From positions 124,001 to 188,000 of the forward strand of contig NZ_JAVJQO010000002.1 of assembly GCF_040218225.1 (NCBI RefSeq): a stretch of 64,000 nt of DNA, in the 5' to 3' direction. The DNA is from Gracilimonas sp. GTDB lineage: Bacteria; Bacteroidota; Rhodothermia; Balneolales; Balneolaceae. Positions 1-64,000 of the stretch are shown one piece after another; position 1 is the stretch's first letter; every line of letters starts with the position of its first letter. Position numbers and translations under genes: made by a program. Below the pieces are notes generated by a model, which did no database searches, was not told the DNA's origin, and saw only the letters and a program-made list of their open reading frames with translations.

Positions 1-1
1 T

Positions 2-715
2 GAGTTACTCACTAATTTTGGGATTGATTGTGTGCAGTACGACCCACCCAGGGCAGAAAGAGAGCCTGATTTTAGCTCAGTCTCGCTGCAAGAAGTCTTG
101 AATTGTGATATTCTCACCTTTCATGTGCCCCTGAACAGAAAAGGAAATTATTCCACCTTTCACTGGCTTGATGAAGAAAAGCTAAAAGGCCGTTCTTACA
201 AATTGATCATTAACGCTGCACGGGGTGGAGTTATTAACGAGTTAGCCCTGATGAAATATTATGTTGAAGGTGATATTCAGGATTATATCCTCGATGTATG
301 GGAAGATGAACCTGATTTTAACACCGAAGTGGCTAAACATGCATTTATCGCTACGCCACACATCGCCGGTTATTCCGAGCAGGCTAAAGTCAACGCTACA
401 AAACTAGTTTGTGATCAATTGGCTAAATTTTTTAATCTGGCTTCCGGGCCGGTTCACTACGAAATACCCGAACGTGCTGAGGATCTCGCTCACATTCAGT
501 ATGATCTAACCAAACTCATTACCCGCCTGCATCCTATTCTGGGTTATGACAAAGCCCTGAGAGATTTATCTGGCCGACCGGATAAGAAAGTCTTGTTTCG
601 GAATCTGAGAAATGAATGGCCATATCGTTTTGAGTATCCTTCCCTGAAAATCAGGAAAGAACTTCTGGAAGAGTTCCCTGAATTGAAGAAACTTGGTGTG
701 AAGGCAACGGATTAG
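2..715 (+). CDS. pdxB: 4-phosphoerythronate dehydrogenase PdxB, 5'-truncated by window edge
   Basis: D-isomer 2-hydroxyacid dehydrogenase of the PdxB type, which oxidises 4-phospho-D-erythronate in pyridoxal phosphate synthesis. The frame is open to base 2, so the true start and the N-terminal part lie outside the window; the GTG at 32 is an internal Val. Visible are the second half of the NAD-binding domain with the PdxB-like DPPRA and ADILTFHVPL-type stretches, and the catalytic set Arg (NAARGGVI), Glu (DVWEDEP) and His (PHIAGYS). The last ~80 residues match in position the PdxB dimerisation domain. HIAGYS and the long tail favour PdxB over SerA or a generic hydroxyacid dehydrogenase. Its stop directly abuts the stop of the convergent gene on the minus strand. 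Confidence 0.88.
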   Translation, partial: ELLTNFGIDCVQYDPPRAEREPDFSSVSLQEVLNCDILTFHVPLNRKGNYSTFHWLDEEKLKGRSYKLIINAARGGVINELALMKYYVEGDIQDYILDVWEDEPDFNTEVAKHAFIATPHIAGYSEQAKVNATKLVCDQLAKFFNLASGPVHYEIPERAEDLAHIQYDLTKLITRLHPILGYDKALRDLSGRPDKKVLFRNLRNEWPYRFEYPSLKIRKELLEEFPELKKLGVKATD

Positions 716-1261
716 TTAGTCCGGGTCTTTGTGATCGTAGCTTAATACTCTCTTCAAGATCCACTCTCCGTCTTCCAACAGCCACAAGTGGGTAAATCGG
801 GCAAAGCCGGTTTTGTACATTTCTTTGCCTGGCTCCAGAATATAAAATTCGTGTTCTCCCCGCTGAATTGCACCGTATAGTTCTCCGTTATCCTTCAATT
901 CAAATGCCTTGAGTGTTCAAGGTATAAGTTTACGGATGGGCTTTTTCTCAGACCCTGAGCAAATATTATTGCTGTAAGCAACGAAAAATTCTTCTCTGTC
1001 CTGAAATCCTCCGGTGTCATGATAGAATTCAAGGTCAGCGGCCATTAAACCTTCAAACTTTTCTTTGTTGCACTTGTTAAATCCCTCTATAAATAAAAGA
1101 CTGTCATTTGCAGCCAGTGTCTGAAATAATTCTGAATGATCATCAATCTGCGCATGAATTCCAGAAACCGGGATCACCAAAAGTGGAAGAATCAAAACAT
1201 GATACTTGAGAAAAGAAAGAAATGAAGACATAACGTACAGAAGAATTGATTCAGATTTCAT
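716..1261 (-). pseudogene. DUF4440/NTF2-like secreted protein, interrupted by in-frame TGA
   Basis: Two collinear reading-frame pieces lie in the same frame and are separated only by the TGA at 919-917. The first piece has a signal peptide (ending ...SGIHA, perhaps starting at the ATG at 1231) and the DUF4440 core (FEGLMAADLEFYHD, GFQDREEFF). The second carries the rest of the fold (YGAIQRGEHEFY, FTHLWLLEDGEWILKRVLSYDH). The family reads RxLxPGTL at the join, so the TGA sits where a Gly codon (GGA) is expected: one G-to-T change explains the break. This SnoaL/NTF2-like family has diverse or unknown roles. It is either a recent nonsense allele, a sequencing error or, least likely, a recoded stop. 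No frameshift is needed. Confidence 0.75.
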
Positions 1262-1424
1262 TACCGGAGATGGCTACGCAGAATTTTTTTCCATGTTGCA
1301 ATGAAGTCTCAATGCCGATTAAAAAGAAGAAATAATTTTAACTCCCTAAGCATTGGCAGTAGTTATTTTTCTAAAATTGTTGCATAATTGTAATTGTGAA
1401 TTCTTCTAACTCCATGTATTACAG

Positions 1425-1916
1425 ATGAATAAAAATCTACTTCATATTTTCTATGTCTGTTTGTTTTGCCTCTTATTTCAGGGATGCAAGACCTGGCACA
1501 CTCTTGAATATGAGACCGATAATCAGCCTATTCAATTAGGTCCTCACCAAACAGCTTTAAAAGCAGATACCATGGGAGTCATCACTGGATATTATCGTCT
1601 GCATTCCGAAGATGATGTCTATTCCGAATCGGATAATGTGAGCGTAACTTTAGGCGGAGACGAGTATATAGAAGAAAATATCAGTACAACCATCTATCGT
1701 TCACTGGAGGATAACCCTGATCATTTCATCGCCGACGGTGTACTGCAAGTTGAAGTTGAGCAAGGAATCACATTTTGGGGCTTCTTAAAAACGGTAATTG
1801 CCGGAGCTATTACGGGAGGTGACTCAAGCGGAGGAGAATTTTCAACCCAAACAATCCGCCACTCCGGAGTTATTTATAAAATTGATTCAAAAGAAGAAAA
1901 AGATGAGAACAAGTAA
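1425..1916 (+). CDS. Predicted lipoprotein, function unknown
   Basis: 163-residue protein with an N-terminal hydrophobic stretch and lipobox LFQGC (Cys21), so probably an SPII-processed membrane-anchored lipoprotein. The remainder is polar with a glycine-rich patch (AGAITGGDSSGG) near residue 130 and an acidic/lysine tail. I do not recognise the family. Its last 14 bases overlap the start of the next lipoprotein gene, which implies translational coupling and a shared role. Confidence 0.75.
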   Translation: MNKNLLHIFYVCLFCLLFQGCKTWHTLEYETDNQPIQLGPHQTALKADTMGVITGYYRLHSEDDVYSESDNVSVTLGGDEYIEENISTTIYRSLEDNPDHFIADGVLQVEVEQGITFWGFLKTVIAGAITGGDSSGGEFSTQTIRHSGVIYKIDSKEEKDENK

Positions 1917-2448
1917 CTTCAATTTGCCCCTTTTGGTCATATTTCTTTTAGCAGGAATAACCTTTTCGGGATGCTCGGTTGGTGCAAAAATAACAGTCAC
2001 CGCTTCGGAAATTGATTACCCGGTATCGCACACCAGCAGTTTTTATAATCAACAGGATCGTTTGCAAACTGAAGAACAATACGAAGCAGTAAAAAACTTC
2101 GGTTTTACCTTCACAAAATGGGGCGTTTCCTCTCTTATTGAAATTGAAAACAGTGAAGATATATCTAACCGGTTAAACAAAATTATTGAGAAGAATGGTG
2201 GAGACGCCATTGTTAATCTTCACATTTCAGTAAACAATCCAACCGGAAAAAATGGATTGCTCTGGTTTTCAAAAACTATAACTACAACGGCTTCCGTCCT
2301 TTTTTCTTTTTTAGCCATTTCAGACCCAAAGCCGGAATTTGCGGCCATTGCTGTGGGGTCTACAGCCGCCGCTTTATTTACCCCTGCTGCCGCGGATATC
2401 AGAGTTGAGGGTACGGTAGTACGGATTTCAGAAAGAAGAACTGATTGA
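1903..2448 (+). CDS. Predicted lipoprotein, function unknown
   Basis: 181-residue protein starting at the ATG at 1903, behind a purine-rich stretch that can serve as ribosome binding site. This start puts a clean signal sequence with lipobox FSGC (Cys24) at the N-terminus; an upstream in-frame start would bury it. A moderately hydrophobic Ala/Ser/Thr-rich segment lies around residues 130-165. The family is not recognised. It overlaps the upstream lipoprotein gene by 14 bases, so the two form a pair. It converges with the next gene, 11 bases away. Confidence 0.72.
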   Translation: MRTSNFNLPLLVIFLLAGITFSGCSVGAKITVTASEIDYPVSHTSSFYNQQDRLQTEEQYEAVKNFGFTFTKWGVSSLIEIENSEDISNRLNKIIEKNGGDAIVNLHISVNNPTGKNGLLWFSKTITTTASVLFSFLAISDPKPEFAAIAVGSTAAALFTPAAADIRVEGTVVRISERRTD

Positions 2449-2459
2449 TTAGTCAGATA

Positions 2460-3347
2460 CTATTCCCCGTGTGAAAGGCTTTCAATATTTATAACGCCTT
2501 CCTTTGTGAATATCATATTCCACTCCGGCCTATTTATGAGTTTCTTTAGCTCAACAGCTTCACCATTTACTTTGGCAGTCGGATATATGAGTCTTAATCC
2601 ATGGCTGTAATCCTCATAATCTTCACTATGAACCAAAGACAAAGGTTGAATGGGATCATCCACCGCATAATGCCATCCGTAAATAGCTAACCTTCCAATT
2701 TGTTCGATTAACCGATTCGTGATTACCACATCTTTTTTATGCCCGGAAACCAACCTCCCCTTTTCAACCCCTTTAAGCTGTTTTTCGATCATCTGCTGAT
2801 GCCTTCTATAGTAATCGTTACTTCTCATTTGCTCACCGGGCTGCATCGGAATGGGCTGAAGTTTAACATGAGCCTTTGAGTAAATTGAGTCTACCATAAC
2901 AGATGTTGGGAGATACATACCCAGTGACGATGCGATCTTTCTGGCTGCCGGAAGCGACAACGGCATACGAATGAAATCTCCCTCTGTCCCTATCGACATA
3001 TAATCACAAGTGACCAAAATTACAGCCTTTTCATTATTGGTGTTCTTAAAGCTTACCGGAACCAATTCCCTCAAGAAAGAAGGAATCTGTCCTTCCAGTA
3101 TCCATTCGGCGGCAGCTCTTTGACGAGCCTCATAATCCAGCGACCTTGTTTTGATCAAAAAATCAGTTGCGGTCCTAACTTGCTCACCTGAAATAGCTGG
3201 CAAATCAAGCATTGGAGTGCTTTGTACATTTTGAGCATTTACATGAACTGACAGAAGCACCAACCAAATAGGTGCATACAGGCTTAAATGAGAATAACCT
3301 TTGGCGTATTTAGCATTCCTGATGAGTATGTAAAAGACATCATTCAT
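2460..3347 (-). CDS. Secreted protein of unknown function
   Basis: 295-residue protein. A hydrophobic stretch (residues ~20-38, ending SVHVNAQ) looks like a signal peptide, perhaps translated from a later start. The mature part has conserved-looking blocks rich in His, Asp and Tyr: VTCDYMSIG, GHKKDVVIT, YGWHYA, HSEDYEDYSHGLRLIYP. These resemble enzyme or metal-site motifs, but I cannot assign a family. It is divergent from the phosphate transporter gene across a 160-base intergenic region and convergent with the lipoprotein pair. Confidence 0.6.
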   Translation of the reverse strand: MNDVFYILIRNAKYAKGYSHLSLYAPIWLVLLSVHVNAQNVQSTPMLDLPAISGEQVRTATDFLIKTRSLDYEARQRAAAEWILEGQIPSFLRELVPVSFKNTNNEKAVILVTCDYMSIGTEGDFIRMPLSLPAARKIASSLGMYLPTSVMVDSIYSKAHVKLQPIPMQPGEQMRSNDYYRRHQQMIEKQLKGVEKGRLVSGHKKDVVITNRLIEQIGRLAIYGWHYAVDDPIQPLSLVHSEDYEDYSHGLRLIYPTAKVNGEAVELKKLINRPEWNMIFTKEGVINIESLSHGE

Positions 3348-3379
3348 TTTTTAAGTCGCTTTTTTGGTATGAATATGAG

Positions 3380-3387
3380 CAAAAATA
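3380..3387 (-). promoter_or_regulatory. Candidate -7 element for the minus-strand secreted-protein gene
   Basis: On the minus strand this reads TATTTTTG, matching the Bacteroidota -7 consensus TAnnTTTG. It lies ~33 bases upstream of the start at 3347. No good -33 TTG is seen at the usual spacing, so it is a weak prediction. Confidence 0.35.
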
Positions 3388-3433
3388 TTCTATTGTTTAA
3401 TCTTAATTTAACATAGCCCTTCGAAATCATCAT

Positions 3434-3441
3434 TACCTTTG
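3434..3441 (+). promoter_or_regulatory. Candidate -7 element for the Na/Pi cotransporter gene
   Basis: TACCTTTG matches the TAnnTTTG consensus exactly and lies 67 bases before the start at 3508, leaving a leader of ~60 bases. The -33 region is AT-rich without a clear TTG. No phosphate-box-like repeat was seen. Confidence 0.4.
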
Positions 3442-3507
3442 GGCTGTAAAAAAAATATGATCAGTACATTTACGGGCATAAAATTTTAAAGAAGAGAATT
3501 AACGCAC

Positions 3508-5253
3508 ATGACCTATAATTTCTTCGACTTTCTTCAATTAATTGGTGCGCTTGGGATTTTTATATATGGGATGAAGGTGTTCAGTGACGGACTTCAAAAA
3601 GTTGCTGGAAATCGCCTGCGTGCAATCCTCAAAGGCATGACCACCACACGTTTTCGTGGTATATTTACCGGGTTTGCAGCAACAACCATTACACAATCTT
3701 CAAGTACTACTACGGTGATGGTTGTCAGTTTTGTAAATGCTGGTTTGTTAACCTTTCTGGAATCTACTGGTGTTATAATGGGGGCCAACATCGGTACTAC
3801 GGTTACCGCTTGGATGGTCTCTATCTTTGGGTTCAAGATGCAAATCACCCCTATTGCAGTCATGCTAATTGGTATTTTCTTTCCTTTTATGTTCTTCGGA
3901 AAGGAGCGCCTCAAGGACCTTTCGGAAGCTATGATTGGTTTTGGTATCCTTTTTATTGGCCTCGATTTCATTAAGAATGCAGTCCCTAACATCCAGGATA
4001 ACCCTGAGATGTTCATGTTTGTTGACCAATTCACTGAATTCGGGTTCTTTTCTATTCTTATTTTTGTTTTTGCAGGTACTTTATTGACTCTTGTCACCCA
4101 ATCCTCATCGGCTTCTACAGCCATTACCCTGGTTATGTTATTTCAGGGATGGATTGATTTTCCAATTGCAGCCGCTATGGTACTTGGGGAAAATATCGGG
4201 ACTACCGTTACTGCTAATATCGCTGCAGTTGTTGGGAATGTGTATGCTAAAAGAGCGGCCAGATTTCACTTTGTGTTCAATGTTTTTGGGGTGATCTGGA
4301 TGCTCATACTTATGCAACCTTTTCTTATGGGGATCGATGGTATAATGGGCTATTTCTCACCTGAAGCCGGGTCGGTTTTAAATACAACCGACCAAATGGG
4401 AAGGGCAAATGCAACACTGGCACTTTCTCTCTTCCACACTACCTTTAACGTTCTGAATGTATTATTACTTATTTCTTTCGTGCCTTACATGGTACGCTTC
4501 ATTGAAAAATACCAGAAAGAAAAAGACAGCAACGACAGTATTTATCGCCTGCAATACATTTCATCAGGAATGATGTCGTCACCCGAATTATCTATCTCCC
4601 AGGCTCATAAAGAGATTGAACTCTTTGCCAAGCTGATTGAAAAAATGCATTACAGCTTAAAGGGATTGTTTTTAAACAAGCAGGGAAAGCAGGACAAATT
4701 CCTTAAGAAGATCAAGAAACGGGAAGAAATCACCGATACCATCGAACTGGAAGTAGCGGAATACCTCACTAAAATTTCGAGCACTAATCTTACAGAAAAC
4801 TCAACCCGTCGGATCCGTGGCATGCATAGCATTATTAATGATCTTGAACGCGTTGGCGATATCTATTATCAAATGTCCAAAACGTTTGAAAGAATGCTGG
4901 CCGATAACATCACTTTGAATGAACCCGTGATGATCCGTATTCGTGAGATGATGAACCTGATTCATGAAGCTATCCTCTTGGTGCGCAATAACCTTGAAGA
5001 AGACTATGGTACCATCAATCTGGATGAAGCCATGGAAATTGAATCCTATATAAACTCCTACAGGGATGAATTACTGGAATTTCACTACAGCCAGCTTGAA
5101 AATAGTGCGTACAGCAATAAAGTAGGTTTTGTGTTTCTGGATTTTGTAAACAGAATGGAGAAAATTGGCGACCATATCTTCAATGTAAATGAAGCACTTG
5201 CCGGGGTAAAAGTTAAAGCTGCTTACGAAAGGGTTGTGGAAGAACGTGGCTAA
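3508..5253 (+). CDS. Na+/phosphate cotransporter family protein with PhoU-like domain
   Basis: 581-residue inner-membrane protein of the NptA/YjbB type. Two inverted Na_Pi_cotrans repeats are marked by QSSS at residues ~63-66 and ~198-201, each followed by a GxNIGTTVTA motif (~92 and ~227), the family signature for substrate and sodium binding. About eight to nine hydrophobic segments fill residues 5-330. Residues ~350-575 are a soluble helical region with the alternating pattern of PhoU-like domains (ERVGDIYYQ, MEKIGDHIFN). The likely role is sodium-coupled phosphate transport; YjbB-type relatives can export phosphate, so direction is not certain. It stands alone with its own promoter and a terminator-like hairpin. 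Confidence 0.9.
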   Translation: MTYNFFDFLQLIGALGIFIYGMKVFSDGLQKVAGNRLRAILKGMTTTRFRGIFTGFAATTITQSSSTTTVMVVSFVNAGLLTFLESTGVIMGANIGTTVTAWMVSIFGFKMQITPIAVMLIGIFFPFMFFGKERLKDLSEAMIGFGILFIGLDFIKNAVPNIQDNPEMFMFVDQFTEFGFFSILIFVFAGTLLTLVTQSSSASTAITLVMLFQGWIDFPIAAAMVLGENIGTTVTANIAAVVGNVYAKRAARFHFVFNVFGVIWMLILMQPFLMGIDGIMGYFSPEAGSVLNTTDQMGRANATLALSLFHTTFNVLNVLLLISFVPYMVRFIEKYQKEKDSNDSIYRLQYISSGMMSSPELSISQAHKEIELFAKLIEKMHYSLKGLFLNKQGKQDKFLKKIKKREEITDTIELEVAEYLTKISSTNLTENSTRRIRGMHSIINDLERVGDIYYQMSKTFERMLADNITLNEPVMIRIREMMNLIHEAILLVRNNLEEDYGTINLDEAMEIESYINSYRDELLEFHYSQLENSAYSNKVGFVFLDFVNRMEKIGDHIFNVNEALAGVKVKAAYERVVEERG

Positions 5254-5270
5254 CGCTGTTAAATAGTTTT

Positions 5271-5297
5271 ACACAAAAACGGTTTTGGTGTTTTTTT
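5271..5297 (+). terminator. Rho-independent terminator-like hairpin
   Basis: ACACAAA pairs with TTTGGTGT (one mismatch or bulge) around a short loop, followed by a run of seven T. It lies 18 bases after the cotransporter stop and directly before the GTG start of the next gene. Confidence 0.5.
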
Positions 5298-5301
5298 GTG
5301 A

Positions 5302-6732
5302 GTGAACAATTGCTTAGGATTGGCACTTAAATTTCTCACTCACAATTCGCTGCTTTTGAGACGTATAGCTACTTTATTTCTGGTACTCTTTTTTATTCAA
5401 TTTCAGGCCACCTCCTTCGCTCAGACTTTATCGGAGAAAATCGGGCAAATGATTATGGTTGGTGTTGAAACCAGCCAGCAACACCAGGACTCTTTGATGT
5501 ATGATATTGAACACCGAAACCTGGGCGGAGTATTGCTGTTTGCCTACAACCTTCGGTTCCCCAGTCAAATAAGAACTCAGAATTCCCGATTTCAGGGGGC
5601 TGCCAAAACGCCTCTTTTCCTGGCAACTGATCAGGAAGGTGGTATTGTAGCCCGCCTTGATGAGCAAAATGGCTTCGAACGCACTTATTCCGCTCACGAA
5701 CTTGGCACTGAATTCAATTCAGAAGACTCAACCCGAAACCATGCGGCTCTAATGGCCAGCTGGATGGTAAATTCAGGATTCAACATGAATCTGGCTCCCG
5801 TGGTTGATGTAAATGTAGACCCCAACAGTCCTGCTATTGGCGGACTCGACCGCAGCTATTCCAGTGATGAAAATGTGGTATATCAGCATGCTTCCTGGGC
5901 AATAGATGAGTTTCATAAGCAAAATATTGCCACCTCGCTCAAACATTTTCCAGGTCACGGAAGTGCTGTTTCAGATTCACACGAAGGATTTACCGATATC
6001 ACCGATACCTGGGAAGACCGTGAACTTGATCCCTTCAGATTCATTGTTGAAGATGGATATAATGATGCCGTGATGACCGGCCACTTATTTAATCAGAACT
6101 GGGATGAAGAGTACCCCGCTTCGCTGTCAAAGTACTCTATCACAGATATCTTAAGGGACAGTCTTGGCTTTGACGGAGTCGTAATTTCAGATGAGCTTTT
6201 TATGGGAGCCGTTCAGGAAAATTATGGCATGGAAGAAGCTATTATTCAGGTCGTTAACTCTGATACCGACATTCTTTTGTTCAATAGAAATCTATATCAG
6301 GATAAATCGCTTACGGGGTATGTTATTTCTCTAATCACAGACAAGATTGACGAAGGCATTATTTCCGAAGAAACCATCAATAAGTCTTACAACCGCATTA
6401 TGGCGCTGAAAGAGAAGCGCATACCCACAAGTTCAGAAATTGACTACCTGCCTTCTGACGACGACCTCCCCCGCACTGTTGAAATTGCCAACTATCCGAA
6501 TCCCTTCAACCCTACTACAACGATCTCGGTTTCTCTGGATCAGGCTAGTCAAATACAGGTTCAGGTTTTCAACTCTATAGGCCAAAAAGTGCAGACATTG
6601 GTACAATCTCAGCTTTCATCAGGTATTCATGAATTCCGGTTTGATGGAAGCAACCTGAGTTCAGGAATGTATCTGGTTGTAGTGAGTACCCCTGAAATCA
6701 GGGAAGTACACAAGATGATGCTCATTAAATAG
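5302..6732 (+). CDS. Secreted GH3 beta-N-acetylhexosaminidase-like protein with T9SS sorting domain
   Basis: About 476 residues from a GTG start; a TTG at 5356 just before the signal peptide is an alternative. A signal peptide (ending ATSFAQ) is followed by a GH3 domain of the NagZ type: DQEGG near residue 113, KHFPGHG at ~214, DSHEGF with the family's acid/base His, and the nucleophile Asp in VISDEL (~297). Residues ~397-476 are a C-terminal type IX sorting domain (NYPNPFNPTT, LSSGMYLV, final KMMLIK). It probably removes GlcNAc from peptidoglycan or other glycans outside the cell. It is a divergent extracellular counterpart of the cytoplasmic GH3 at 26754. Exact substrate unknown. Confidence 0.85.
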   Translation: MNNCLGLALKFLTHNSLLLRRIATLFLVLFFIQFQATSFAQTLSEKIGQMIMVGVETSQQHQDSLMYDIEHRNLGGVLLFAYNLRFPSQIRTQNSRFQGAAKTPLFLATDQEGGIVARLDEQNGFERTYSAHELGTEFNSEDSTRNHAALMASWMVNSGFNMNLAPVVDVNVDPNSPAIGGLDRSYSSDENVVYQHASWAIDEFHKQNIATSLKHFPGHGSAVSDSHEGFTDITDTWEDRELDPFRFIVEDGYNDAVMTGHLFNQNWDEEYPASLSKYSITDILRDSLGFDGVVISDELFMGAVQENYGMEEAIIQVVNSDTDILLFNRNLYQDKSLTGYVISLITDKIDEGIISEETINKSYNRIMALKEKRIPTSSEIDYLPSDDDLPRTVEIANYPNPFNPTTTISVSLDQASQIQVQVFNSIGQKVQTLVQSQLSSGIHEFRFDGSNLSSGMYLVVVSTPEIREVHKMMLIK

Positions 6733-6740
6733 CTGCATAA

Positions 6741-6771
6741 AAAAAGTCCACCGCTTAATGCGACGGACTTT
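6741..6771. terminator. Bidirectional hairpin terminator between convergent genes
   Basis: AAAGTCC and GGACTTT form a seven-base stem, continued by a 2x2 internal loop and CGC/GCG around the loop TTAAT, with A and T runs on the flanks. It sits in the 61-base gap between the GH3 gene and the convergent lipoprotein gene. Confidence 0.7.
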
Positions 6772-6793
6772 ATAGCTTAAAAACCGAATCTGA

Positions 6794-7210
6794 TTATTCG
6801 AATTCAATAACATCAGCTGTGATGGTAACCTTCGCTTTGGTATAAAGAACAAAATTAGTAGTACCTGAATCGTATTGGATATTTACCAAAGCCAGTTTTC
6901 TTCCCTCTGCAGGAGAATTCTGTGCTTCAAAGTTTGTCCATAAATTTTCACGGGCATCCTTGTACAGGGTTTTGCTTCCATCCAGGGGAATTAAGCCCAT
7001 TGAATTTGTAGCCATACCCCAGGAATAACTTCCACCCAAAATATATGCCGACTCAGCCGTTCCCGTTACGTTCTTGGCTACAATGGTATAGTTACCCTCC
7101 TTCAGCTGGACTTCGGTGCTGTTGCTGGCTACAAACATACCGGCGTTTCCGCAACCTGTGAATAATAATACAGATACCAAAAGTGCTAATAATGTATATG
7201 ATTTCATCAT
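6794..7210 (-). CDS. Lipoprotein of DUF6567 type
   Basis: 138 residues with signal sequence and lipobox LFTGC (Cys20), then a compact domain beginning GNAGMF and running through VAKNVTGTA, YILGGSYSWG and a terminal beta-rich stretch (VTITADVIEF). The pattern agrees with small Bacteroidota lipoproteins annotated DUF6567; no function is known. Two adjacent ATGs give an ambiguous start. It is monocistronic, sharing the bidirectional terminator with the convergent GH3 gene. Confidence 0.65.
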   Translation of the reverse strand: MMKSYTLLALLVSVLLFTGCGNAGMFVASNSTEVQLKEGNYTIVAKNVTGTAESAYILGGSYSWGMATNSMGLIPLDGSKTLYKDARENLWTNFEAQNSPAEGRKLALVNIQYDSGTTNFVLYTKAKVTITADVIEFE

Positions 7211-7434
7211 GATGAATTTTGTGAGTTAAGATTGAAACTGAATGAAAAGCTTAAACAAGTATGTATACTTTTGATGAAGTTTTTGGAACTAATTGTGTCA
7301 CTTCATTCAAATTTCTCTTGAGAAATACCCATCCCCTTTTTCATTCGGATAACTCAAACGGATTTTAAACCAAAAGGTTCAGAAAAAATGAACAGCGTCT
7401 TTTTTGTTTGAAATGGAACTTGCCGGTCAAACTA

Positions 7435-7929
7435 TTATTGAAGGAATAGCAATATAATCAGCAATAAAGCGGTGATATTGGAAAAGGCTGTTCGGATTAG
7501 GTTCCACTTCACCCATCTTGACTCAAAATTATTTCGGGCTTCTGCCTGTTCCGAAGCATCCATCTCATCTATATTCAATTCTTGAAGAATGTTATTCAAT
7601 GGGATATTTATTCGAATAGTAGGTAACTGAACCCCAAGCAGATAAGTGCCTACAGCTAACATCATGAAGGCCCACCCTATGGAGTCAAGTTTGCCTAATC
7701 CTAAAATAGCAGTAATAATTAAAGCAATAATGGAACCCACCCAGAAGATCATAAAAATGACTTGTCCGTTTTGAATCACGCGGTCAATAGCTTGAAACGC
7801 ACGGATAAACTCTCCGTCATTTAGATTTTTAATACCCGGCATCACCACAATGGAAAAGGCCATTAAAAATCCGCCAACTACAGAACACAAAAATGTGGCC
7901 GTGATTAAAGTGATTTGAAAAATATCCAT
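7435..7929 (-). CDS. DUF1772 (anthrone oxygenase-like) membrane protein
   Basis: 164 residues with four predicted membrane helices (roughly 5-30, 55-80, 84-104, 145-163). The layout, with MPGI after helix 1, the LPTIRINIPLNN motif and the WVKWNLIR stretch before the last helix, is that of DUF1772 proteins. Some fungal relatives take part in anthrone oxidation, but most bacterial members have no known role. No operon partner is visible. Confidence 0.7.
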   Translation of the reverse strand: MDIFQITLITATFLCSVVGGFLMAFSIVVMPGIKNLNDGEFIRAFQAIDRVIQNGQVIFMIFWVGSIIALIITAILGLGKLDSIGWAFMMLAVGTYLLGVQLPTIRINIPLNNILQELNIDEMDASEQAEARNNFESRWVKWNLIRTAFSNITALLLIILLFLQ

Positions 7930-8026
7930 GGTGAGTTCCCCGAAAAATTACAACTGAGTTAAAACCAATAATTGTCAGGCAGAATGTAATTAAGCACAAA
8001 AAATTAATCCACCCTTTTAACCTCTC

Positions 8027-8473
8027 TTAATTCGGAGTATTAGTCCAGCTTATATCATCCTTTGTAACCACAAGGTCAAAGTAGTCCGAATCTGAAACCA
8101 AAGTAGAAATATCTATGGGGCCGCCCACTTCCATCATCGGTTCGCCCCAGAGTCCTACTTCTGTAGATGTTACGCTATACACATGGTACACGCCGTTGGC
8201 ATTTCGGGCATGTAATCCGTCTTCCGAAATCTCATCGGCCGGAAACGCGATTTTGTGGAAAGTAAAGCCGTCAAAACTACCTCCTCCGCCACCAAGCATC
8301 GGTGGTTTTTGCACATAACTCTGTACAGAAGCAGATATCGTTATCAGATCCTGACGTACAGCGTCATTATTCAAAGAATTTGATGCATCGCCAAAAACCG
8401 TAATGGCGATAACCGTTGCGATACCTACTAATACCGTAACCAATATTACCAGGAGTAGTTGTTGCTGTCCCAT
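8027..8473 (-). CDS. Small single-span protein with GQQQLLL N-terminus, pilin-like
   Basis: 148 residues. The N-terminus MGQQQLLL leads straight into one hydrophobic helix (residues 5-27), then a soluble domain starting with a helix (AVRQDLITISASVQSYV) and a glycine run (MLGGGGGSF). This resembles type IV pilin-like proteins with a very short leader, except that the usual Glu at +5 is missing. I recall similar GQQQLLL proteins from Balneolota-related genomes without function. No prepilin peptidase or assembly gene is nearby. Confidence 0.55.
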   Translation of the reverse strand: MGQQQLLLVILVTVLVGIATVIAITVFGDASNSLNNDAVRQDLITISASVQSYVQKPPMLGGGGGSFDGFTFHKIAFPADEISEDGLHARNANGVYHVYSVTSTEVGLWGEPMMEVGGPIDISTLVSDSDYFDLVVTKDDISWTNTPN

Positions 8474-8633
8474 AAGCCTAACGTAGATTTAATTTGACCT
8501 ATAATATTGAAGTATGGGAAATATCAGAATTAGAAATTACTCATCTAATTCGCGCTCAATGATTTTCAAAGATTGGAATGTGAGCCAAAATTTAAAGAAT
8601 CAGGACTCCTGGCTGATCTATAGCAGCTAATAT

Positions 8634-9834
8634 TTACTTATCACTACTTTTCCTATTAACAACGGATTGGACAAGCTCATCCATAAAAAAATCATGCTCA
8701 TCAAAGTTTCCGAAAACATTGGTAAAAGCAACCACCAGTATCTCTGACTCAGGATGAAAAGCCAGCATGGAGTTGATCCCTCCCGGCCCATCTCCCAAAG
8801 AAGTATATAATACCCCATATGGCTTATGGTGAACCGTAACAATACCTTGCCGAACCGTCCCCGGATCTTCATTTTGAATGTTGTCCCCAATCGACAAAAG
8901 CCAATTCTTACTTTCTTCAGTCAGGAAATCATCAAAATACACCGCTTCGCCCAGTTTCAGGAGATCGGCTGCCGTACTGACCATGCCAGCACTGGCATCT
9001 ATTTGTTCAACGGCTGCTGTTGTATTTATCAGGCTGTCGTTAGCCGGTTCAAAAATAGATGGAAGCTCAATAAAGCTGCGTATGATTTCCGAGTCTTTAA
9101 GGTAACCCTAAACTGTTGGGGAAACTTCGATGCTTCCGGTATCGGTTTGGGTGCCATAGAACCCGGTATTTCGAAGTTCCAACGGGTCGATTATGGTACT
9201 CTTGAGATACTGACGAAAAGAAACACCTGAAATTTTTTCGATGATCAGACCGAGAAGAATTGTATTCGTATCCGAATAATAGTGACCCGAGCCCGGTTTG
9301 CCCTGTGGTTCAGCATCACCGGTATGTGCTAGTTCAATCAACTGTTCCGGTGTCCAGCTAATGCCATCCGCTGCTTTGCTCCCGATGTAGGTATTCACAT
9401 ATCGCAGGTCGTTATTAAAACTGTATATTCCGCTTGAATGATCTAATAAATGATGGACTTTTATTTTATTTTTTAAAAGGAATGTCCCCAATCAGGGAAT
9501 TGGGCAGCAACGTATCAACCGAACTTTGCAGGGATAACCTGCCCTCATCGATGAGTTTTAAAACCGCTACCGATGTAAACAATTTTGTTACGCTGGCAAT
9601 ATGGAACCGGTCATCTGCACGCATGGGCGTTTGGTCTTCAATACTTGCCAATCCTTCACTCCCTATCCACGGTTTATTATCCCCCTGCTGAATACCCACA
9701 ATGATACCCGGATATCCTTGCTCTATTCCACTTTCCAGTACTTCCTGATACTCACGATTTGAACAGGCAACAAAAGTCAGCCCAGCCACTACCAGAAACA
9801 ACAAGCGCTTCCTATTTTTTGTATGTATAGACAT
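8634..9834 (-). pseudogene. Beta-lactamase-family serine hydrolase lipoprotein, frameshifted and with an amber codon
   Basis: Three pieces in order make one PF00144-type protein. Piece 1 (9834-~9470) has a lipoprotein signal (Cys24 in FVAC) and the catalytic SVTK motif. Piece 2 has HHLLDHSSGI and the YSDTN motif. Piece 3 has MVSTAADLLKLGEAV and LGDGPGG. Pieces 1 and 2 join if one A is removed from the run of six A (minus strand) near 9470-9475, restoring IPFKNKIKV. Pieces 2 and 3 are in one frame, separated by TAG at 9110-9108 before GYLKDSE. The HxG motif expected before GDGPG has lost its His (TSLGDG). Two independent lesions plus a degraded motif indicate decay; sequencing error could explain the homopolymer but less easily the amber codon. 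Confidence 0.75.
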
Positions 9835-9874
9835 AATCAGGTGATTATTTGAATTGATATTGCTTTGGCAATCA

Positions 9875-9906
9875 AATCTCGTCCGATTTAAAACGCTTTG
9901 TTAGCC
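9875..9906 (-). repeat. attC-like half-site at the 3' end of the Imm27 gene
   Basis: On the minus strand the Imm27 stop lies within GGCTAACAAAGCG, the same layout as the full attC-like element at the higA end (GGCATAACAAGGCG). A TTTAAATC arm follows. The partner core (GTTA-type) is not found in the next ~100 bases, so the site looks truncated where the decayed serine hydrolase begins. Confidence 0.4.
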
Positions 9907-10188
9907 GTGCGAGAATTTCTTTTTGGCTTCATTAGCTTCAATGACTTTGAGTTCTGGTGGACCACCGCCGTGCATTTCACTTTGAGGAAACCACTTAACC
10001 CAGAATCTACCATCATTGGGGGCGCGATATAAAATTTCCCAGCCTGATTTGTCGACTGCCAATTTTTCCAAATAGTTCTCCGTCAAGTATTCAATTCTAT
10101 TATAGGTTTCATCCTTAGAGAACCCATCTTCGGTTTCTATCCAGCCACCTGAAATTTTACTTTCCTCTGGGCCAATCTCTTTCTTCAT
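9901..10188 (-). CDS. Imm27-family immunity protein
   Basis: 95 residues. The pattern GGWIETEDG, ETYNRIEYLTENYLEKL, SGWEILYRAPNDGRFW, PQSEMHGGGPP agrees with the Imm27 family, predicted immunity proteins of polymorphic-toxin systems. No toxin gene with a matching domain is in the window, so it appears as an orphan. It is flanked by attC-like sites: its stop codon lies inside one, and its ATG follows 14 bases after another. This is the layout of an integron gene cassette. Assignment is from pattern recognition; the function is inferred. Confidence 0.7.
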   Translation of the reverse strand: MKKEIGPEESKISGGWIETEDGFSKDETYNRIEYLTENYLEKLAVDKSGWEILYRAPNDGRFWVKWFPQSEMHGGGPPELKVIEANEAKKKFSHG

Positions 10189-10201
10189 ATTTGGTAAGTA
10201 C

Positions 10202-10325
10202 GGCTAACGACCCAGTGTTTAAACGGCGCGGAGATTATGAGTTAATAAACGTCTAAAAAGTTAAAACAAGCAACTCCTGAACCAACGGCACGTCCGCGTC
10301 CCCAGTTAATGCGCCTTGTTATGCC
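10202..10325 (-). repeat. attC-like imperfect palindrome between Imm27 and higA
   Basis: Outer arms GGCTAAC (10202) and GTTATGCC (ending 10325) are inverted, with inner blocks TTTAAACGGCGCGG and CCGCGTCCCCAGTTAA partly complementary, total ~124 bases. On the minus strand the higA stop TAA is part of the GGCATAAC core, and the Imm27 ATG follows the opposite core. Arm cores of the xTAAC...GTTAx type, imperfect internal pairing and overlap with a stop codon are features of integron attC sites. Confidence 0.55.
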
Positions 10326-10618
10326 TGAGCAGCTTTAATTGGAGCAATTTCTTTGCTTGGTCGATGTGAGGATAAATCATGCATAGCCTGCAGATTTAAC
10401 CAAAACTCAGGAGAGGTATTGAACGCTTTCGATAACAGCCAAGCGGTATCCGAAGAAATGCCTCTTTTCCCGCGTACAATTTCATTAATTCGCTGGATAG
10501 GAATATCCAAATGGTCGGCTAATTCCTTCTGCGTTAATTCCATTGGTTCAATGTACTCTTTCAATAAAATCGTCCCGGGATGTGTAGTTATTCTGTTTTG
10601 TGGAATCATGGTTTTCAC
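10319..10618 (-). CDS. higA: HigA-family antitoxin (XRE helix-turn-helix)
   Basis: About 99 residues from a GTG start at 10618; the ATG at 10609 (fourth codon) is equally possible. It opens with HPGTILLKEYIEPM, the HigA signature, followed by a Cro/XRE helix-turn-helix (LTQKELADHLDIPIQRINEIVRG split over residues ~28-50) and the SSDTAWLLSKAF and SPEFWLNLQ motifs. It lies 6 bases downstream of the toxin gene (toxin first, the HigBA order) and probably represses the shared promoter. The stop overlaps an attC-like core, suggesting the pair is one mobile cassette. Confidence 0.9.
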   Translation of the reverse strand: MKTMIPQNRITTHPGTILLKEYIEPMELTQKELADHLDIPIQRINEIVRGKRGISSDTAWLLSKAFNTSPEFWLNLQAMHDLSSHRPSKEIAPIKAAQA

Positions 10619-10624
10619 CTTTTT

Positions 10625-10915
10625 CTAATGATAATCGACAATGCCTACATCAAATGCACTGGAATCTTGCCAACGAAAAACGATTCTCCATTGGGCATTA
10701 ATTCTAATACTGTGATATCCTTTATAATCTCCACGCAGTGCTTCTAATCTGTTGCCTGGAGGTGATCGTAAATCATCTAGAGAAGTGGCAGCATTCAGTA
10801 TATCTAATTTGTAGATCGCTGAATCAAGGATTTGAGTAGGTAACTTTCGAACTTTACTGCTCGAATTTCCATGAAACAGATCTGATGTTGCTTTATCTCC
10901 GAATGATTTGATCAT
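10625..10915 (-). CDS. higB: HigB/RelE-type toxin
   Basis: 96 residues, normal for HigB-type toxins of the RelE/ParE fold. It starts MIKSFGDKATSDLFHG and has the conserved blocks LDDLRSPPGNRLEAL, YSIR-like YHSIRINAQWRIVFRW and the terminal VGIVDYH. Family members are ribosome-dependent mRNA endonucleases. It is the first gene of the toxin-antitoxin pair and sits 52 bases after the attC-like core GTTATGCC on the minus strand. Toxin-antitoxin pairs are frequent passengers of chromosomal integron arrays. Confidence 0.9.
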   Translation of the reverse strand: MIKSFGDKATSDLFHGNSSSKVRKLPTQILDSAIYKLDILNAATSLDDLRSPPGNRLEALRGDYKGYHSIRINAQWRIVFRWQDSSAFDVGIVDYH

Positions 10916-10966
10916 TCTTTAATTTAATGGATTAACGGTATCCATGCAACGAAATTGTTTTGTGAA

Positions 10967-11059
10967 GGCATAACGGTTTGGCAAATAAGCGGCGCAGCTA
11001 AGTCCCTGAATGTATGGAACTAAACGCAAACGCGTTCGCTTAATTTGCTTTGTTATACC
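10967..11059 (-). repeat. attC-like imperfect palindrome upstream of higB
   Basis: Left arm GGCATAAC..GGCAAATAAGCG and right arm CGCTTAATTTGC..GTTATACC are strongly complementary with small bulges, spanning 93 bases; the centre varies. This is the best-formed of the three attC-like elements here. On the minus strand it begins 11 bases after the stop of the TrkA-C protein gene and ends ~50 bases before higB. Confidence 0.65.
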
Positions 11060-11070
11060 AACAGCCTATT

Positions 11071-11829
11071 TTATTTTGAAGCCCAAATTCTTTCTTGTTC
11101 TAAGACTGCCTCAGCATGTTTTTTATCTCCACTCTGTCCTTTCTGCCGATCATCCAATGATTCAAGAAGTGCAGCCCGTCCATACAGTGTTACGGTATCA
11201 TCGTTATAAATTTTTGTCTCTCCTCGTGGTGCTCCGATATATTCTCCATTGCTTCGTTTTATTCCCAATACCAATATGCCTTCATCATGTAATTGCAAAT
11301 CATTTAAGGTTTTGTCAGCCAGCCAATCTTGTTGTTCCACTTTTATTTCTGAAACCCGATAATTGTCTGAAAGATGAAGGAGACTATAATAATCCCTGAC
11401 GTCTAAGGTCGTATAACGATTAAGTGCACGGTTGATGAGGTAAGAGAGTTTACGGTCAATCCATTTACTTTGCACCAAAAGCAAAAGCGCAATCAGGCCT
11501 ACCATCAAAACCACTATTTCAATGGAAATATATCCGATCCGCTCGAGGGATATAAAACTGAGAATGAGCGATGAAATGGTTGAGATGACCCCTGCACTGC
11601 CAAGAAAAATTAATATCATCAAAATTTTACGGCGGACGGGATGATTAACTACATGCTCTGATTCATTTGTTGTAAACCCTGTTCCCGTAAATGCTGATCG
11701 AGCCTGAAATCGAGCAGCATCTTTTGATAGTCCTGTTTGAATTAATGCTGTGGCAGCTATTCGGGTAATGAGTATGGAAAGAGAAATAATAACCAGAAGT
11801 GAAATAATAGCAATCATAGCTATACCCAT
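11071..11829 (-). CDS. Membrane protein with TrkH-like filter motif and TrkA C-terminal (RCK_C) domain
   Basis: 252 residues. Three hydrophobic segments (about 4-28, 70-92, 97-120) flank FQARSAFTGTGFTT (residues ~41-54), which resembles a P-loop of TrkH/Ktr potassium transporters. Residues ~155-230 match the TrkA_C ligand-binding fold (LADKTLNDLQLHDEGILVLGI, RGETKIYNDDTVTLYG). Known relatives are annotated only as TrkA C-terminal domain proteins; a role in potassium or other ion homeostasis is likely but unproven. It ends next to an attC-like site, but no such site is seen upstream, so it may be the fixed neighbour of the cassette run. Confidence 0.72.
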   Translation of the reverse strand: MGIAMIAIISLLVIISLSILITRIAATALIQTGLSKDAARFQARSAFTGTGFTTNESEHVVNHPVRRKILMILIFLGSAGVISTISSLILSFISLERIGYISIEIVVLMVGLIALLLLVQSKWIDRKLSYLINRALNRYTTLDVRDYYSLLHLSDNYRVSEIKVEQQDWLADKTLNDLQLHDEGILVLGIKRSNGEYIGAPRGETKIYNDDTVTLYGRAALLESLDDRQKGQSGDKKHAEAVLEQERIWASK

Positions 11830-11953
11830 TTAATTAGTTTTTAAAAAGTAATATAGAGAATATTGAAAGAATAGAATGAATTGGAATTGGATTGTGAGAC
11901 CTATGGGAATTGGCACAATTATTGTCATATAATTTTAGATAATATAATTATGT

Positions 11954-12015
11954 AGGGCGAGGGCTGATTCTAATTTAATTTTCAACCCTTTAAAATAGTT
12001 CCTCCCTCTTGCCCT
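11954..12015 (+). repeat. Inverted repeat in the leader of the histidine kinase gene
   Basis: AGGGCGAGGG (11954-11963) can pair with CCCTCTTGCCCT (12004-12015) with a two-base bulge, enclosing an AT-rich 40-base loop, 25 bases before the start codon. It could be a leader hairpin or binding site. Nothing else supports a function. Confidence 0.3.
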
Positions 12016-12040
12016 AAAATGTTAATTTAGAATAAAATTA

Positions 12041-13864
12041 ATGAAGGAAGGCACTTACGAAAATCAAAAACTGATAGATACCCTTGAACAATGCATCTCC
12101 CAATCTAATTTGGGAGTGGTCATCCTTGATAAAAATTTCAAAGTAATAAGTACTACTGACAAAATAACAGAGTGGTTCGGATATCAGTTGGAGGAACTCC
12201 AAAATAATGCCGCTACTGAACTGGCCTTTAATACCGTTGATGAAGAAGACCTGCAACTGGCTCTGAAGTCAATCGACTCACTCCTGGAAGGAAAGATGAA
12301 GAGCACATGTTATCATTTCCGGATTATTGCGAAGGATGGTTCGGTCAAACACACACGTTGGTACACCACACTTATAGATGACCAACAAGGGAATCCTCTT
12401 TATTTTATCTCAATAGTCGAAAACTTTACCGGTCTAAAGGAACTTGAAGACAGCCAGCAACGATTTGCAGAGATACTGGAATCCACTCCCGATTTTATAG
12501 GTCTTGCAAAAGCCGACGGGAATGTAATGTTCGTCAATGGGGTCGGGCAATCCATGTTAGGGTTTGAACAACTGGATGTTACCGAAACCAGAGTCTCCTG
12601 TTATGTTCCTGATGATACCTACCGTCACCTGCAGGATGAAATTTTCCCGTTTGCTTCCAGGTTTGGTTCATGGACTGGAGAATTCAATTTGCAGCGTTCC
12701 GATGGCACTCCGATTCCGGTTGCTGCGGTCATAAATGCCCACAAAAACAGTGATAATGAAACCGAGTACTACTCAGCTGTTTGCCACAATATTACCAACT
12801 ATCAATCCATTCAGGATTCCCTGCGGGTTAGGGAAGAACGCCTGCAACTTGCTATGGAGGGTGGCAACATTGGATTCTGGGATTACTATCCGCAGGATAA
12901 CCGGGTTGATTTTGACAAAGAGTTGATGTCAGATGCTTTGGGGTATCTTCCTGCTGAATTAAGTCAGAATACTGAAAAGTGGAATAAACTCATCCACCCC
13001 GAGGATCTGAAGCCTGTTAAAGATCGACTCAAAAACCATATTATTGGAAATCTATCTCATTTTGAGGCTGAATTTCGCTTGAAAAGAAAAGACGGTTCCT
13101 GGTGCTGGATACAATGCAGGGCTAAAGTAGTGGAAATCGATGATAATGAGTCTCCGTTGCGGATTACCGGGATATACCAGGACATCAACGACCGAAAGGC
13201 TTATGAACAACAACTGGAACAATCGGTCATGGAAAAACAGGTTTTGCTCCAGGAAGTCCACCACCGGGTTAAAAATAACCTGGCTATTATTTCGGGTCTG
13301 ATGCAGCTGCAGGATTTTACTAAGCAAAATGAAGCTTTTTCGGACCTGTTGCTTACTTGTCAAATGAGGATCAAAACCATTGCTATGATTCACGAGATTC
13401 TCTATCAGTCCGAAAGTCTTTCAAAGATCGATTTTAACTTGTATGTCCACAACCTGAATGAGCTTATCAGAAATACCCTCAATCCCAAAAAAGGAATTAG
13501 GCTTTCAATTTCATGTGAGCCATTTCTGATCAATGTAAATCAGGCCATACCCTGCGCACTGATATTAAATGAATTGATTACCAACTCTGTTAAACATGCA
13601 TTCCCGACAGACACGAAAGGTACCATTACCATCAATGTTACCATGGCCGATAATATTATAAGCCTTGAAGTTAAAGATGACGGCATAGGCCTGCCCGAAG
13701 ATTTTGAGCAAATAAAAGACCACTCTTTGGGATTCACAATCATTGATGTACTTGTAAAACAGTTGAAAGCAGAATATGAAATAACCAGCAAAGAGGGGAC
13801 GGTTACACGTCTCTCATTCAAGCGAGAAGATTTGTCCGGATCAGCAAGTTCAATGATGGATTGA
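12041..13864 (+). CDS. Multi-PAS sensor histidine kinase (HisKA_2 family)
   Basis: 607 residues, no membrane helix, so a cytoplasmic sensor. Three PAS/PAC units cover about 15-130, 137-250 and 262-388 (PAC-like ends such as FRIIAKDGSVKHTRW and FRLKRKDGSWCWIQCRAKV). The phosphoacceptor region reads LQEVHHRVKNNLAIISGLMQLQ across ~403-424, the HisKA_2 signature, followed by a HATPase domain with N box NELITNSVKHAF (~509) and G1 box DDGIGLP (~546). Such kinases pair with response regulators, but none is adjacent, so it is an orphan here. The ligand is unknown; PAS domains may bind haem, flavin or small molecules, and no deciding residues are recognised. Confidence 0.9.
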   Translation: MKEGTYENQKLIDTLEQCISQSNLGVVILDKNFKVISTTDKITEWFGYQLEELQNNAATELAFNTVDEEDLQLALKSIDSLLEGKMKSTCYHFRIIAKDGSVKHTRWYTTLIDDQQGNPLYFISIVENFTGLKELEDSQQRFAEILESTPDFIGLAKADGNVMFVNGVGQSMLGFEQLDVTETRVSCYVPDDTYRHLQDEIFPFASRFGSWTGEFNLQRSDGTPIPVAAVINAHKNSDNETEYYSAVCHNITNYQSIQDSLRVREERLQLAMEGGNIGFWDYYPQDNRVDFDKELMSDALGYLPAELSQNTEKWNKLIHPEDLKPVKDRLKNHIIGNLSHFEAEFRLKRKDGSWCWIQCRAKVVEIDDNESPLRITGIYQDINDRKAYEQQLEQSVMEKQVLLQEVHHRVKNNLAIISGLMQLQDFTKQNEAFSDLLLTCQMRIKTIAMIHEILYQSESLSKIDFNLYVHNLNELIRNTLNPKKGIRLSISCEPFLINVNQAIPCALILNELITNSVKHAFPTDTKGTITINVTMADNIISLEVKDDGIGLPEDFEQIKDHSLGFTIIDVLVKQLKAEYEITSKEGTVTRLSFKREDLSGSASSMMD

Positions 13865-13980
13865 TAGATCTATTCGATAACCTTCTCAACCAAAGGAGCC
13901 TTACTCTATTGATCCAGACTCAAGGCAAATTTCCGGAAGTGGGTATAACATATTATTATCCGAACGAGGGTATTGTTAGG

Positions 13981-14031
13981 GCGAACGAGCCGAAACCGCC
14001 TTTACGCGCTTTCGTCCTCCTTCTTGTTCGC
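13981..14031. repeat. Imperfect inverted repeat between convergent genes
   Basis: GCGAACGAG..CGAAA pairs with TTTCG..CTTGTTCGC (one mismatch in the outer arm, unequal inner loops). An extra copy of CGAACGAG stands at 13961. It could be a transcription end signal between the kinase and tatD genes or a relic of an attC-like element; it lacks a clear T run. Confidence 0.3.
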
Positions 14032-14141
14032 ATAATGTGATTTTTGGGATGTTATCAGAACGGTCGTTAACCTAAGCTGTTCGTACAATATCCGCCTACG
14101 TTGAGCTAAGATAATACCTTATCTGATATTTTCAACTGTCA

Positions 14142-14900
14142 TCAAATCCCAAATAACTGCTTTGCCGTCTCCGTGGTTTGGGCATCTATTTCTTCCGGGC
14201 TCCTATCAAAAATATCGGCGAGCTTTTGGGCGGTGTATTTCATGAAGGCCGGTTCGTTGCGTTTCCCTCGCTTTGGGGCGGGCGACAGATACGGAGCGTC
14301 GGTTTCCAGAACCATCTTGTCCAGTGGCAGCTGAGCTACGGTTTTATCTACTCCGCCGTTTTTGAAGGTCACCACACCGCCAATCCCCAGATGAAAGCCA
14401 AAGCCGATGGCCCGCTTCCCTTCTTCCACTGTTCCGTTAAAACAGTGCCAGATACCGGTCAGGCGGCCGTCCTGCTCGTCTTCCAGGATATCCAACACAT
14501 CGCCGGTACTTTCCCGGTTATGAATGATGATCGGCTTTTGCACCTGCTTTGCCACTTTGCAGTGCAATCGAAGGCTTCGCTTCTGTTCCTCTATGTGATC
14601 GGTGCTCCAGTAGTAATCCAGTCCGGTCTCTCCCACTCCGTAAATGTCGTCCCGAGAACAAAGCCTCAATAATTCCTCCTCAAAATCATCCGGCAGGCTT
14701 TCCACGTCACAGGGATGAATTCCGGCCATTTTATAGAAGTCAATTTCGGGGTGACTCAGCTTCTCCATCTGCTCCAGCGATTGGAAGTCGATAGCTGGCA
14801 TCAGGATTGCTTTCACGCCTGCTTCCACGGCTCGCTGGTTTACAGCGTCACGGTCTTCATCAAATTTGGGAAGGTATATATGGGAATGGGTGTCTATCAC
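14142..14900 (-). CDS. tatD: TatD-family metal-dependent hydrolase
   Basis: 252 residues, the usual TatD length. Metal ligands of the amidohydrolase-like TIM barrel are all visible: DTHSHIY at the N-terminus, Glu in GVGETGLDYYW, His in IIIHNRES, His in WHCFNG and Asp in LETDAPYLSP. TatD proteins are 3'-5' exonucleases or deacylases acting on DNA repair or D-amino-acyl-tRNA; the exact substrate is open. It stands alone, convergent with the histidine kinase gene. Confidence 0.93.
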   Translation of the reverse strand: MIDTHSHIYLPKFDEDRDAVNQRAVEAGVKAILMPAIDFQSLEQMEKLSHPEIDFYKMAGIHPCDVESLPDDFEEELLRLCSRDDIYGVGETGLDYYWSTDHIEEQKRSLRLHCKVAKQVQKPIIIHNRESTGDVLDILEDEQDGRLTGIWHCFNGTVEEGKRAIGFGFHLGIGGVVTFKNGGVDKTVAQLPLDKMVLETDAPYLSPAPKRGKRNEPAFMKYTAQKLADIFDRSPEEIDAQTTETAKQLFGI

Positions 14901-15033
14901 AAGAATTTTGGTTGGTTAAATCTGGGTTAGTCGAAATCATTCAATTAAAACTGCCAAGTCATTTCACGGCGTATGCCTGAAATCTGGTTGTGTTCATTAT
15001 CTGCTTTTATAATAATAGTTAGCAGATCGAAAG

Positions 15034-15054
15034 ATCCTGAATCGAGCTCAGGAT
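15034..15054. repeat. REP-like palindrome
   Basis: ATCCTGA and TCAGGAT form a perfect seven-base stem around ATCGAGC, followed by GAC. This wording resembles short extragenic palindromes scattered in many Bacteroidota genomes. Only one copy was noticed in the window, so its repeat status is inferred from memory. Confidence 0.4.
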
Positions 15055-15249
15055 GACAACTCAAAGATGATGCCCGGGCAGACTAAAATCATGAGCAAAT
15101 TCGTCAATTAAAACAAACATACCCATGGCTTCTATTCCTCTTGGGCACATTACATTATCAAATTGTTGTTTGTTCCAAAACTAGTGAAGATTGTGTGGAA
15201 TTATTCAGATTAAGCCTTATTTTGCGGGTTCTATCTTTTTCAGACCTGT

Positions 15250-15263
15250 CCTGTTTTAACAGG
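15250..15263. promoter_or_regulatory. Perfect palindrome upstream of nagB
   Basis: CCTGTT-TT-AACAGG is a 14-base perfect palindrome 38 bases before the nagB ATG, a plausible position for a repressor operator. No regulator gene is nearby and the factor is unknown. Confidence 0.3.
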
Positions 15264-15301
15264 CCTTGCATCGAAATCAAAACCTAATCATTTTTTGTTT
15301 T

Positions 15302-17230
15302 ATGTCTTCTACCCCACTCATCCGCCCTGAGTTTGAAAAGTATGAGAAAGTGTCTACCAAAGTTTTTGATACGGCCAAAATTGCTTCTAAATATGCTGCC
15401 GACGAAATCGCTTCGCTGATCCGTGAAAAAGCTAAAAAAGGAGAGCAAGCTGTACTGGGACTCGCTACCGGTTCTACCCCAACTCAGCTTTATGATGAAC
15501 TGGTGCGGATGCACAAAGAAGAAGGCCTGAGTTTTGAGAATGTAGTCACCTTTAACCTGGATGAATACTACCCAATGGATCCCGACTCCATTCATAGTTA
15601 TGTCCATTTCATGAATGAGTACCTGTTTGACCATGTGGATATCAAAAAGGAAAATATTCATATCCCGGATGGCACGCTGGATCGTGAAAAAGTGTATGAA
15701 TTCTGCCGTGATTATGAGGAGAAAATCGAGGCGCTGGGAGGATTGGACATACAGATTCTGGGTATTGGACGTACGGGTCACGTTGGGTTTAACGAACCGG
15801 GTTCATCCATCAATTCCAGAACCCGCCTTATTGCCTTAGACAGTCTGACTATCCTGGATGCCGCCAGCGGATTCTTTGGGGTTGAAAATGTTCCCCGCCG
15901 TGCCATCACCATGGGTGTTGGAACCATTATGAAAGCGGATCGCATCTTCCTGATGGCCTGGGGTGAAGGAAAGGCCAAGATTGTTCAGAAAGCCATTGAA
16001 GGTGATATCACCAGCCAGATTCCCGCTACCTTTCTTCAAAAACATCCAAATGTTGAGTTTCTGCTTGATGATGCTTCATCTGCAGAACTGACACGAACCA
16101 AAACTCCATGGCTCGTTGGCCCTATTGAGTGGACCGATGAACTCCTCCGAAAAGCCGTTGTTTGGTTAAGCCTGTATCTGGAAAAACCTATCCTCAAGCT
16201 TACGGATGAAGATTACAGCGAGCATGGCATGAATGATGTGCTGATTGATATCGGACGTGCATATAACGTGAACATCCGCATCTTTAACGAGATTCAGCAC
16301 ACCATCACCGGATGGCCGGGCGGTAAACCCAATGAAGATGATACCTATCGCCCGGAGAGAAAATCTCCTGCCAAAAAACGGGTACTTATTTTTAGCCCCC
16401 ACCCCGATGACGATGTGATTTCCATGGGTGGAACCTTTATCCGTTTGGTAGACCAGGGACATGAAGTTCATGTAGCTTACCAGACTTCCGGTAACATTGC
16501 CGTTTTTGATGATGAAGCCATTCGTTTTGCTGATTTCGTAACGGATTATCATGAAAACTTTGGCCTGGAGAATGAAGAAACCGTCAACCTTTTCAATGAG
16601 GTAAGAGAATCTATTAAGAAAAAGCAGCCGGGTGAAGTTGATTCCGAAGAAGTGAAGACGATCAAAGGGATGATTCGGCGCGGCGAAGCCAAAGCGGCCT
16701 GCCGGTATGTGGGAATCCCGGATGAGAACATGCACTTCCTGGACCTGCCTTTTTATGAGACCGGAAAAGTTCGTAAAAAGCCGATTGGCCCGGAAGACAT
16801 TGAGATCACCAAAGATATTATCAAGAAGGTGAAGCCGCACCAGATTTATGCTGCCGGTGATTTATCTGACCCGCATGGAACACACCGTGTATGCCTGGAT
16901 GCCGTTTTCAGTGCTTTGCGTGAACTTCAGGATGAAACGTGGATGAAAGACTGCTGGACCTGGTTATACCGTGGAGCATGGCAGGAATGGGATATTGAAG
17001 ACATTGAAATGGCTGTTCCGCTAAGTCCGGAGGAAACCGACCGTAAGCGTAAAGCGATTTTCAAACATCAATCGCAAAAAGACCGCCCACTGTTTCCGGG
17101 AACTGACAAACGTGAATTCTGGCAGCGAGCTGATGACCGTACACGCACAACGGCCAGACTCTATGATAACCTTGGACTCGCCGAGTACGAAGCTATGGAA
17201 GCTTTCGTACGCTGGAAAGAGTTGGATTGA
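15302..17230 (+). CDS. nagB: Glucosamine-6-phosphate deaminase fused to a PIG-L/LmbE deacetylase domain
   Basis: 642 residues from the ATG at 15302; a TTG at 15266 would add twelve unlikely residues. Residues ~25-280 are the NagB domain, which turns GlcN-6-P into fructose-6-P and ammonia: ATGSTP phosphate loop, NLDEYY (~86) with the catalytic Asp, and GHVGFNEP (~160) with the catalytic His and Glu. The preceding residues read GRT, where the E. coli enzyme has Asp. Residues ~360-600 form a LmbE-type domain with zinc motif PHPDDD (~366) and DPHGTH (~522), typical of GlcNAc deacetylases. The long form is known in Bacteroidota. The fusion suggests deacetylation and deamination in one protein, which is inference. 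Confidence 0.92.
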   Translation: MSSTPLIRPEFEKYEKVSTKVFDTAKIASKYAADEIASLIREKAKKGEQAVLGLATGSTPTQLYDELVRMHKEEGLSFENVVTFNLDEYYPMDPDSIHSYVHFMNEYLFDHVDIKKENIHIPDGTLDREKVYEFCRDYEEKIEALGGLDIQILGIGRTGHVGFNEPGSSINSRTRLIALDSLTILDAASGFFGVENVPRRAITMGVGTIMKADRIFLMAWGEGKAKIVQKAIEGDITSQIPATFLQKHPNVEFLLDDASSAELTRTKTPWLVGPIEWTDELLRKAVVWLSLYLEKPILKLTDEDYSEHGMNDVLIDIGRAYNVNIRIFNEIQHTITGWPGGKPNEDDTYRPERKSPAKKRVLIFSPHPDDDVISMGGTFIRLVDQGHEVHVAYQTSGNIAVFDDEAIRFADFVTDYHENFGLENEETVNLFNEVRESIKKKQPGEVDSEEVKTIKGMIRRGEAKAACRYVGIPDENMHFLDLPFYETGKVRKKPIGPEDIEITKDIIKKVKPHQIYAAGDLSDPHGTHRVCLDAVFSALRELQDETWMKDCWTWLYRGAWQEWDIEDIEMAVPLSPEETDRKRKAIFKHQSQKDRPLFPGTDKREFWQRADDRTRTTARLYDNLGLAEYEAMEAFVRWKELD

Positions 17231-17243
17231 CATCTTTAAATAC

Positions 17244-17279
17244 AAAAAAGCGAAAGACATATTTCTTTCGCTTTTTTTT
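17244..17279 (+). terminator. Rho-independent terminator after nagB
   Basis: AAAAAGCGAAAGA pairs perfectly with TCTTTCGCTTTTT around a six-base loop and ends in a long T run, 14 bases after the stop. It separates nagB from the downstream permease gene. Confidence 0.9.
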
Positions 17280-17334
17280 TACCTATACTTCTGACTTCGA
17301 TTCAGACAAAGCTTAACTAAAAATCAGCACCGGC

Positions 17335-18627
17335 ATGAGTTTAATAGCTAAACTAAAGAAAAATCCCTGGTTTTGGATTCCATCTCTTTATTACGCGCAG
17401 GGCCTCCCCTATATAATGGTCGTGGAAGTTTCTGTCATTATGTATCAGAACCTTGATATTTCCAATGCTGATATCGGTTTATATACCAGTTTGCTTTACC
17501 TCCCGTGGATCATTAAGCCTTTCTGGAGTCCGCTGGTAGAGAATACAAAAACGAAGAGGTGGTGGACTATCGGAATGCAATTTGTGATGGGAGCCGCCTT
17601 TGCCGGAGTTGCCCTCGTGCTGCTCACCCCTTCTTTCTTCTCATTCAGCCTGATTGTTTTATACTTATTGGCTCTCGCTTCTGCAACGCACGACATTGCC
17701 GCAGATGGGTTTTACATGATAGCCCTGAATGAAGAGAAACAGTCATTCTTTGTTGGAATTCGATCTACTTTCTACCGAATAGCTATTATAAGCGGTAAAG
17801 GTTTATTGGTGATATTGGCCGGCTATCTGATCGAAAGCGGAACTGAAGTAGATTATGCCTGGGCTGTCACCTTTGGAATACTAGCCGTTGCCATGACTGT
17901 TTTTGCACTTTATCACACTCTATCTATTCCCAAACCTGATGGTGATGTTGCTGAAGAATTTGAAACCACCAAAGATCAGTTAACGGCCTTTATTAAGGTA
18001 TTCGTTGATTTCTTTAAAAAGAAGCAAATCTGGGTAGCCCTGGCGTTTATCCTGTTTTACCGGTTTGCAGAAGGTCAGCTCGTAAAAATGGGACCTCCCT
18101 TTTTCCTTGATGAAGTTTCCGCGGGCGGACTTGGCCTGTCAACATCAGATTTAGGGTTCATCTATGGTACCATTGGCGTGATTGCCCTGACCATTGGTGG
18201 TATTATCGGCGGTGTGGTTATTTCCAGAAAGGGATTAAAGTATTGGTTATGGCCCATGCTGATTGCCATGAACGTACCTAACCTTGTGTATGTGATACTA
18301 GCCTATTTCCAACCCGAGTCACACATTTTGATAAGTGCTTTTGTAGCCATTGAACAATTCGGATATGGATTCGGATTTGCGGCATTCCTCATGTTCCTGA
18401 TTTATGTAGCCCGTGGAGAAAATAAAACAGCTCACTACGCTTTTGGAACCGGCTTCATGGCTTTGGGGATGTTAATTCCCGGTACCATCAGTGGTTTTAT
18501 GCAGGAATGGCTTGGTTACCTGAACTTTTTTATCTGGGTAATGATCGCAACCATTCCCATTTTTATTGTAACAAAGTTCGTGGAAGTCGATCCTGAGTTT
18601 GGGAAGAAAAAAGAAAAACAGGAATAA
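17335..18627 (+). CDS. AmpG-like MFS permease
   Basis: 430 residues with about twelve membrane helices. AmpG-type features are PSLYYAQGLPY in helix 1, DIGLYTSLLYLPW, KPFWSPLVE between helices 2 and 3, and ASATHDIAADGFYM in helix 4-5, where AmpG has its TQDIxxD motif. AmpG imports GlcNAc-anhydroMurNAc muropeptides for wall recycling. The setting among nagB, amidases, NagZ and NamZ fits that job. Relatives also carry other sugars, so the substrate is inferred. A terminator precedes it, so it has its own promoter. Confidence 0.8.
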   Translation: MSLIAKLKKNPWFWIPSLYYAQGLPYIMVVEVSVIMYQNLDISNADIGLYTSLLYLPWIIKPFWSPLVENTKTKRWWTIGMQFVMGAAFAGVALVLLTPSFFSFSLIVLYLLALASATHDIAADGFYMIALNEEKQSFFVGIRSTFYRIAIISGKGLLVILAGYLIESGTEVDYAWAVTFGILAVAMTVFALYHTLSIPKPDGDVAEEFETTKDQLTAFIKVFVDFFKKKQIWVALAFILFYRFAEGQLVKMGPPFFLDEVSAGGLGLSTSDLGFIYGTIGVIALTIGGIIGGVVISRKGLKYWLWPMLIAMNVPNLVYVILAYFQPESHILISAFVAIEQFGYGFGFAAFLMFLIYVARGENKTAHYAFGTGFMALGMLIPGTISGFMQEWLGYLNFFIWVMIATIPIFIVTKFVEVDPEFGKKKEKQE

Positions 18628-18776
18628 GAGAATAATTTCGACATCCGGTGAGTTTTTCATATACCCTTTTTTACAAAGAATAAAATCTTTAACCCTCTAT
18701 TACATAGCATCTTATAGTTAATAAATGCATCTTCATTAATTCCATTATGATCTGTAAATCGTTAAAACAAATAAGC

Positions 18777-19736
18777 ATGAATTCTTTTTTATATCGCGCA
18801 ACCACCGGCCTATTGGTGGCACTCTTTTTCTCCGTAACATCGTTTGCTCAGCCTTCTCCGAATGGAGAACCGGAAGTTCTTATCAGTGCGGAGAGTACTG
18901 ATTTTATGAGCCCGGTATGGTCGCCGGATGGCACTAAGATTGCCTTTACTTCATCCCGCCAGCAAGGACTTTGGATAGCAACGGCAAATGGCGGTGATAT
19001 TCAACAAATTACAGATCAGTCTGCCGGATATGGATTCTCCTGGTCGTCAGATTCGCAGTCCATTTTAACCCGTGTTTCCGAATATCAGAATAAGAGAAGG
19101 AAACTGGCTGTTAAAATCTTTCATACCAATGGAAGCGAGCCAACTCAGGTAACCGAATTCAGAGACGATATGCCAACCCTCCCGAAATGGGCGAATTATG
19201 ATCAACAGGTAGTATTGATATCCAATAATGATATCGAGTCTTTCGATTCAGGAAAGGAAGTTTCAACCCGGCAAAAAGCTTCAACCACCAAACCTTTTTA
19301 TGTGCTGAAGTCTAATCAAATTGCGAAAGGCATGGTTCCCTCCAACAGTACCGAGGATATCTCCCCTTTCGATGACGCTCAATATCTGAACCTGGAAGTA
19401 TCTCCGGATGGAAGAAAACTCGCCTTTGAGATTTACGGCGGGAACTTATATGTGATGAATATCGATGGATCCAATTTAATGGATTTAGGCAGGGCCAACC
19501 GGGCCAAATGGTCTCCCGACAGTCAATACCTGGTCGCAATGGTAGCTGAAGACGATGGCCATGATTATACAAAATCAGATTTGTATGCATTGAGTATAGA
19601 TGGAGAGCAACGCATTAACCTTACCGCTTCTACCGATATCATTGCCATGAATCCGGACTGGTCTCCCCAAGGCGATAGAATAGCTTTTGATAGCCCGAAT
19701 GATGGGAATATTTACATCATGAACATCAGCAATTAA
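18777..19736 (+). CDS. Secreted TolB-like beta-propeller protein (PD40 repeats)
   Basis: 319 residues from the ATG at 18777, which begins a normal signal peptide ending TSFAQ; the ATG at 18747 would add ten residues. The mature part carries WD40-like PD40 repeats: SPVWSPDGTKIAFTSS, GFSWSSDSQSIL, LEVSPDGRKLAFEI, AKWSPDSQYLVAM and PDWSPQGDRIAFDS. It has no enzyme domain and no sorting domain, so it is probably periplasmic and may bind protein or peptide partners. TolB itself is longer, with a separate N-terminal domain that is missing here. Confidence 0.75.
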   Translation: MNSFLYRATTGLLVALFFSVTSFAQPSPNGEPEVLISAESTDFMSPVWSPDGTKIAFTSSRQQGLWIATANGGDIQQITDQSAGYGFSWSSDSQSILTRVSEYQNKRRKLAVKIFHTNGSEPTQVTEFRDDMPTLPKWANYDQQVVLISNNDIESFDSGKEVSTRQKASTTKPFYVLKSNQIAKGMVPSNSTEDISPFDDAQYLNLEVSPDGRKLAFEIYGGNLYVMNIDGSNLMDLGRANRAKWSPDSQYLVAMVAEDDGHDYTKSDLYALSIDGEQRINLTASTDIIAMNPDWSPQGDRIAFDSPNDGNIYIMNISN

Positions 19737-19787
19737 CCTCCCTAAATCTATTAGTAACTAAGCAGCAACCATCTACAAATCGGCATT

Positions 19788-22289
19788 ATGAAGAATTTTA
19801 TTTCCGCATTAGCACTCGCAACCATCGTTTTCTCTTCCCCGCTTAACGCCCAAACAGTAACCGGCCTTGATGGCTTTAGCATTTTCCTGGACCCGGGGCA
19901 CAGCCAAACCGAAAACATGGGACTTTATAATTATTCGGAAGCCGAAAAAGTACTTCGGGTAGGGCTTGCGCTGCGTGAGATGCTGCTTACGCAAACCGAC
20001 ATTGATACAGTATACATGAGCCGTACCAATGACTCACAACAAGTTTCCCTGTCTCAAAGAACAGACCTGGCCAATAGCCTGGCACCTGATTTTTATCATT
20101 CGATTCATAGTAATGCTGGATCTAATACAACCAACAACACCCTCTTTCTCCATGGCGGCTGGCGTTCAAATGGACAAACCGTAGAGAAAACGCCCAATGG
20201 TGGAAAAGAGATGGGTGATATCATGGAAGTGGAACTCACTGATGCCATGAGAATACCTACCATAGGAAACTGGGCTGATCGTAATTTTTATCTGGGCGGG
20301 TCTGTTCAGAATCATGCCAATCAATATCCTTACCTGCATGTAAACAGAACAACCAACATGGCTTCTGTGTTGAGTGAAGCTGGATTTCATACAAATCCAA
20401 CGCAGCAAAAAAGAAATCTGAACTCAGATTGGAAACGCCTTGAAGCACAGTCTTTCTTTTGGTCAGTACTTGAATATTTAGATGCAGAACGGCCTCCCGT
20501 TGGTATCGCTGCTGGTTATATCACCAATGCCGATAACGGCCTCCCAATTAACGGAGCTACTATTTCTATCGGTGATTCAACTTATACTACCGATACTTTT
20601 GAGTCGCTTTTTAGTAATTACGTAACTAATGAAGGAGAGCTCCAAAACGGGTTTTATTACATGGAGGGTTTGGAAAACGGACCAGCACAAGTCATCGTTG
20701 AAGCCGAAGGTTTTTATACCGAGACCGTTGATACCAACATTATTTCCACGGATTTCACCTTTACCGATGTTGCTCTTATTTCAAATGTACCTCCTATCAT
20801 AAGTTCCACTTCGGTAGGTACTGATAATGAAATCAATCCCGGCGAAGACCTGGTTATCAATTTTAGCAGAAGTATGAACAAAGACTCGGTCGTGAATGCA
20901 TTGAGCTTCACTCCGGAAGTAGAATACAGCCTTAGCTGGAACTCAGCTGGTGATGAACTTTCTGTAACTACAGACAATTTTGATTTTGAAAGCAACTATA
21001 CATTAAAAATAGATTCCACAGCCGTTGATAATTCTACTTATGCCCATAATCTTGATGGTGATTCAGATGGTACGCAAGGCGATTCATACGTATTAGATTT
21101 TGAAACAGGACCCGTCGACATTATACCTCCGGCTATTTCAGGTATTCGCCCCACAAATACGCAGCTGAATGAACTCAGACCTATTATTAGTGCGACTTTT
21201 GATGAACATCTGGATACCACACTTTTTGACGATACAACCATCGAAGTAAGCAAAAGCGATTACACTGTTCCAGGACAAACCGTTTATTACACTGTTGGAG
21301 ACCGCAGCGTACTCAACTTTTTCCCATCCGAGCGACTCGATAAATCCCGGAACTATACGCTCTCTTTCTCCAAGTCGATCAGCGATACCGCTGGGAACAG
21401 CCTTGGTTCTGATGTTGTACGAACCTTCCCTACCGGGGACCAGGATATTGTAAATGAAATTAGTATAGATGATTTCGAAGGCGGTATAAGCTCATGGTGG
21501 GAGCCATCTCAAAGCGGAAGCACTGATGGCTATGTTGCAGAAGAAACCAATGTGGAGATAAGTTCTGACATGGTAAATCTTCTTACAAATAGCAGTGAAG
21601 CTATGAGGGTAAACTACGGATGGGATACCACAAGCACAGCCAATCTCATACGTGAATACCGAAGCAGTACAACTCCTACATTTGCTAATAATCTTGTCGT
21701 TCAGGCCTATGTTTTTGGTGATGGAAGCGGTAACAAATTCCGGTTTATGGTACGGGATGCCAACGGTCAGCTCGAAGGAAGTACGTGGTATGACGTAAAT
21801 TGGCTGGGCTGGAAGCTGGTATCATGGAATTTAGCTGAAGATGAGATTGTACCTTGGGCTAACGGAAATGGTGACCTTAATGGTGATCTGTATATAGATA
21901 GCTTCCAGTTAACCTACACAGAAGGTTCTCCAACTACCGGCTTTATTGTATTTGATGACCTCCGGGCTGTGGAAATGGGGCTGGCTACATCCAACGAAGA
22001 TGATCCTGTAGCAGCAGATATTCCTAAACAATTTGAACTGAAGCAGAACTACCCGAACCCATTCAACCCTTCAACAAACATCAGTTTTGGGTTACCTGAA
22101 CGCAGTGAAGTCACCTTAAAAGTGTATGACATGCTTGGGCGTGAAGTATCTACGGTTTACTCAGGAATAAAATCTCAGGGTTTCCATACTATTCAGTTCG
22201 ATGCCTCTGCCCTTTCAAGTGGTGTATATCTATATAGAATTAATTCTGACTTTGGAAGTATTTCAAAGAAAATGACACTGCTTAAATAA
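19788..22289 (+). CDS. Secreted N-acetylmuramoyl-L-alanine amidase with Ig-like domains and T9SS sorting domain
   Basis: 833 residues. After a signal peptide (ending PLNAQ), residues ~28-235 are an Amidase_3 zinc domain: FLDPGH (~33-38), a Glu in NYSEAEK, SIHSNAG (~105) and the catalytic Glu in LSEAGF (~197). A short carboxypeptidase-regulatory-like stretch follows, then two Big_5-type Ig-like domains (~335-440, ~443-555), a jelly-roll-like region starting DDFEGG (~560-730), and the sorting domain (YPNPFNPST, LSSGVYLYRI, KKMTLLK). It would cut the bond between MurNAc and the stem peptide outside the cell, on foreign or shed peptidoglycan rather than in its own division septum. That use is inferred. 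Confidence 0.88.
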   Translation: MKNFISALALATIVFSSPLNAQTVTGLDGFSIFLDPGHSQTENMGLYNYSEAEKVLRVGLALREMLLTQTDIDTVYMSRTNDSQQVSLSQRTDLANSLAPDFYHSIHSNAGSNTTNNTLFLHGGWRSNGQTVEKTPNGGKEMGDIMEVELTDAMRIPTIGNWADRNFYLGGSVQNHANQYPYLHVNRTTNMASVLSEAGFHTNPTQQKRNLNSDWKRLEAQSFFWSVLEYLDAERPPVGIAAGYITNADNGLPINGATISIGDSTYTTDTFESLFSNYVTNEGELQNGFYYMEGLENGPAQVIVEAEGFYTETVDTNIISTDFTFTDVALISNVPPIISSTSVGTDNEINPGEDLVINFSRSMNKDSVVNALSFTPEVEYSLSWNSAGDELSVTTDNFDFESNYTLKIDSTAVDNSTYAHNLDGDSDGTQGDSYVLDFETGPVDIIPPAISGIRPTNTQLNELRPIISATFDEHLDTTLFDDTTIEVSKSDYTVPGQTVYYTVGDRSVLNFFPSERLDKSRNYTLSFSKSISDTAGNSLGSDVVRTFPTGDQDIVNEISIDDFEGGISSWWEPSQSGSTDGYVAEETNVEISSDMVNLLTNSSEAMRVNYGWDTTSTANLIREYRSSTTPTFANNLVVQAYVFGDGSGNKFRFMVRDANGQLEGSTWYDVNWLGWKLVSWNLAEDEIVPWANGNGDLNGDLYIDSFQLTYTEGSPTTGFIVFDDLRAVEMGLATSNEDDPVAADIPKQFELKQNYPNPFNPSTNISFGLPERSEVTLKVYDMLGREVSTVYSGIKSQGFHTIQFDASALSSGVYLYRINSDFGSISKKMTLLK

Positions 22290-22327
22290 AGCATTTTACC
22301 CAGTGACATCTTAAATGAAAATTCACC

Positions 22328-23536
22328 ATGCGCTATTTTTTTCTCCTGATACTTTTTGTAACCGGGGCTGGTCATATTTTTGCCCAGCCCTTATTCGAGC
22401 AAGGTCATTATTATGATTTAGGGCAGAATAAAACAGAGGGGCTGATTAGTATATACTCTGTCATTGACGAAAACCCGTACTTTCTCTTTAAAAAGAAACA
22501 CAGAGGCAAACAGGATACCGTTTTCTTTCGCGATGTTAGTGAGATCAATGTCTCAGACTTTAAGTTCATCAGAAAAGACACAAAAGTGCTAACCGTGGAA
22601 GAAGCGGCCAACGATTCTGCCTTCACAGAAGAAAGTTTGTTATTACGGGTGGAAGTCGAAGGCGAAGCAACTTTATATAGTGTAAAATCGGGAGACGATT
22701 ATACCTTTTACTTCTCTATGCCCGGCCAGATGCCCGAACAGCTCATTTATGCTCAATACTTTAGAAGCGATGGCAGACTAGCCCGGGATAATGCTTTCCG
22801 GGAACAGCTTGCAAGCAGCCTGCAATGCGGATCCTATGATTTTTCTTTTCTCCGGTATAATAAAGAACAGCTAATAACGGCTTTTTCCGATTATAACAAT
22901 TGCGTACAGGAAAAATTTAAGAGATACACAGGAATTCCTTCCCTCTCTGCAAAGTATCTGAATGTTGGAATTAGCTATGGGAGATCTAAATATTTTGTGG
23001 AAAGCACGAATGTAATTCTGGATACAGAAAACGCCAGGTTTACTGGCACTACTCCGTACATCGAGGCTGATGTGGAATATCTTATCCCCTCTTTAAAGAA
23101 TCGTATTGGTTTCTTTTTTACCGGTGGGTATGTGAAGTTTAGCGATAGCGACGAAAGAATATTACTTGGTACCCAACAGGTAATAGACCTGGAATATCAG
23201 GTTATCCAAAGCACTATTGGAGTCAGGGGATACTGGCCTGTCAACAATGCTCTTAAATTATATGGAGAACTTGGCCTTGGTAAAGATTTTGAATCCGGAA
23301 AGGGTATTTCCATCAACTATGAGGTTGATGGTCGTGGGTACCAGGATTTCGATAACACAAGACTTACCGGCCACCTGACGGGCGGAATTGGTATCGCATT
23401 TTTTAACAGATACATCATTCAAGCAAAATTCAAGCACCTGGACACCCAAGTTTCCGGCCGCTCTTCTGATCAAAGAGTAAAGCAAGCCTTATTTATGGTT
23501 GGATTTAAGTACCTCTTAAAAAGCTATTATAAGTAG
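22328..23536 (+). CDS. Predicted outer membrane beta-barrel protein
   Basis: 402 residues with a signal peptide (ending GHIFAQ). The first ~190 residues form a soluble domain of unknown type. From ~205 onward alternating hydrophobic beta strands rich in Tyr/Gly (VGISYGRSKY, PYIEADVEYLIP, IGFFFTGGYVKF, LYGELGLG, LTGGIGIAFF, MVGFKYLL) indicate an eight-strand-like barrel of the kind common in Bacteroidota. No function assigned. It lies 38 bases after the amidase gene in the same direction and may be co-transcribed. Confidence 0.65.
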   Translation: MRYFFLLILFVTGAGHIFAQPLFEQGHYYDLGQNKTEGLISIYSVIDENPYFLFKKKHRGKQDTVFFRDVSEINVSDFKFIRKDTKVLTVEEAANDSAFTEESLLLRVEVEGEATLYSVKSGDDYTFYFSMPGQMPEQLIYAQYFRSDGRLARDNAFREQLASSLQCGSYDFSFLRYNKEQLITAFSDYNNCVQEKFKRYTGIPSLSAKYLNVGISYGRSKYFVESTNVILDTENARFTGTTPYIEADVEYLIPSLKNRIGFFFTGGYVKFSDSDERILLGTQQVIDLEYQVIQSTIGVRGYWPVNNALKLYGELGLGKDFESGKGISINYEVDGRGYQDFDNTRLTGHLTGGIGIAFFNRYIIQAKFKHLDTQVSGRSSDQRVKQALFMVGFKYLLKSYYK

Positions 23537-23542
23537 CGCCTT

Positions 23543-25387
23543 TTATTTTTCAGGCATATCAGAAACCGTTTCAAGGTATCCATGCTGTAAATAAAACTCC
23601 TCAAGCCCTTCCACAATTTGTTCGGCCATTTTATACTGAAAATCCTGATCCGTTAGCAAAATTTCTTCTTCAGGATTAGAAATAAAGGCCGTCTCAACCA
23701 GCACATTTGGAAATTCTATCGGTGCATTCAGCGAGAAATTAAAGCTGCCCGTTAACCCATAATCTTTAAACCCTAATTCAAGCATTTTATCGTACATGAT
23801 TTCTGCAAGGGGCTTAAAGGCCATGTGCTTATAAAACGAACCTGTGCCTCTGATATCCATCGGATCACTTCCATAACCAATCGAGTTTGTATGAATACTC
23901 ACCAGGATATCTGCATTAGCCTCAAGGGTTCTTTCCTTTCTCTCACTCATATAAACATAGCTGTCATCAGTTCTGGGCAATACCACCTTCGCACCTCTTT
24001 CCTCCAGCAGTTCCTGCAACTTGTATGATATTTCAAGAGTCACATCTTTCTCCAGATTTCCTGCAGCTCCCAGTGAGCCATTATTATCTCCACCGTGGCC
24101 AGCATCAACTGAGATTGTTCTGCCGTCTAGCGGACTGTTGAAATTGGTTACTACCGGAGGCCGCTTTACTTCAACATTAAGCTGAGAACCCCATCCATAT
24201 CCCACAGTATAGCCCCAGTTTTGGCTGCTATTAAGCTCAATCACTAACCGGAAGCGGTCATCTTCAACCTGCTGCCAGGTCACATCTTTTATTCCTTCTG
24301 AGCTTTTATGCTTTATTTTCCAGTTTGTATTGGAAGTTGCTCCAAATACATCAACGATGATTCTGTTGGGATCCAGTTCCTGGTACGTGATGTAAGGCAG
24401 TTTTTCTGAAAGTGTGAGCGTGATCAGGTCCGACTTATCTCTTCCTGAAACACGAATATTACCTGTTAATGATTCCGAAGGTGAAACGTATTCACTCTTT
24501 AGTTCTACAAACCGAACCGGTATCCACGCACTCAGGCTTCTGGAAAGCTTAACCCGGTAATTATCTTCTTTTTGGCCAATAATATTAAGCTTCACTCCTG
24601 GCTCGAGTTCTCCATACCGTGCTCCTCCCAAACGGTCAGACCCCATTCCGATATTCAGGTATGCTGCCTCATCCACAACTTCTGCTACGCGTGGCAGTCC
24701 GTTGAAACTTACGGTATAATCACTCTTTTTCTTTTCGTGGGAGAAAAGACCTTTCTTCATTTTAAAAGTGATGTGTTTGTCTTTTACTAAATCACCCGGC
24801 TTTACTGTATAGCTTCCCTGATATAATCCTTCTATTCCCGCTACCTCTTCAGGCACTTCCTTCATCGGAATATCATCTTTGAAATAGTCGATATTAAAAA
24901 CCACTTCTTTACCCGGTGTTCCCAGGAATTGAACCTCGAGAACCTCGCCCGTCATCAGCCAAAGCTCACTGGCAGGTTTCATAAATTGACTGGAAATTAC
25001 GCTCCCTTTCGTATCAATAGCTTTGGGAGGCTCTGGTCGTACCAAATACATGGTTTTTGACATTTCCTCTCCATTCAATTCAACCCTGAATTCAATTTGA
25101 GTAGTGTCATCCCGATGCTCTATCATATCGATAAATGCACCGCTTGAATACACTTTCACTGGCTTACCATTTATATAAGCTTCCGCAGCTGGATTTGTAT
25201 TGGCTGCCACACGATATCGGGAATAGCCATAGGTAACCGTATCCGTTTCAGGGATCACGATATTCAGATATAGTGAATCACTGGTTACCAGGGAAGAATC
25301 AACCCGCAAAGAATCGACCTGAGCCTGCAGGCTTTGAAAACTGATTAGTGATATAAAAAAGGCTATGATTAAGCTTAAATACTTCAT
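23543..25387 (-). CDS. N-acetylmuramoyl-L-alanine amidase with SH3-like and AMIN-like domains
   Basis: 614 residues with a signal peptide (ending QSLQAQ), but no sorting domain, so probably periplasmic. The N-terminal half has beta domains, including an SH3-like segment (~240-300, AYLNIGMGSDRLGGARYGELEPG split by short loops) and an AMIN-like segment (~310-410). Residues ~425-605 are Amidase_3: VDAGHGG with first zinc His, Glu in GNLEKDV, SIHTNS, and catalytic Glu in VETAFISNPEEE. It lies seven bases downstream of the NamZ gene, so both are one operon; together they would strip peptides and MurNAc from glycan ends. Confidence 0.9.
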   Translation of the reverse strand: MKYLSLIIAFFISLISFQSLQAQVDSLRVDSSLVTSDSLYLNIVIPETDTVTYGYSRYRVAANTNPAAEAYINGKPVKVYSSGAFIDMIEHRDDTTQIEFRVELNGEEMSKTMYLVRPEPPKAIDTKGSVISSQFMKPASELWLMTGEVLEVQFLGTPGKEVVFNIDYFKDDIPMKEVPEEVAGIEGLYQGSYTVKPGDLVKDKHITFKMKKGLFSHEKKKSDYTVSFNGLPRVAEVVDEAAYLNIGMGSDRLGGARYGELEPGVKLNIIGQKEDNYRVKLSRSLSAWIPVRFVELKSEYVSPSESLTGNIRVSGRDKSDLITLTLSEKLPYITYQELDPNRIIVDVFGATSNTNWKIKHKSSEGIKDVTWQQVEDDRFRLVIELNSSQNWGYTVGYGWGSQLNVEVKRPPVVTNFNSPLDGRTISVDAGHGGDNNGSLGAAGNLEKDVTLEISYKLQELLEERGAKVVLPRTDDSYVYMSERKERTLEANADILVSIHTNSIGYGSDPMDIRGTGSFYKHMAFKPLAEIMYDKMLELGFKDYGLTGSFNFSLNAPIEFPNVLVETAFISNPEEEILLTDQDFQYKMAEQIVEGLEEFYLQHGYLETVSDMPEK

Positions 25388-25394
25388 GTAATAA

Positions 25395-26639
25395 TTAATT
25401 GTATAGGTAATAAGTTGATGATTTTTCTATGAAAGCAGCCGTGTCTTTAGACAAGTACTCTTCAATGTCAGAAACCTTATAATTCTTGCTGAATAACTTC
25501 CTGATTTGATCAGTACCTGTAACTTTCTCAAACATACTCCATCGGTTTTTGCCCATTTCGAAAACATTTTTATCGGGATACATTTCCTTATGAACCTGCA
25601 TAAACCAAAACTGCAGCTTCATTAAATGAGCTTTGGTGTAATCGTTGAAATGAATTTGAACGCCATGCAAAGTCTTACCCTGATCTCTGCCGTAGAAAGG
25701 TTTGAAAACGGTCGGACGAAAAATCACACCTGGTATTTCCAGTGCATTCATGCGTTCTGCGAGTTCCCTTTCATCAATCCACTCGGCTGCAAATACCTGG
25801 AACGGTAATGTATAGCCAACACCTTCTGAGAACACTCCAAGCTCTCCCATTATTCCCGTGGCTACGTAAAAATAGGCGGAATATTCGTGCGGGATATGCG
25901 GTGAGGTAGGCACCCAGGGCAAACCCGTTTGATCAAAAGTCATGTCCCTTTTCCAGCCTTCCATCTCCACAATGGTAAGCTTGCACTTTTTACCATCTTT
26001 CAGCCAACCTTCATTATTAATCATTTTGGCAACTTCACCCGGTGTAAGCCCATAGATGTATGGAACCGGGAACTGGCTTACAAATGAAATGTAGCCTTCT
26101 TCTACAATATTGCCTTCCACTTTCTCTCCGCCCAACGGATTAGGACGATCCAGGACCACAAATTCAAGGTCGTGTTCTGCAGCAGCTTCCATCGCTAAAC
26201 CCATTGTACTGATATAGGTATATGAACGAACGCCAATATCCTGAATATCATAAACGAGTACATCAACATTTTCCAGCATCTCGGGTGTTGGTTTTCTGGT
26301 AGCTCCATACAGCGAAAACACGGTTACACCCGTTACCTCATCCACATAGGTGTCTACCTTATCTCCAGCTGCAAACTCCCCTCTAACTCCATGCTCAGGT
26401 CCGTACAAAGCAGTGAGCTCTACTCCGGGAGCATTGTAGATCAGGTCAACTGTAGAAACCAAGTCCGAATTTACACCAGTAGCATTGGTTATAAGTCCTA
26501 CTTTCTTCCCTTTAAGCATTTCAAAGTTATTTTCAGAAAGTACTTCAATTCCAGTTTTGACCATTTCTGAGGATTGACCAAAGCTTGGTGAAAACCCCAA
26601 AAAACTCATAAGAAGTAAAAGGAAAACATTTTTAATCAT
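25395..26639 (-). CDS. namZ: NamZ-type exo-beta-N-acetylmuramidase (DUF1343, GH171)
   Basis: 414 residues with a signal peptide (ending PSFGQ). The DUF1343 signatures are intact: GKKVGLITNATG, YGPEHGVRG, YDIQDIGVRSYTY and DRPNPLGG. DUF1343 founded glycoside hydrolase family 171; the Bacillus NamZ removes MurNAc from the non-reducing end of peptidoglycan fragments and works with NagZ and an amidase. The same trio is here: amidase seven bases downstream and a NagZ-type gene divergent upstream. Export by the general pathway suggests periplasmic action. The exact product (MurNAc or anhydro form) cannot be read from sequence. Confidence 0.88.
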   Translation of the reverse strand: MIKNVFLLLLMSFLGFSPSFGQSSEMVKTGIEVLSENNFEMLKGKKVGLITNATGVNSDLVSTVDLIYNAPGVELTALYGPEHGVRGEFAAGDKVDTYVDEVTGVTVFSLYGATRKPTPEMLENVDVLVYDIQDIGVRSYTYISTMGLAMEAAAEHDLEFVVLDRPNPLGGEKVEGNIVEEGYISFVSQFPVPYIYGLTPGEVAKMINNEGWLKDGKKCKLTIVEMEGWKRDMTFDQTGLPWVPTSPHIPHEYSAYFYVATGIMGELGVFSEGVGYTLPFQVFAAEWIDERELAERMNALEIPGVIFRPTVFKPFYGRDQGKTLHGVQIHFNDYTKAHLMKLQFWFMQVHKEMYPDKNVFEMGKNRWSMFEKVTGTDQIRKLFSKNYKVSDIEEYLSKDTAAFIEKSSTYYLYN

Positions 26640-26675
26640 AATAAAATGGCTGATTTTTTTTTCGTTTTAAGCTGT

Positions 26676-26705
26676 TGAAGTTATACATTCTCAACCTGAA
26701 CTTCA
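26676..26705. promoter_or_regulatory. Inverted repeat in the namZ/nagZ divergent promoter region
   Basis: TGAAGTT (26676-26682) and AACTTCA (26699-26705) are perfect inverted copies 16 bases apart, in the 114-base region between the two divergent starts. It could bind a shared regulator. The factor is unknown. Confidence 0.35.
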
Positions 26706-26753
26706 GGCACTAATGATTACTACTTGTAAAAAATAAAAACCCCTCGCAATCAA

Positions 26754-27815
26754 ATGCCCAGCAATAAAATAAGAACAGTAGAACAACTTACTTTAAAAGA
26801 AAAAATTGGACAGCTTTTTTTAATAGGGTTCAGGGGGAACGATATTTCTGAAAGCTCTGAAATATTGGAGAATATTGAACAGTATAAACCCGGTGGTGTT
26901 ATCCTCTTTGATAAAGACATGGTACACGACCAACCGGTTCATAATATAAAATCACCGGAACAGGTACGTCGCCTGACCGCCTCGTTAAAAAAAGCCTCAG
27001 AATCTCCGCTATTAATTGGCATCGATCAGGAAGGCGGTTTAATAAACCGGCTCAAACCAGAATATGGATTTCCGGAAACGTTGTCTCACCAAAATCTGGG
27101 TGAAAAAGATGATGTTGAGTTTACAAGATCACATTCCCTTCATATTGCAGAAACTCTTGCTAAAGCGGGTATTAATCTGAACTTTGCCCCTGTTCTTGAC
27201 CTGAGTTCCAACCCGAAAAGTTCTATTATTGCGAAACGGGAACGCTCATTTGGCAAATCTCGCGAGAAGGTAACCCGGCATGCAAGAGCTTATATCGAAG
27301 GCCACCTGCAAGCAAATATTCTCACCTGCTGTAAGCACTTTCCGGGACATGGCAGTGCAGAAGGCGATACCCATGCTGGTTTCGTTGATGTGACTGATAC
27401 TTGGAAAGAAGATGAGCTGGAGCCTTACAAAACATTAATCACCGAAGGGAATTGTCAAATGATTATGACGGCTCATATTTTTAATTCTAAGCTGGACGAA
27501 AATATGCCTGCCACCCTTTCTGAAAATGTTCTGCAGCATATTTTGAGGGAAAAGCTGAGCTTTACCGGTGTGGTAATTTCAGATGATATGCAGATGCGCG
27601 CCATTTCAGATCATTATTCCCTAAAAGAATCTCTGGGAAATGGCCTTAATGCAGGGCTGGATATCTTCTGTTTTGGCAATAACCTTCTCAAAGAACAAGT
27701 AGAACTTAAGGACGCCATTGCTGCGGTTGAACAATTACTGGATGAAGGAAAAGTAACAGAGAATCGAATCGATGCCTCCGTTTCCCGTATCCTCGATCTA
27801 AAAGCTAAACTGTAA
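26754..27815 (+). CDS. nagZ: NagZ-type GH3 beta-N-acetylglucosaminidase
   Basis: 353 residues, close to cytoplasmic NagZ length, with no signal peptide. Signature residues: IGIDQEGGLINRL (~91), KHFPGHG (~195), GDTHAGF carrying the family's His acid/base, and the nucleophile Asp in VISDDMQM (~275). NagZ removes GlcNAc from GlcNAc-(anhydro)MurNAc products after import. It is divergent from the namZ-amidase operon and close to GlcNAc kinase. This is the intracellular partner of the secreted GH3 at 5302; the two share DVTDTW after the catalytic loop. Confidence 0.9.
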   Translation: MPSNKIRTVEQLTLKEKIGQLFLIGFRGNDISESSEILENIEQYKPGGVILFDKDMVHDQPVHNIKSPEQVRRLTASLKKASESPLLIGIDQEGGLINRLKPEYGFPETLSHQNLGEKDDVEFTRSHSLHIAETLAKAGINLNFAPVLDLSSNPKSSIIAKRERSFGKSREKVTRHARAYIEGHLQANILTCCKHFPGHGSAEGDTHAGFVDVTDTWKEDELEPYKTLITEGNCQMIMTAHIFNSKLDENMPATLSENVLQHILREKLSFTGVVISDDMQMRAISDHYSLKESLGNGLNAGLDIFCFGNNLLKEQVELKDAIAAVEQLLDEGKVTENRIDASVSRILDLKAKL

Positions 27816-27820
27816 GAGTT

Positions 27821-28666
27821 CTACTTCCCGAGATGGTTGTCCACCAATCTTTCAATGGGCTTTCTTACAATAATACCCAGCTTCAGTCCTCTCTTTGCGA
27901 GAACCTTTTCCAATGTTTCTCTGTGAATGGCTGCTATGGAACCGACAAAGCCAATGTCTTTATCTGTAATATCTCCAAAGTAGGCGAGCTGCTTTTCTGC
28001 AAAATCCTCAAAGCCACTCCGAACTATATCTTTGATAAAATCGTGCTCTGCAAAATCACCCAAAAGATGTGAAAAAGAAGCCACAAATCTATTCCCATTG
28101 GGCTCCTTATATACTTTTTGCAAAATCTGATCCAGCTCCATATCGTGTCTTTTTTCAAGTTCCTTTCTAAGATCAGAAGGCATCAAATTATAGAAATAGC
28201 TTCGCAGGATTCTCTTACCGAAATACCCTCCGGAACCCTCGTCACCCAGTGTAAAACCAAGTGAAGGAATCTGGTTTATGATTTTCTCTCCATCATACAG
28301 GCAAGAGTTAGAACCTGTTCCCAGAATACAGGCTACTCCCGGCTTATCCCAGAAGCAAGCCTTGGCAGCTGCCAACAAATCGGTATCAACGGTAATGGTT
28401 GCACTACCAAAGCAAGTTGATATTGCTTTTCGAATTATGCCTTTGCTCCTTTCGGTTCCACATCCCGCACCATAGAAAAAGATTTCGTCAACGGTTTTAT
28501 CTTTGAGGGCACTAACCAGTCCTTCATTAATAACCTTCGTTAACTGCTCCAGAGACATGAAATATGGATTCAAACCATCAGTATGAAAATATTCTTTCTC
28601 CCCATTTTGATTGACTAAAATCCATTCTGTTTTTGTTGAACCGCTGTCTGCTATTAGTATACTCAT
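27821..28666 (-). CDS. BadF/BadG-type ATPase, probable N-acetylglucosamine/MurNAc kinase
   Basis: 281 residues of the ASKHA fold. Visible are the phosphate-1 motif IADSGSTKTEW (~3-13), CILGTGSNSCLYD (~112), and GDEGSGGYFGKRILR (~143-157), all typical of Bacteroidota GlcNAc kinases. It would phosphorylate GlcNAc or MurNAc released by NagZ and NamZ and supply the substrate for the NagB fusion. It is convergent with nagZ (five bases apart) and divergent from the acetyltransferase-like gene. Confidence 0.85.
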   Translation of the reverse strand: MSILIADSGSTKTEWILVNQNGEKEYFHTDGLNPYFMSLEQLTKVINEGLVSALKDKTVDEIFFYGAGCGTERSKGIIRKAISTCFGSATITVDTDLLAAAKACFWDKPGVACILGTGSNSCLYDGEKIINQIPSLGFTLGDEGSGGYFGKRILRSYFYNLMPSDLRKELEKRHDMELDQILQKVYKEPNGNRFVASFSHLLGDFAEHDFIKDIVRSGFEDFAEKQLAYFGDITDKDIGFVGSIAAIHRETLEKVLAKRGLKLGIIVRKPIERLVDNHLGK

Positions 28667-28766
28667 TCATCCATTTTAATTGATTGTAGCGAAGATACTT
28701 AACACATTATTTCATTACCACTTTGGTTTCTTTTTTTATACTATTCGGGCTAATTAATGAAAAAAT

Positions 28767-29927
28767 ATGACTACACTAAGCGGCATTTCTTCCGGCAAAC
28801 GACTTGTATCTTTGGACTTTTTCAGGGGGGCTACAGTGGCCGCCATGATTTTGGTAAATAACCCCGGATCATGGTCTCACATTTATGGACCTTTAAAACA
28901 CGCTCCCTGGCATGGTTGGACTCCAACAGATCTTATATTCCCCTTTTTCCTGTTTATTGTTGGGGTTTCCATTGTTCTGGCATTTACCAAAGCGAGAGCC
29001 AAAGGTGCAGATGATTCGGATTTACTGAAGAAGACGCTGGTCAGAGCCGCCAAGATATTCGGCCTTGGGCTTGCCCTTTCTGCTTTTCCATACCTCACCT
29101 TCATTCCCGACTTTGGTTTACATCAAAACCTGATTGATATACGGATTCCGGGTGTTTTGCAAAGAATCGCCATCTGCTATGCTATTGGTGCTACTCTTTT
29201 TCTTTACACTAAACCCAAAACCCAAATGCTCACCCTTGCCGGACTTCTGATAGGATACTGGATATTGATGATGGGTATCCCGGTTCCCGGTTATGGGGCT
29301 GGAGCCATCGACTCCGCAGAAGGTAATCTTGCAGCATACATTGATCAAATGCTATTATCTGGTCATATGTGGAAAGAGAATTGGGACCCTGAAGGATTGC
29401 TTAGTACACTTCCTGCCATTGGCAGTACACTGATTGGAATCTGGACGGGCAGAATGTTAATGAGCGACAAGGACACCGAATCCTCAAGAACTTTACAGTT
29501 CTTTATTTGGGGATTTATACTCATCATGCTCGGTTATGTGTGGAGCTGGATTTTCCCAATTAACAAGAATATCTGGACGAGTTCTTACACGCTTTTCACA
29601 GGCGGACAAGCCATGTGCATTTTTGGGCTCTGCTATTGGTTTATTGATGTTAAAGGGAAACAGCGTTTTACCGACTGGGGCGTTGCCTACGGCATAAATG
29701 CCATTACCGTCTTCTTTCTGAGTGGAATCATTGCCCGGTTATTTAATATGATCCGGTTTTCATATGGCGGTGAATCCTATACGCTGAAAGGGTGGATCTA
29801 TGAAGTGGTTTTAAACTCGATAGCTTCACCCATCAATGCCTCTGTTTTATATGCGGTACTATGGATTGTATTGTTTTACCTGCTGGCAGCCTTTATGAAA
29901 AAGAAAAACATCATTATAAAAGTTTAG
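28767..29927 (+). CDS. HGSNAT-like membrane acyltransferase (DUF5009 type)
   Basis: 386 residues with about ten membrane helices. The N-terminal RLVSLDFFRGATVAAMILVN, HAPWHGWTPTDLIFPFFLF and the RIPGVLQRIAICY block are the hallmarks of the heparan-alpha-glucosaminide N-acetyltransferase-like family. The animal enzyme acetylates terminal glucosamine across a membrane; bacterial members are uncharacterised but often sit in amino-sugar loci, as here. It could acetylate de-N-acetylated sugars before cleavage. This use is inferred. Confidence 0.82.
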   Translation: MTTLSGISSGKRLVSLDFFRGATVAAMILVNNPGSWSHIYGPLKHAPWHGWTPTDLIFPFFLFIVGVSIVLAFTKARAKGADDSDLLKKTLVRAAKIFGLGLALSAFPYLTFIPDFGLHQNLIDIRIPGVLQRIAICYAIGATLFLYTKPKTQMLTLAGLLIGYWILMMGIPVPGYGAGAIDSAEGNLAAYIDQMLLSGHMWKENWDPEGLLSTLPAIGSTLIGIWTGRMLMSDKDTESSRTLQFFIWGFILIMLGYVWSWIFPINKNIWTSSYTLFTGGQAMCIFGLCYWFIDVKGKQRFTDWGVAYGINAITVFFLSGIIARLFNMIRFSYGGESYTLKGWIYEVVLNSIASPINASVLYAVLWIVLFYLLAAFMKKKNIIIKV

Positions 29928-29932
29928 CTCTT

Positions 29933-32368
29933 TTATTTTATAAGCGTCATTTTTCTGGAAATGGTAGCTTCACCTGTAGTCAGTCTGTATAAATAGATTC
30001 CAGATGATAATCTGCTTGCATCAAAATTAATGGTGTGGCTACCAGCACCCAGCCTCTCATCTACCAGGGAAGCTACTCTTCTGCCCAACACGTCAAAAAC
30101 TTCCAGGTCAACCTGATCTGCACTTGGCAAGGTAAATGAGATTTTCGTAGTTGGGTTGAAAGGGTTTGGATAGTTTTGTTTCAAAGAAACATCTGTTGGA
30201 ATTTCAGTATCTCCGGTTTTTTCATTGGAAACAGCCGTTTGGTTTGGATAAACAACCTCAAGATTATCAATAAAAATAGAACCCGAGTACCTTTCTCCGG
30301 TTTGCTGATCCGATGCCAGCTTAAAGCCTATGCTCTTGATTGTTATGGGATAGTAGAAAGTATTGAAAGGGTCAACAGGGCTAAGGTCACTCATCAGAGA
30401 GGGATAAATATCGAAGTCAGTACTTTCTGCCCATTTTTTTACACGAATCGTGAAAGATTCACCATTATTATCCTCCAGGGCTAAGTCGATCAAATGCTTT
30501 TTACCATCTGTTCTGGCATGGAAGTTAATGGAATCTGGCACCCCAAATACCGGGATATCTGTTTCCAGATAAGCCCATACAGTAGGTGTATTATTATATT
30601 CAAACTCGTAGTCCAATCGCAGGGAGTGTTCACCATCAGTGGCAACACTATCTACCAATACCAGTGCGGAGTTTTCCAGATCTATATTCAGTCCATCCAA
30701 AGACCAGCCATCAAGGCTCTCAAAACTGCTTAGTAATTCCCGTCCAGTGCCAATCTGTACTTCTACTTCAGCTGTATCTGAAACTCCATCGTACGTTCCG
30801 ATTACATTTGTTATTCCTTCACTAATCCCTTTAAAAGTGCCATTTGTGATCATTCCTATGTCCGGGTTTTCAACTTCCCAGCTAATACCGGCATTTCCGA
30901 CTTCCTGTTTCTGCCCGTCAAAATCATATGACTCGTTGAAATAATTAAATGCATAGGAACTATCGGTAACAGCATGCTGCGGGAAGATTGAGAAATCGGT
31001 TATGCCTTTTACAATAACCATCGCGGTATCTTTAAGTCCCTCATATTCCAGATACACATATCCGGTATCCGGAGTGTTGCCGGCAGTAAAATTTCCTTCA
31101 CTGTCTATTGCAGCATCAAAACCTTCACTTAGAGAAAAACTCAGGTTTTGAGAATCAAGCTCGATGGGATAATGATTTACATCACTCCCACTTACTGAAA
31201 AGTTAAATGTATTTCCTCTGTATACTTTCTTAAAAGACGGAGCCAGATTCAGGTTCTCAAGCAAACCGGTTTTCTCTTTTGATGAAACCACCATCAGTGC
31301 ATTAGCAACAGCTCGTTCACCAATTCCATCTGAAGGATCATTAACTACATTGTTGTGAACCACCATGGTCGTAGAACCTCCACCATCAAGATTCAGGGCA
31401 TTCTCAACTCCAAATCTTTTCATGAACTCACCCATTTCTGTCAGAGTCATTCCTGCACTTGAAGCCTGTCTTCCATCAACGGTCATCAGGTAAAGTTTGG
31501 TAGAGTCTGCATTAAAACCCACTGCCGTCCTGGGATGTCTTTCCGGCCAATCACCCTCATTATTCCCATCATTCAGAAACTTACCACGGCCACCTACAAC
31601 CTCTTTTATATTGTCGTAACCGGGTAATAACTGATGTTCTACACGTACAGTATCTCCGGCCTGAAATCCATCCAGATCGTTTGCAGAAGTCCCATGTCCG
31701 GATAGTACAAAAGTAGAATCGGTAAACTCGGCATCACCGGCAGATATTTTCTCGACTACTACTGCTCGTACTTCACCATTTACAACCCATTCATCAATAC
31801 CTTTTAAGATAAGTTCTGTACCAAACTGGTTGGTTCCGGTTGATGATCCGAAATACTGATTGTAATAAACCAACGCATCTGTGGTTCGAGCCTGATTTAT
31901 TCCTGTAATATCAAATTCATCATTCCCCGATCGTAGTTTACCGGTATAAGCAGTAGGGTTGATGAAAACTTTTTTGTCTTTTGTGTATCCAAATACATCC
32001 CTGCTAATCGGCTTTTTTATTATTTCCCCTTTTATAACCTGGGCATTAGTTGGATTTCCCCCTCCATAAAAATCACCGTTAACCGCTGCAACTACCTGAT
32101 GTCCTTCAAACGATTTTCTCTGCGACATGGAACTGGTTTTTTCATAACCGCCAAAAGTATCCTGAGCTTTTACTGTTTCCAGTTTTGTTTCAGATTTAGT
32201 GAGATCTACTTCTACAACATCAAATGTCCAGGGAACGGCAGGAGCTTCGATTGTATAGTGAAATATCCCATCACCAATTTGCTGCACACTCAAAGTATCA
32301 TATTTAATTTGAGCAATGCTCTGGATTGATAGTATGCTTAGTGCAAAAATTAAGATCGACTTCTTCAT
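29933..32368 (-). CDS. Secreted NAGPA-like phosphodiester glycosidase with T9SS sorting domain
   Basis: 811 residues with signal peptide (ending QSIAQ). Residues ~70-395 form the phosphodiester glycosidase (NAGPA/DUF2233) domain: AAVNGDFYGGGNPTNA, RHPRTAVGF, TVDGRQ, LNLDGGGSTTM and ERAVANALMV. The animal enzyme removes GlcNAc from GlcNAc-1-phosphate diesters; bacterial relatives act on similar linkages. Beta-sandwich and Big_2-like segments follow (~400-540), then a jelly-roll-like region (~545-710) and the sorting domain (~730-811, YPNPFNPTT, LSSGIYLYRL, RKMTLIK). Possible substrates are phosphodiester-linked amino sugars of wall polymers. It is last of three minus-strand genes. Confidence 0.87.
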   Translation of the reverse strand: MKKSILIFALSILSIQSIAQIKYDTLSVQQIGDGIFHYTIEAPAVPWTFDVVEVDLTKSETKLETVKAQDTFGGYEKTSSMSQRKSFEGHQVVAAVNGDFYGGGNPTNAQVIKGEIIKKPISRDVFGYTKDKKVFINPTAYTGKLRSGNDEFDITGINQARTTDALVYYNQYFGSSTGTNQFGTELILKGIDEWVVNGEVRAVVVEKISAGDAEFTDSTFVLSGHGTSANDLDGFQAGDTVRVEHQLLPGYDNIKEVVGGRGKFLNDGNNEGDWPERHPRTAVGFNADSTKLYLMTVDGRQASSAGMTLTEMGEFMKRFGVENALNLDGGGSTTMVVHNNVVNDPSDGIGERAVANALMVVSSKEKTGLLENLNLAPSFKKVYRGNTFNFSVSGSDVNHYPIELDSQNLSFSLSEGFDAAIDSEGNFTAGNTPDTGYVYLEYEGLKDTAMVIVKGITDFSIFPQHAVTDSSYAFNYFNESYDFDGQKQEVGNAGISWEVENPDIGMITNGTFKGISEGITNVIGTYDGVSDTAEVEVQIGTGRELLSSFESLDGWSLDGLNIDLENSALVLVDSVATDGEHSLRLDYEFEYNNTPTVWAYLETDIPVFGVPDSINFHARTDGKKHLIDLALEDNNGESFTIRVKKWAESTDFDIYPSLMSDLSPVDPFNTFYYPITIKSIGFKLASDQQTGERYSGSIFIDNLEVVYPNQTAVSNEKTGDTEIPTDVSLKQNYPNPFNPTTKISFTLPSADQVDLEVFDVLGRRVASLVDERLGAGSHTINFDASRLSSGIYLYRLTTGEATISRKMTLIK

Positions 32369-32424
32369 ATCAGGTGTTGTAAGTGTTAGGAAATAATGTT
32401 TAATGTACAGTCAGAGCTCTTGTT

Positions 32425-33444
32425 CTAATCTTTATCTACTTCCACGTTATAAAGACTATCCTGTCTTTGCTCCAAATGTTGCCTCTCTTCTATTCTCTGT
32501 CTTTCTACGGTATCGTCGGGCTCTAGCTGATGCTCCCATTCATACTCAACCGGATACCACTGTAAAATATCTTTTTTTCCAAGTTCCAGAACTGTATAGC
32601 CGGGTTTAAATCCTAACCAATTACCTCCCCACCAGGCTGCAGAGGCAGCTTGAGAGGTGATATACCATACATCATTAAATCTAAAGTCTTCACTGATATG
32701 GGTATGTCCCTGAAGTAAAGCTTTTACATTATGTCGTTCCAGAACATGCCGAAGCTCTATGTTATCCTGTAGAACGAATGGGCTCATAGCCATCATCTCA
32801 AAATCATTATTAATTTGCCCTTTATGAGAAAAAGCAGCTAAGTGCGAAACCGCAATTGTTGGCATGTCTTTATGATCACCAAGATCGTAACGAAGCCAAT
32901 CCAACTGCTCTTCACCGATCATAGCTTTATAAGCCGGGCCATTTTCGCCTTCAAACTCAAAAATCGAATTCAAAATCACAAAGTGCCACCCGTTGTGATT
33001 AAAACTGTAGTAATCTTTTTCCATCCCCATCTCTTGCATAATCATTTTTTTCCCAATGCCGGGATGGTCGGCAGGAACTTTTCGGCGTGATGATAACCCC
33101 AGTACATCATGGTTTCCAATGCAATTGTAATAAGGCATCCTTAGCTCATCAGTAGCACTTTTATAGAGCCGGATGGATTCTTTATAGGTCTCAAGTTCTG
33201 TGTACAAACCATCAAACACCATATCTCCACCCATCAGTACCAAATCTGGGGAAGGTTCCAATGAGTTTATGGATTCGATACATTTTTTATACCCTAGATG
33301 TCCCTGTCGCCGGGATGTTACATGCTGATCGGTAAGGTGAACAATCCGAAAGCTTTCCTCATTATTCTTGCTAGTATTGAAAAAAGTGCCCATTCCCAGG
33401 GCACTAATTCCAACATTTTTTAAAAACGATCTTCTGGACGACAT
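32425..33444 (-). CDS. Calcineurin-like metallophosphoesterase with Tat-like signal
   Basis: 339 residues. The N-terminus has a twin-arginine pattern (SSRRSFLKNVGISALGMG). The phosphoesterase motifs are complete: HLTDQHV, GGDMVFDG, GNHDV, AVSHL and GHTH. The metal-dependent enzyme is probably exported folded with its metals and could hydrolyse phosphomonoesters or diesters. Its start shares one base with the stop of the upstream GHL10 gene (TAATG), so the two are translationally coupled. It precedes the phosphodiester glycosidase gene by 56 bases, suggesting sequential action on a phosphorylated glycan (inference). Confidence 0.87.
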   Translation of the reverse strand: MSSRRSFLKNVGISALGMGTFFNTSKNNEESFRIVHLTDQHVTSRRQGHLGYKKCIESINSLEPSPDLVLMGGDMVFDGLYTELETYKESIRLYKSATDELRMPYYNCIGNHDVLGLSSRRKVPADHPGIGKKMIMQEMGMEKDYYSFNHNGWHFVILNSIFEFEGENGPAYKAMIGEEQLDWLRYDLGDHKDMPTIAVSHLAAFSHKGQINNDFEMMAMSPFVLQDNIELRHVLERHNVKALLQGHTHISEDFRFNDVWYITSQAASAAWWGGNWLGFKPGYTVLELGKKDILQWYPVEYEWEHQLEPDDTVERQRIEERQHLEQRQDSLYNVEVDKD

Positions 33445-35435
33445 TACTTAATGAGCGTCATTTTTCGGGTCATAGAAACATCTCCCATCTTCAGCTGGTA
33501 AATATAAATACCTGAAGACAATTTGGATGCATCGAAGTTAACCGTATGCTCTCCGGCAACCATAGTTCGCCCTACAAGCTCTGCAACTTGTCTTCCAAGC
33601 ATATCATAAACCTTCAGAGTCGTAAAGCCACTATTAGGCAGATCGAAGGTTATCCTTGTAACCGGGTTAAAAGGGTTAGGATAGTTTTGTGACAATGATA
33701 TCTGCTCCGGAGTTTCCGTTGTTTCCTCATTTGAAACAACAATACCTCCTTCAACTGCAGATGTAGGCTCACTCTCTACATTATTTCTGCTAACAGCTGT
33801 TACAAAATACCAATGACTTTCTTCTGAAGGCGGGGTGACATCCGTATAGCTCGTTTCTCCTGTAACGGCAATCAAGTTGTAAGGGCTCTCCATTTCTTCG
33901 ACTGCATTAGGTGAAGAACCGGCATCGACACGATAAATCGCATATTTAATCAATGTATCGACATGACCGGCAGCGGATGTTTTAGTCTGTACATCGATTT
34001 GAGGTCTATCCCAGCTTAATTCAAATACATACTCTTTCTCCGAATCCCTGTTAACAACAAGGTTTTCAGGTGAATTGGGAATACTTGTATCCTTCCAATC
34101 CATCGTAGGCTGTAAAGCTGCATACTTGTAGTAATTATTCTTTAGTGAATCAGCAAATCCTTTGGACGAATAGGTTGTAATGTTACTTGACCTGAAGAAC
34201 ACACTTCCTGATATATTTTCATTATTTCTATTGTGCCGGATTTGACGAGGTATTTCATCTGCATCAAATAGTGTATTTGAATAGGTACTGCTGCTAGAAC
34301 GGTATAGTCCATGTCCGGGGTATATATGCCGGCCATTAGCTGCAGCTTGTTCAGCCCACCAATCAGCGAGTTTTCCATAATCCTGTCCGGTACCAAATCG
34401 GGAGAAGGCCCAATATAGCTGTGGTGTTATATAATCTATCGTTTGTGCTTCCAGCCAGGCCACTCCATCACCATAGACAACGCTGTAAGCATCCATACCG
34501 CTGATTCCACTTGGCACTCCGCTTTTCCATATTCCAAAAGGACTAATACCAAATTTCACCCATGGTTTCACAACCTGAATACTATCGTGAAGCATTTCTA
34601 CAAACAGATCGATGTTATTTCTTCTCCAATCATCTTTATTATCAAACCCTCTTGGGTATTGAGCGAAGGTATCATCATCAAGGGTATCATTATTGTTGCT
34701 GGCCATATGATTGGGTGGATACGGGTAGAAGTAATCATCAAAATGAATACCATCGACATCGTAACGGTTCACTACATCCATTACAACATCAATATTGTAA
34801 TCAATTACTTCAGGTAAGCCCGGATTCATAATGGCAATTGCATCATTCATTACAAACAACCATTCCGGATGCTTATTAGCTACATGCATAGAATCTCGTG
34901 CGGTAGTACCCGGAAGTTTATTTTTTGATTCTGCATCATAATACCTTCCCAGGAACGGCTTTAAGCTTTCATCTATATTTTCATTATTAAATACTTTTTG
35001 GGTAAAATCGCCCGGGATCATGCGCATAGCCCGATATGGGTTCAACCAGGCATGAAGCTCCATCCCTCTTTTGTGGGCTTCTTCAATTACAAATTCTAAA
35101 GGATCCCAATATGGATCCGGAGCAACACCTTCTTCGCCGGTAAGGTACTTCGACCATGGCTCAATGTCAGAATCATATAGTGCGTCTCCTTCTGTTCTTA
35201 TCTGGAAATACAGTGTATTTATACCAGCAGCTTTCATGTCATCCAATCGGTCTAACAAGCTTTGTTTCTGAAAGCTAACGGGTATGTTGCCGGATGCGGG
35301 CCAGTCTAAATTAATGACCGTAGCCATCCATGTAGCTCTAAATTCTTTTTTTGGTGGCTGATTCTCTTGAGCCTGAACATTTATGTAACAAAACAGGCAT
35401 AGCAAAAGGATTGAAATGGGTTTTCTTAACAACAT
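33444..35435 (-). CDS. Secreted GHL10-type glycosyl hydrolase (DUF187) with FN3 and T9SS sorting domain
   Basis: 663 residues from the ATG at 35435, which opens a good signal peptide (ending INVQAQ); 14 further in-frame residues upstream look untranslated. The GHL10 TIM barrel runs ~25-430 with EFRATWMATVINLDWP, LHAWLNPYRAM, VDGIHFDDYFYPYP, FGISPFGIWKSG and YITPQLYW. An FN3 domain lies at ~470-565 and the sorting domain at ~580-663. Substrates of this family are poorly known; related enzymes act on peptidoglycan-like or exopolysaccharide glycans. It is the first gene of a coupled minus-strand operon, with a strong terminator upstream. Confidence 0.87.
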   Translation of the reverse strand: MLLRKPISILLLCLFCYINVQAQENQPPKKEFRATWMATVINLDWPASGNIPVSFQKQSLLDRLDDMKAAGINTLYFQIRTEGDALYDSDIEPWSKYLTGEEGVAPDPYWDPLEFVIEEAHKRGMELHAWLNPYRAMRMIPGDFTQKVFNNENIDESLKPFLGRYYDAESKNKLPGTTARDSMHVANKHPEWLFVMNDAIAIMNPGLPEVIDYNIDVVMDVVNRYDVDGIHFDDYFYPYPPNHMASNNNDTLDDDTFAQYPRGFDNKDDWRRNNIDLFVEMLHDSIQVVKPWVKFGISPFGIWKSGVPSGISGMDAYSVVYGDGVAWLEAQTIDYITPQLYWAFSRFGTGQDYGKLADWWAEQAAANGRHIYPGHGLYRSSSSTYSNTLFDADEIPRQIRHNRNNENISGSVFFRSSNITTYSSKGFADSLKNNYYKYAALQPTMDWKDTSIPNSPENLVVNRDSEKEYVFELSWDRPQIDVQTKTSAAGHVDTLIKYAIYRVDAGSSPNAVEEMESPYNLIAVTGETSYTDVTPPSEESHWYFVTAVSRNNVESEPTSAVEGGIVVSNEETTETPEQISLSQNYPNPFNPVTRITFDLPNSGFTTLKVYDMLGRQVAELVGRTMVAGEHTVNFDASKLSSGIYIYQLKMGDVSMTRKMTLIK

Positions 35436-35460
35436 GATTTTATAATTTCGATATATAGAA

Positions 35461-35490
35461 AAAAAAAGGCAGCACAAGGCTGCCTTTTTT
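35461..35490 (-). terminator. Rho-independent terminator
   Basis: AAAAAAGGCAG and CTGCCTTTTTT form a perfect stem with a seven-base loop. On the minus strand it ends in a long T run, 16 bases after the stop of the propeller-protein gene at 35506 and before the GHL10 gene start. Confidence 0.9.
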
Positions 35491-35505
35491 GTGGCTTTAT
35501 GCCTT

Positions 35506-36870
35506 TTACTTAATAAGAGTCATTTTGTTCGTTAAACGAACTCCGTTTGTTTGCAACATGTAAATATAAACGCCTGAAGACAGGTTAGACGCATCAAAAG
35601 ATACGGTATGATCGCCTGCACTCATGCGAGAGTTTACTAATGTAGCAACTTCACGACCAGTCATGTCATACACTTTAATTGTAACAGGACCAGCTTCGTT
35701 AATCGAATACTCGATATTGGTAGTTGGGTTAAATGGATTCGGATAGTTTTGCTTTAGGGTATATCCTTCTGGAATATCAGATTTTCCATTATTCTCGTTA
35801 GAAGTATAAACCTGCTCGGTTGTAAACTTCTGAACATCAACAGCCGTTTCTGTTGCGCTGAAAGCACCAACATAAGCGATAGTACCATCAGGTGAGAAAT
35901 CTAGACCACGAGGTCTGGCTTGATCATATCCTCCGGAAACATCAGCACCAGCTACCCATTCAATACTATCCAATGCGGTTGGTGTGGTCTCAGGATCAAG
36001 ATCTGCATAATCAAATGCATACCATGTTTGTGGCTGATATGGCTCGCCCGGAACATCATTCAATGAACCTGAACCTACCCATAGGTGGAATGTTTGTGGG
36101 TGAAGGTCGAAGCTTTCAGCTCTGATTCCTCTTAGTACAGTATCTGGTACCGTTGGGAAACTTTCGAATTCACTTGCACGAGCATAACGCAATACTCCAG
36201 GACCAGTATAACCAGCCCACCAGATTGTATTACCATCCGGAGAAACCTGAAGATCACGAGAGAAACCTGAAGTCAGAGTAAGCAGTTCTTCCGGGTTTTC
36301 AAGATTTGAATCATACTTGATAATCGGAGCATCTGTGGCTACTACAGCAGATACATAAATGTTTCCATTTTTATCAGCAGAAGCTTCACCAAGAGAACCA
36401 ATACCTGGATCAACTTTGGCGATACCCATACCTGTTGTATGATCTACCTTGTAAACACGGTTAAACTGAGAGATAATAATGTCTCCATTATAATCTGCTT
36501 CAATACCACGTCCTGAATAACCTTCGTAAGCTTCACCTTGCCACACCTGACCTAAAGTATCAGCTGGGGTGTCATCTTCATACTCAATAACTTTGAGTGG
36601 TGAAAACGAAGCTGGTGTACCATCAGGATTATAGATGTAGATTACGCGTGTCGCTACTTTTACCCCGGTTCTGTTTAGTGTAACACTATCGGTTGCACCA
36701 AAAGGTTGTATCCAGATTTTACCTTCGCCGTCAACGGCAACACCATGAACTTCTACCCATGTATCACCTTCTTCCGGTACGAAAGTATCGTCCTGAGTCC
36801 AATTTTGTGCAAAAGCCAATGCTGGTATAAGCATGAAGCTAAGCACGGTTAGTATTTTATTCATTTTCAT
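35506..36870 (-). CDS. Secreted beta-propeller-like protein with T9SS sorting domain
   Basis: 454 residues with a signal peptide (ending ALAFAQ) and a good ribosome binding site (AAAGGAG, 7 bases from the ATG). Residues ~25-360 contain repeating blades (VEVHGVAVDGEGKIWIQ, DLQVSPDGNTIWW, PRGLDFSPDGTIAYVG) typical of NHL/SGL-like propellers. The sorting domain covers ~372-454 (YPNPFNPTT, LSSGVYIYML, NKMTLIK). No catalytic motif is recognised. It ends the minus-strand cluster that starts with the TonB receptor and resembles the propeller of the preceding lipoprotein, so both may bind the same ligand. Confidence 0.75.
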   Translation of the reverse strand: MKMNKILTVLSFMLIPALAFAQNWTQDDTFVPEEGDTWVEVHGVAVDGEGKIWIQPFGATDSVTLNRTGVKVATRVIYIYNPDGTPASFSPLKVIEYEDDTPADTLGQVWQGEAYEGYSGRGIEADYNGDIIISQFNRVYKVDHTTGMGIAKVDPGIGSLGEASADKNGNIYVSAVVATDAPIIKYDSNLENPEELLTLTSGFSRDLQVSPDGNTIWWAGYTGPGVLRYARASEFESFPTVPDTVLRGIRAESFDLHPQTFHLWVGSGSLNDVPGEPYQPQTWYAFDYADLDPETTPTALDSIEWVAGADVSGGYDQARPRGLDFSPDGTIAYVGAFSATETAVDVQKFTTEQVYTSNENNGKSDIPEGYTLKQNYPNPFNPTTNIEYSINEAGPVTIKVYDMTGREVATLVNSRMSAGDHTVSFDASNLSSGVYIYMLQTNGVRLTNKMTLIK

Positions 36871-36941
36871 AATTATCTCCTTTGTATCTGTTTATCTATG
36901 CGTTTGATTATTTAGATTAAGTATTTGTGTTATCGTTTCAG

Positions 36942-38219
36942 TTAAAAACCGAAAATTCCTGCTCTTGTGCGGTCATACATATTCAAAAAATTGATACTGT
37001 TCTCATCATCTCCTCTTACAGTAACCACAGCAAACTCATCATCACGCCAGGTTATACTCGTAATTCCGGGCTTCAGCATGCCTTCATAAAATGCTTCATG
37101 TCTTCCATCCGGGTATACCCGTACCATGCTTGGTTTCGATACATCATCTATTTCTCTACCCGTTGTTATAATCAATTCACCGTTTGAGGCCAAAATCATA
37201 TCCGAAATGCTACCGCCGTAATGTTGGGAATAATCAAAATATAGTCCACCCTGAGTCAAATTACCTCCACCATCAATGGTGAATTTCCATACTTTTTGGC
37301 CTCCCTGAATTTCACCTCCAACATACAGCTCATTATTGGCAGCATAAAAAGCCACTGATGAAAATGCACCAGCGAAATTCGTTTTAGACTCGGCTCTGTT
37401 AGTTACATTAAACCGGTGAATTTGGTCACTATCTACACCTACAACCCATAAGAATCCGTTATTATCAAAAACCATGTCACGGATCTTGAGAGCATTTGTA
37501 GTTGAAGCAGCCCAAACGTCTTCCTGCAAATCGTTGCCAAAAGTTTTCACGAAAACTGCCCGCAAACTCTGTTGTGCCAGAAAAAGATCCCCATTTGGGC
37601 CTACTGCCAGTGCAGAATAGCTGTTAAACCTCATAGTACTGTCGGATGGATAAGGGTTATCATCATCGTCAAGCTCACCCTGATATCGGGTGTTATCGGT
37701 GGTAACGGTCCCATCCGGAGAAATTCGGGTATAACGAATAATTCCGTTCGTATTTATTATAGCGTAAACATTGTTTTGTGCATCTACAGCAACAGGGGTG
37801 TTTGGATTGTTTGAGGAAGCGACTCCGGGATAAAGCCCAAAAGGCTGAATCAGATCATAGAGGTATGAGTCACTAAAAAACTCAGCTCCTCGTACAGATA
37901 CCCTAACATTTAAATCGTCTCCCCAAATAGTTCCAGGCCGTACTACAAGTTGTGTTTTAGTTGCACTTTTGACGACACCCGCAGATCCACCAAAATTAAT
38001 GGTGACACTATCAGGATCTGTTGCAAAGTTCTCTCCGGTTACGATAACGGAATCAACCCCAGCCAGATATCCATCTACCGGTGTTATATTTGTAACAACA
38101 GGGTTTGGCCTTGAAGGCTCATAATCAGGATCATATACACTGTTACCTTCTTTACAAGATATTAGCCCTGTAGTTAAAACTACCAATAATACGATGTGAT
38201 TTATTTTTCTAAACTTCAT
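36942..38219 (-). CDS. Lipoprotein with IPT/TIG domain and beta-propeller
   Basis: About 425 residues from the ATG at 38219; an ATG directly after the upstream stop (38234) would add five residues. Lipobox GLISC puts it on a membrane. An IPT/TIG Ig-like domain follows (~43-120: VVTNITPVDGYLAG, SVIVTGENF, VTINFGG). The rest is propeller-like (ALAVGPNGDLFLAQ, MVFDNNGFLWVVG, SDMILASNGELIIT). IPT plus NHL lipoproteins often serve as surface glycan-binding proteins next to TonB-dependent receptors in Bacteroidota. The position after the PorV-like gene supports a receptor complex role; the ligand is unknown. Confidence 0.75.
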   Translation of the reverse strand: MKFRKINHIVLLVVLTTGLISCKEGNSVYDPDYEPSRPNPVVTNITPVDGYLAGVDSVIVTGENFATDPDSVTINFGGSAGVVKSATKTQLVVRPGTIWGDDLNVRVSVRGAEFFSDSYLYDLIQPFGLYPGVASSNNPNTPVAVDAQNNVYAIINTNGIIRYTRISPDGTVTTDNTRYQGELDDDDNPYPSDSTMRFNSYSALAVGPNGDLFLAQQSLRAVFVKTFGNDLQEDVWAASTTNALKIRDMVFDNNGFLWVVGVDSDQIHRFNVTNRAESKTNFAGAFSSVAFYAANNELYVGGEIQGGQKVWKFTIDGGGNLTQGGLYFDYSQHYGGSISDMILASNGELIITTGREIDDVSKPSMVRVYPDGRHEAFYEGMLKPGITSITWRDDEFAVVTVRGDDENSINFLNMYDRTRAGIFGF

Positions 38220-38234
38220 ACTTACTAATGTCAT

Positions 38235-39239
38235 TTAAAATCCTATTTGAGCACTAAATCTGTTTACTTCACCAAATACACCAAACTGAGTGTACGAGTA
38301 GTCAACACTTAAGACCATGGGGCCAATAGGTTGCTTTATACCGGCACCAAAAGTTAGCTGCTCTTCATCTTTTGGAAAACCATATCCTCCCCTTATTACA
38401 AATCGATCTATGAACGTGTACTCCAGACCAAAAAGCAGTTGCTCATCGTAATCACGAGGCCTGTTTGCATCAATGCTGACAAGAAGAGAGTGAACATCCG
38501 GGTCAAGGTTACTTAGATCTAACACATCCATCGAAATTCCAATTTTGAAAGTAAGAGGGAGTTCAGCCCCTTCATCGTCGTAACTTACTTCAGGAGAAAA
38601 GTTTCTGAGCGCCATACCAAAGTTCAAACTCTCAAAACCTGTTTTATAAAGTACACCAAAATCGAGTACTCCTGTACCCGCAGAAAACGACTGTAATTCA
38701 TAACCTCCGGAACCATCCATGGTTACAGCTGCTTTTCCTAAATTCTGATTACTGTACCTGAAGTTAGCACCTACCGAAAACTGATCTGTAATCGCATTTG
38801 CATACGACAGACCTACAGCAAAAGCCGTTGGATTTATAGTTCCTAAATCAACATACCCTTGTTCATTGTCTGCCCGGGCAGTGGAAAGGATTTCTCCATA
38901 ATCAACAGAAATAGCGTTTACTCCAATAACACCATATTTCCCATCAGCAGGCTGATAAACCAGCGAAGCTGAATTGTGATTGATATCAGCAATCCATTGA
39001 ACCGCACCTACACTAGCCGTATACGTACCATTTATATAAGCCATAGTAGCTGGATTGTATAAGGCTGAATAAGCGCCCATCTCTACAGATGTAACCGCTT
39101 CAGACATCGCCGAAGCTCGCGGAGATGGCGATACACTTAAAAATTTCATACTTGTTTGCGCCCTCTTCTTTTGTCCATATATATCTGTGGTACAAAGAAG
39201 CGCTAAAATACAGAGGAATAATGCTTTACTTAATCTCAC
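38235..39239 (-). CDS. PorV/PorQ-family outer membrane beta-barrel protein
   Basis: 334 residues with signal peptide (ending TDIYGQ). The N-terminal TSMKFLSVSPSPRASAMSEA split around MGAYSALYNPA is the UPF0164/PorV signature, followed by alternating strands and a terminal aromatic strand (FSAQIGF). PorV is the outer-membrane shuttle that carries cargo to the type IX attachment complex. In Balneolota several PorV paralogues exist; this one is embedded with a receptor and a sorting-domain protein, which suggests a dedicated export partner (inference). It lies 8 bases after the FN3-protein gene and its stop touches the next start, so it is tightly coupled. Confidence 0.85.
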   Translation of the reverse strand: MRLSKALFLCILALLCTTDIYGQKKRAQTSMKFLSVSPSPRASAMSEAVTSVEMGAYSALYNPATMAYINGTYTASVGAVQWIADINHNSASLVYQPADGKYGVIGVNAISVDYGEILSTARADNEQGYVDLGTINPTAFAVGLSYANAITDQFSVGANFRYSNQNLGKAAVTMDGSGGYELQSFSAGTGVLDFGVLYKTGFESLNFGMALRNFSPEVSYDDEGAELPLTFKIGISMDVLDLSNLDPDVHSLLVSIDANRPRDYDEQLLFGLEYTFIDRFVIRGGYGFPKDEEQLTFGAGIKQPIGPMVLSVDYSYTQFGVFGEVNRFSAQIGF

Positions 39240-39247
39240 TTTTACAC

Positions 39248-41368
39248 CTATAGTATGATTACAATTTTTCTTGTAGCTACTTTACCAAACTCATCATCGT
39301 TTGGATCTTCGTTGATAATTCGGGCAATATAAATGCCACTAGCTACTCGTTGACGGTAGTCTGTTTTGACATCCCAGTAGATATCTCCACTTCCATTTGT
39401 ATTGGTCAAAGTCTTTATTTTTTCACCTAACTCAGTATAGATGTTTATTGTACATCTGCTGGGCACTTCAAAGAATGCTACCCGGTCTTCACTGGCTACA
39501 CTTCCAAATTTCAATTCAACAGGTGAGTTTGCCCTGTATGGATTCGGCACCACACGAATATCTTCCATGGCTTCACCCGCAGGTCTGAGCAGTCGGGCCG
39601 GATCATAACTTTGCATATAATAGCGGTTGCTTATCAACTCAGTATTTGTCGGTGTTTGTCCGGTCGGGTCGTTATTCAAAGATCCTACACTAACTATATA
39701 ATAATAGTAGTCAAGTCCGCGGATGGGCGGATCAAGCAAATATTCAGGGCCACGATCTACGTCACCATCTTTGATAAAGGTTTCACTGGCGTCAGCCTCA
39801 TAGAGAAGCCGGTAAGTACTGTCCAGTCTTCCCGATGCACGATAAATTCTAAAGCCATTAAGATTTGATGTGTCACCGGTATATTCCCATTCAAGGTCAA
39901 TTCCATTACCTGCAGAAGTTACTGTAAAAAGACTGGGAGGTTCCGGAGCCTCTGGGATTGCATAACCCGACTCATAGTTTGCAATAGCTCTTTCAAACGT
40001 TTGAAATAAAGAATCTCTACCCTGGAATACTACCCTGTTCTTTTGTTCGGCATCAATCTCACCTCTCTTGAATGCAGCACCCGTTTCATTTGCCAATTCC
40101 CTTGATATACCTGATGAAGCCTCAGCAATAACTATAGTCACACTGTCTCCGAAGGCAATATCGTATGGACCGTAACCATAGGTATATGCTTGCCCGCCCT
40201 GTTCATCCGGTGGAGTAGGTGCATTTGTTGGGTTTACAAAACCATCGAATCCACTTGGCTCTACAACATAGGCATGTCGTGGGGTCACCCTTCCGCGGCT
40301 CATCATTTCATATTCTTCCTCCATTTTCGTGACATTAAAGGCGTCGTTGTTACTATACAATTTATCATCATTGTGCTCATAAGACATGGTAAATGGCTGT
40401 CCGGGGTCATCCGTTGGGTCTGTAGATGAAGCATCAGCATGCAAGGTTACGGTTCCAACAAAGTGATAGGCTGCAAGCCGGCCTGTGGTGTCATCAGCAG
40501 ATAAATAACCACCTGTAGTATTCGGGACAAATATCGGAGCCCCAATATTGTCATAGTTTGGAGTTGCAAAGCTTGGGAAATACCCATGCCAGGCAAAAGA
40601 AGCTCTGAAATCTTCGGGTTCACCGGGTCGTGCACCATCACCCCGCTGATCATTCATTGTATTAACACCCCAGCCTGTCGCATTACCGATGGTATACCGG
40701 GAAGCTTTAACGGGAGCCATACGATTCAGAAAATAAGGAATAAATCCTGTGATGTCCTGACCAGGCATTTCAATTTCCGGATCACCATCCGTATTACCCG
40801 TATTTATAAATGTATACTCAATTACGTGGTAATTGTCATGAAACTCTTGGCCAAACTGTTTTATCGTACGTTTTACCGTAACTCCAATAAGTGTGTTCAT
40901 TTCGGTACGAATCACACGATCGGCATCGAGATTTGGATCAACCCGGTCGTTCTGTACACTCTTGGAAAAAGAATCTAATCCATCAACATTTACTGAAGGC
41001 GGCTCAAACTTACTCACCGTTTCCATACTTACCGGATAAAATTCTCCCAAACCAGTTACCCGGGGGCCAACATGAACAACCCGTCGATTAAAAGTGGTTC
41101 CGTTTTCATCGGTATAATTGGTAACACCTAACCAGAGAGCCTTCATAGCCTGAGCATCCTGCCCTCTATAAATAGCAGGCCATTGCCAGCCACCCTGTTG
41201 TTCATTGATAAAGCCTTCTTCAATTTCTGAGCCAATACTGGAATAAAAATTGTGAAAAGAGCCAACTGATAACCACCTGTTTTCTACTTGCGAATAGGCA
41301 TTAACAGATAATCCTATTGCTATTAGAAGCGAAGCACAGATATACTTATACAAATTCTTTCTACTCAT
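39248..41368 (-). CDS. Large secreted FN3 protein, unknown function (paralogue of 49282-51393)
   Basis: 706 residues with a signal peptide (ending VNAYSQ). The N-terminal ~470 residues are an unassigned conserved region (VGSFHNFYS, GWQWPAIY, VVHVGPRV, FAWHGYFPSF, YHFVGTVTLHAD). An FN3 domain follows (~490-580: IDLEWEY, FRIYRAS). The C-terminus has a divergent FlgD/sorting-like domain (VVPNPYRAN, VASGIYIARI) ending RKIVIIL, not the usual basic KMxLIK end. The paralogue at 49282 shares the whole N-terminal part but has a typical sorting domain. It lies 31 bases downstream of the TonB receptor gene and is probably its surface partner. Confidence 0.75.
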   Translation of the reverse strand: MSRKNLYKYICASLLIAIGLSVNAYSQVENRWLSVGSFHNFYSSIGSEIEEGFINEQQGGWQWPAIYRGQDAQAMKALWLGVTNYTDENGTTFNRRVVHVGPRVTGLGEFYPVSMETVSKFEPPSVNVDGLDSFSKSVQNDRVDPNLDADRVIRTEMNTLIGVTVKRTIKQFGQEFHDNYHVIEYTFINTGNTDGDPEIEMPGQDITGFIPYFLNRMAPVKASRYTIGNATGWGVNTMNDQRGDGARPGEPEDFRASFAWHGYFPSFATPNYDNIGAPIFVPNTTGGYLSADDTTGRLAAYHFVGTVTLHADASSTDPTDDPGQPFTMSYEHNDDKLYSNNDAFNVTKMEEEYEMMSRGRVTPRHAYVVEPSGFDGFVNPTNAPTPPDEQGGQAYTYGYGPYDIAFGDSVTIVIAEASSGISRELANETGAAFKRGEIDAEQKNRVVFQGRDSLFQTFERAIANYESGYAIPEAPEPPSLFTVTSAGNGIDLEWEYTGDTSNLNGFRIYRASGRLDSTYRLLYEADASETFIKDGDVDRGPEYLLDPPIRGLDYYYYIVSVGSLNNDPTGQTPTNTELISNRYYMQSYDPARLLRPAGEAMEDIRVVPNPYRANSPVELKFGSVASEDRVAFFEVPSRCTINIYTELGEKIKTLTNTNGSGDIYWDVKTDYRQRVASGIYIARIINEDPNDDEFGKVATRKIVIIL

Positions 41369-41399
41369 TACGCCTTTTTTATTTTTACAACTCTGTTAT

Positions 41400-44300
41400 T
41401 TAAAAAGAAAATCTTACACCGAAGCGGATCGTTCTGGGATCAAGAAAATTAAAGAACTGCTGATTGGGCATATTAATGTATGCCTTATCATCCAGCACTT
41501 TGTTTACATACCCCTTGTCAGCTTCCACAAAAGCTCCATCTTCATACTGATAGTACGCTCCTTCCTGTGTATTGTAGTATAATGCCCTGCCATTAGGATT
41601 ACTGACAGTATTCAAATCAGTAGTTGTTTCGATAGGCACATATTGTACATCGGCAGGGCGGTAATCACCTGGCTTATCACTTCCGGGCACCCTGGAGCTT
41701 AGTAAATTAATTTCCTCAAGCTTTCCTTTTGGAAGGTGGAGTGATGCCATATAATCTAAATAGTCATTACCGTCAATGAGTCCCGAATTAAAGATATTAA
41801 AGTTTCTTCGGTTGATAACATTACTTACATCTGCAAAGAATCTCACATTCGAACCATCACCCAGATCAACACGTTTTGTTATTCGAAGGCTCGTACTCCA
41901 ACTGTCTCTGTACTGTAAATTGTCTACAACTCCTGGGATTGAGCCACCACCGGTATAAGTGAATTTATCTCCAGCTCTCCAGCTAACCAAAGGAACAATT
42001 TGCCATCTTCCTAACGGGTAGCCACCAAGAAATTGTGGTCCTAATTCGGGTGGTGTCTGGAAATACAATTGCAGACGTGCGAAAGGACGAGGAGTTGATC
42101 TTGTTATATCGTTATCTGCTGTCAGGCGTTCATACTGTCGTTGCTCAAATGGGTTTTCGTAATTCTCAAGCGTTCCAAAGAAACCTGTCGTTTGAACATC
42201 ATAGGTGTAATTAATCTCTCCCCAGAAAAATCTACCTCTTTGTTTTCTAAGTGTAAGTTCCACACCACGAATATCTTCATATGAAAACGGACGACTTACC
42301 GTATAGCTGCTATTATCTCGCCCGGTAAATGAAACCTGAATAGGCTGATTACTTAGATCTTTGTAATAGCCACTTATTCTCACCAGGTAATTGTCAAAAA
42401 GGTTTTGCTCATAGCCAAGCTCGTATGCAACGGTTTTTGGCAGAGGATTATTAGGCGAAGCTAACCTTGTTACTGTATTGGTAAATGGCTCAATACGGAC
42501 TAAATAAAGGTTTTCTGGTTGTGGAAGCTGAACGAAATGACCATAGTTGAAAAACAACTTACTGTCATCCGTAATTGGGAATGAAACACCTAATCTTGGC
42601 TGTAATACAAGTTGTGGATCTACATCAGAAGTAGCAGCGGTGTCCAGCGCCGAGGCATTTCCTGTAGAGAATAAATCGGTAAAGGGCTCATAGTCATACC
42701 AGTCAACATTCGGGTCGTTGTAAGTTAAACGAAGTCCAAGATTGGCAATCATTCCTTCGAACTCAATTTTATCCTGCACATATGCTGCAATACGATATGG
42801 AGTTGTGTTCCAAACCGAGCGTGTTCGACCGGAAGGAAGTACCTTATCAAATGATCCATAATTGATTCGGCTATCCGTTCTTGTAAAATCAACTCCTGCT
42901 TTTACCAAATTATACCGATCCAGCTGACTGGTTATAGCAAAATTCACATTCAGATCTGAAACTTCACTGCTATCCCGGGCAGTACTCATACCCACTCCCA
43001 TCCTCATACCTGAAGCCAGGCCGAAAGAAGTTTCATCAAAAAAGCCAAAAGGAGCTTCGCTAAAACCAACACCACCTATTGTATATACATCGGAAGTATC
43101 TCTGAATCCCCCGGGGTTGGTGCTTGTTTTATTGAAAAAGTTATTAATCTTAATTTCGTAAAAGGTATTATTATTTATGGAATGCGTGAACTGAGCACCG
43201 ATGTTCCTGCTTATTTTTTCAGATGGTGCCCAGTAATCCGTAGCGAACAATCTGGATTCAATAAAACTAACCTGATCCATATCAGCTGAAATATCCGTAC
43301 TGCTTGTGAAGAAATGAGAATCTCCAACAAAGTCACCAGAAGAACTACCTGTTTGACTTTCAGAAGTTCCTGTTTCCCGACTATACATACCATCAATTGA
43401 AAGCTTCATTCCGGGACCAACATTACTTGTCAGCTTGGTTTGCCAGGTTGTTTGATCATACCTGTCTCTGGAAAGAGGCACCATATACATTTCCTGTGTC
43501 TGTCTTAGAGAAACAGAAAAGCGAAGATCACCTAATTTATCACTAATTACAGGAAACGGACCACCTACCGTTAAATCAATCTCATAATCCGGCTCCGTAA
43601 TCGCAAAATCTTTTCGGTGCTGATATAAAAATGCCTGCTGAGCAGCTTCAGGTGTTAAATCATTGGTTGGGTCCTCATCAGCAAGTAAACTTTGTGAGAA
43701 AGCATTCCAGCCCTGGAATGATGGGTAATTTCGCTGTGTGTAAGTATCCCAGGCGCCATTATTCGTTCCTGTCCAGGCTACTTCATCATCTAAATAGGGT
43801 CTAAGCCAATATGAATTCGGACTGTTTATATCCTGCCCGACATTTTTTTGCTGGGGCGGTGTAATTCGAAACAAGCCATCCACAGTATAGCGATCAGGAC
43901 TACCTTCCTTACTTGTCACATTAATAAGACCCGACCGAACATTTCCATATTCAGCATTAAAACCACCGGTTTGTAACTGTACATTTTCTACTGAAGTCAC
44001 ACTGATACCAGTAAAAGGGGTATTATCACGACCTGATCGAAGGGCAAAACCATTTAAGTTAAACGTTACCTCATCTGAACCACTACCGCGAATGCTCAAA
44101 CCTTCAACACCAGCCTGCAACCCAACCACATCAGTGACACTGGCAACAGGTAGTGCATCAATATTTTCTTTACTAATGTTAGCCTGACTTGAAGAAACAT
44201 CTCTTTTAACCACAGGTTTTTCGGCTACAACTACTACTTCCTCTCCCTCAAAGGTTTCTTCGGACATTTCAATATTAACCTCAGTCGTCAGGTTAATATT

Positions 44301-44567
44301 TACCTCTACCTCTTCCACAACAACGGGTGTAAAACCTATAAAAGAAGCTTTTATAGAATACGTACCAGGTTTCACGTTCAGAATTTGATAGTATCCATCT
44401 GGCTGGGTAGCTGTACCCTGAGTAGTTCCTTCGATAATAACATTCACCCCTGGAAGCGGTTCCCCATTCGTATCAGTAACAAAGCCGGTTATCTTACCAG
44501 TTTGTGCGAGAAGGGATTGTGAAATGAGTAAAAAGAAGAAGAATGATAGTAGCTTTTTAACATCCAT
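41400..44567 (-). CDS. TonB-dependent receptor with carboxypeptidase-regulatory-like domain
   Basis: 1055 residues. A signal peptide (ending QSLLAQ) precedes a CarboxypepD_reg-like beta domain (~24-105: GFVTDTNGEPLPGVNV, GYYQILNVKPGTYSI), a TonB-box-like stretch (EEVVVVAE), a plug domain (~118-230, DVVGLQAGVEGLSIRG, GGFNAEYGNVRSGLIN) and a 22-strand barrel ending IRFGVRFSF. It imports a large or rare ligand across the outer membrane. There is no SusD homologue; its partners are the FN3 protein, PorV-like barrel and IPT lipoprotein. It heads a minus-strand gene run to 35506. Confidence 0.92.
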   Translation of the reverse strand: MDVKKLLSFFFFLLISQSLLAQTGKITGFVTDTNGEPLPGVNVIIEGTTQGTATQPDGYYQILNVKPGTYSIKASFIGFTPVVVEEVEVNINLTTEVNIEMSEETFEGEEVVVVAEKPVVKRDVSSSQANISKENIDALPVASVTDVVGLQAGVEGLSIRGSGSDEVTFNLNGFALRSGRDNTPFTGISVTSVENVQLQTGGFNAEYGNVRSGLINVTSKEGSPDRYTVDGLFRITPPQQKNVGQDINSPNSYWLRPYLDDEVAWTGTNNGAWDTYTQRNYPSFQGWNAFSQSLLADEDPTNDLTPEAAQQAFLYQHRKDFAITEPDYEIDLTVGGPFPVISDKLGDLRFSVSLRQTQEMYMVPLSRDRYDQTTWQTKLTSNVGPGMKLSIDGMYSRETGTSESQTGSSSGDFVGDSHFFTSSTDISADMDQVSFIESRLFATDYWAPSEKISRNIGAQFTHSINNNTFYEIKINNFFNKTSTNPGGFRDTSDVYTIGGVGFSEAPFGFFDETSFGLASGMRMGVGMSTARDSSEVSDLNVNFAITSQLDRYNLVKAGVDFTRTDSRINYGSFDKVLPSGRTRSVWNTTPYRIAAYVQDKIEFEGMIANLGLRLTYNDPNVDWYDYEPFTDLFSTGNASALDTAATSDVDPQLVLQPRLGVSFPITDDSKLFFNYGHFVQLPQPENLYLVRIEPFTNTVTRLASPNNPLPKTVAYELGYEQNLFDNYLVRISGYYKDLSNQPIQVSFTGRDNSSYTVSRPFSYEDIRGVELTLRKQRGRFFWGEINYTYDVQTTGFFGTLENYENPFEQRQYERLTADNDITRSTPRPFARLQLYFQTPPELGPQFLGGYPLGRWQIVPLVSWRAGDKFTYTGGGSIPGVVDNLQYRDSWSTSLRITKRVDLGDGSNVRFFADVSNVINRRNFNIFNSGLIDGNDYLDYMASLHLPKGKLEEINLLSSRVPGSDKPGDYRPADVQYVPIETTTDLNTVSNPNGRALYYNTQEGAYYQYEDGAFVEADKGYVNKVLDDKAYINMPNQQFFNFLDPRTIRFGVRFSF

Positions 44568-45293
44568 AAACAGATCAAATTATTTTAGCAGTAGAAATCC
44601 CGCTGTAGGATTTTTTCAGTATTGACTGAATCCGCATAGTATAAAATTCTGATTAAGAAATAAACTTTTGTTGAAGAATTTTTTAATAAAAATGAATTTC
44701 ATAAACAGCCTGGGTTTAACATTGCTTTCAAATAATCAACCCTTCTGTCAAACTATATCCATGAAGCGCCTTATACCCTTATAAAAAAACTCAACTCCGG
44801 TATTAAATTCTGTTTCACAATCAGCAAAATTATGTTTTTAAATACTTTACCAGAATATTTTCTAATGAATTAGTGAGATTTAACTACTAAAAAACCCTTA
44901 TTCAGTTGATTTCCTTATTACCAAAAAAACTTTCCAACTCATCAAATAGCGAATTTTGAGCACATCGATTTTTCAAAATAGTAGCGAAAATTATCTTAGA
45001 TATTTTTTTTAAAACTGATTTAAAAGACCACTTTTTGAAAAACAGCTATAGAATTCAGACGGAAATCTTCAATTATTGGCCAGAAAATTGAGAGTTCTTG
45101 ATCATTTTGCTTTACAAAGACCCTCACTCCTTTCTGTTAACAGTCGATTGTTCTGGCGAAACCAATAGTGTTTTAAATACGAGTAGATGTTAGCTACATA
45201 AGTTTTGCCTTCAGGATTTTTAACGTTTTTAAGGTCAGCCTTTCAAATTTAAATTGAACTTTAGCATCAATCACCTGATCTGGCTATTATTCA
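44568..45293. other. AT-rich intergenic region without a gene
   Basis: 726 bases between the divergent receptor and kynA genes. It is AT-rich with many A/T runs. A minus-strand TAATTTTG lies at 44825-44832 and could be a -7 element for the receptor, but no -33 is at the right distance. No RNA gene or credible small protein was seen. Confidence 0.5.
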
Positions 45294-46091
45294 ATGAATC
45301 AAATTTTACCTATGAGCCTTACGTATACCAACTACCTTAAAATCGACGAACTGCTTGAACTTCAGCAGCTTAAATCTGACCCACCTGAACATGATGAAAC
45401 CTTGTTTATCATTATTCATCAAACCTATGAATTGTGGTTCAAACAAATTTTACACGAGTTCGGTAAGCTTCGAAAAAACCTGGAAGCCGGTAATACCTGG
45501 GGATCGCTTAAAACCATGCGGCGGATTTTGACCATTCTTAAAACTATGGTCTCACAAATTGATATTCTTGAAACCATGACCCCCCTTGAGTTCAACAGCT
45601 TTCGGAAATTTCTGGGGCAGTCCAGCGGATTTCAATCCCTTCAGTTCCGGGAGATGGAAATTATATGCGGCCTTCGCTTTCCTTTAATGAAAGAAGCCCA
45701 TAAAGATCAGCCCAAACATATAAGGATATTGAAGAAGCGAATGGAAGAATCCACCCTGTGGGAAAGTTTCTGTGCTTACCTAAGAACCAGGGGTTATAAT
45801 ATTGAACCCAAACGCGTAAACGAAAAAGGACTGATTCATGAACCTTCGGATGAAATTCAGGAAGTATTGGTAGAAGCTATGCAGAATGATCCGGAGGCAG
45901 CTCTTATTGCCGAGCTGTTTGTAGATTATGATGAAGGACTTCAGGAATGGCGGTACCGGCATGTCAAAATGGTGGAGCGAACCATTGGCACCAAGAAAGG
46001 CACTGGTGGTTCTGATGGAGCGAAGTATCTTCATAAAACCCTAAACCATGCTATTTTTCCAGACCTGTGGGAAATTCGATCTAAATTTTGA
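45294..46091 (+). CDS. kynA: Tryptophan 2,3-dioxygenase
   Basis: 265 residues (259 from the second ATG at 45312). The haem enzyme opens the indole ring of tryptophan to N-formylkynurenine. Both family histidines are visible: distal His in FIIIHQTYELWFKQ (~44) and the haem-ligand His in EWRYRHVKMVERTIG (~222). Other signatures are FRKFLGQSSGFQS and GTKKGTGGSDG. All-alpha, cytoplasmic, expected tetramer. A kynureninase-type gene follows after 71 bases with its own -7-like element; a formamidase and kynurenine monooxygenase are not in the window. Confidence 0.95.
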   Translation: MNQILPMSLTYTNYLKIDELLELQQLKSDPPEHDETLFIIIHQTYELWFKQILHEFGKLRKNLEAGNTWGSLKTMRRILTILKTMVSQIDILETMTPLEFNSFRKFLGQSSGFQSLQFREMEIICGLRFPLMKEAHKDQPKHIRILKKRMEESTLWESFCAYLRTRGYNIEPKRVNEKGLIHEPSDEIQEVLVEAMQNDPEAALIAELFVDYDEGLQEWRYRHVKMVERTIGTKKGTGGSDGAKYLHKTLNHAIFPDLWEIRSKF

Positions 46092-46122
46092 CTTATCCGA
46101 ACATTTGATACCCAAAATCAGT

Positions 46123-46130
46123 TACCTTTG
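46123..46130 (+). promoter_or_regulatory. Candidate -7 element before kynU
   Basis: TACCTTTG fits TAnnTTTG and lies 33 bases before the start at 46163. A TTTG stands 15 bases upstream, shorter than the usual spacer, so the promoter is tentative. Confidence 0.4.
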
Positions 46131-46162
46131 CACCCTTAATCTTAGGTTTATCCTCATTTTAT

Positions 46163-47350
46163 ATGTCTGATATTGATTTCTTAGCCAATAAGCTCTCTCC
46201 TCATTATTCTCATTTTGATGTTGCCAATCGACTGCTCTTTACCGGGCATTCTCACCAGGCCTGGCCCGATGTAGCCCGTGAAGGACAAACCGAATATTTT
46301 GATGTGTGCGCAAAGCATGTGGATAACAAATGGGACATCGCTTTTGAAAAGACCGAAATACTGAGAAATTACCTTCGTGATTTTTATGATGACCCAAACG
46401 GATTCTACTGCCGGGAAGAAAGTACCCATGTATTGTTTGTTAGCTGGATGAGCAGTTTAGATCTGAAAAATAAACCAAAAATCATCTCCACAGATGGAGA
46501 GTTTCATTCTTTGTTTCGTCAGCTGCACCGGCTGGAAGAAGAAGGCTTGGAGTTTGTTCGTGTAGCAACCGAACCCGATGAAAGTTTTGCTGAACGCATC
46601 ATAGAAGAGATGGATGACCGAACGTCTGCCATCATGCTTTCCCGTGTATATTTTGAAACCTGCCTTATCAATACACATTTAACTGAAATTGCTGCAGCTG
46701 CCAGAGAAAAAGGAATCCCAGTTTTAATTGATGACTATCACGGAACCAATGTTGTTCCCCTTTCTATTCGTGAAGCCGGACTTGAAGACTGCTTTATTCT
46801 GATAGGAGGATATAAATACCTGCAATGGGGAGAATCAAATTGCTTTCTGCGCTTTCCTAAAGATTGTAATTACCGTCCAGCTATCACCGGATGGTTTGCT
46901 GCCTTCAGTTCACTCGATAAACCCAGAACGGACGCTCCAGTAGAATACGATAACGGCAACCAGCGCTTTGCGAGTGGTACTTATGACCCCTCTTCTCAGT
47001 TTCGGGCTGCAAAGGTAGTTGAGTTTTTTCAGGAACACGGGCTATCCCCAAATGTACTGCGGGAACAATATTTGGCTCAGGTTAAAATGCTAAGAGAACG
47101 GTTTCTGGCTAACCAATTTGACAAATCTGTGATACGCCTCACACACGAAGAACCGCTGGAACGAAACGGAGGATTCTTGTCTTTAACCTCCCCGCATGCA
47201 AGGCAAATTCGAGCTTCGCTAATGGACAATGGAGTCTTTACGGATGCCCGTGGTGAAATTCTGAGATTTGGACCTGCTCCATACATCACTTCCTCTCAGA
47301 TAGATCAGGCTATGATTGAGCTAAAAAATGTTGTGAAAAATCTCTCTTAA
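46163..47350 (+). CDS. kynU: Kynureninase-like PLP enzyme (aminotransferase class V fold)
   Basis: 395 residues. It has the class V fold with ISTDGEFHS, LIDDYHGTN (Asp that holds the PLP ring nitrogen) and the PLP lysine in IGGYKYLQWGE, whose form fits kynureninases (YKYL). The end FGPAPYITSSQID also agrees with the family. The enzyme would cleave kynurenine to anthranilate and alanine or 3-hydroxykynurenine to 3-hydroxyanthranilate. The neighbouring tryptophan dioxygenase gene supports this. Sequence alone does not exclude another class V lyase. Confidence 0.82.
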   Translation: MSDIDFLANKLSPHYSHFDVANRLLFTGHSHQAWPDVAREGQTEYFDVCAKHVDNKWDIAFEKTEILRNYLRDFYDDPNGFYCREESTHVLFVSWMSSLDLKNKPKIISTDGEFHSLFRQLHRLEEEGLEFVRVATEPDESFAERIIEEMDDRTSAIMLSRVYFETCLINTHLTEIAAAAREKGIPVLIDDYHGTNVVPLSIREAGLEDCFILIGGYKYLQWGESNCFLRFPKDCNYRPAITGWFAAFSSLDKPRTDAPVEYDNGNQRFASGTYDPSSQFRAAKVVEFFQEHGLSPNVLREQYLAQVKMLRERFLANQFDKSVIRLTHEEPLERNGGFLSLTSPHARQIRASLMDNGVFTDARGEILRFGPAPYITSSQIDQAMIELKNVVKNLS

Positions 47351-47456
47351 AACTTTTTTTGTAAGGAATCTCTTTAAAGTTGCTCTAACATATATCACAC
47401 ATAAATAACTTTTTGGGGAAATATTTGCAATTAACACAACTGAGATTTGTCTATCA

Positions 47457-47478
47457 CATATATTGAACATATATTGAA
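47457..47478 (+). repeat. Perfect tandem repeat of 11 bases upstream of recA
   Basis: CATATATTGAA occurs twice head to tail. It lies 16 bases upstream of the recA promoter palindrome. Possible protein-binding or DNA-bending site; function unknown. Confidence 0.5.
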
Positions 47479-47493
47479 ATCATTCAATTGAAG

Positions 47494-47510
47494 GTGACAT
47501 AAAGTGTCAC
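47494..47510. promoter_or_regulatory. Palindrome at recA promoter, candidate SOS operator
   Basis: GTGACA-TAAAG-TGTCAC is a perfect six-base inverted repeat with a five-base centre. It ends 10 bases before the -7 element, so it covers the -33 area, where a LexA-type repressor would block transcription. The wording differs from E. coli and Bacillus SOS boxes. The assignment is inferred from position. Confidence 0.5.
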
Positions 47511-47520
47511 TGTTGTCCAT

Positions 47521-47528
47521 TATATTTG
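47521..47528 (+). promoter_or_regulatory. -7 element of recA
   Basis: TATATTTG matches TAnnTTTG exactly, 29 bases upstream of the recA ATG, predicting a leader of ~23 bases. No TTG lies 19-21 bases upstream; the palindrome occupies that position. Confidence 0.5.
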
Positions 47529-47557
47529 CCTAAAATAAATTCAAAAAACCGAATACC

Positions 47558-48619
47558 ATGTCAAAAGACGATCGAATGAAAGCCCTCGATATTGCCGTAG
47601 GGCAAATTGAAAAACAACACGGCAAGGGAACAATTATGAAGCTGGGAGCCGAAGCTATACAGGATATTGATGTAATATCCACCGGCTCAATCATGGTTGA
47701 TTATGCACTTGGGGTACAGGGGATTCCACGCGGACGTGTAACTGAAATTTATGGGCCTGAGGCTAGTGGTAAAACCACCCTCGCCCTTCAGGTGATTGCG
47801 GAAGCACAAAAGGCCGGTGGTTATGCCGCTTTTATTGACGCTGAACACGCCTTTGATCCACGATATGCCAAAGCCCTGGGAATTAATGTAGAAGAACTAT
47901 TAGTCTCCCAACCCGATAATGGAGAGCAGGCGCTTGAAATTACTGAAACTCTGATTCGCTCAGGTGCACTCGATGTAGTTGTAGTTGACTCTGTAGCCGC
48001 TCTTGTTCCCCGTGCTGAATTAGAGGGTGAAATGGGTGACTCACACATGGGTCTTCAGGCGCGATTGATGTCACAGGCCATGAGAAAGATTACCGGTATC
48101 ATTAACAAAAGCCGGACATCCTGTATCTTCATCAATCAGGTTCGCGAGAAAATCGGAGTTATGTTTGGTAACCCGGAAACAACCACCGGTGGACGTGCTC
48201 TTAAATTTTATTCCTCCGTCCGTATTGATATTCGCCGGATTGGGTCCATAAAAAGTGGCGACGAAGTAATTGGTAACCGAACCAAAGTGAAAATAGCTAA
48301 AAATAAAGTAGCTCCTCCTTTCAAAGTGGTTGAATTCAATATCATGTATGGTAAAGGAATTTCACGCATCTCTGAGATCCTTGATCTTGCCGTGGAATAT
48401 GACATCATTGAGAAGCGAGGAAGCTGGTTCCGCCATGGTGGAGAGCCTATTGGTCAGGGATCGGATGCCGCCATGCAATTCCTTGAAGAAGACCCTGAAT
48501 TGGCGAAGAAAATTGAAGGTCAGGTTCGCAAAAAGCTAATGGGCGAATTACTGGATGAAGAGATCGAGGAGCAAGAAAAGGAGAAGAAAGAGAAAGAAAC
48601 CGTTGAAGAAGAAGGATAA
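47558..48619 (+). CDS. recA: Recombinase RecA
   Basis: 353 residues. It forms ATP-dependent filaments on single-stranded DNA for recombination and SOS induction. Walker A reads GPEASGKTT (~66-74), Walker [13 protein letters not shown] (~140), with the L2 loop [19 protein letters not shown]-type region split over ~190-215, and a strongly acidic C-terminal tail ([14 protein letters not shown]). The N-terminal domain ([16 protein letters not shown]) is standard. The palindrome at its promoter suggests damage control. recX follows, overlapping the 3' end. Confidence 0.99.
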
Positions 48620-49298
48620 ATACCAGCGGTATTCGGAGGAAGCGCTAAAGCTTCTTCCGGCTCCTGTCTCGGAAATTCAGGTCCAGAAAAAGAATAACAG
48701 TCGTTATTCTATTTTCGTAGACAACCAGTTTCTGATTGGAGTCTCTGATTCTACTCTTACCAAACTAGATATTAAGAAAGGCGTTGAAATAACGCCTTCT
48801 TTTTTACAGCAAATTGAGCATCAGGAAGAACAATGGGCTGCCAGAGAATATATGTTTCGCATTCTATCGCGTCGCGACCACTCCCGAAAGGAGTTAAAGG
48901 ATAAAGCGTTCAAAAAAGGGTACTCGGGTAGCTTTATCGATGAAATCCTTGATGAGTTCGAACAGAAAGAATACATCAATGATCATAAGTTTGCCGAAAA
49001 GTATGCAGCTGATAAGTTCGAGTTCAATGATTGGGGGCCTTATAAAATCAGAACACAACTCTTTAAAAAAGGAATTTCGAAAGCCGTAGCAGAACGTGTT
49101 ATCAATAACACTTTTGGTGATCAGGCGATTAAAGAAAGCATACTCTCCTTAATCACCAAAAGAAAAAAAAGATATCTTAGAGAACCAGAAGAAAAACGCC
49201 GCAAGAAAGTTTTCGACTATTTAATGAGAAAAGGCTACGATTCAGAAAATATTTTAAAGCATCTGGATGAACTTCTTAATCTTATTTCAAAAGAATGA
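48555..49298 (+). CDS. recX: Regulatory protein RecX
   Basis: 247 residues if started at the ATG at 48555, overlapping recA by 65 bases; a TTG at 48603 (overlap 17) is an alternative that removes the lysine/arginine-rich lead. RecX three-helix repeats are visible: [35 protein letters not shown] and [16 protein letters not shown]. RecX binds RecA filaments and limits their growth. Its 3' end overlaps the convergent gene by 17 bases. The overlapping DNA encodes acid residues for RecA and basic ones for RecX. Confidence 0.9.
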
Positions 49299-51393
49299 GT
49301 CTTTTAGTAATCGATCGCTCCCCTTCCATTTCCAACCGATAGAAATATACACCACTGGCAAAATCGGCGGCGTTCCACTGAAAGTTATGTGTACCGGCAG
49401 TTTTTATCCCATCAACTAATGTAGCCACTCTTTGCCCAGTTAAATTAAAAATCTGGATTTTAATTTTTTCAGAACCATCGAGACGGAAAGATATAGTTGT
49501 AGATGGATTAAATGGATTGGGGTAATTTTGATATAATTCAATTCCATTCGCACTCTGTGAATCTCGTTCGTTGCTAACAGGTTGTGAGGTTCTTGAAAAA
49601 AGATACGTTTGGGTATAGTACCTATTACTTTTCAAGCGGTTTCCGGTTGGGGTTTTTCCGGTACTATCAGTGTTGATTCCACCAACAGCTACGATATAAT
49701 AATAGTAATTGGTACCACGCTCAGGACTGTCTAAAAGAAAATAACCGGGATAGTTTCTCCGGGATGACGGCTCGCCATCAACAATTAAACGCTCTTCATT
49801 GTCCGCTTTATAAAGTAAGCGATAAGTACTATCTACTTTCTCTGATGCCCGATAGATTTCAAAACGCTCAATATTGTTGACCAAACTTTGGTCATATTCC
49901 CAATCCAAAACAATTCCTGAATCTGTTGAGCTAACTTCAAACCTTGAAGGAGGATTAGGGGCCATAGGTATTTGGTAGCCTGACTTAAAATTAGCTAAAG
50001 CACGCTCAAACGTTTGAAAAAGAGAATCCCTTCCTTGAAATACTACTTCGTTCTTTTCAACATCTGTTATTTCACCCGTCTTAAATTTTAACCCTGTTTC
50101 ATAAGCCAGCTTTCTTGAAATGCCAGCTGCAGCTTCGGCTACAACTATCCTTACACTTTCTCCCGGTTCAAGGGAATATGGACCATAACCCGATGTATAC
50201 GAAAATCCTCCACCCTGCCCTAAAGATGGATCTGCCCCCGGATCAATAAATCCCTCATAGCCTTCCGATTCTACTTGAAATGCATGTCGGGGTGAAGTCC
50301 TCCCAACACTCATCATTTCATATTCCGAGTTCATTTTATCAATGTTAAATGCATCGTTGTTACTAAAAAGAGGATCATCATTATGCTCTTCAGACATTGT
50401 AAAAGGCTGGTCAGGATCATCGGAAGGATCTGAAGAAGAAGTATCAGCATGTAACGTTACTGTTCCAACAAAGTGATAAGCTGCAAGTCTGCCAGTCGTA
50501 TCATCAGCAGCTAAATACCCTCCCGAAGTATTTGGATTAACGATCGGAGCTCCAATATTATCATAATTAGCGATAGCAAAATCAGGGAAGTACCCATGCC
50601 AGGCAAAAGAAGCCCTGAAGTTTTCGGGTTCTTCAGGATGGAGCCCATCTCCCCGGCGATCATACATCGTATTTTTTCCCCAACCTGTGGCAGTTCCAAT
50701 AGTATATCTTGACTGCCTTACAGGGGCCATCTGGTTCTTAAAGAAAGGGATAAATCCTTCAATACTTTGATTTGGAAGTTCTATTTCTTCATCCTTATCA
50801 GTATTGCCGGTATTGGTAAATATGTATTCTACAATATGATAATTATCGTGATACTGCTGACTGAATTGCATGACCTTACGTTCTACAGTAACTCCTAATA
50901 GCGTATTCATTCTGCTGTACAAAACTCGATCCGCATTCAAATTTGGATCTACTTCATCTACTGTGGTGTTGTTTTTATCCTCTAATCTATCACCTATTTG
51001 AATCTCCGGCTTAGGGAATTTTGAAATCAATTTAAACTCAACCGGAAAAAATTCTCCTTCTCCAGATACACGCGGTCCCACGTGAACCACCCTGTTTTCA
51101 TATTTGGTTCCTGCACTATCTGTAAAGTTTGTTACTCCTAACCAAAGGGCTTTAGATGCCTGGGCATCCTGTGCTTTATAGATCGCAGGCCACTGCCAAC
51201 CAGCCTGTTGATTAGGGATAAAGCCCTCTTCAATTTCAGAACCTATATTTGAATAGAAGTTGTGAAAACTTCCAACATCTAACCATTTATACTCAACCTG
51301 ACCAAAAACTTCACTTGTTATAAAAGAAAAAAATATGACTAAAAAAGTAACTGCTTTTTTCACTATGTTTTGTTTATTGCAATTGATAATCAA
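49282..51393 (-). CDS. Secreted FN3 protein with T9SS sorting domain (paralogue of 39248-41368)
   Basis: 703 residues with a signal peptide (ending EVFGQ). The first ~590 residues are closely similar to the protein at 39248 throughout (VGSFHNFYSNIGSEIEEGF, GWQWPAIY, FAWHGYFPDF, LAAYHFVGTVTLHAD), including the FN3 domain. From ~615 it differs, with a canonical sorting domain (YPNPFNPST, FASGVYFYRL, KRLILLK). It is cut off from the receptor cluster by the kyn and rec genes and stands alone. The function is unknown; a role on the cell surface with a TonB receptor is inferred from the paralogue. Confidence 0.78.
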   Translation of the reverse strand: MIINCNKQNIVKKAVTFLVIFFSFITSEVFGQVEYKWLDVGSFHNFYSNIGSEIEEGFIPNQQAGWQWPAIYKAQDAQASKALWLGVTNFTDSAGTKYENRVVHVGPRVSGEGEFFPVEFKLISKFPKPEIQIGDRLEDKNNTTVDEVDPNLNADRVLYSRMNTLLGVTVERKVMQFSQQYHDNYHIVEYIFTNTGNTDKDEEIELPNQSIEGFIPFFKNQMAPVRQSRYTIGTATGWGKNTMYDRRGDGLHPEEPENFRASFAWHGYFPDFAIANYDNIGAPIVNPNTSGGYLAADDTTGRLAAYHFVGTVTLHADTSSSDPSDDPDQPFTMSEEHNDDPLFSNNDAFNIDKMNSEYEMMSVGRTSPRHAFQVESEGYEGFIDPGADPSLGQGGGFSYTSGYGPYSLEPGESVRIVVAEAAAGISRKLAYETGLKFKTGEITDVEKNEVVFQGRDSLFQTFERALANFKSGYQIPMAPNPPSRFEVSSTDSGIVLDWEYDQSLVNNIERFEIYRASEKVDSTYRLLYKADNEERLIVDGEPSSRRNYPGYFLLDSPERGTNYYYYIVAVGGINTDSTGKTPTGNRLKSNRYYTQTYLFSRTSQPVSNERDSQSANGIELYQNYPNPFNPSTTISFRLDGSEKIKIQIFNLTGQRVATLVDGIKTAGTHNFQWNAADFASGVYFYRLEMEGERSITKRLILLK

Positions 51394-51424
51394 CTAAGTT
51401 TATAAATTAAATAGCAAAGATTCC

Positions 51425-52513
51425 TTGAGAAATATAACACTAGAACGGGTCGTAAAATTTATTCTTGGGGCAGCAGCTGTGGCTGTAGCACTGTTGATTT
51501 TATATAACTACTCTACACTGGTTATTTTTCTGATATTGGCTATGATTCTCAGCTATATTCTGGATCCTTTTGCCAACCGGTTACAATCTGCGGGACTGAA
51601 CCGGACTTTTGGAATTACTTTGATTCTCGCCACTGTGATTTTGATCCTTGTTTTTATCTCAACCAGTGTCATTCCAATCATCGCTAATCAAATGGCAGAG
51701 CTAACGGCACAGCTCAGTATTGAAAACATCCGGCAGATAGCTGTAAAAGTAGAGAACCAGCTAACAACCAAGTTTGAGTTTCTCCCGGATGGTTTTTTGG
51801 AAGAAAATATTACCGCTGTAATGAATGAGCTATTTAATGTTAATCAGATTTCTACCATTGTAAGCGACGCACTCAGCATCTTTACCAATATCTTTTCAGC
51901 CGTTTTAGTCGTTCCTTTTGCTGCCTTCTTTTTCCTAAAAGATGGAAGCAAAATTCGCCGAGATTTACTTCAACTTGTTCCGAATAAGTACTTTGAGACC
52001 ACACTTACCGTAATTGACAAAATTGAGCAACGTCTTGGACTCTATTTCAGAAGCGTTCTCTTCCAGAGTTTCCTTGTTGCATTATCGTCCTGGACCACAT
52101 TGAGTATTGCCGGCTTAGACAACTCAATGTCGGTAGGAATTGCGGTAGGCTTGGCTAACACCATCCCCTACTTCGGGCCTATTTTAGGATATTTTTTGTC
52201 CATCATTGTGTCCATCATTGAAACCGGAAACTTCTCGTTAGTAGCTGCCTGTATACTTGCTATTTTTGTGGTACAGATGCTTGACAACATCGTTTTTCAA
52301 CCCATGCTCTTTTCCCGTTCAGCCGATATGCATCCGGTAGCCATCTTGTTCATTATTTTAATTGGAGCAGAAACAGCTGGAATTATCGGAATGTTGGTTG
52401 CCATCCCTATAGCAACGGTGGTCAAAATCACTATTACTCAGGTAAGCTGGAGTTTTAATAATTACCAGGTATTCCGAAGAGATATCACCCAATCATCAGG
52501 GCCACCCGGATAG
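51425..52513 (+). CDS. AI-2E family transporter (PerM/TqsA-like)
   Basis: 362 residues from a TTG start. About eight membrane helices in the order of UPF0118: two at 12-50, one at 62-85, an amphipathic region ~85-145, then 150-172 and four more after ~210. Motifs include ILSYILDPF, PFAAFFFLKDG, NTIPYFGPILG and DNIVFQPMLFSRS. Named for autoinducer-2 export by TqsA, but members also move sodium/protons or other substrates, so the cargo is open. It is divergent from the FN3 gene (31 bases apart) and followed by purN after 76 bases. Confidence 0.88.
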   Translation: MRNITLERVVKFILGAAAVAVALLILYNYSTLVIFLILAMILSYILDPFANRLQSAGLNRTFGITLILATVILILVFISTSVIPIIANQMAELTAQLSIENIRQIAVKVENQLTTKFEFLPDGFLEENITAVMNELFNVNQISTIVSDALSIFTNIFSAVLVVPFAAFFFLKDGSKIRRDLLQLVPNKYFETTLTVIDKIEQRLGLYFRSVLFQSFLVALSSWTTLSIAGLDNSMSVGIAVGLANTIPYFGPILGYFLSIIVSIIETGNFSLVAACILAIFVVQMLDNIVFQPMLFSRSADMHPVAILFIILIGAETAGIIGMLVAIPIATVVKITITQVSWSFNNYQVFRRDITQSSGPPG

Positions 52514-52589
52514 CAAGAAAGTCCTTCATCCAAGCTAAACATTTACTATCTTCTTCGCCCAATCAGGCACTGCAAAATACACTACCCAC

Positions 52590-53174
52590 TTGAAGAATAT
52601 TGTTGTTTTTGCCTCCGGCTCGGGCACAAATTTCCAATCTATTATTGACGCTGTTCAGCGTGGTGATATTTCTGCCCGTATTTCTGGTCTGATCACAAAT
52701 AAATCGGGTATCAGAGCTATTGAAAGAGCTGAAACGAACAATATTCCAGTTCAAGTTATTAATCCTGATGAATTGACTAATGAAAATGAGTTTGGAGTTG
52801 AACTCATTCAGCAGCTGGAAGCCTGGAATACGGATGTAATTGCTTTAGCAGGTTATCTGAAAAAAATTCCTTCTGCGATAATCAAAAAATATCCAAACCG
52901 GATATTAAATATTCATCCTTCGCTGCTGCCAAAATACGGTGGAAAAGGTTTCTATGGCTCGAATGTTCACAAAGCCGTTATCGAAGCCGGAGAAAAGGAA
53001 TCTGGTTGTACCGTGCATGTAGTTACCGAAGAATTTGATGAAGGACCCGTTCTTGCTCAAACAAAAGTTTCTGTTCATGAGAATGATTCCCCAGAGGAAT
53101 TGGCTAAACGAATTTTAAAGCAAGAGCATCGTCTCTATCCTGAAACCATACAGAAACACATTCAAAACTTATAA
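52590..53174 (+). CDS. purN: Phosphoribosylglycinamide formyltransferase
   Basis: 194 residues from a TTG start. PurN transfers a formyl group from 10-formyl-THF to GAR. Substrate and catalytic motifs are visible: FASGSGTNFQSI (~7-18), AGYLKKIP, the catalytic Asn and His in ILNIHPSLLP (~106-115) and the Asp in EEFDEGPVL (~150). purH follows 18 bases later, so the two form an operon for purine synthesis. Confidence 0.96.
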   Translation: MKNIVVFASGSGTNFQSIIDAVQRGDISARISGLITNKSGIRAIERAETNNIPVQVINPDELTNENEFGVELIQQLEAWNTDVIALAGYLKKIPSAIIKKYPNRILNIHPSLLPKYGGKGFYGSNVHKAVIEAGEKESGCTVHVVTEEFDEGPVLAQTKVSVHENDSPEELAKRILKQEHRLYPETIQKHIQNL

Positions 53175-53192
53175 AACCCAAAATCCATAAAC

Positions 53193-54767
53193 GTGGCACT
53201 CAAACCTCTCTCATCCCTTCCAAGAACACCCCTCAAAATTAATCGCGCACTCCTGTCAGTTTCAGATAAAACCGGTTTACCTGCATTAGCCAGAGCTCTG
53301 CACACTGCCGGTGTCGAAATTATTTCAACGGGAGGAACCGCGAAAGCTATTGAAGCAGAAGGAATTCCCGTTAAAGATGTTTCTGAGGTTACCGGATTTC
53401 AGGAATGCCTGGATGGGCGGGTTAAGACCCTTCATCCGATGGTTCATGGAGGAATTCTGGCACGCACCTCTCACGAACCCGATGTGAAAGAAATTGAAGA
53501 ACTCGGCATCACTCCCATCGAATTAGTTGTAGTGAACCTTTATCCTTTCAAAGATAAAGTAGCTGACCCAAATGTTACACCAGCCGATGCTACAGAGTTT
53601 ATCGATATTGGCGGGCCAACCATGATTCGCGCAGCGGCCAAGAATTTTGCGCATGTTTCTATCTTGAGCTCTCCTGACCAATACACAGGCTTTATTGAAG
53701 AATTGGAAGAGAAAATGGAAGTGTCTTTTGAAACCCGGCAGAAACTAGCCAAAGCGGCTTTCGCGCATACTGCCGATTATGATAGCGCCATTGCAAACTA
53801 CTTTACAGACTTGATTGAAGAGGAACCGGCTAAGCAATTCAACCTTTCTCTCCCACTCTCACAAGAACTCAGGTATGGAGAAAACCCTCATCAGAAGGCT
53901 GCCGTTTATGGAAATCAAAATGACTTTATCGATTGCTTTCATGGCAAACAGCTCAGCTACAATAACTACCTAGACGTAGATGCCGCTTTGAATATCATCT
54001 CTGATTTTGATGAGGATGAGTCCGCTTGTGCAATTATTAAACATACTATTCCAAGTGGAGTTGGCGTAGCAGAAAACCTGACGGAAGCCTACAAAAAGGC
54101 GTTTAGCACCGACCGTGTTTCACCTTTTGGAGGAATTGTAGTTGTTAACCAGCGAATGGATCTGAATACAGTAAAAGCCATTGACGAAATTTTTACAGAA
54201 ATAATAATTGCTCCTGATTATTCTGAAGACGCCCTGGAACTTCTCCAGCAGAAAAAAAATCGTCGATTAATCAGGATCAAAAAGTCAGTTCGAGAAGTAC
54301 AAGCTTCATCATTCCGGTCTATCTTTGGAGGATTGCTGAATCAGGATGCCGATTTAGCTCCTGCCAAGCCGGATGAATTTGAAATTGTGAGTAAGCGGAA
54401 GCCAACGGATCAGGAAATGAAAGACCTGCTTTTTTCGTGGAAAGTAGTTCGGCATATTAAATCCAATGCGATTGTGTATGCCAAAGATGGTCGAACATTA
54501 GGAATAGGTTCAGGCCAAACCAGCCGGGTCGATTCTTCGGAAATAGCCGTGGCAAAGGCGGAGAAAGAAGGCCTGAATTTAACAGGCTCGGCAATTGCTT
54601 CAGATGCCTTTTTCCCTTTTGCCGATGGTGTTGAAGCCGCAGCTAAAGCCGGAGCTAAAGCCGTTATTCAACCCGGAGGAAGTATTCGGGATGAGGAAGT
54701 AATCGCCAAAGCAGATGAATTTGATATGGCGATGATATTCACAGGTAAGCGGCATTTTAAACACTGA
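53193..54767 (+). CDS. purH: Bifunctional AICAR formyltransferase/IMP cyclohydrolase
   Basis: 524 residues from a GTG start. The N-terminal MGS-like cyclohydrolase domain (~14-150) has SVSDKTG, ISTGGTAKA and DGRVKTLHP. The C-terminal transformylase domain holds RYGENPHQ, the catalytic Lys-His in AIIKHTIPSGVGVA and SDAFFPFADG. The segment after Lys-His usually reads NPCG; here it is IPSG, while the catalytic pair itself is kept. It performs the last two steps to IMP. Its end is followed by the mre operon after 147 bases. Confidence 0.96.
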   Translation: MALKPLSSLPRTPLKINRALLSVSDKTGLPALARALHTAGVEIISTGGTAKAIEAEGIPVKDVSEVTGFQECLDGRVKTLHPMVHGGILARTSHEPDVKEIEELGITPIELVVVNLYPFKDKVADPNVTPADATEFIDIGGPTMIRAAAKNFAHVSILSSPDQYTGFIEELEEKMEVSFETRQKLAKAAFAHTADYDSAIANYFTDLIEEEPAKQFNLSLPLSQELRYGENPHQKAAVYGNQNDFIDCFHGKQLSYNNYLDVDAALNIISDFDEDESACAIIKHTIPSGVGVAENLTEAYKKAFSTDRVSPFGGIVVVNQRMDLNTVKAIDEIFTEIIIAPDYSEDALELLQQKKNRRLIRIKKSVREVQASSFRSIFGGLLNQDADLAPAKPDEFEIVSKRKPTDQEMKDLLFSWKVVRHIKSNAIVYAKDGRTLGIGSGQTSRVDSSEIAVAKAEKEGLNLTGSAIASDAFFPFADGVEAAAKAGAKAVIQPGGSIRDEEVIAKADEFDMAMIFTGKRHFKH

Positions 54768-54840
54768 TTTTTTGAGTGTGAAAAAGATCAAATAATTTCG
54801 TTTTATAAATTTCCTATTATTCGTTGTTTATACATTCGCA

Positions 54841-54862
54841 AATACAATTTCAATATTGTATT
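54841..54862. promoter_or_regulatory. Inverted repeat between purH and mreB
   Basis: AATACAAT and ATTGTATT are perfect inverted copies with a six-base centre, followed on the plus strand by TTTTC. It may be an operator for the mre operon or a weak terminator for purH. Confidence 0.35.
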
Positions 54863-54914
54863 TTCTCATGATTCTATCATCCCATTTAATGTTCAAATCA
54901 CTTAATCAGCGCAA

Positions 54915-55979
54915 ATGTCAGATTCCAGCGGAGCAAACCCTTCACAGTCTTCAAAAAAACAAGCTCAGAAGGGCTTTTTAGATTTTCTTTACACCGATAT
55001 AGCTATTGACCTAGGAACTGCGAACACGTTGATATACTCTCGCGGGGAAGGTATCGTATTAAATGAACCTTCTATTGTGGCTCTCAACCAGCAAAATGTA
55101 CCTGTTGCTACTGGTCATCAGGCGCGACTGATGCACGAGAAAACGCACAACAAAATCAGAACAGTCCGCCCACTGCGTGACGGTGTTATTGCAGATTTTG
55201 AGGTTGCTGAGCAGATGATCCGGGGTATGATCAAAAAAGTAAAGATGAAGTGGTATTCTACCACACGTCAGATGGTGATTTGCGTACCCAGTGGAATTAC
55301 TGAAGTAGAAAGACGAGCCGTACGGGACAGTGCCGAACATGCAGGAGCCAAAGAGGTTTACCTTGTTGACGAACCCATGGCAGCAGCCATTGGTATCGGT
55401 TTAGATGTGCACGAACCTGTAGGTAGCATGATTGTAGATATCGGAGGTGGAACTACTGAAATTGCCGTTATTGCGCTCTCCGGAATTGTATATGCACAGT
55501 CAGTACGGTTGGGTGGAGATGAACTTAATGAAGACATCATCAATTACTTTCGCAGAAACCACAACTTGTTGATAGGTGAAAGGACTGCCGAAAAGATTAA
55601 ATGTGAAATTGGTTCAGCCGCCCCACTCGATGAGGAACTGGAGATGATCACCAAAGGCCGTGATCTGGTTAATGGGGTTCCAAGAACACGACATATAACT
55701 TCAAAAGATGCCAGAGAAGCTATTGCTGAATCTGTAAACACTATTGTGGAGTCAATTACAAAATCATTGGAGCAAACTCCTCCTGAACTTTCAGCGGATA
55801 TTTTAGACCGCGGAATTATGCTCACCGGTGGTGGTGCATTGTTAAAGAACCTGGATAAATTGATCATGGAAACGACCGATCTTCCGGTTCATATTGCTGA
55901 AGACCCATTAACAGCCGTTGTTCGTGGAACCGGTGCCATACTTGAAAATCTCGAATATTACCGTCCGGTAATTTCCTAA
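54915..55979 (+). CDS. mreB: Rod shape-determining protein MreB
   Basis: 354 residues of the actin fold. Phosphate-binding loops: AIDLGTANTLIY (~33-44) and IVDIGGGTTEIAV (~175-187); adenosine motif MLTGGGALLKNL (~300). MreB forms membrane-bound filaments that guide lateral wall synthesis, which indicates a rod-shaped cell. It leads the operon mreB-mreC-mreD-mrdA-rodA, with mreC 14 bases downstream. Confidence 0.98.
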   Translation: MSDSSGANPSQSSKKQAQKGFLDFLYTDIAIDLGTANTLIYSRGEGIVLNEPSIVALNQQNVPVATGHQARLMHEKTHNKIRTVRPLRDGVIADFEVAEQMIRGMIKKVKMKWYSTTRQMVICVPSGITEVERRAVRDSAEHAGAKEVYLVDEPMAAAIGIGLDVHEPVGSMIVDIGGGTTEIAVIALSGIVYAQSVRLGGDELNEDIINYFRRNHNLLIGERTAEKIKCEIGSAAPLDEELEMITKGRDLVNGVPRTRHITSKDAREAIAESVNTIVESITKSLEQTPPELSADILDRGIMLTGGGALLKNLDKLIMETTDLPVHIAEDPLTAVVRGTGAILENLEYYRPVIS

Positions 55980-55993
55980 TACTCTGGAAATGA

Positions 55994-56836
55994 ATGCGAT
56001 TTAGATCGTTCAATTTAAGTGATGCTAAAGACTACATAGTTACCGCTCTTATCTTGCTTTTCGCCTTTGCTATTATGGTTGGCAGGCATCAGGGGGGAAT
56101 TGACACCCTGCGAAAGATTTCCGTTACGGGTCTGAGTTTGCTTGAAGAACCATTAGCCAACATCCGGGTATACCGGCAAGCGTTAAACACAAACACCTAT
56201 CTTCAGCGCCAAAACATTCTGTTGCAGGATGAACTCAGCCGGCTGCGATCTATTGAACAGGAAAACCGTGAATTGCGCAGACTTTTAGGCTACCAGGAAC
56301 GTAGTCAGTTTGAATTAGCTCCTGTTTCTATTGTCGGAAAACAGCTTACCGGCCTGAATAATACCTTGACAATTGATGCAGGAAAAGCTGATGGCTTGGA
56401 AGATGGAATGCCACTGGTGACTTCAGACGGGTTAATTGGGAAAATTGTTCTTACTGGTACATACTATTCTCAGGTAATGCCTTATTATAACTCTTTATTT
56501 AGAGTAAGTGCTCGTATTCAGGAGAATCAAGCCCATGGAATTGTCAGCTGGCCCGGGGATCAATATGGAGAACTTGTGATGGATTTTGTACCCAAGACCA
56601 TTCCAATAGACAGTGGGTTTGTTGTAGAAACTTCTGGCAACAGCAATCAATTCCCGGGCGGTATTCCCATTGGTAGGGTGATTAGGTTTGAACCCGAACC
56701 CGGCCGGGAAACCCAAAGAATTTACTTAGAGCCATTTGTTATGCTGGCTGATATTGCCCAGGGCTTTGTCATAGAGTTCCAGCCCGATACGAATATTGTC
56801 AACCTTCAACAGGATTATAACCAGCTTTTCGAATGA
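55994..56836 (+). CDS. mreC: Rod shape-determining protein MreC
   Basis: 280 residues. One membrane helix (~13-32) is followed by a coiled coil (~65-105, rich in Gln/Glu/Arg/Leu), then the MreC beta-barrel domain with IDAGKADGLEDGMPLVTSDGLIGKI-type pattern (split over ~123-150) and QFPGGIPIGRV. It is periplasmic and bridges MreB and PBP2. Its stop overlaps the mreD start by four bases (ATGA). Confidence 0.93.
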   Translation: MRFRSFNLSDAKDYIVTALILLFAFAIMVGRHQGGIDTLRKISVTGLSLLEEPLANIRVYRQALNTNTYLQRQNILLQDELSRLRSIEQENRELRRLLGYQERSQFELAPVSIVGKQLTGLNNTLTIDAGKADGLEDGMPLVTSDGLIGKIVLTGTYYSQVMPYYNSLFRVSARIQENQAHGIVSWPGDQYGELVMDFVPKTIPIDSGFVVETSGNSNQFPGGIPIGRVIRFEPEPGRETQRIYLEPFVMLADIAQGFVIEFQPDTNIVNLQQDYNQLFE

Positions 56837-57303
56837 GTGTTGAAACCTTAAAAGATTTTTTGATTGGCTTGTGCTTTATTCTTGCTGAAGTACTCATTTT
56901 TCAGCACCTAAGCTTATTTGGAGCCACACCAGACCCCCTCCTTCTTTATTTACTTTGGCTTGCCATGAAATACGATCGAATCAAATTAGTGATTTTTGCT
57001 GCTGCGCTTGGGCTGATTCAAGACTCGCTTTTTGATTTCTGGGGACTGCACATGTTTGCTAAAACACTGATGAGTTTTGCCTTTTTTAATTTTGTGAACA
57101 GTCGCAAAGAGGGAAGATTATTGCTGTGGCAAATTTTTCTTGTAATCTCCGTTGCAGCCATTTTTCACAATCTCATATTCCTTGGATTGAGTAGCTTTAT
57201 TGAAGCATATACTACCGGATTTATTCCTATAATTTTTATCCTTGGCAACAGTTTATATACTGCGCTACTTGGAGTGATGCTTTTCATTTTTAAAGGAAAT
57301 TAA
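56833..57303 (+). CDS. mreD: Rod shape-determining protein MreD
   Basis: 156 residues, five to six membrane helices and few charged residues, normal for MreD. The sequence is weakly conserved; the identity rests on length, topology, the conserved-like GLIQDSLFDFWGLHMFAK stretch and its place between mreC (four-base overlap) and mrdA (5-base gap). Confidence 0.9.
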   Translation: MSVETLKDFLIGLCFILAEVLIFQHLSLFGATPDPLLLYLLWLAMKYDRIKLVIFAAALGLIQDSLFDFWGLHMFAKTLMSFAFFNFVNSRKEGRLLLWQIFLVISVAAIFHNLIFLGLSSFIEAYTTGFIPIIFILGNSLYTALLGVMLFIFKGN

Positions 57304-57308
57304 TACAC

Positions 57309-59174
57309 ATGCCAACCGGGCAAACAAATCGAACAAGAACTTCTATCCGTGCTCTGCAGGTAATTATTCTTGGTCTGTCGCTAATTGTGCTGGGCCGTAT
57401 TTTCTATCTGCAGATCGTGGAGTACGAGGTATATGCTGCTTTAGGACAGGAGAACTCAGTAAGGCAGGAGTATGTAGATCCTGCCCGCGGCTTGATTTAT
57501 GATCGCAATGGCAGACTAATAGTAGATAATGAACCTATATTTTCTATTACAATAACTCCTTCCCTTTTCGACAAAAGTAATATTCCTCTTTTGGCTGACC
57601 TTTTAGGTGTTTCTGATTCCCTTTTGACTGTAAAGGTTCAGGAAGCTCAGCAATATTCCTGGCACCGAACCTCCAGACTATTTACTGAAATTGACTTCCC
57701 TACATTCTCAGCCATACAGGAAAATCTCTGGCAGTTACCCGGTATTGGGCACCAAATCGAAAGTAAGCGCCACTACCCTACAGAAATGAAGGCCTCCCAT
57801 ATTCTGGGATATTTACGCGAGGCAAATGAAAGTGAATACCGACAGTCTGAAACCATTCGGCTGGGTGATAAAATCGGGAAGAGTGGTCTTGAAATGATTT
57901 ATGAGGACTCTTTAAGGGGAGAACTGGGAATCAGATATCTGAGAGTAAATGCTTTTGGACAAGCGCTTGGAGATTTTGAGGAAAATGAGATTGGCCGAAA
58001 TCCTGTTCAGGGTAGCGATATTATCAGCACCATTGATACTGAACTCCAGATTTTTTCGGAAAAGCTGATGGAAGGCAAACGAGGTGCTGTAATTGCTATG
58101 AATCCAAATACCGGAGCGATTCTGGCCATGGTTAGTTCTCCTACCTATGACCTTAGTAAACTCGCTGGAAGATTAGATCAGGATTATTGGCAATCTATTA
58201 ATGCTGATTCTACAACACCTTTGTATAATCGTGCAATATCGAGCCGACAGCCACCCGGGTCAACCTTTAAGCCGCTGATGGGAATCATAGGTCTGCAATT
58301 GGGAATTATTACTCCGCAAACAAAGATATATAACAGCGGTGCTTATGTGCGAGGGAGATCATACCGAGATTTAGCTCCGGTAGGCGAATATGATCTCCAG
58401 AAGGCTATTACTTATTCAAGTAATACTTATTTCTTCTCCCTAATGGACAAAATTGCGACTCAGGGAAAACTTAATGAGTGGAGCAATCTGGTTAAGGATT
58501 TTGGACTTGGAGTGTCCAGCAGTGTCGACCTGCCAAATGCCAATTCAGGCCTTATTCCGGATAGCACTTATCTAAACCGAAGATTGGGAGAACGAAGATG
58601 GGGTTTAGGTGATTTGATTAACTTCGGAGTTGGGCAGGGAATGGTTTCCGTTTCTCCCATTCAAATCGCACAAATGACGAGCACCTTTGCCAACGGAGGG
58701 TATCGGGTAAAACCTCATTTGGTACAAGCATTCCGGCAGCCGGACGGAGAATTAATTCGTGTTCAAACGGAGAAAACTAAAATTGATTGGCTACGAGATG
58801 AATACCTCGATGTTATCAAGAAAGGGATGCGTGGGGTTGTCACCGAAGGAAGCGGCCGCTGGTACGCTAATCACCCAAAAATAGAAATTGTTGGCAAGAC
58901 GGGAACTGCTCAAAACCCGCACGGCATAGATCACGGCTGGTTTACTTCTTATGCTCCGCTCGATAATCCCGAAATTGTAGTTACAGCTTTTGTAGAAAAT
59001 GCTGGTTTCGCATCTACTTCGGCAGCTCCGATAGCATCTCTGGTAATCGAAAAATATCTCCAGGGTGAAACAACCCGACCATATGTTTACAATTATGTCT
59101 TGAATTTTGAACCTAAAGAAGAACAAGACGAGAGTCCTTCCCCCCAGATAAATCAACAAGAAGGAAATGAATAA
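57309..59174 (+). CDS. mrdA: Penicillin-binding protein 2 (elongasome transpeptidase)
   Basis: 621 residues. One N-terminal membrane helix (~13-33), dimerisation domain (~50-210, ARGLIYDRNGRLI), and transpeptidase domain with PGSTFKPL (active Ser ~318), SSNTYF and VGKTGTAQ. It cross-links new peptidoglycan together with RodA. An acidic Gln-rich tail (~600-621) is not part of the domain. It overlaps rodA by 8 bases, so translation is probably coupled. Confidence 0.97.
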   Translation: MPTGQTNRTRTSIRALQVIILGLSLIVLGRIFYLQIVEYEVYAALGQENSVRQEYVDPARGLIYDRNGRLIVDNEPIFSITITPSLFDKSNIPLLADLLGVSDSLLTVKVQEAQQYSWHRTSRLFTEIDFPTFSAIQENLWQLPGIGHQIESKRHYPTEMKASHILGYLREANESEYRQSETIRLGDKIGKSGLEMIYEDSLRGELGIRYLRVNAFGQALGDFEENEIGRNPVQGSDIISTIDTELQIFSEKLMEGKRGAVIAMNPNTGAILAMVSSPTYDLSKLAGRLDQDYWQSINADSTTPLYNRAISSRQPPGSTFKPLMGIIGLQLGIITPQTKIYNSGAYVRGRSYRDLAPVGEYDLQKAITYSSNTYFFSLMDKIATQGKLNEWSNLVKDFGLGVSSSVDLPNANSGLIPDSTYLNRRLGERRWGLGDLINFGVGQGMVSVSPIQIAQMTSTFANGGYRVKPHLVQAFRQPDGELIRVQTEKTKIDWLRDEYLDVIKKGMRGVVTEGSGRWYANHPKIEIVGKTGTAQNPHGIDHGWFTSYAPLDNPEIVVTAFVENAGFASTSAAPIASLVIEKYLQGETTRPYVYNYVLNFEPKEEQDESPSPQINQQEGNE

Positions 59175-60417
59175 TATAAGGGAATTTAGCTGGTCGGTAA
59201 TATTTGCATGGGGAGTTCTTTTCACCATAGGCATTATAGCCATTTATAGTGCTACCCAGGGGCCTGTATCTCAGTTTCTGCCAGAGTACATTCAGAATAA
59301 CTTTTATAAACAAATAGTCTGGATTCTGGTATCGATTGTACTTCTTGTTGCTGTTCAGCTTATATCCCCCCGATCTTTCATTCAAGTTTCATACTTGCTT
59401 TACGGCATCGGAATCATCCTGATGCTGCTAACCCTGGCTTTTGGTACAGAAGTAAACGGAGCAAAGAGCTGGCTGCGATTTGGTCCGTTTAATCTTCAAA
59501 GTAGTGAGTTCATGAAGATTGCCACCATATTAGCAACTGCAAATTATCTGACCAGTCGTCGTGATATATCTGCTGAAAATGCCCGTTATGCACTTATTGC
59601 CGTACTGATCATTATGCTGCCAACCTTCCTCGTTTTACTTCAAAACGACCTTGGAACAGCTCTCATCTTTTTAGCTTTAATTCCTGTGATGTTATTTTGG
59701 TCTGGGCTACCATACGGAGTTTCTCTTTTTATTATTTCACCAGCCATAATTGTATACCTGAGTGTAATTGAGTGGTATTATGGCTTGATTGCAGCTGTAG
59801 TACTAACATGTCTTATCTTTTTTATTCAGCGAAGGATTTGGCTCAGTATTACTTCTCTGATTACAGGTCTTTTGACTGTCTCTGGAGTACAACTTGCTTT
59901 AACTCAACTGCTTAAACCACACCAGATAGCACGAATTGCTGCATTTACCAACCCGGCTTACGATCCTACTGGTGCTGGCTGGAATGTGATTCAGGCCAAA
60001 ACAGCTATTGGATCAGGTGGTTTAACCGGAAAGGGGTTTTTAGAAGGAACTCAAATTCAGCTTAAATTCCTTCCCGAGCAATACACCGATTTTATTTTCT
60101 GTGTAATTGGCGAAGAGTTCGGATTTGTTGGAGCTGCTATCGTTATCCTCACTTTCTTATTCCTGTTCATCAGGATGTTGAACATGGCAGGAAATCATAA
60201 ACACCCTTTCGCGCAGCTTGTAACCGTTAGTGTGGCTTCCGTCTTTTTTGTACACTTTTTTATCAATGTAGGCAGTGCTTCTGCCCTGCTTCCGGTAATT
60301 GGATTACCTCTTCCATTTGTGAGTTATGGCGGCTCCGCTTTTATAACCAATACCCTGATGCTGGCTATTTGTTTGAACATGGATTTCTATAAACGCGAGT
60401 TCAGTATTTACCGTTAG
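59167..60417 (+). CDS. rodA: Peptidoglycan polymerase RodA
   Basis: 416 residues with about ten membrane helices, SEDS family. Family signatures are AKSWLRFGPFNLQSSEFMKI-type (split at ~97-117), LQNDLGTAL with the essential Asp (~159), GSGGLTGKGFLEG and LPEQYTDFIFCVIGEEFGF, and the end PLPFVSYGGSAF. It polymerises glycan strands with PBP2. It shares an 8-base overlap with mrdA, and its end overlaps the convergent rnhB by four bases. Confidence 0.97.
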   Translation: MNNIREFSWSVIFAWGVLFTIGIIAIYSATQGPVSQFLPEYIQNNFYKQIVWILVSIVLLVAVQLISPRSFIQVSYLLYGIGIILMLLTLAFGTEVNGAKSWLRFGPFNLQSSEFMKIATILATANYLTSRRDISAENARYALIAVLIIMLPTFLVLLQNDLGTALIFLALIPVMLFWSGLPYGVSLFIISPAIIVYLSVIEWYYGLIAAVVLTCLIFFIQRRIWLSITSLITGLLTVSGVQLALTQLLKPHQIARIAAFTNPAYDPTGAGWNVIQAKTAIGSGGLTGKGFLEGTQIQLKFLPEQYTDFIFCVIGEEFGFVGAAIVILTFLFLFIRMLNMAGNHKHPFAQLVTVSVASVFFVHFFINVGSASALLPVIGLPLPFVSYGGSAFITNTLMLAICLNMDFYKREFSIYR

Positions 60418-61013
60418 CTGGTTTTATTATTTTGCGTACGTAGCTTATCCGTGCCTAGTTTGAATGAAGTCCGATGGTACTCCGTATATCCAAACTCTTT
60501 TAACCCCTTTTTGTGGATGGCAGTTGGATATCCGACATTCGTATTCCATCCATATTCCGGGAATACTTCATGCAACTTTTTCATCAAGTCATCCCGATAG
60601 ACTTTAGCCAGAATTGAAGCAGCCGCAATACTCATTGATCGGTCATCTCCCTTCACTAAGCACGTGTAAGGAATCAGGGAACTGATAAATCGATTTCCAT
60701 CTACCAGTAAATAATCCGGGGTGATCTTTGTAGAATCCACACATTTTTGCATCGTGTGAAGTGAAGCCCAGAGAATATTCAACTCATCAATTTCAGCAAT
60801 ACTTCCCTCCTGAACAGTCCATAAAAGTGCTTCTTCCTTGATTTGTTGAGCCAGCTCATTTCGCTCATCTTCTCCAATGGTTTTACTATCCCGTATTTTA
60901 GGAATATCTGTTTCAGGATGGAACACCACACCCGCTGCCACTACTGGCCCTGCAAGGCATCCACGCCCTACTTCATCAAGCCCCATAACATGTGTATAGC
61001 CTTCTGCCCACAA
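60414..61013 (-). CDS. rnhB: Ribonuclease HII
   Basis: 199 residues from a TTG start. Catalytic acids are visible in GLDEVGRGCLAGP (Asp, Glu), in the VDG motif of LLVDGNRFI, and in SIAAASILAKVYRDDLM. It cuts RNA of RNA/DNA hybrids and single ribonucleotides. The open frame upstream of the TTG reads LKFERQ, which looks like the family's usual start (xLxFERxLW), so the real start may be an unusual codon further upstream. It is convergent with rodA (4-base overlap). Confidence 0.93.
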   Translation of the reverse strand: MWAEGYTHVMGLDEVGRGCLAGPVVAAGVVFHPETDIPKIRDSKTIGEDERNELAQQIKEEALLWTVQEGSIAEIDELNILWASLHTMQKCVDSTKITPDYLLVDGNRFISSLIPYTCLVKGDDRSMSIAAASILAKVYRDDLMKKLHEVFPEYGWNTNVGYPTAIHKKGLKEFGYTEYHRTSFKLGTDKLRTQNNKTS

Positions 61014-61160
61014 CTGCCGTTCAAATTTTAACCGATCGATGATACTATTCCTTTTTTATTCAGAATCTGGTATTGAATATATCCATGAATTCAATTCTTT
61101 TCTGAGATAATGGAACTCATTTGACTAACTAAGTATTTGATATGGAAAAGGGATCTGATT

Positions 61161-62273
61161 ATGCATTTTAAATATTTCGAGTGGGATGAACGGTTCGCCA
61201 AAAGTAACGGAAAATCTCCTTTTGATACATTGTGGGATTTATTTCAACAGCTTTTAACTATTTCCAGCGGTGAAGTTAAACAAGCTCTGAAATGGCTTAC
61301 AGACCTCGATAATGAGTACGATATTACCGGCCAGTTTGATGACGGTTATTCATTAGGTGATTTTATTGATGAACTTCGGGAGCGCGGCTACATCGATAAA
61401 GATAGCGATGGTAGCGGATTCATTATGACAAAGAAAACAGAACGCAGCCTCAGAAAGCGTTCCTTAGAAGAGATTTTCAAGAATTTAGAAAAAGGCGGTG
61501 TAGGCTCTCATAAAACTCCGCATACAGGTAAAGGACTGGAGCGACAACCGGAAACCCGAAAATGGACTCAGGGCGATGATATTGGCCAAATAGATAGTGT
61601 TGGAACGATGCTGAATATGCTTAATCACAGCAGTATTGATGCTTTTAATCTGCAGGAAGATGATCTTGAAGTTTATGAAACCGACCACTATACATCAAAT
61701 GCTACGGTTCTTTTAATTGACCTAAGCCACTCTATGATACTTTATGGAGAAGATCGTATCACCCCTGCAAAGAAAGTAGCTATGGCTCTCTCAGAGCTTA
61801 TCATGAACAATTATGCCAAAGACTCACTGGATATTGTAGCTTTTGGAAATGAAGCCTGGAAAATTTCAGTTGACGACCTCCCCTATTTGAAAGTTGGCCC
61901 TTATCACACTAATACAAAGCAAGGACTTGAAGTGGCAAGGCATATACTTCAGCGTAAGAAATATGCCAACAAACAAATTTTTATGATTACCGACGGCAAG
62001 CCTTCTTGCATCATAGAGAATGGCAAGCTTTATAAAAACAGCTTCGGTCTGGATCGTAAAATTGTAAATAAGGTGCTTGACGAAGCCGTTAAATGCCGCA
62101 GAGATCAAATTACCATTACCACCTTTATGATTGCTCAAGATCCTTATTTGCAAAGTTTTGTGCGCGAAATGACTGAAGCCAATAAAGGAAAAGCTTATTT
62201 TGCCTCTCTGGATAATTTAGGGGGCTATATTTTTGAAGATTACATCCAGAACCGTAAAAAGAATGTGAAATAA
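61161..62273 (+). CDS. VWA domain protein
   Basis: 370 residues from the ATG at 61161 behind AAAAGGGATC; a TTG at 61137 would add 8 residues. The N-terminal ~160 residues are charged and helical. The C-terminal half is a von Willebrand A domain with the metal-ion site DLSHS (~187-191), a TITTF and MITDGKPSC stretch. VWA proteins of this layout often work with a MoxR-type AAA ATPase, but no such gene is in the window. It is convergent with the Skp genes over a terminator. The function is unknown. Confidence 0.78.
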   Translation: MHFKYFEWDERFAKSNGKSPFDTLWDLFQQLLTISSGEVKQALKWLTDLDNEYDITGQFDDGYSLGDFIDELRERGYIDKDSDGSGFIMTKKTERSLRKRSLEEIFKNLEKGGVGSHKTPHTGKGLERQPETRKWTQGDDIGQIDSVGTMLNMLNHSSIDAFNLQEDDLEVYETDHYTSNATVLLIDLSHSMILYGEDRITPAKKVAMALSELIMNNYAKDSLDIVAFGNEAWKISVDDLPYLKVGPYHTNTKQGLEVARHILQRKKYANKQIFMITDGKPSCIIENGKLYKNSFGLDRKIVNKVLDEAVKCRRDQITITTFMIAQDPYLQSFVREMTEANKGKAYFASLDNLGGYIFEDYIQNRKKNVK

Positions 62274-62275
62274 AA

Positions 62276-62301
62276 AAAGCCGCTCATCTCTGAACGGCTT
62301 T
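62276..62301 (-). terminator. Rho-independent terminator of the Skp operon
   Basis: AAAGCCG and CGGCTTT form a perfect stem around a 12-base loop. The minus strand ends in TTTTTTTA, so it mainly stops the Skp genes; the plus strand gets a weaker end for the VWA gene. Confidence 0.8.
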
Positions 62302-62331
62302 AAGTTCTTATCTAAAGAAAGGTACTACCTG

Positions 62332-62880
62332 CTAGTTGAAAACACCCAGTTCCTGCATTACAGCATCAGTAATGTCATACTTTGACTGATATTCATCAGA
62401 AGCATACAAGATGATAAGATCGCCGCTTGAAGTAGTAGTATTCAACACATAGCTGAGACCTTTCTCTCTGGCAACTGCGTCAATAGCTGTCCCAATTTGA
62501 GTAAACATAGGACCGAGCAATTCCTGACGTCGTTGTTGTAGTGCTTGCTCTGCTTCCTGTTGTGCAGTACTCAGATCTTGCTGCAGCTGTGCCAGACGCT
62601 CCTGTTCTTTTTGGTTTGCTTCCTGAGAGATAACACCAGCCTTTTGCTCATAAGCCGCTACCTGCTGCTGGAAGTCTTGTTCTTTTTTCAATAGTTCTTG
62701 CTGCTTCTGCTCTGCAAAATTTTGCAGTCTTTTTTGAATAGCAGCCATTTCAGGCATTTTTGCTAGTACAGCTTGCGGATTTACGTACCCGATTTTCATT
62801 TCTGCATCCTGAGCCTTGGCAACATCCATTGTTGAAAAGGCAATCAAAAATGAAACAAGTAATAAGCTTAATTTCTTCAT
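62332..62880 (-). CDS. OmpH/Skp-family periplasmic chaperone
   Basis: 182 residues with signal peptide (ending VAKAQ). Skp layout: small beta body at both ends (MKIGYVNPQAVLAKMPEM; LSYVLNTTTSSGDLIIL) and a long Gln/Glu-rich coiled-coil arm (~45-125). It holds unfolded outer membrane proteins in the periplasm. It is the last of three tandem homologues. The C-terminal SKYDITDAVMQELGVFN replaces the shorter end of E. coli Skp. Confidence 0.9.
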   Translation of the reverse strand: MKKLSLLLVSFLIAFSTMDVAKAQDAEMKIGYVNPQAVLAKMPEMAAIQKRLQNFAEQKQQELLKKEQDFQQQVAAYEQKAGVISQEANQKEQERLAQLQQDLSTAQQEAEQALQQRRQELLGPMFTQIGTAIDAVAREKGLSYVLNTTTSSGDLIILYASDEYQSKYDITDAVMQELGVFN

Positions 62881-62903
62881 TTGTATCGTTTTATTGGCTT
62901 TGA

Positions 62904-63422
62904 TTATTTTAATTTTGCTATAATTTTATCAGTTATATCAAGACCCTCATTATCTGCAAAAAAGATAATGGCGTCACCGTAAGAGGTACCTTCGTTGAGT
63001 ACGAGATCAAGACCCATTTCCTGGGCAACCTCCTCCATGGCTGTATTCATTCTTTCTATAATCGGAGCCATCAACTCATTTCGCTTTTGACGAATTTCAT
63101 TCATCATAGACTCCCGGTCTTGCTCAAATTGATCATTTAATTCCATTAACTCCTGCTCTTTATTAGCTCGTTCCTGTTGAGACAGGTTGGCCATTGAAGA
63201 TTCGTAGTTTGAGAAAATCTGTTGAAGGTCAGTAGCTTTAGCAGCAAGCTCCTGATCTCTTTGTTCAATTAGTGTGTTTATTTGTTGATCAACCTCCTCT
63301 ACTTCAGGAAGCTCGTTAAGAACTCGGGCAGGATTAGTGTATCCAATTTTGACCTGCGCCAGAGCATCCTGGAGTGCAAAAACGCTCAGGAAAAGGATAA
63401 TGGCAGTAGTTCTTTTACTCAT
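62904..63422 (-). CDS. OmpH/Skp-family periplasmic chaperone
   Basis: 172 residues with signal peptide (ending QDALAQ). It has KIGYTNPARVLNELPEV at the N-terminus, a charged coiled-coil arm (~45-120) and a final body strand (LDLVLNEGTSYGDAIIF). It lies 23 bases upstream of the third homologue, so they are co-transcribed. The arm of this copy is richer in acidic residues and Asn than its neighbour. Confidence 0.9.
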   Translation of the reverse strand: MSKRTTAIILFLSVFALQDALAQVKIGYTNPARVLNELPEVEEVDQQINTLIEQRDQELAAKATDLQQIFSNYESSMANLSQQERANKEQELMELNDQFEQDRESMMNEIRQKRNELMAPIIERMNTAMEEVAQEMGLDLVLNEGTSYGDAIIFFADNEGLDITDKIIAKLK

Positions 63423-63475
63423 ATTTATAAATCTATCGTTTTTTCTAATTTAAAAGTTTTTTCTAACAATTGTCG

Positions 63476-64000
63476 TTACTGTTCTTCTATCTCGATGCCC
63501 AGTTCTAACAAAATGTCGTCGTTTAAATTGTATTCATTATTAGCGTAAACCATATAAATGTCGCCTGAGCGGTCAAATACAAAGTCAAAAGATTGCTTTT
63601 GAGCTACAGCCCTTACAGCTGTGAAAATCTGACGCTGAATGGGTTCCAACAATTCGCGTTGTCTTGAAAAATATTCACCTTCAGGACCAAATTTTTGAGC
63701 AAGAAATTGTTCTTTTTCTCTTTTCTTTTGCGCTATTTCCTGCCTCTTCTGATTACGAATTTCATCGGTATATAGTATTTCTTTAGCCTCATAATCTTCC
63801 TGAAGCTGTTGAATCTCATTCTCGAGCTCTTCAACCTGTTCTTTCCATTGGCTGCTCAATAGATCCAGTTGTTGCTGAATACCTTCATATTCCGGAATCT
63901 GCTGTAGAATGTAGTCAGACTCGTAGAACCCAATTTTTTGTTCCTGGGCCCATAAAGTCTGAGATAGACCTGCAAACAGTACAGTAATAATCAAATACTT
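63476..64000 (-). CDS. OmpH/Skp-family periplasmic chaperone, 5'-truncated by window edge
   Basis: The frame is open to the window end: codons for Lys-Tyr lie upstream of the TTG at 63994, so the start is probably just outside. The signal peptide (ending QTLWAQ) is followed by KIGFYESDYILQQIPEYEG, a long coiled-coil arm, and a body strand FDFVFDRSGDIYMVY. It is the first of three tandem Skp-like genes seen here, 53 bases before the second. In Bacteroidota such genes follow bamA, which may lie just beyond the edge. Confidence 0.88.
   Translation of the reverse strand, partial: KYLIITVLFAGLSQTLWAQEQKIGFYESDYILQQIPEYEGIQQQLDLLSSQWKEQVEELENEIQQLQEDYEAKEILYTDEIRNQKRQEIAQKKREKEQFLAQKFGPEGEYFSRQRELLEPIQRQIFTAVRAVAQKQSFDFVFDRSGDIYMVYANNEYNLNDDILLELGIEIEEQ

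Follow-up and report, generated by a model that had tools for sequence, protein, structure and literature searches.

A cluster of five genes in Gracilimonas sp. is read here as encoding a SusD-free uptake complex, in which a subunit exported by type IX secretion docks on a dedicated PorV-like barrel and which probably serves peptidoglycan fragments; the probability of this reading as a whole is put at roughly 0.5. Leaving the substrate aside, a putative uptake complex is the likely interpretation. The genes for the receptor, for a long-tailed surface protein and for a PorV-family barrel make up a triad that is conserved and repeated, and the long tail, as modelled, folds like the tail of PorZ. 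More tentatively, the triad may represent a SusD-independent design of TonB-dependent uptake, with a lid held via an uncut tail, that is widespread and multi-copy in Balneolaceae and in other families of the class and phylum; it would add a further class of type IX cargo and barrel, and the subfamily found here would be a gate for peptidoglycan fragments. Neither the peptidoglycan setting nor the triad as a general, multi-copy design figured in the preliminary description of this DNA. The features discussed are collected in Table 1; the window is the whole stretch analysed, 64,000 nucleotides (G000:C2:124001-188000) of a 3.54 Mb genome.

Table 1. Features of the window, with positions counted from its first nucleotide
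Feature	Position	Strand	Evidence or remark
TonB-dependent receptor	41400..44567	-	CarboxypepD_reg + Plug: PF13715 2.4e-21, PF07715 2e-6
Long-tailed surface protein ("FN3 protein"), 706 aa	39248..41368	-	signal-peptide-like N-terminus (by eye)
FN3 protein, beta-supersandwich, residues 28-471	39956..41287	-	resembles N-terminal part of GH94/GH116 enzymes
FN3 protein, FN3 domain, residues 472-594	39587..39955	-	2w1n, Z 10.7, rmsd 1.9, 89 residues
FN3 protein, long type IX C-terminal domain, residues about 596-706	39251..39583	-	PorZ-like
PorV-family barrel	38235..39239	-	NF033709 189.4 of 90 (cut-off reached); below PorV and PorQ cut-offs
Lipoprotein, IPT/TIG domain + beta-propeller	36942..38234	-	PF01833 4.6e-11
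Secreted protein, ordinary type A sorting tail	35506..36870	-	PF18962 6.2e-12
Terminator-like hairpin 3' of fifth gene	35490-35462	-	12 pairs, T run
GHL10 glycosidase with type A tail	33444..35477	-	PF02638 3.5e-65
Metallophosphoesterase	32425..33444	-	PF00149 4e-11
NAGPA phosphodiester glycosidase with type A tail	29933..32368	-	PF09992 1e-35
NagX-like protein	28767-29927		below NCBIfam cut-off
BadF kinase	27821-28666		NagK-like match below NCBIfam cut-off
NagZ-like GH3	26754-27815		NagZ match below NCBIfam cut-off
NamZ	25395-26639		over Pfam cut-off
Amidases (two)	19788-22289, 23543-25387		over Pfam cut-offs
AmpG-like MFS transporter	17335-18627		below NCBIfam cut-off
NagB-like + PIG-L fusion	15266-17230		passes cut-offs
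FN3-protein paralogue, ordinary type A tail, without PorV neighbour	49282..51393	-	58% identity

The five-gene cluster and its conservation

The preliminary description had placed five genes in one minus-strand run with gaps of 0 to 71 bases and a strong terminator at its end. The open reading frames lie where it put them, separated from the receptor to the fifth gene by 31, 8, 0 and 71 bases, and the terminal hairpin is stabler than its shuffled versions (z -3.59; equalled by 2 of 200 shuffles). The families named there for the receptor, the barrel, the TIG lipoprotein and the type A sorting tail agree with the searches made here, and so does the lack of SusD, no SusD family being reported among the five proteins at E 0.1. 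The receptor is SusC-like, with a CarboxypepD_reg N-terminal part, and stays below the SusC/RagA cut-off (TIGR04056, 82.5 of 368.25 bits); no signalling domain was reported in it by the family search at E 0.1. Cys27 of the lipoprotein is invariant among 49 aligned sequences, and the model of this protein (pLDDT 91.5) resembles SMP30/DFPase-like propellers with Z about 25-26. A propeller, earlier ascribed to the protein of the fifth gene, is thus predicted by modelling for the lipoprotein; the fifth protein matches a Pfam family in its tail only.

Matches to the FN3 protein occur in 75 of the 148 genomes of a phylum sample, many via the tail alone. The loci examined were the best 80 of 400 confirmed stretches from a scan of named genomes, and they come from Balneolaceae, Rhodothermales, Ignavibacteria, Caldithrix, KSB1 and other records. 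A comparison of gene order across relatives had been proposed as a check, and the full order of receptor, FN3 protein, PorV-like barrel, IPT lipoprotein and sorting-tail protein is kept in 55 of the 65 testable loci. Gene by gene, among these best 80 of 400, the receptor adjoins the FN3-protein gene in 66 of 71 testable loci, the PorV gene is in place in 78 of 80, the lipoprotein gene in 70 of 74 testable and the sorting-tail gene in 61 of 69 testable. The five-gene run is therefore not due to chance, since its order recurs in relatives, and the genes belong together.

The long-tailed protein

The family of the FN3 protein had been left unassigned, and indeed no Pfam or NCBIfam family is reached at cut-off; a structural reading can now be offered instead. 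The AlphaFold2 model (mean pLDDT 90.4) has three parts, a beta-supersandwich, an FN3 domain and a PorZ-type tail. The supersandwich aligns with GH94 and GH116 enzymes over their N-terminal part (VIA-align Z about 18, with rmsd 3.1-4.2 over about 250-280 residues), and it includes helices at residues 423-466. Because the catalytic barrel that follows in GH94 and GH116 is missing, the supersandwich is a candidate for a binding role.

The tail model superposes on that of PorZ (5m11; Z 10.8, rmsd 2.5, 90 residues, 20%), and a profile of 16 tails (A3) retrieves the same PorZ entry from sequence with E 0.0016. Its length is about 106 residues; uncut tails of 96 (PorZ) and 108 residues (PorU) and cut tails of 67-88 residues have been reported (PMC11285876). 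Neither a type A tail (PF18962 and TIGR04183, E 0.1 and 0.01) nor a type B tail (PF13585, E 0.1) is matched on the long-tailed protein; weak type B matches, below cut-off, occur in two loci of other subfamilies (L162 and L198). The NCBIfam models of PorZ and PorU score far below their cut-offs on the tail (20.9 of 260 and 15.4 of 420). The tail profile does not match the PorU of this genome at E 10, so the link to uncut tails runs through PorZ. The fold, together with the barrel partnership described below, suggests that the long tail is kept uncut.

The PorV-like barrel and its partner

The cluster barrel lies well under the equivalog cut-offs for PorV (NF033710, 87.0 of 250) and PorQ (NF033711, 84.9 of 220). 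The true PorV (290.7), beside PorU, and the true PorQ (294.7) are both encoded elsewhere in the genome. In a tree of 32 barrels, those of the cluster type (8 rows) form one supported group (96/100), two further sampled groups (t3 and t4) are also supported, and the true PorV branches off with two other paralogues (100/99); the largest subfamily does not form one group (2 of the 8 rows lie apart), and many forks are open. The tree lends weak support to a pairing of barrel and partner by descent.

Within the FN3 family, a PorV gene adjoins 94 of 97 distinct long-tailed members and neither of the two distinct members with type A tails, one of which is the paralogue in this window. Before the removal of copies the counts were 108 of 111 long-tail frames and 0 of 3 type A frames. 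Two of the long tails without an adjoining PorV gene (L095 and L101) are second tandem units, in which PorV is encoded ahead of the receptor; the genuine exception is L106, a long tail without a barrel. One locus subset comprised 60 of the 80 loci, 64 having been tried; L113, L123, L151 (stops in frame) and L106 were left out. This split between long and type A tails is what a cognate pair predicts. Because such barrels accompany one kind of cargo and the barrel here adjoins the long-tailed protein, the evidence points to a dedicated dock for that protein.

PorV proteins belong to the FadL family (PMC9143113), which would fit a barrel that is an independent FadL-type channel, next to a long-tailed protein that is ordinary cut-tail cargo, in genes that are merely co-regulated. 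This is unlikely, since the long tail matches neither type A nor type B models and is modelled like an uncut tail, and since the two paralogues that do carry type A tails are the ones lacking a barrel.

The triad in twelve genomes

The tail profile was also searched alone in 12 selected genomes. It had been built from tails that, where inspected, adjoined PorV, and matches of at least 65 bits were called strong, a line placed at a gap in the match list after the list had been inspected. The pairing count took in 117 tail rows among the matches listed, including all 53 at 65 bits or more, and 129 rows of a companion list; second pieces of split frames and scores under 25 bits were dropped. A PorV-family gene lies no more than 1 kb downstream on the same strand in 50 of the 53 strong cases, with 0.09 expected, and a TonB receptor lies directly upstream of 47 of the 53. 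Weaker, type A-like tail matches have PorV downstream in 2 of 15 and 7 of 49 cases among the matches listed.

Three strong tails lack the barrel in the 1-kb count, one in G132 with a gene inserted before PorV (L062), one on a 4 kb contig (L205) and one that is real (L204). Of the six without a directly upstream receptor, two stand at contig ends (L202, L205), one is a second tandem unit (L179), two have the receptor frame farther off (L170, L173), and the true miss is again L204, a long-tailed gene that lacks both receptor and barrel. A separate count of the gene layout misses PorV at L186, L191 and L197, where open frames overlap and PorV is present by the 1-kb count; conversely, the tail at G132:C1:3139920 is a miss in the 1-kb count and a pass in the layout count. 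Grouped by subfamily, the 53 proteins give sets of 31, 10, 5 and 4 members plus three singletons, all of one design, and 11 of the 12 selected genomes carry 2 to 9 tail-barrel pairs each. The products of ten selected genes next to other triads include chondroitinase B, an alpha-amylase carrying CBM48, a CBM20/CBM48 protein, two CBM9 proteins, an amidase, a peptidase S51, a DUF5689 protein, an FG-GAP protein and GHL10. The triad thus has the look of a general module for uptake that is combined with varying enzymes.

A xylan locus that has been published for Rhodothermus marinus (PMC6987092) was considered as a possible triad and set aside. Its likely copy in G008 is a receptor beside type A proteins, with no long tail or barrel, and the triad of that genome lies elsewhere (L071); receptors in G008 are thus not all in triads.

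An outer-membrane complex that includes the PorV paralogue, as first suggested, remains the best reading, given the tail-barrel pairing, the adjacent receptor and the kept gene order. The further suggestion, that import is coupled with type IX export, would have the PorV paralogue shuttle the secreted enzymes of the operon to the sortase while the receptor imports, and it could draw on the proteins with type A sorting tails found in or beside many triads. It found no support and appears improbable: the barrel is below the PorV and PorQ cut-offs, the coupling is not needed because PorV and PorQ proper are encoded elsewhere in the genome, PorV-family genes follow strong long tails far more often than the weaker matches in the counts given above, and no link was found between the receptor and export.

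Another way to read the cluster would be as an ordinary SusCD-type locus with a diverged SusD that was missed. SusCD loci share with it a TonB receptor with a surface partner, a lipoprotein and secreted enzymes, and the search for SusD across genomes covered one family, PF07980. Unlike them, the cluster lacks SusD and pairs its receptor with a type IX-tailed protein that has a PorV-like barrel of its own. A missed SusD is very improbable, given that the second gene models as supersandwich, FN3 domain and tail and the lipoprotein as IPT domain and propeller. Moreover, PF07980 has 35 matches in 9 of the 12 selected genomes, and none lies within 12 kb of any of the 53 strong tails, the nearest being 12.7 kb away; both matches of the present genome are on other contigs (C6 and C7). 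The 12-genome search found no PF07980 match in G132, G135 or G005, which have seven, five and no pairs, respectively. The triad suggests how PF07980-free genomes that possess it may feed on glycans.

Proposed mechanism and comparison with known systems

In the proposed uptake complex, type IX secretion would export the long-tailed protein, whose uncut tail would dock on the PorV-like barrel encoded by the neighbouring gene, as in PorZ-PorQ and in type B cargo with PorP-like barrels. Docking would hold the supersandwich above the receptor as a glycan-binding subunit, TonB would power import, and accessory roles at the surface may fall to the lipoprotein and the type A-tailed secreted protein.

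PorP binds PG1035 and SprF binds SprB, both cargo proteins being of type B (PMC9143113). These systems also consist of a tailed surface protein with a cognate FadL-family barrel that is usually co-encoded (PMC10202324), whereas here the tail and barrel families are others and a TonB receptor is tied in. The tail of PorZ is retained and binds PorQ (PMC10202324); the present tail models like that uncut tail and has a partner of the PorV/PorQ family, but it occurs within an uptake operon rather than in the attachment complex, and its barrel stays below the PorQ cut-off. One review raises the possibility that tails are shielded from cutting by cognate PorV-like barrels (PMC10202324), and the 50 pairs, along with the two paralogues without a pair, provide a natural test set for this speculation. 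TonB import and type IX export, which were found treated apart, would be joined by the rule that an exported lid brings its own barrel. Among the open-licence PMC papers listed for PorV-receptor complexes, PorV paralogues, peptidoglycan loci or muropeptide receptors, none was found to describe the triad.

Muropeptide scavenging by Tannerella forsythia, which runs through AmpG, shares with the present locus an AmpG-like transporter, amidases and MurNAc catabolism (PMC5388701, PMC7670621). The text of these two papers, searched for TonB and SusC, names no outer-membrane receptor, and here the present locus differs in offering a candidate, an outer-membrane receptor for muropeptides.

The probable substrate

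Three further minus-strand genes follow the cluster, for GHL10, a metallophosphoesterase and NAGPA. For the GHL10 gene, an ATG at 35435 is a likelier start than the TTG, which sits within the hairpin. From their family matches, the genes at 15266-29927 are read as equipment for dismantling peptidoglycan, and the locus has both the enzymes and the transporter expected of such a setting (NamZ, two amidases and GHL10, together with AmpG- and NagZ-like proteins below NCBIfam cut-offs). The surface GHL10 enzyme would cut glycan strands, the receptor would import the pieces, and the amidase, NamZ and NagZ-like enzymes would trim them. The AmpG-like carrier would then take the products in, toward the kinase, MurQ (encoded elsewhere in the genome) and NagB-type catabolism. 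Judged by these neighbouring genes, the cluster probably serves peptidoglycan fragments.

With equal flanks of 8.3 kb on each side, GHL10 is near 29 of 40 cluster-type loci and, in a matched control of 20 kb stretches, near 2 of 40 triads from other subfamilies; the counts were made with a profile and single queries that were drawn from blocks like the one in the window and may favour that set. Other peptidoglycan or amino-sugar genes are near 19 of the same 40 loci and 3 of the 40 control triads, in the latter case NagZ-like genes only; 8 of the 40 loci lack every peptidoglycan or amino-sugar gene that was sought. When the near relatives L080-L092 are removed, the counts become 21 of 32 for GHL10 and 11 of 32 for the other genes. 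The locus with a type A-tailed paralogue (L090) was left out of the 40; with it included and flanks of 9 kb, GHL10 is found in 27 of 38. An earlier control gave GHL10 in 2 of 42 other-subfamily stretches, with lengths from 4 to 19 kb. By density, about 0.02 GHL10 genes are expected per 20 kb, there being 88 in the 27 block genomes.

GHL10 is present in 98 of the 148 genomes of the phylum sample and in 26 of the 27 block genomes, which were picked from 31 with a good FN3-protein match by leaving out G003, G008, G050 and G058, which have weak GHL10 matches. These four and G078 carry the FN3 family with weak GHL10 matches only, G039 carries it with no GHL10 match, and no GHL10 was found in the cluster-subfamily stretches L169, L170 and L173. 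The hairpin that stands between the five genes and GHL10 also counts against a link with this enzyme. The presence of NamZ in a genome, like that of GHL10, was considered as evidence on the substrate and rejected; NamZ occurs in 146 of the 148 sampled genomes, so only its nearness to the block counts.

The same machine might act on another substrate, such as another amino-sugar polymer or an alpha-glucan. Specificity for peptidoglycan is not known for NAGPA or NagX, which is counted in favour of this alternative, and other triads adjoin chondroitinase B and alpha-amylase. NAGPA might, as a speculation, cleave the sugar-phosphate bond by which teichoic acid is attached to the wall. Among GHL10 proteins, DogH has been reported to be active on starch (PMC9967864), whereas Cwp19 is a lytic transglycosylase (PMC6016235). 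Another substrate is nevertheless rather unlikely, given that amidases, NamZ, dipeptidyl-peptidase VI, dipeptide epimerase and AmpG-like genes recur near the block, each in a minority of loci.

At L064, GHL10 comes after the block together with a relative of dipeptidyl-peptidase VI (3npf, 2.8e-73) and a relative of 3iji/3ijl (1.3e-146), which is listed as a muconate cycloisomerase, with the next match named dipeptide epimerase; we take 3iji/3ijl to be the latter. Relatives of dipeptidyl-peptidase VI and dipeptide epimerase also follow the block at L142 and L156, and a NagB-like gene precedes the receptor at L052, L054 and L055, three loci of one genus.

Paralogue of the FN3 protein and genes around the block

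A paralogue of the FN3 protein, 58% identical to it, is flanked in the window by recX-like and permease-like genes. Its tail is of type A, the ordinary sorting tail, and no barrel (the PorV-family gene paired with the long tail) accompanies it; this paralogue is a tail swap made by nature. One tryptophan 2,3-dioxygenase-like gene and one kynureninase-like gene, named by reading, divergently adjoin the receptor–PorV block here and in several other Balneolaceae loci (L080-L082, L086). Peptidoglycan and amino-sugar genes are also densely set in the window, among them one that fuses a NagB-like part to PIG-L and another for a membrane protein resembling NagX.

Triads and related arrangements at other loci

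The L075 cassette comprises a receptor, a PorV-family protein and an NHL-repeat protein, and no long-tailed protein was found in it. At L204, the long tail occurs on a 1502-residue frame, without receptor or barrel. Two adjacent GHL10 glycosidase genes adjoin a triad of another subfamily at L182 and L193, perhaps representing a second cell-wall system, and the L174 triad is followed by a secreted Amidase_2 protein. Triads are doubled in tandem (two each) at L095, L101 and L139, the PorV gene preceding the receptor in the second unit of L095 and L101.

Table. Positions of the features described
Feature	Sequence	Positions
Peptidoglycan/amino-sugar genes	window	15266-29927
Tryptophan 2,3-dioxygenase-like and kynureninase-like genes	window	45294-47350
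FN3-protein paralogue	window	49282-51393
L075	G000:C7	123000-139000
L174	G030:C1	344500-357500
L182	G127:C7	
L193	G065:C1	
L204	G005:C1	2046000-2060000
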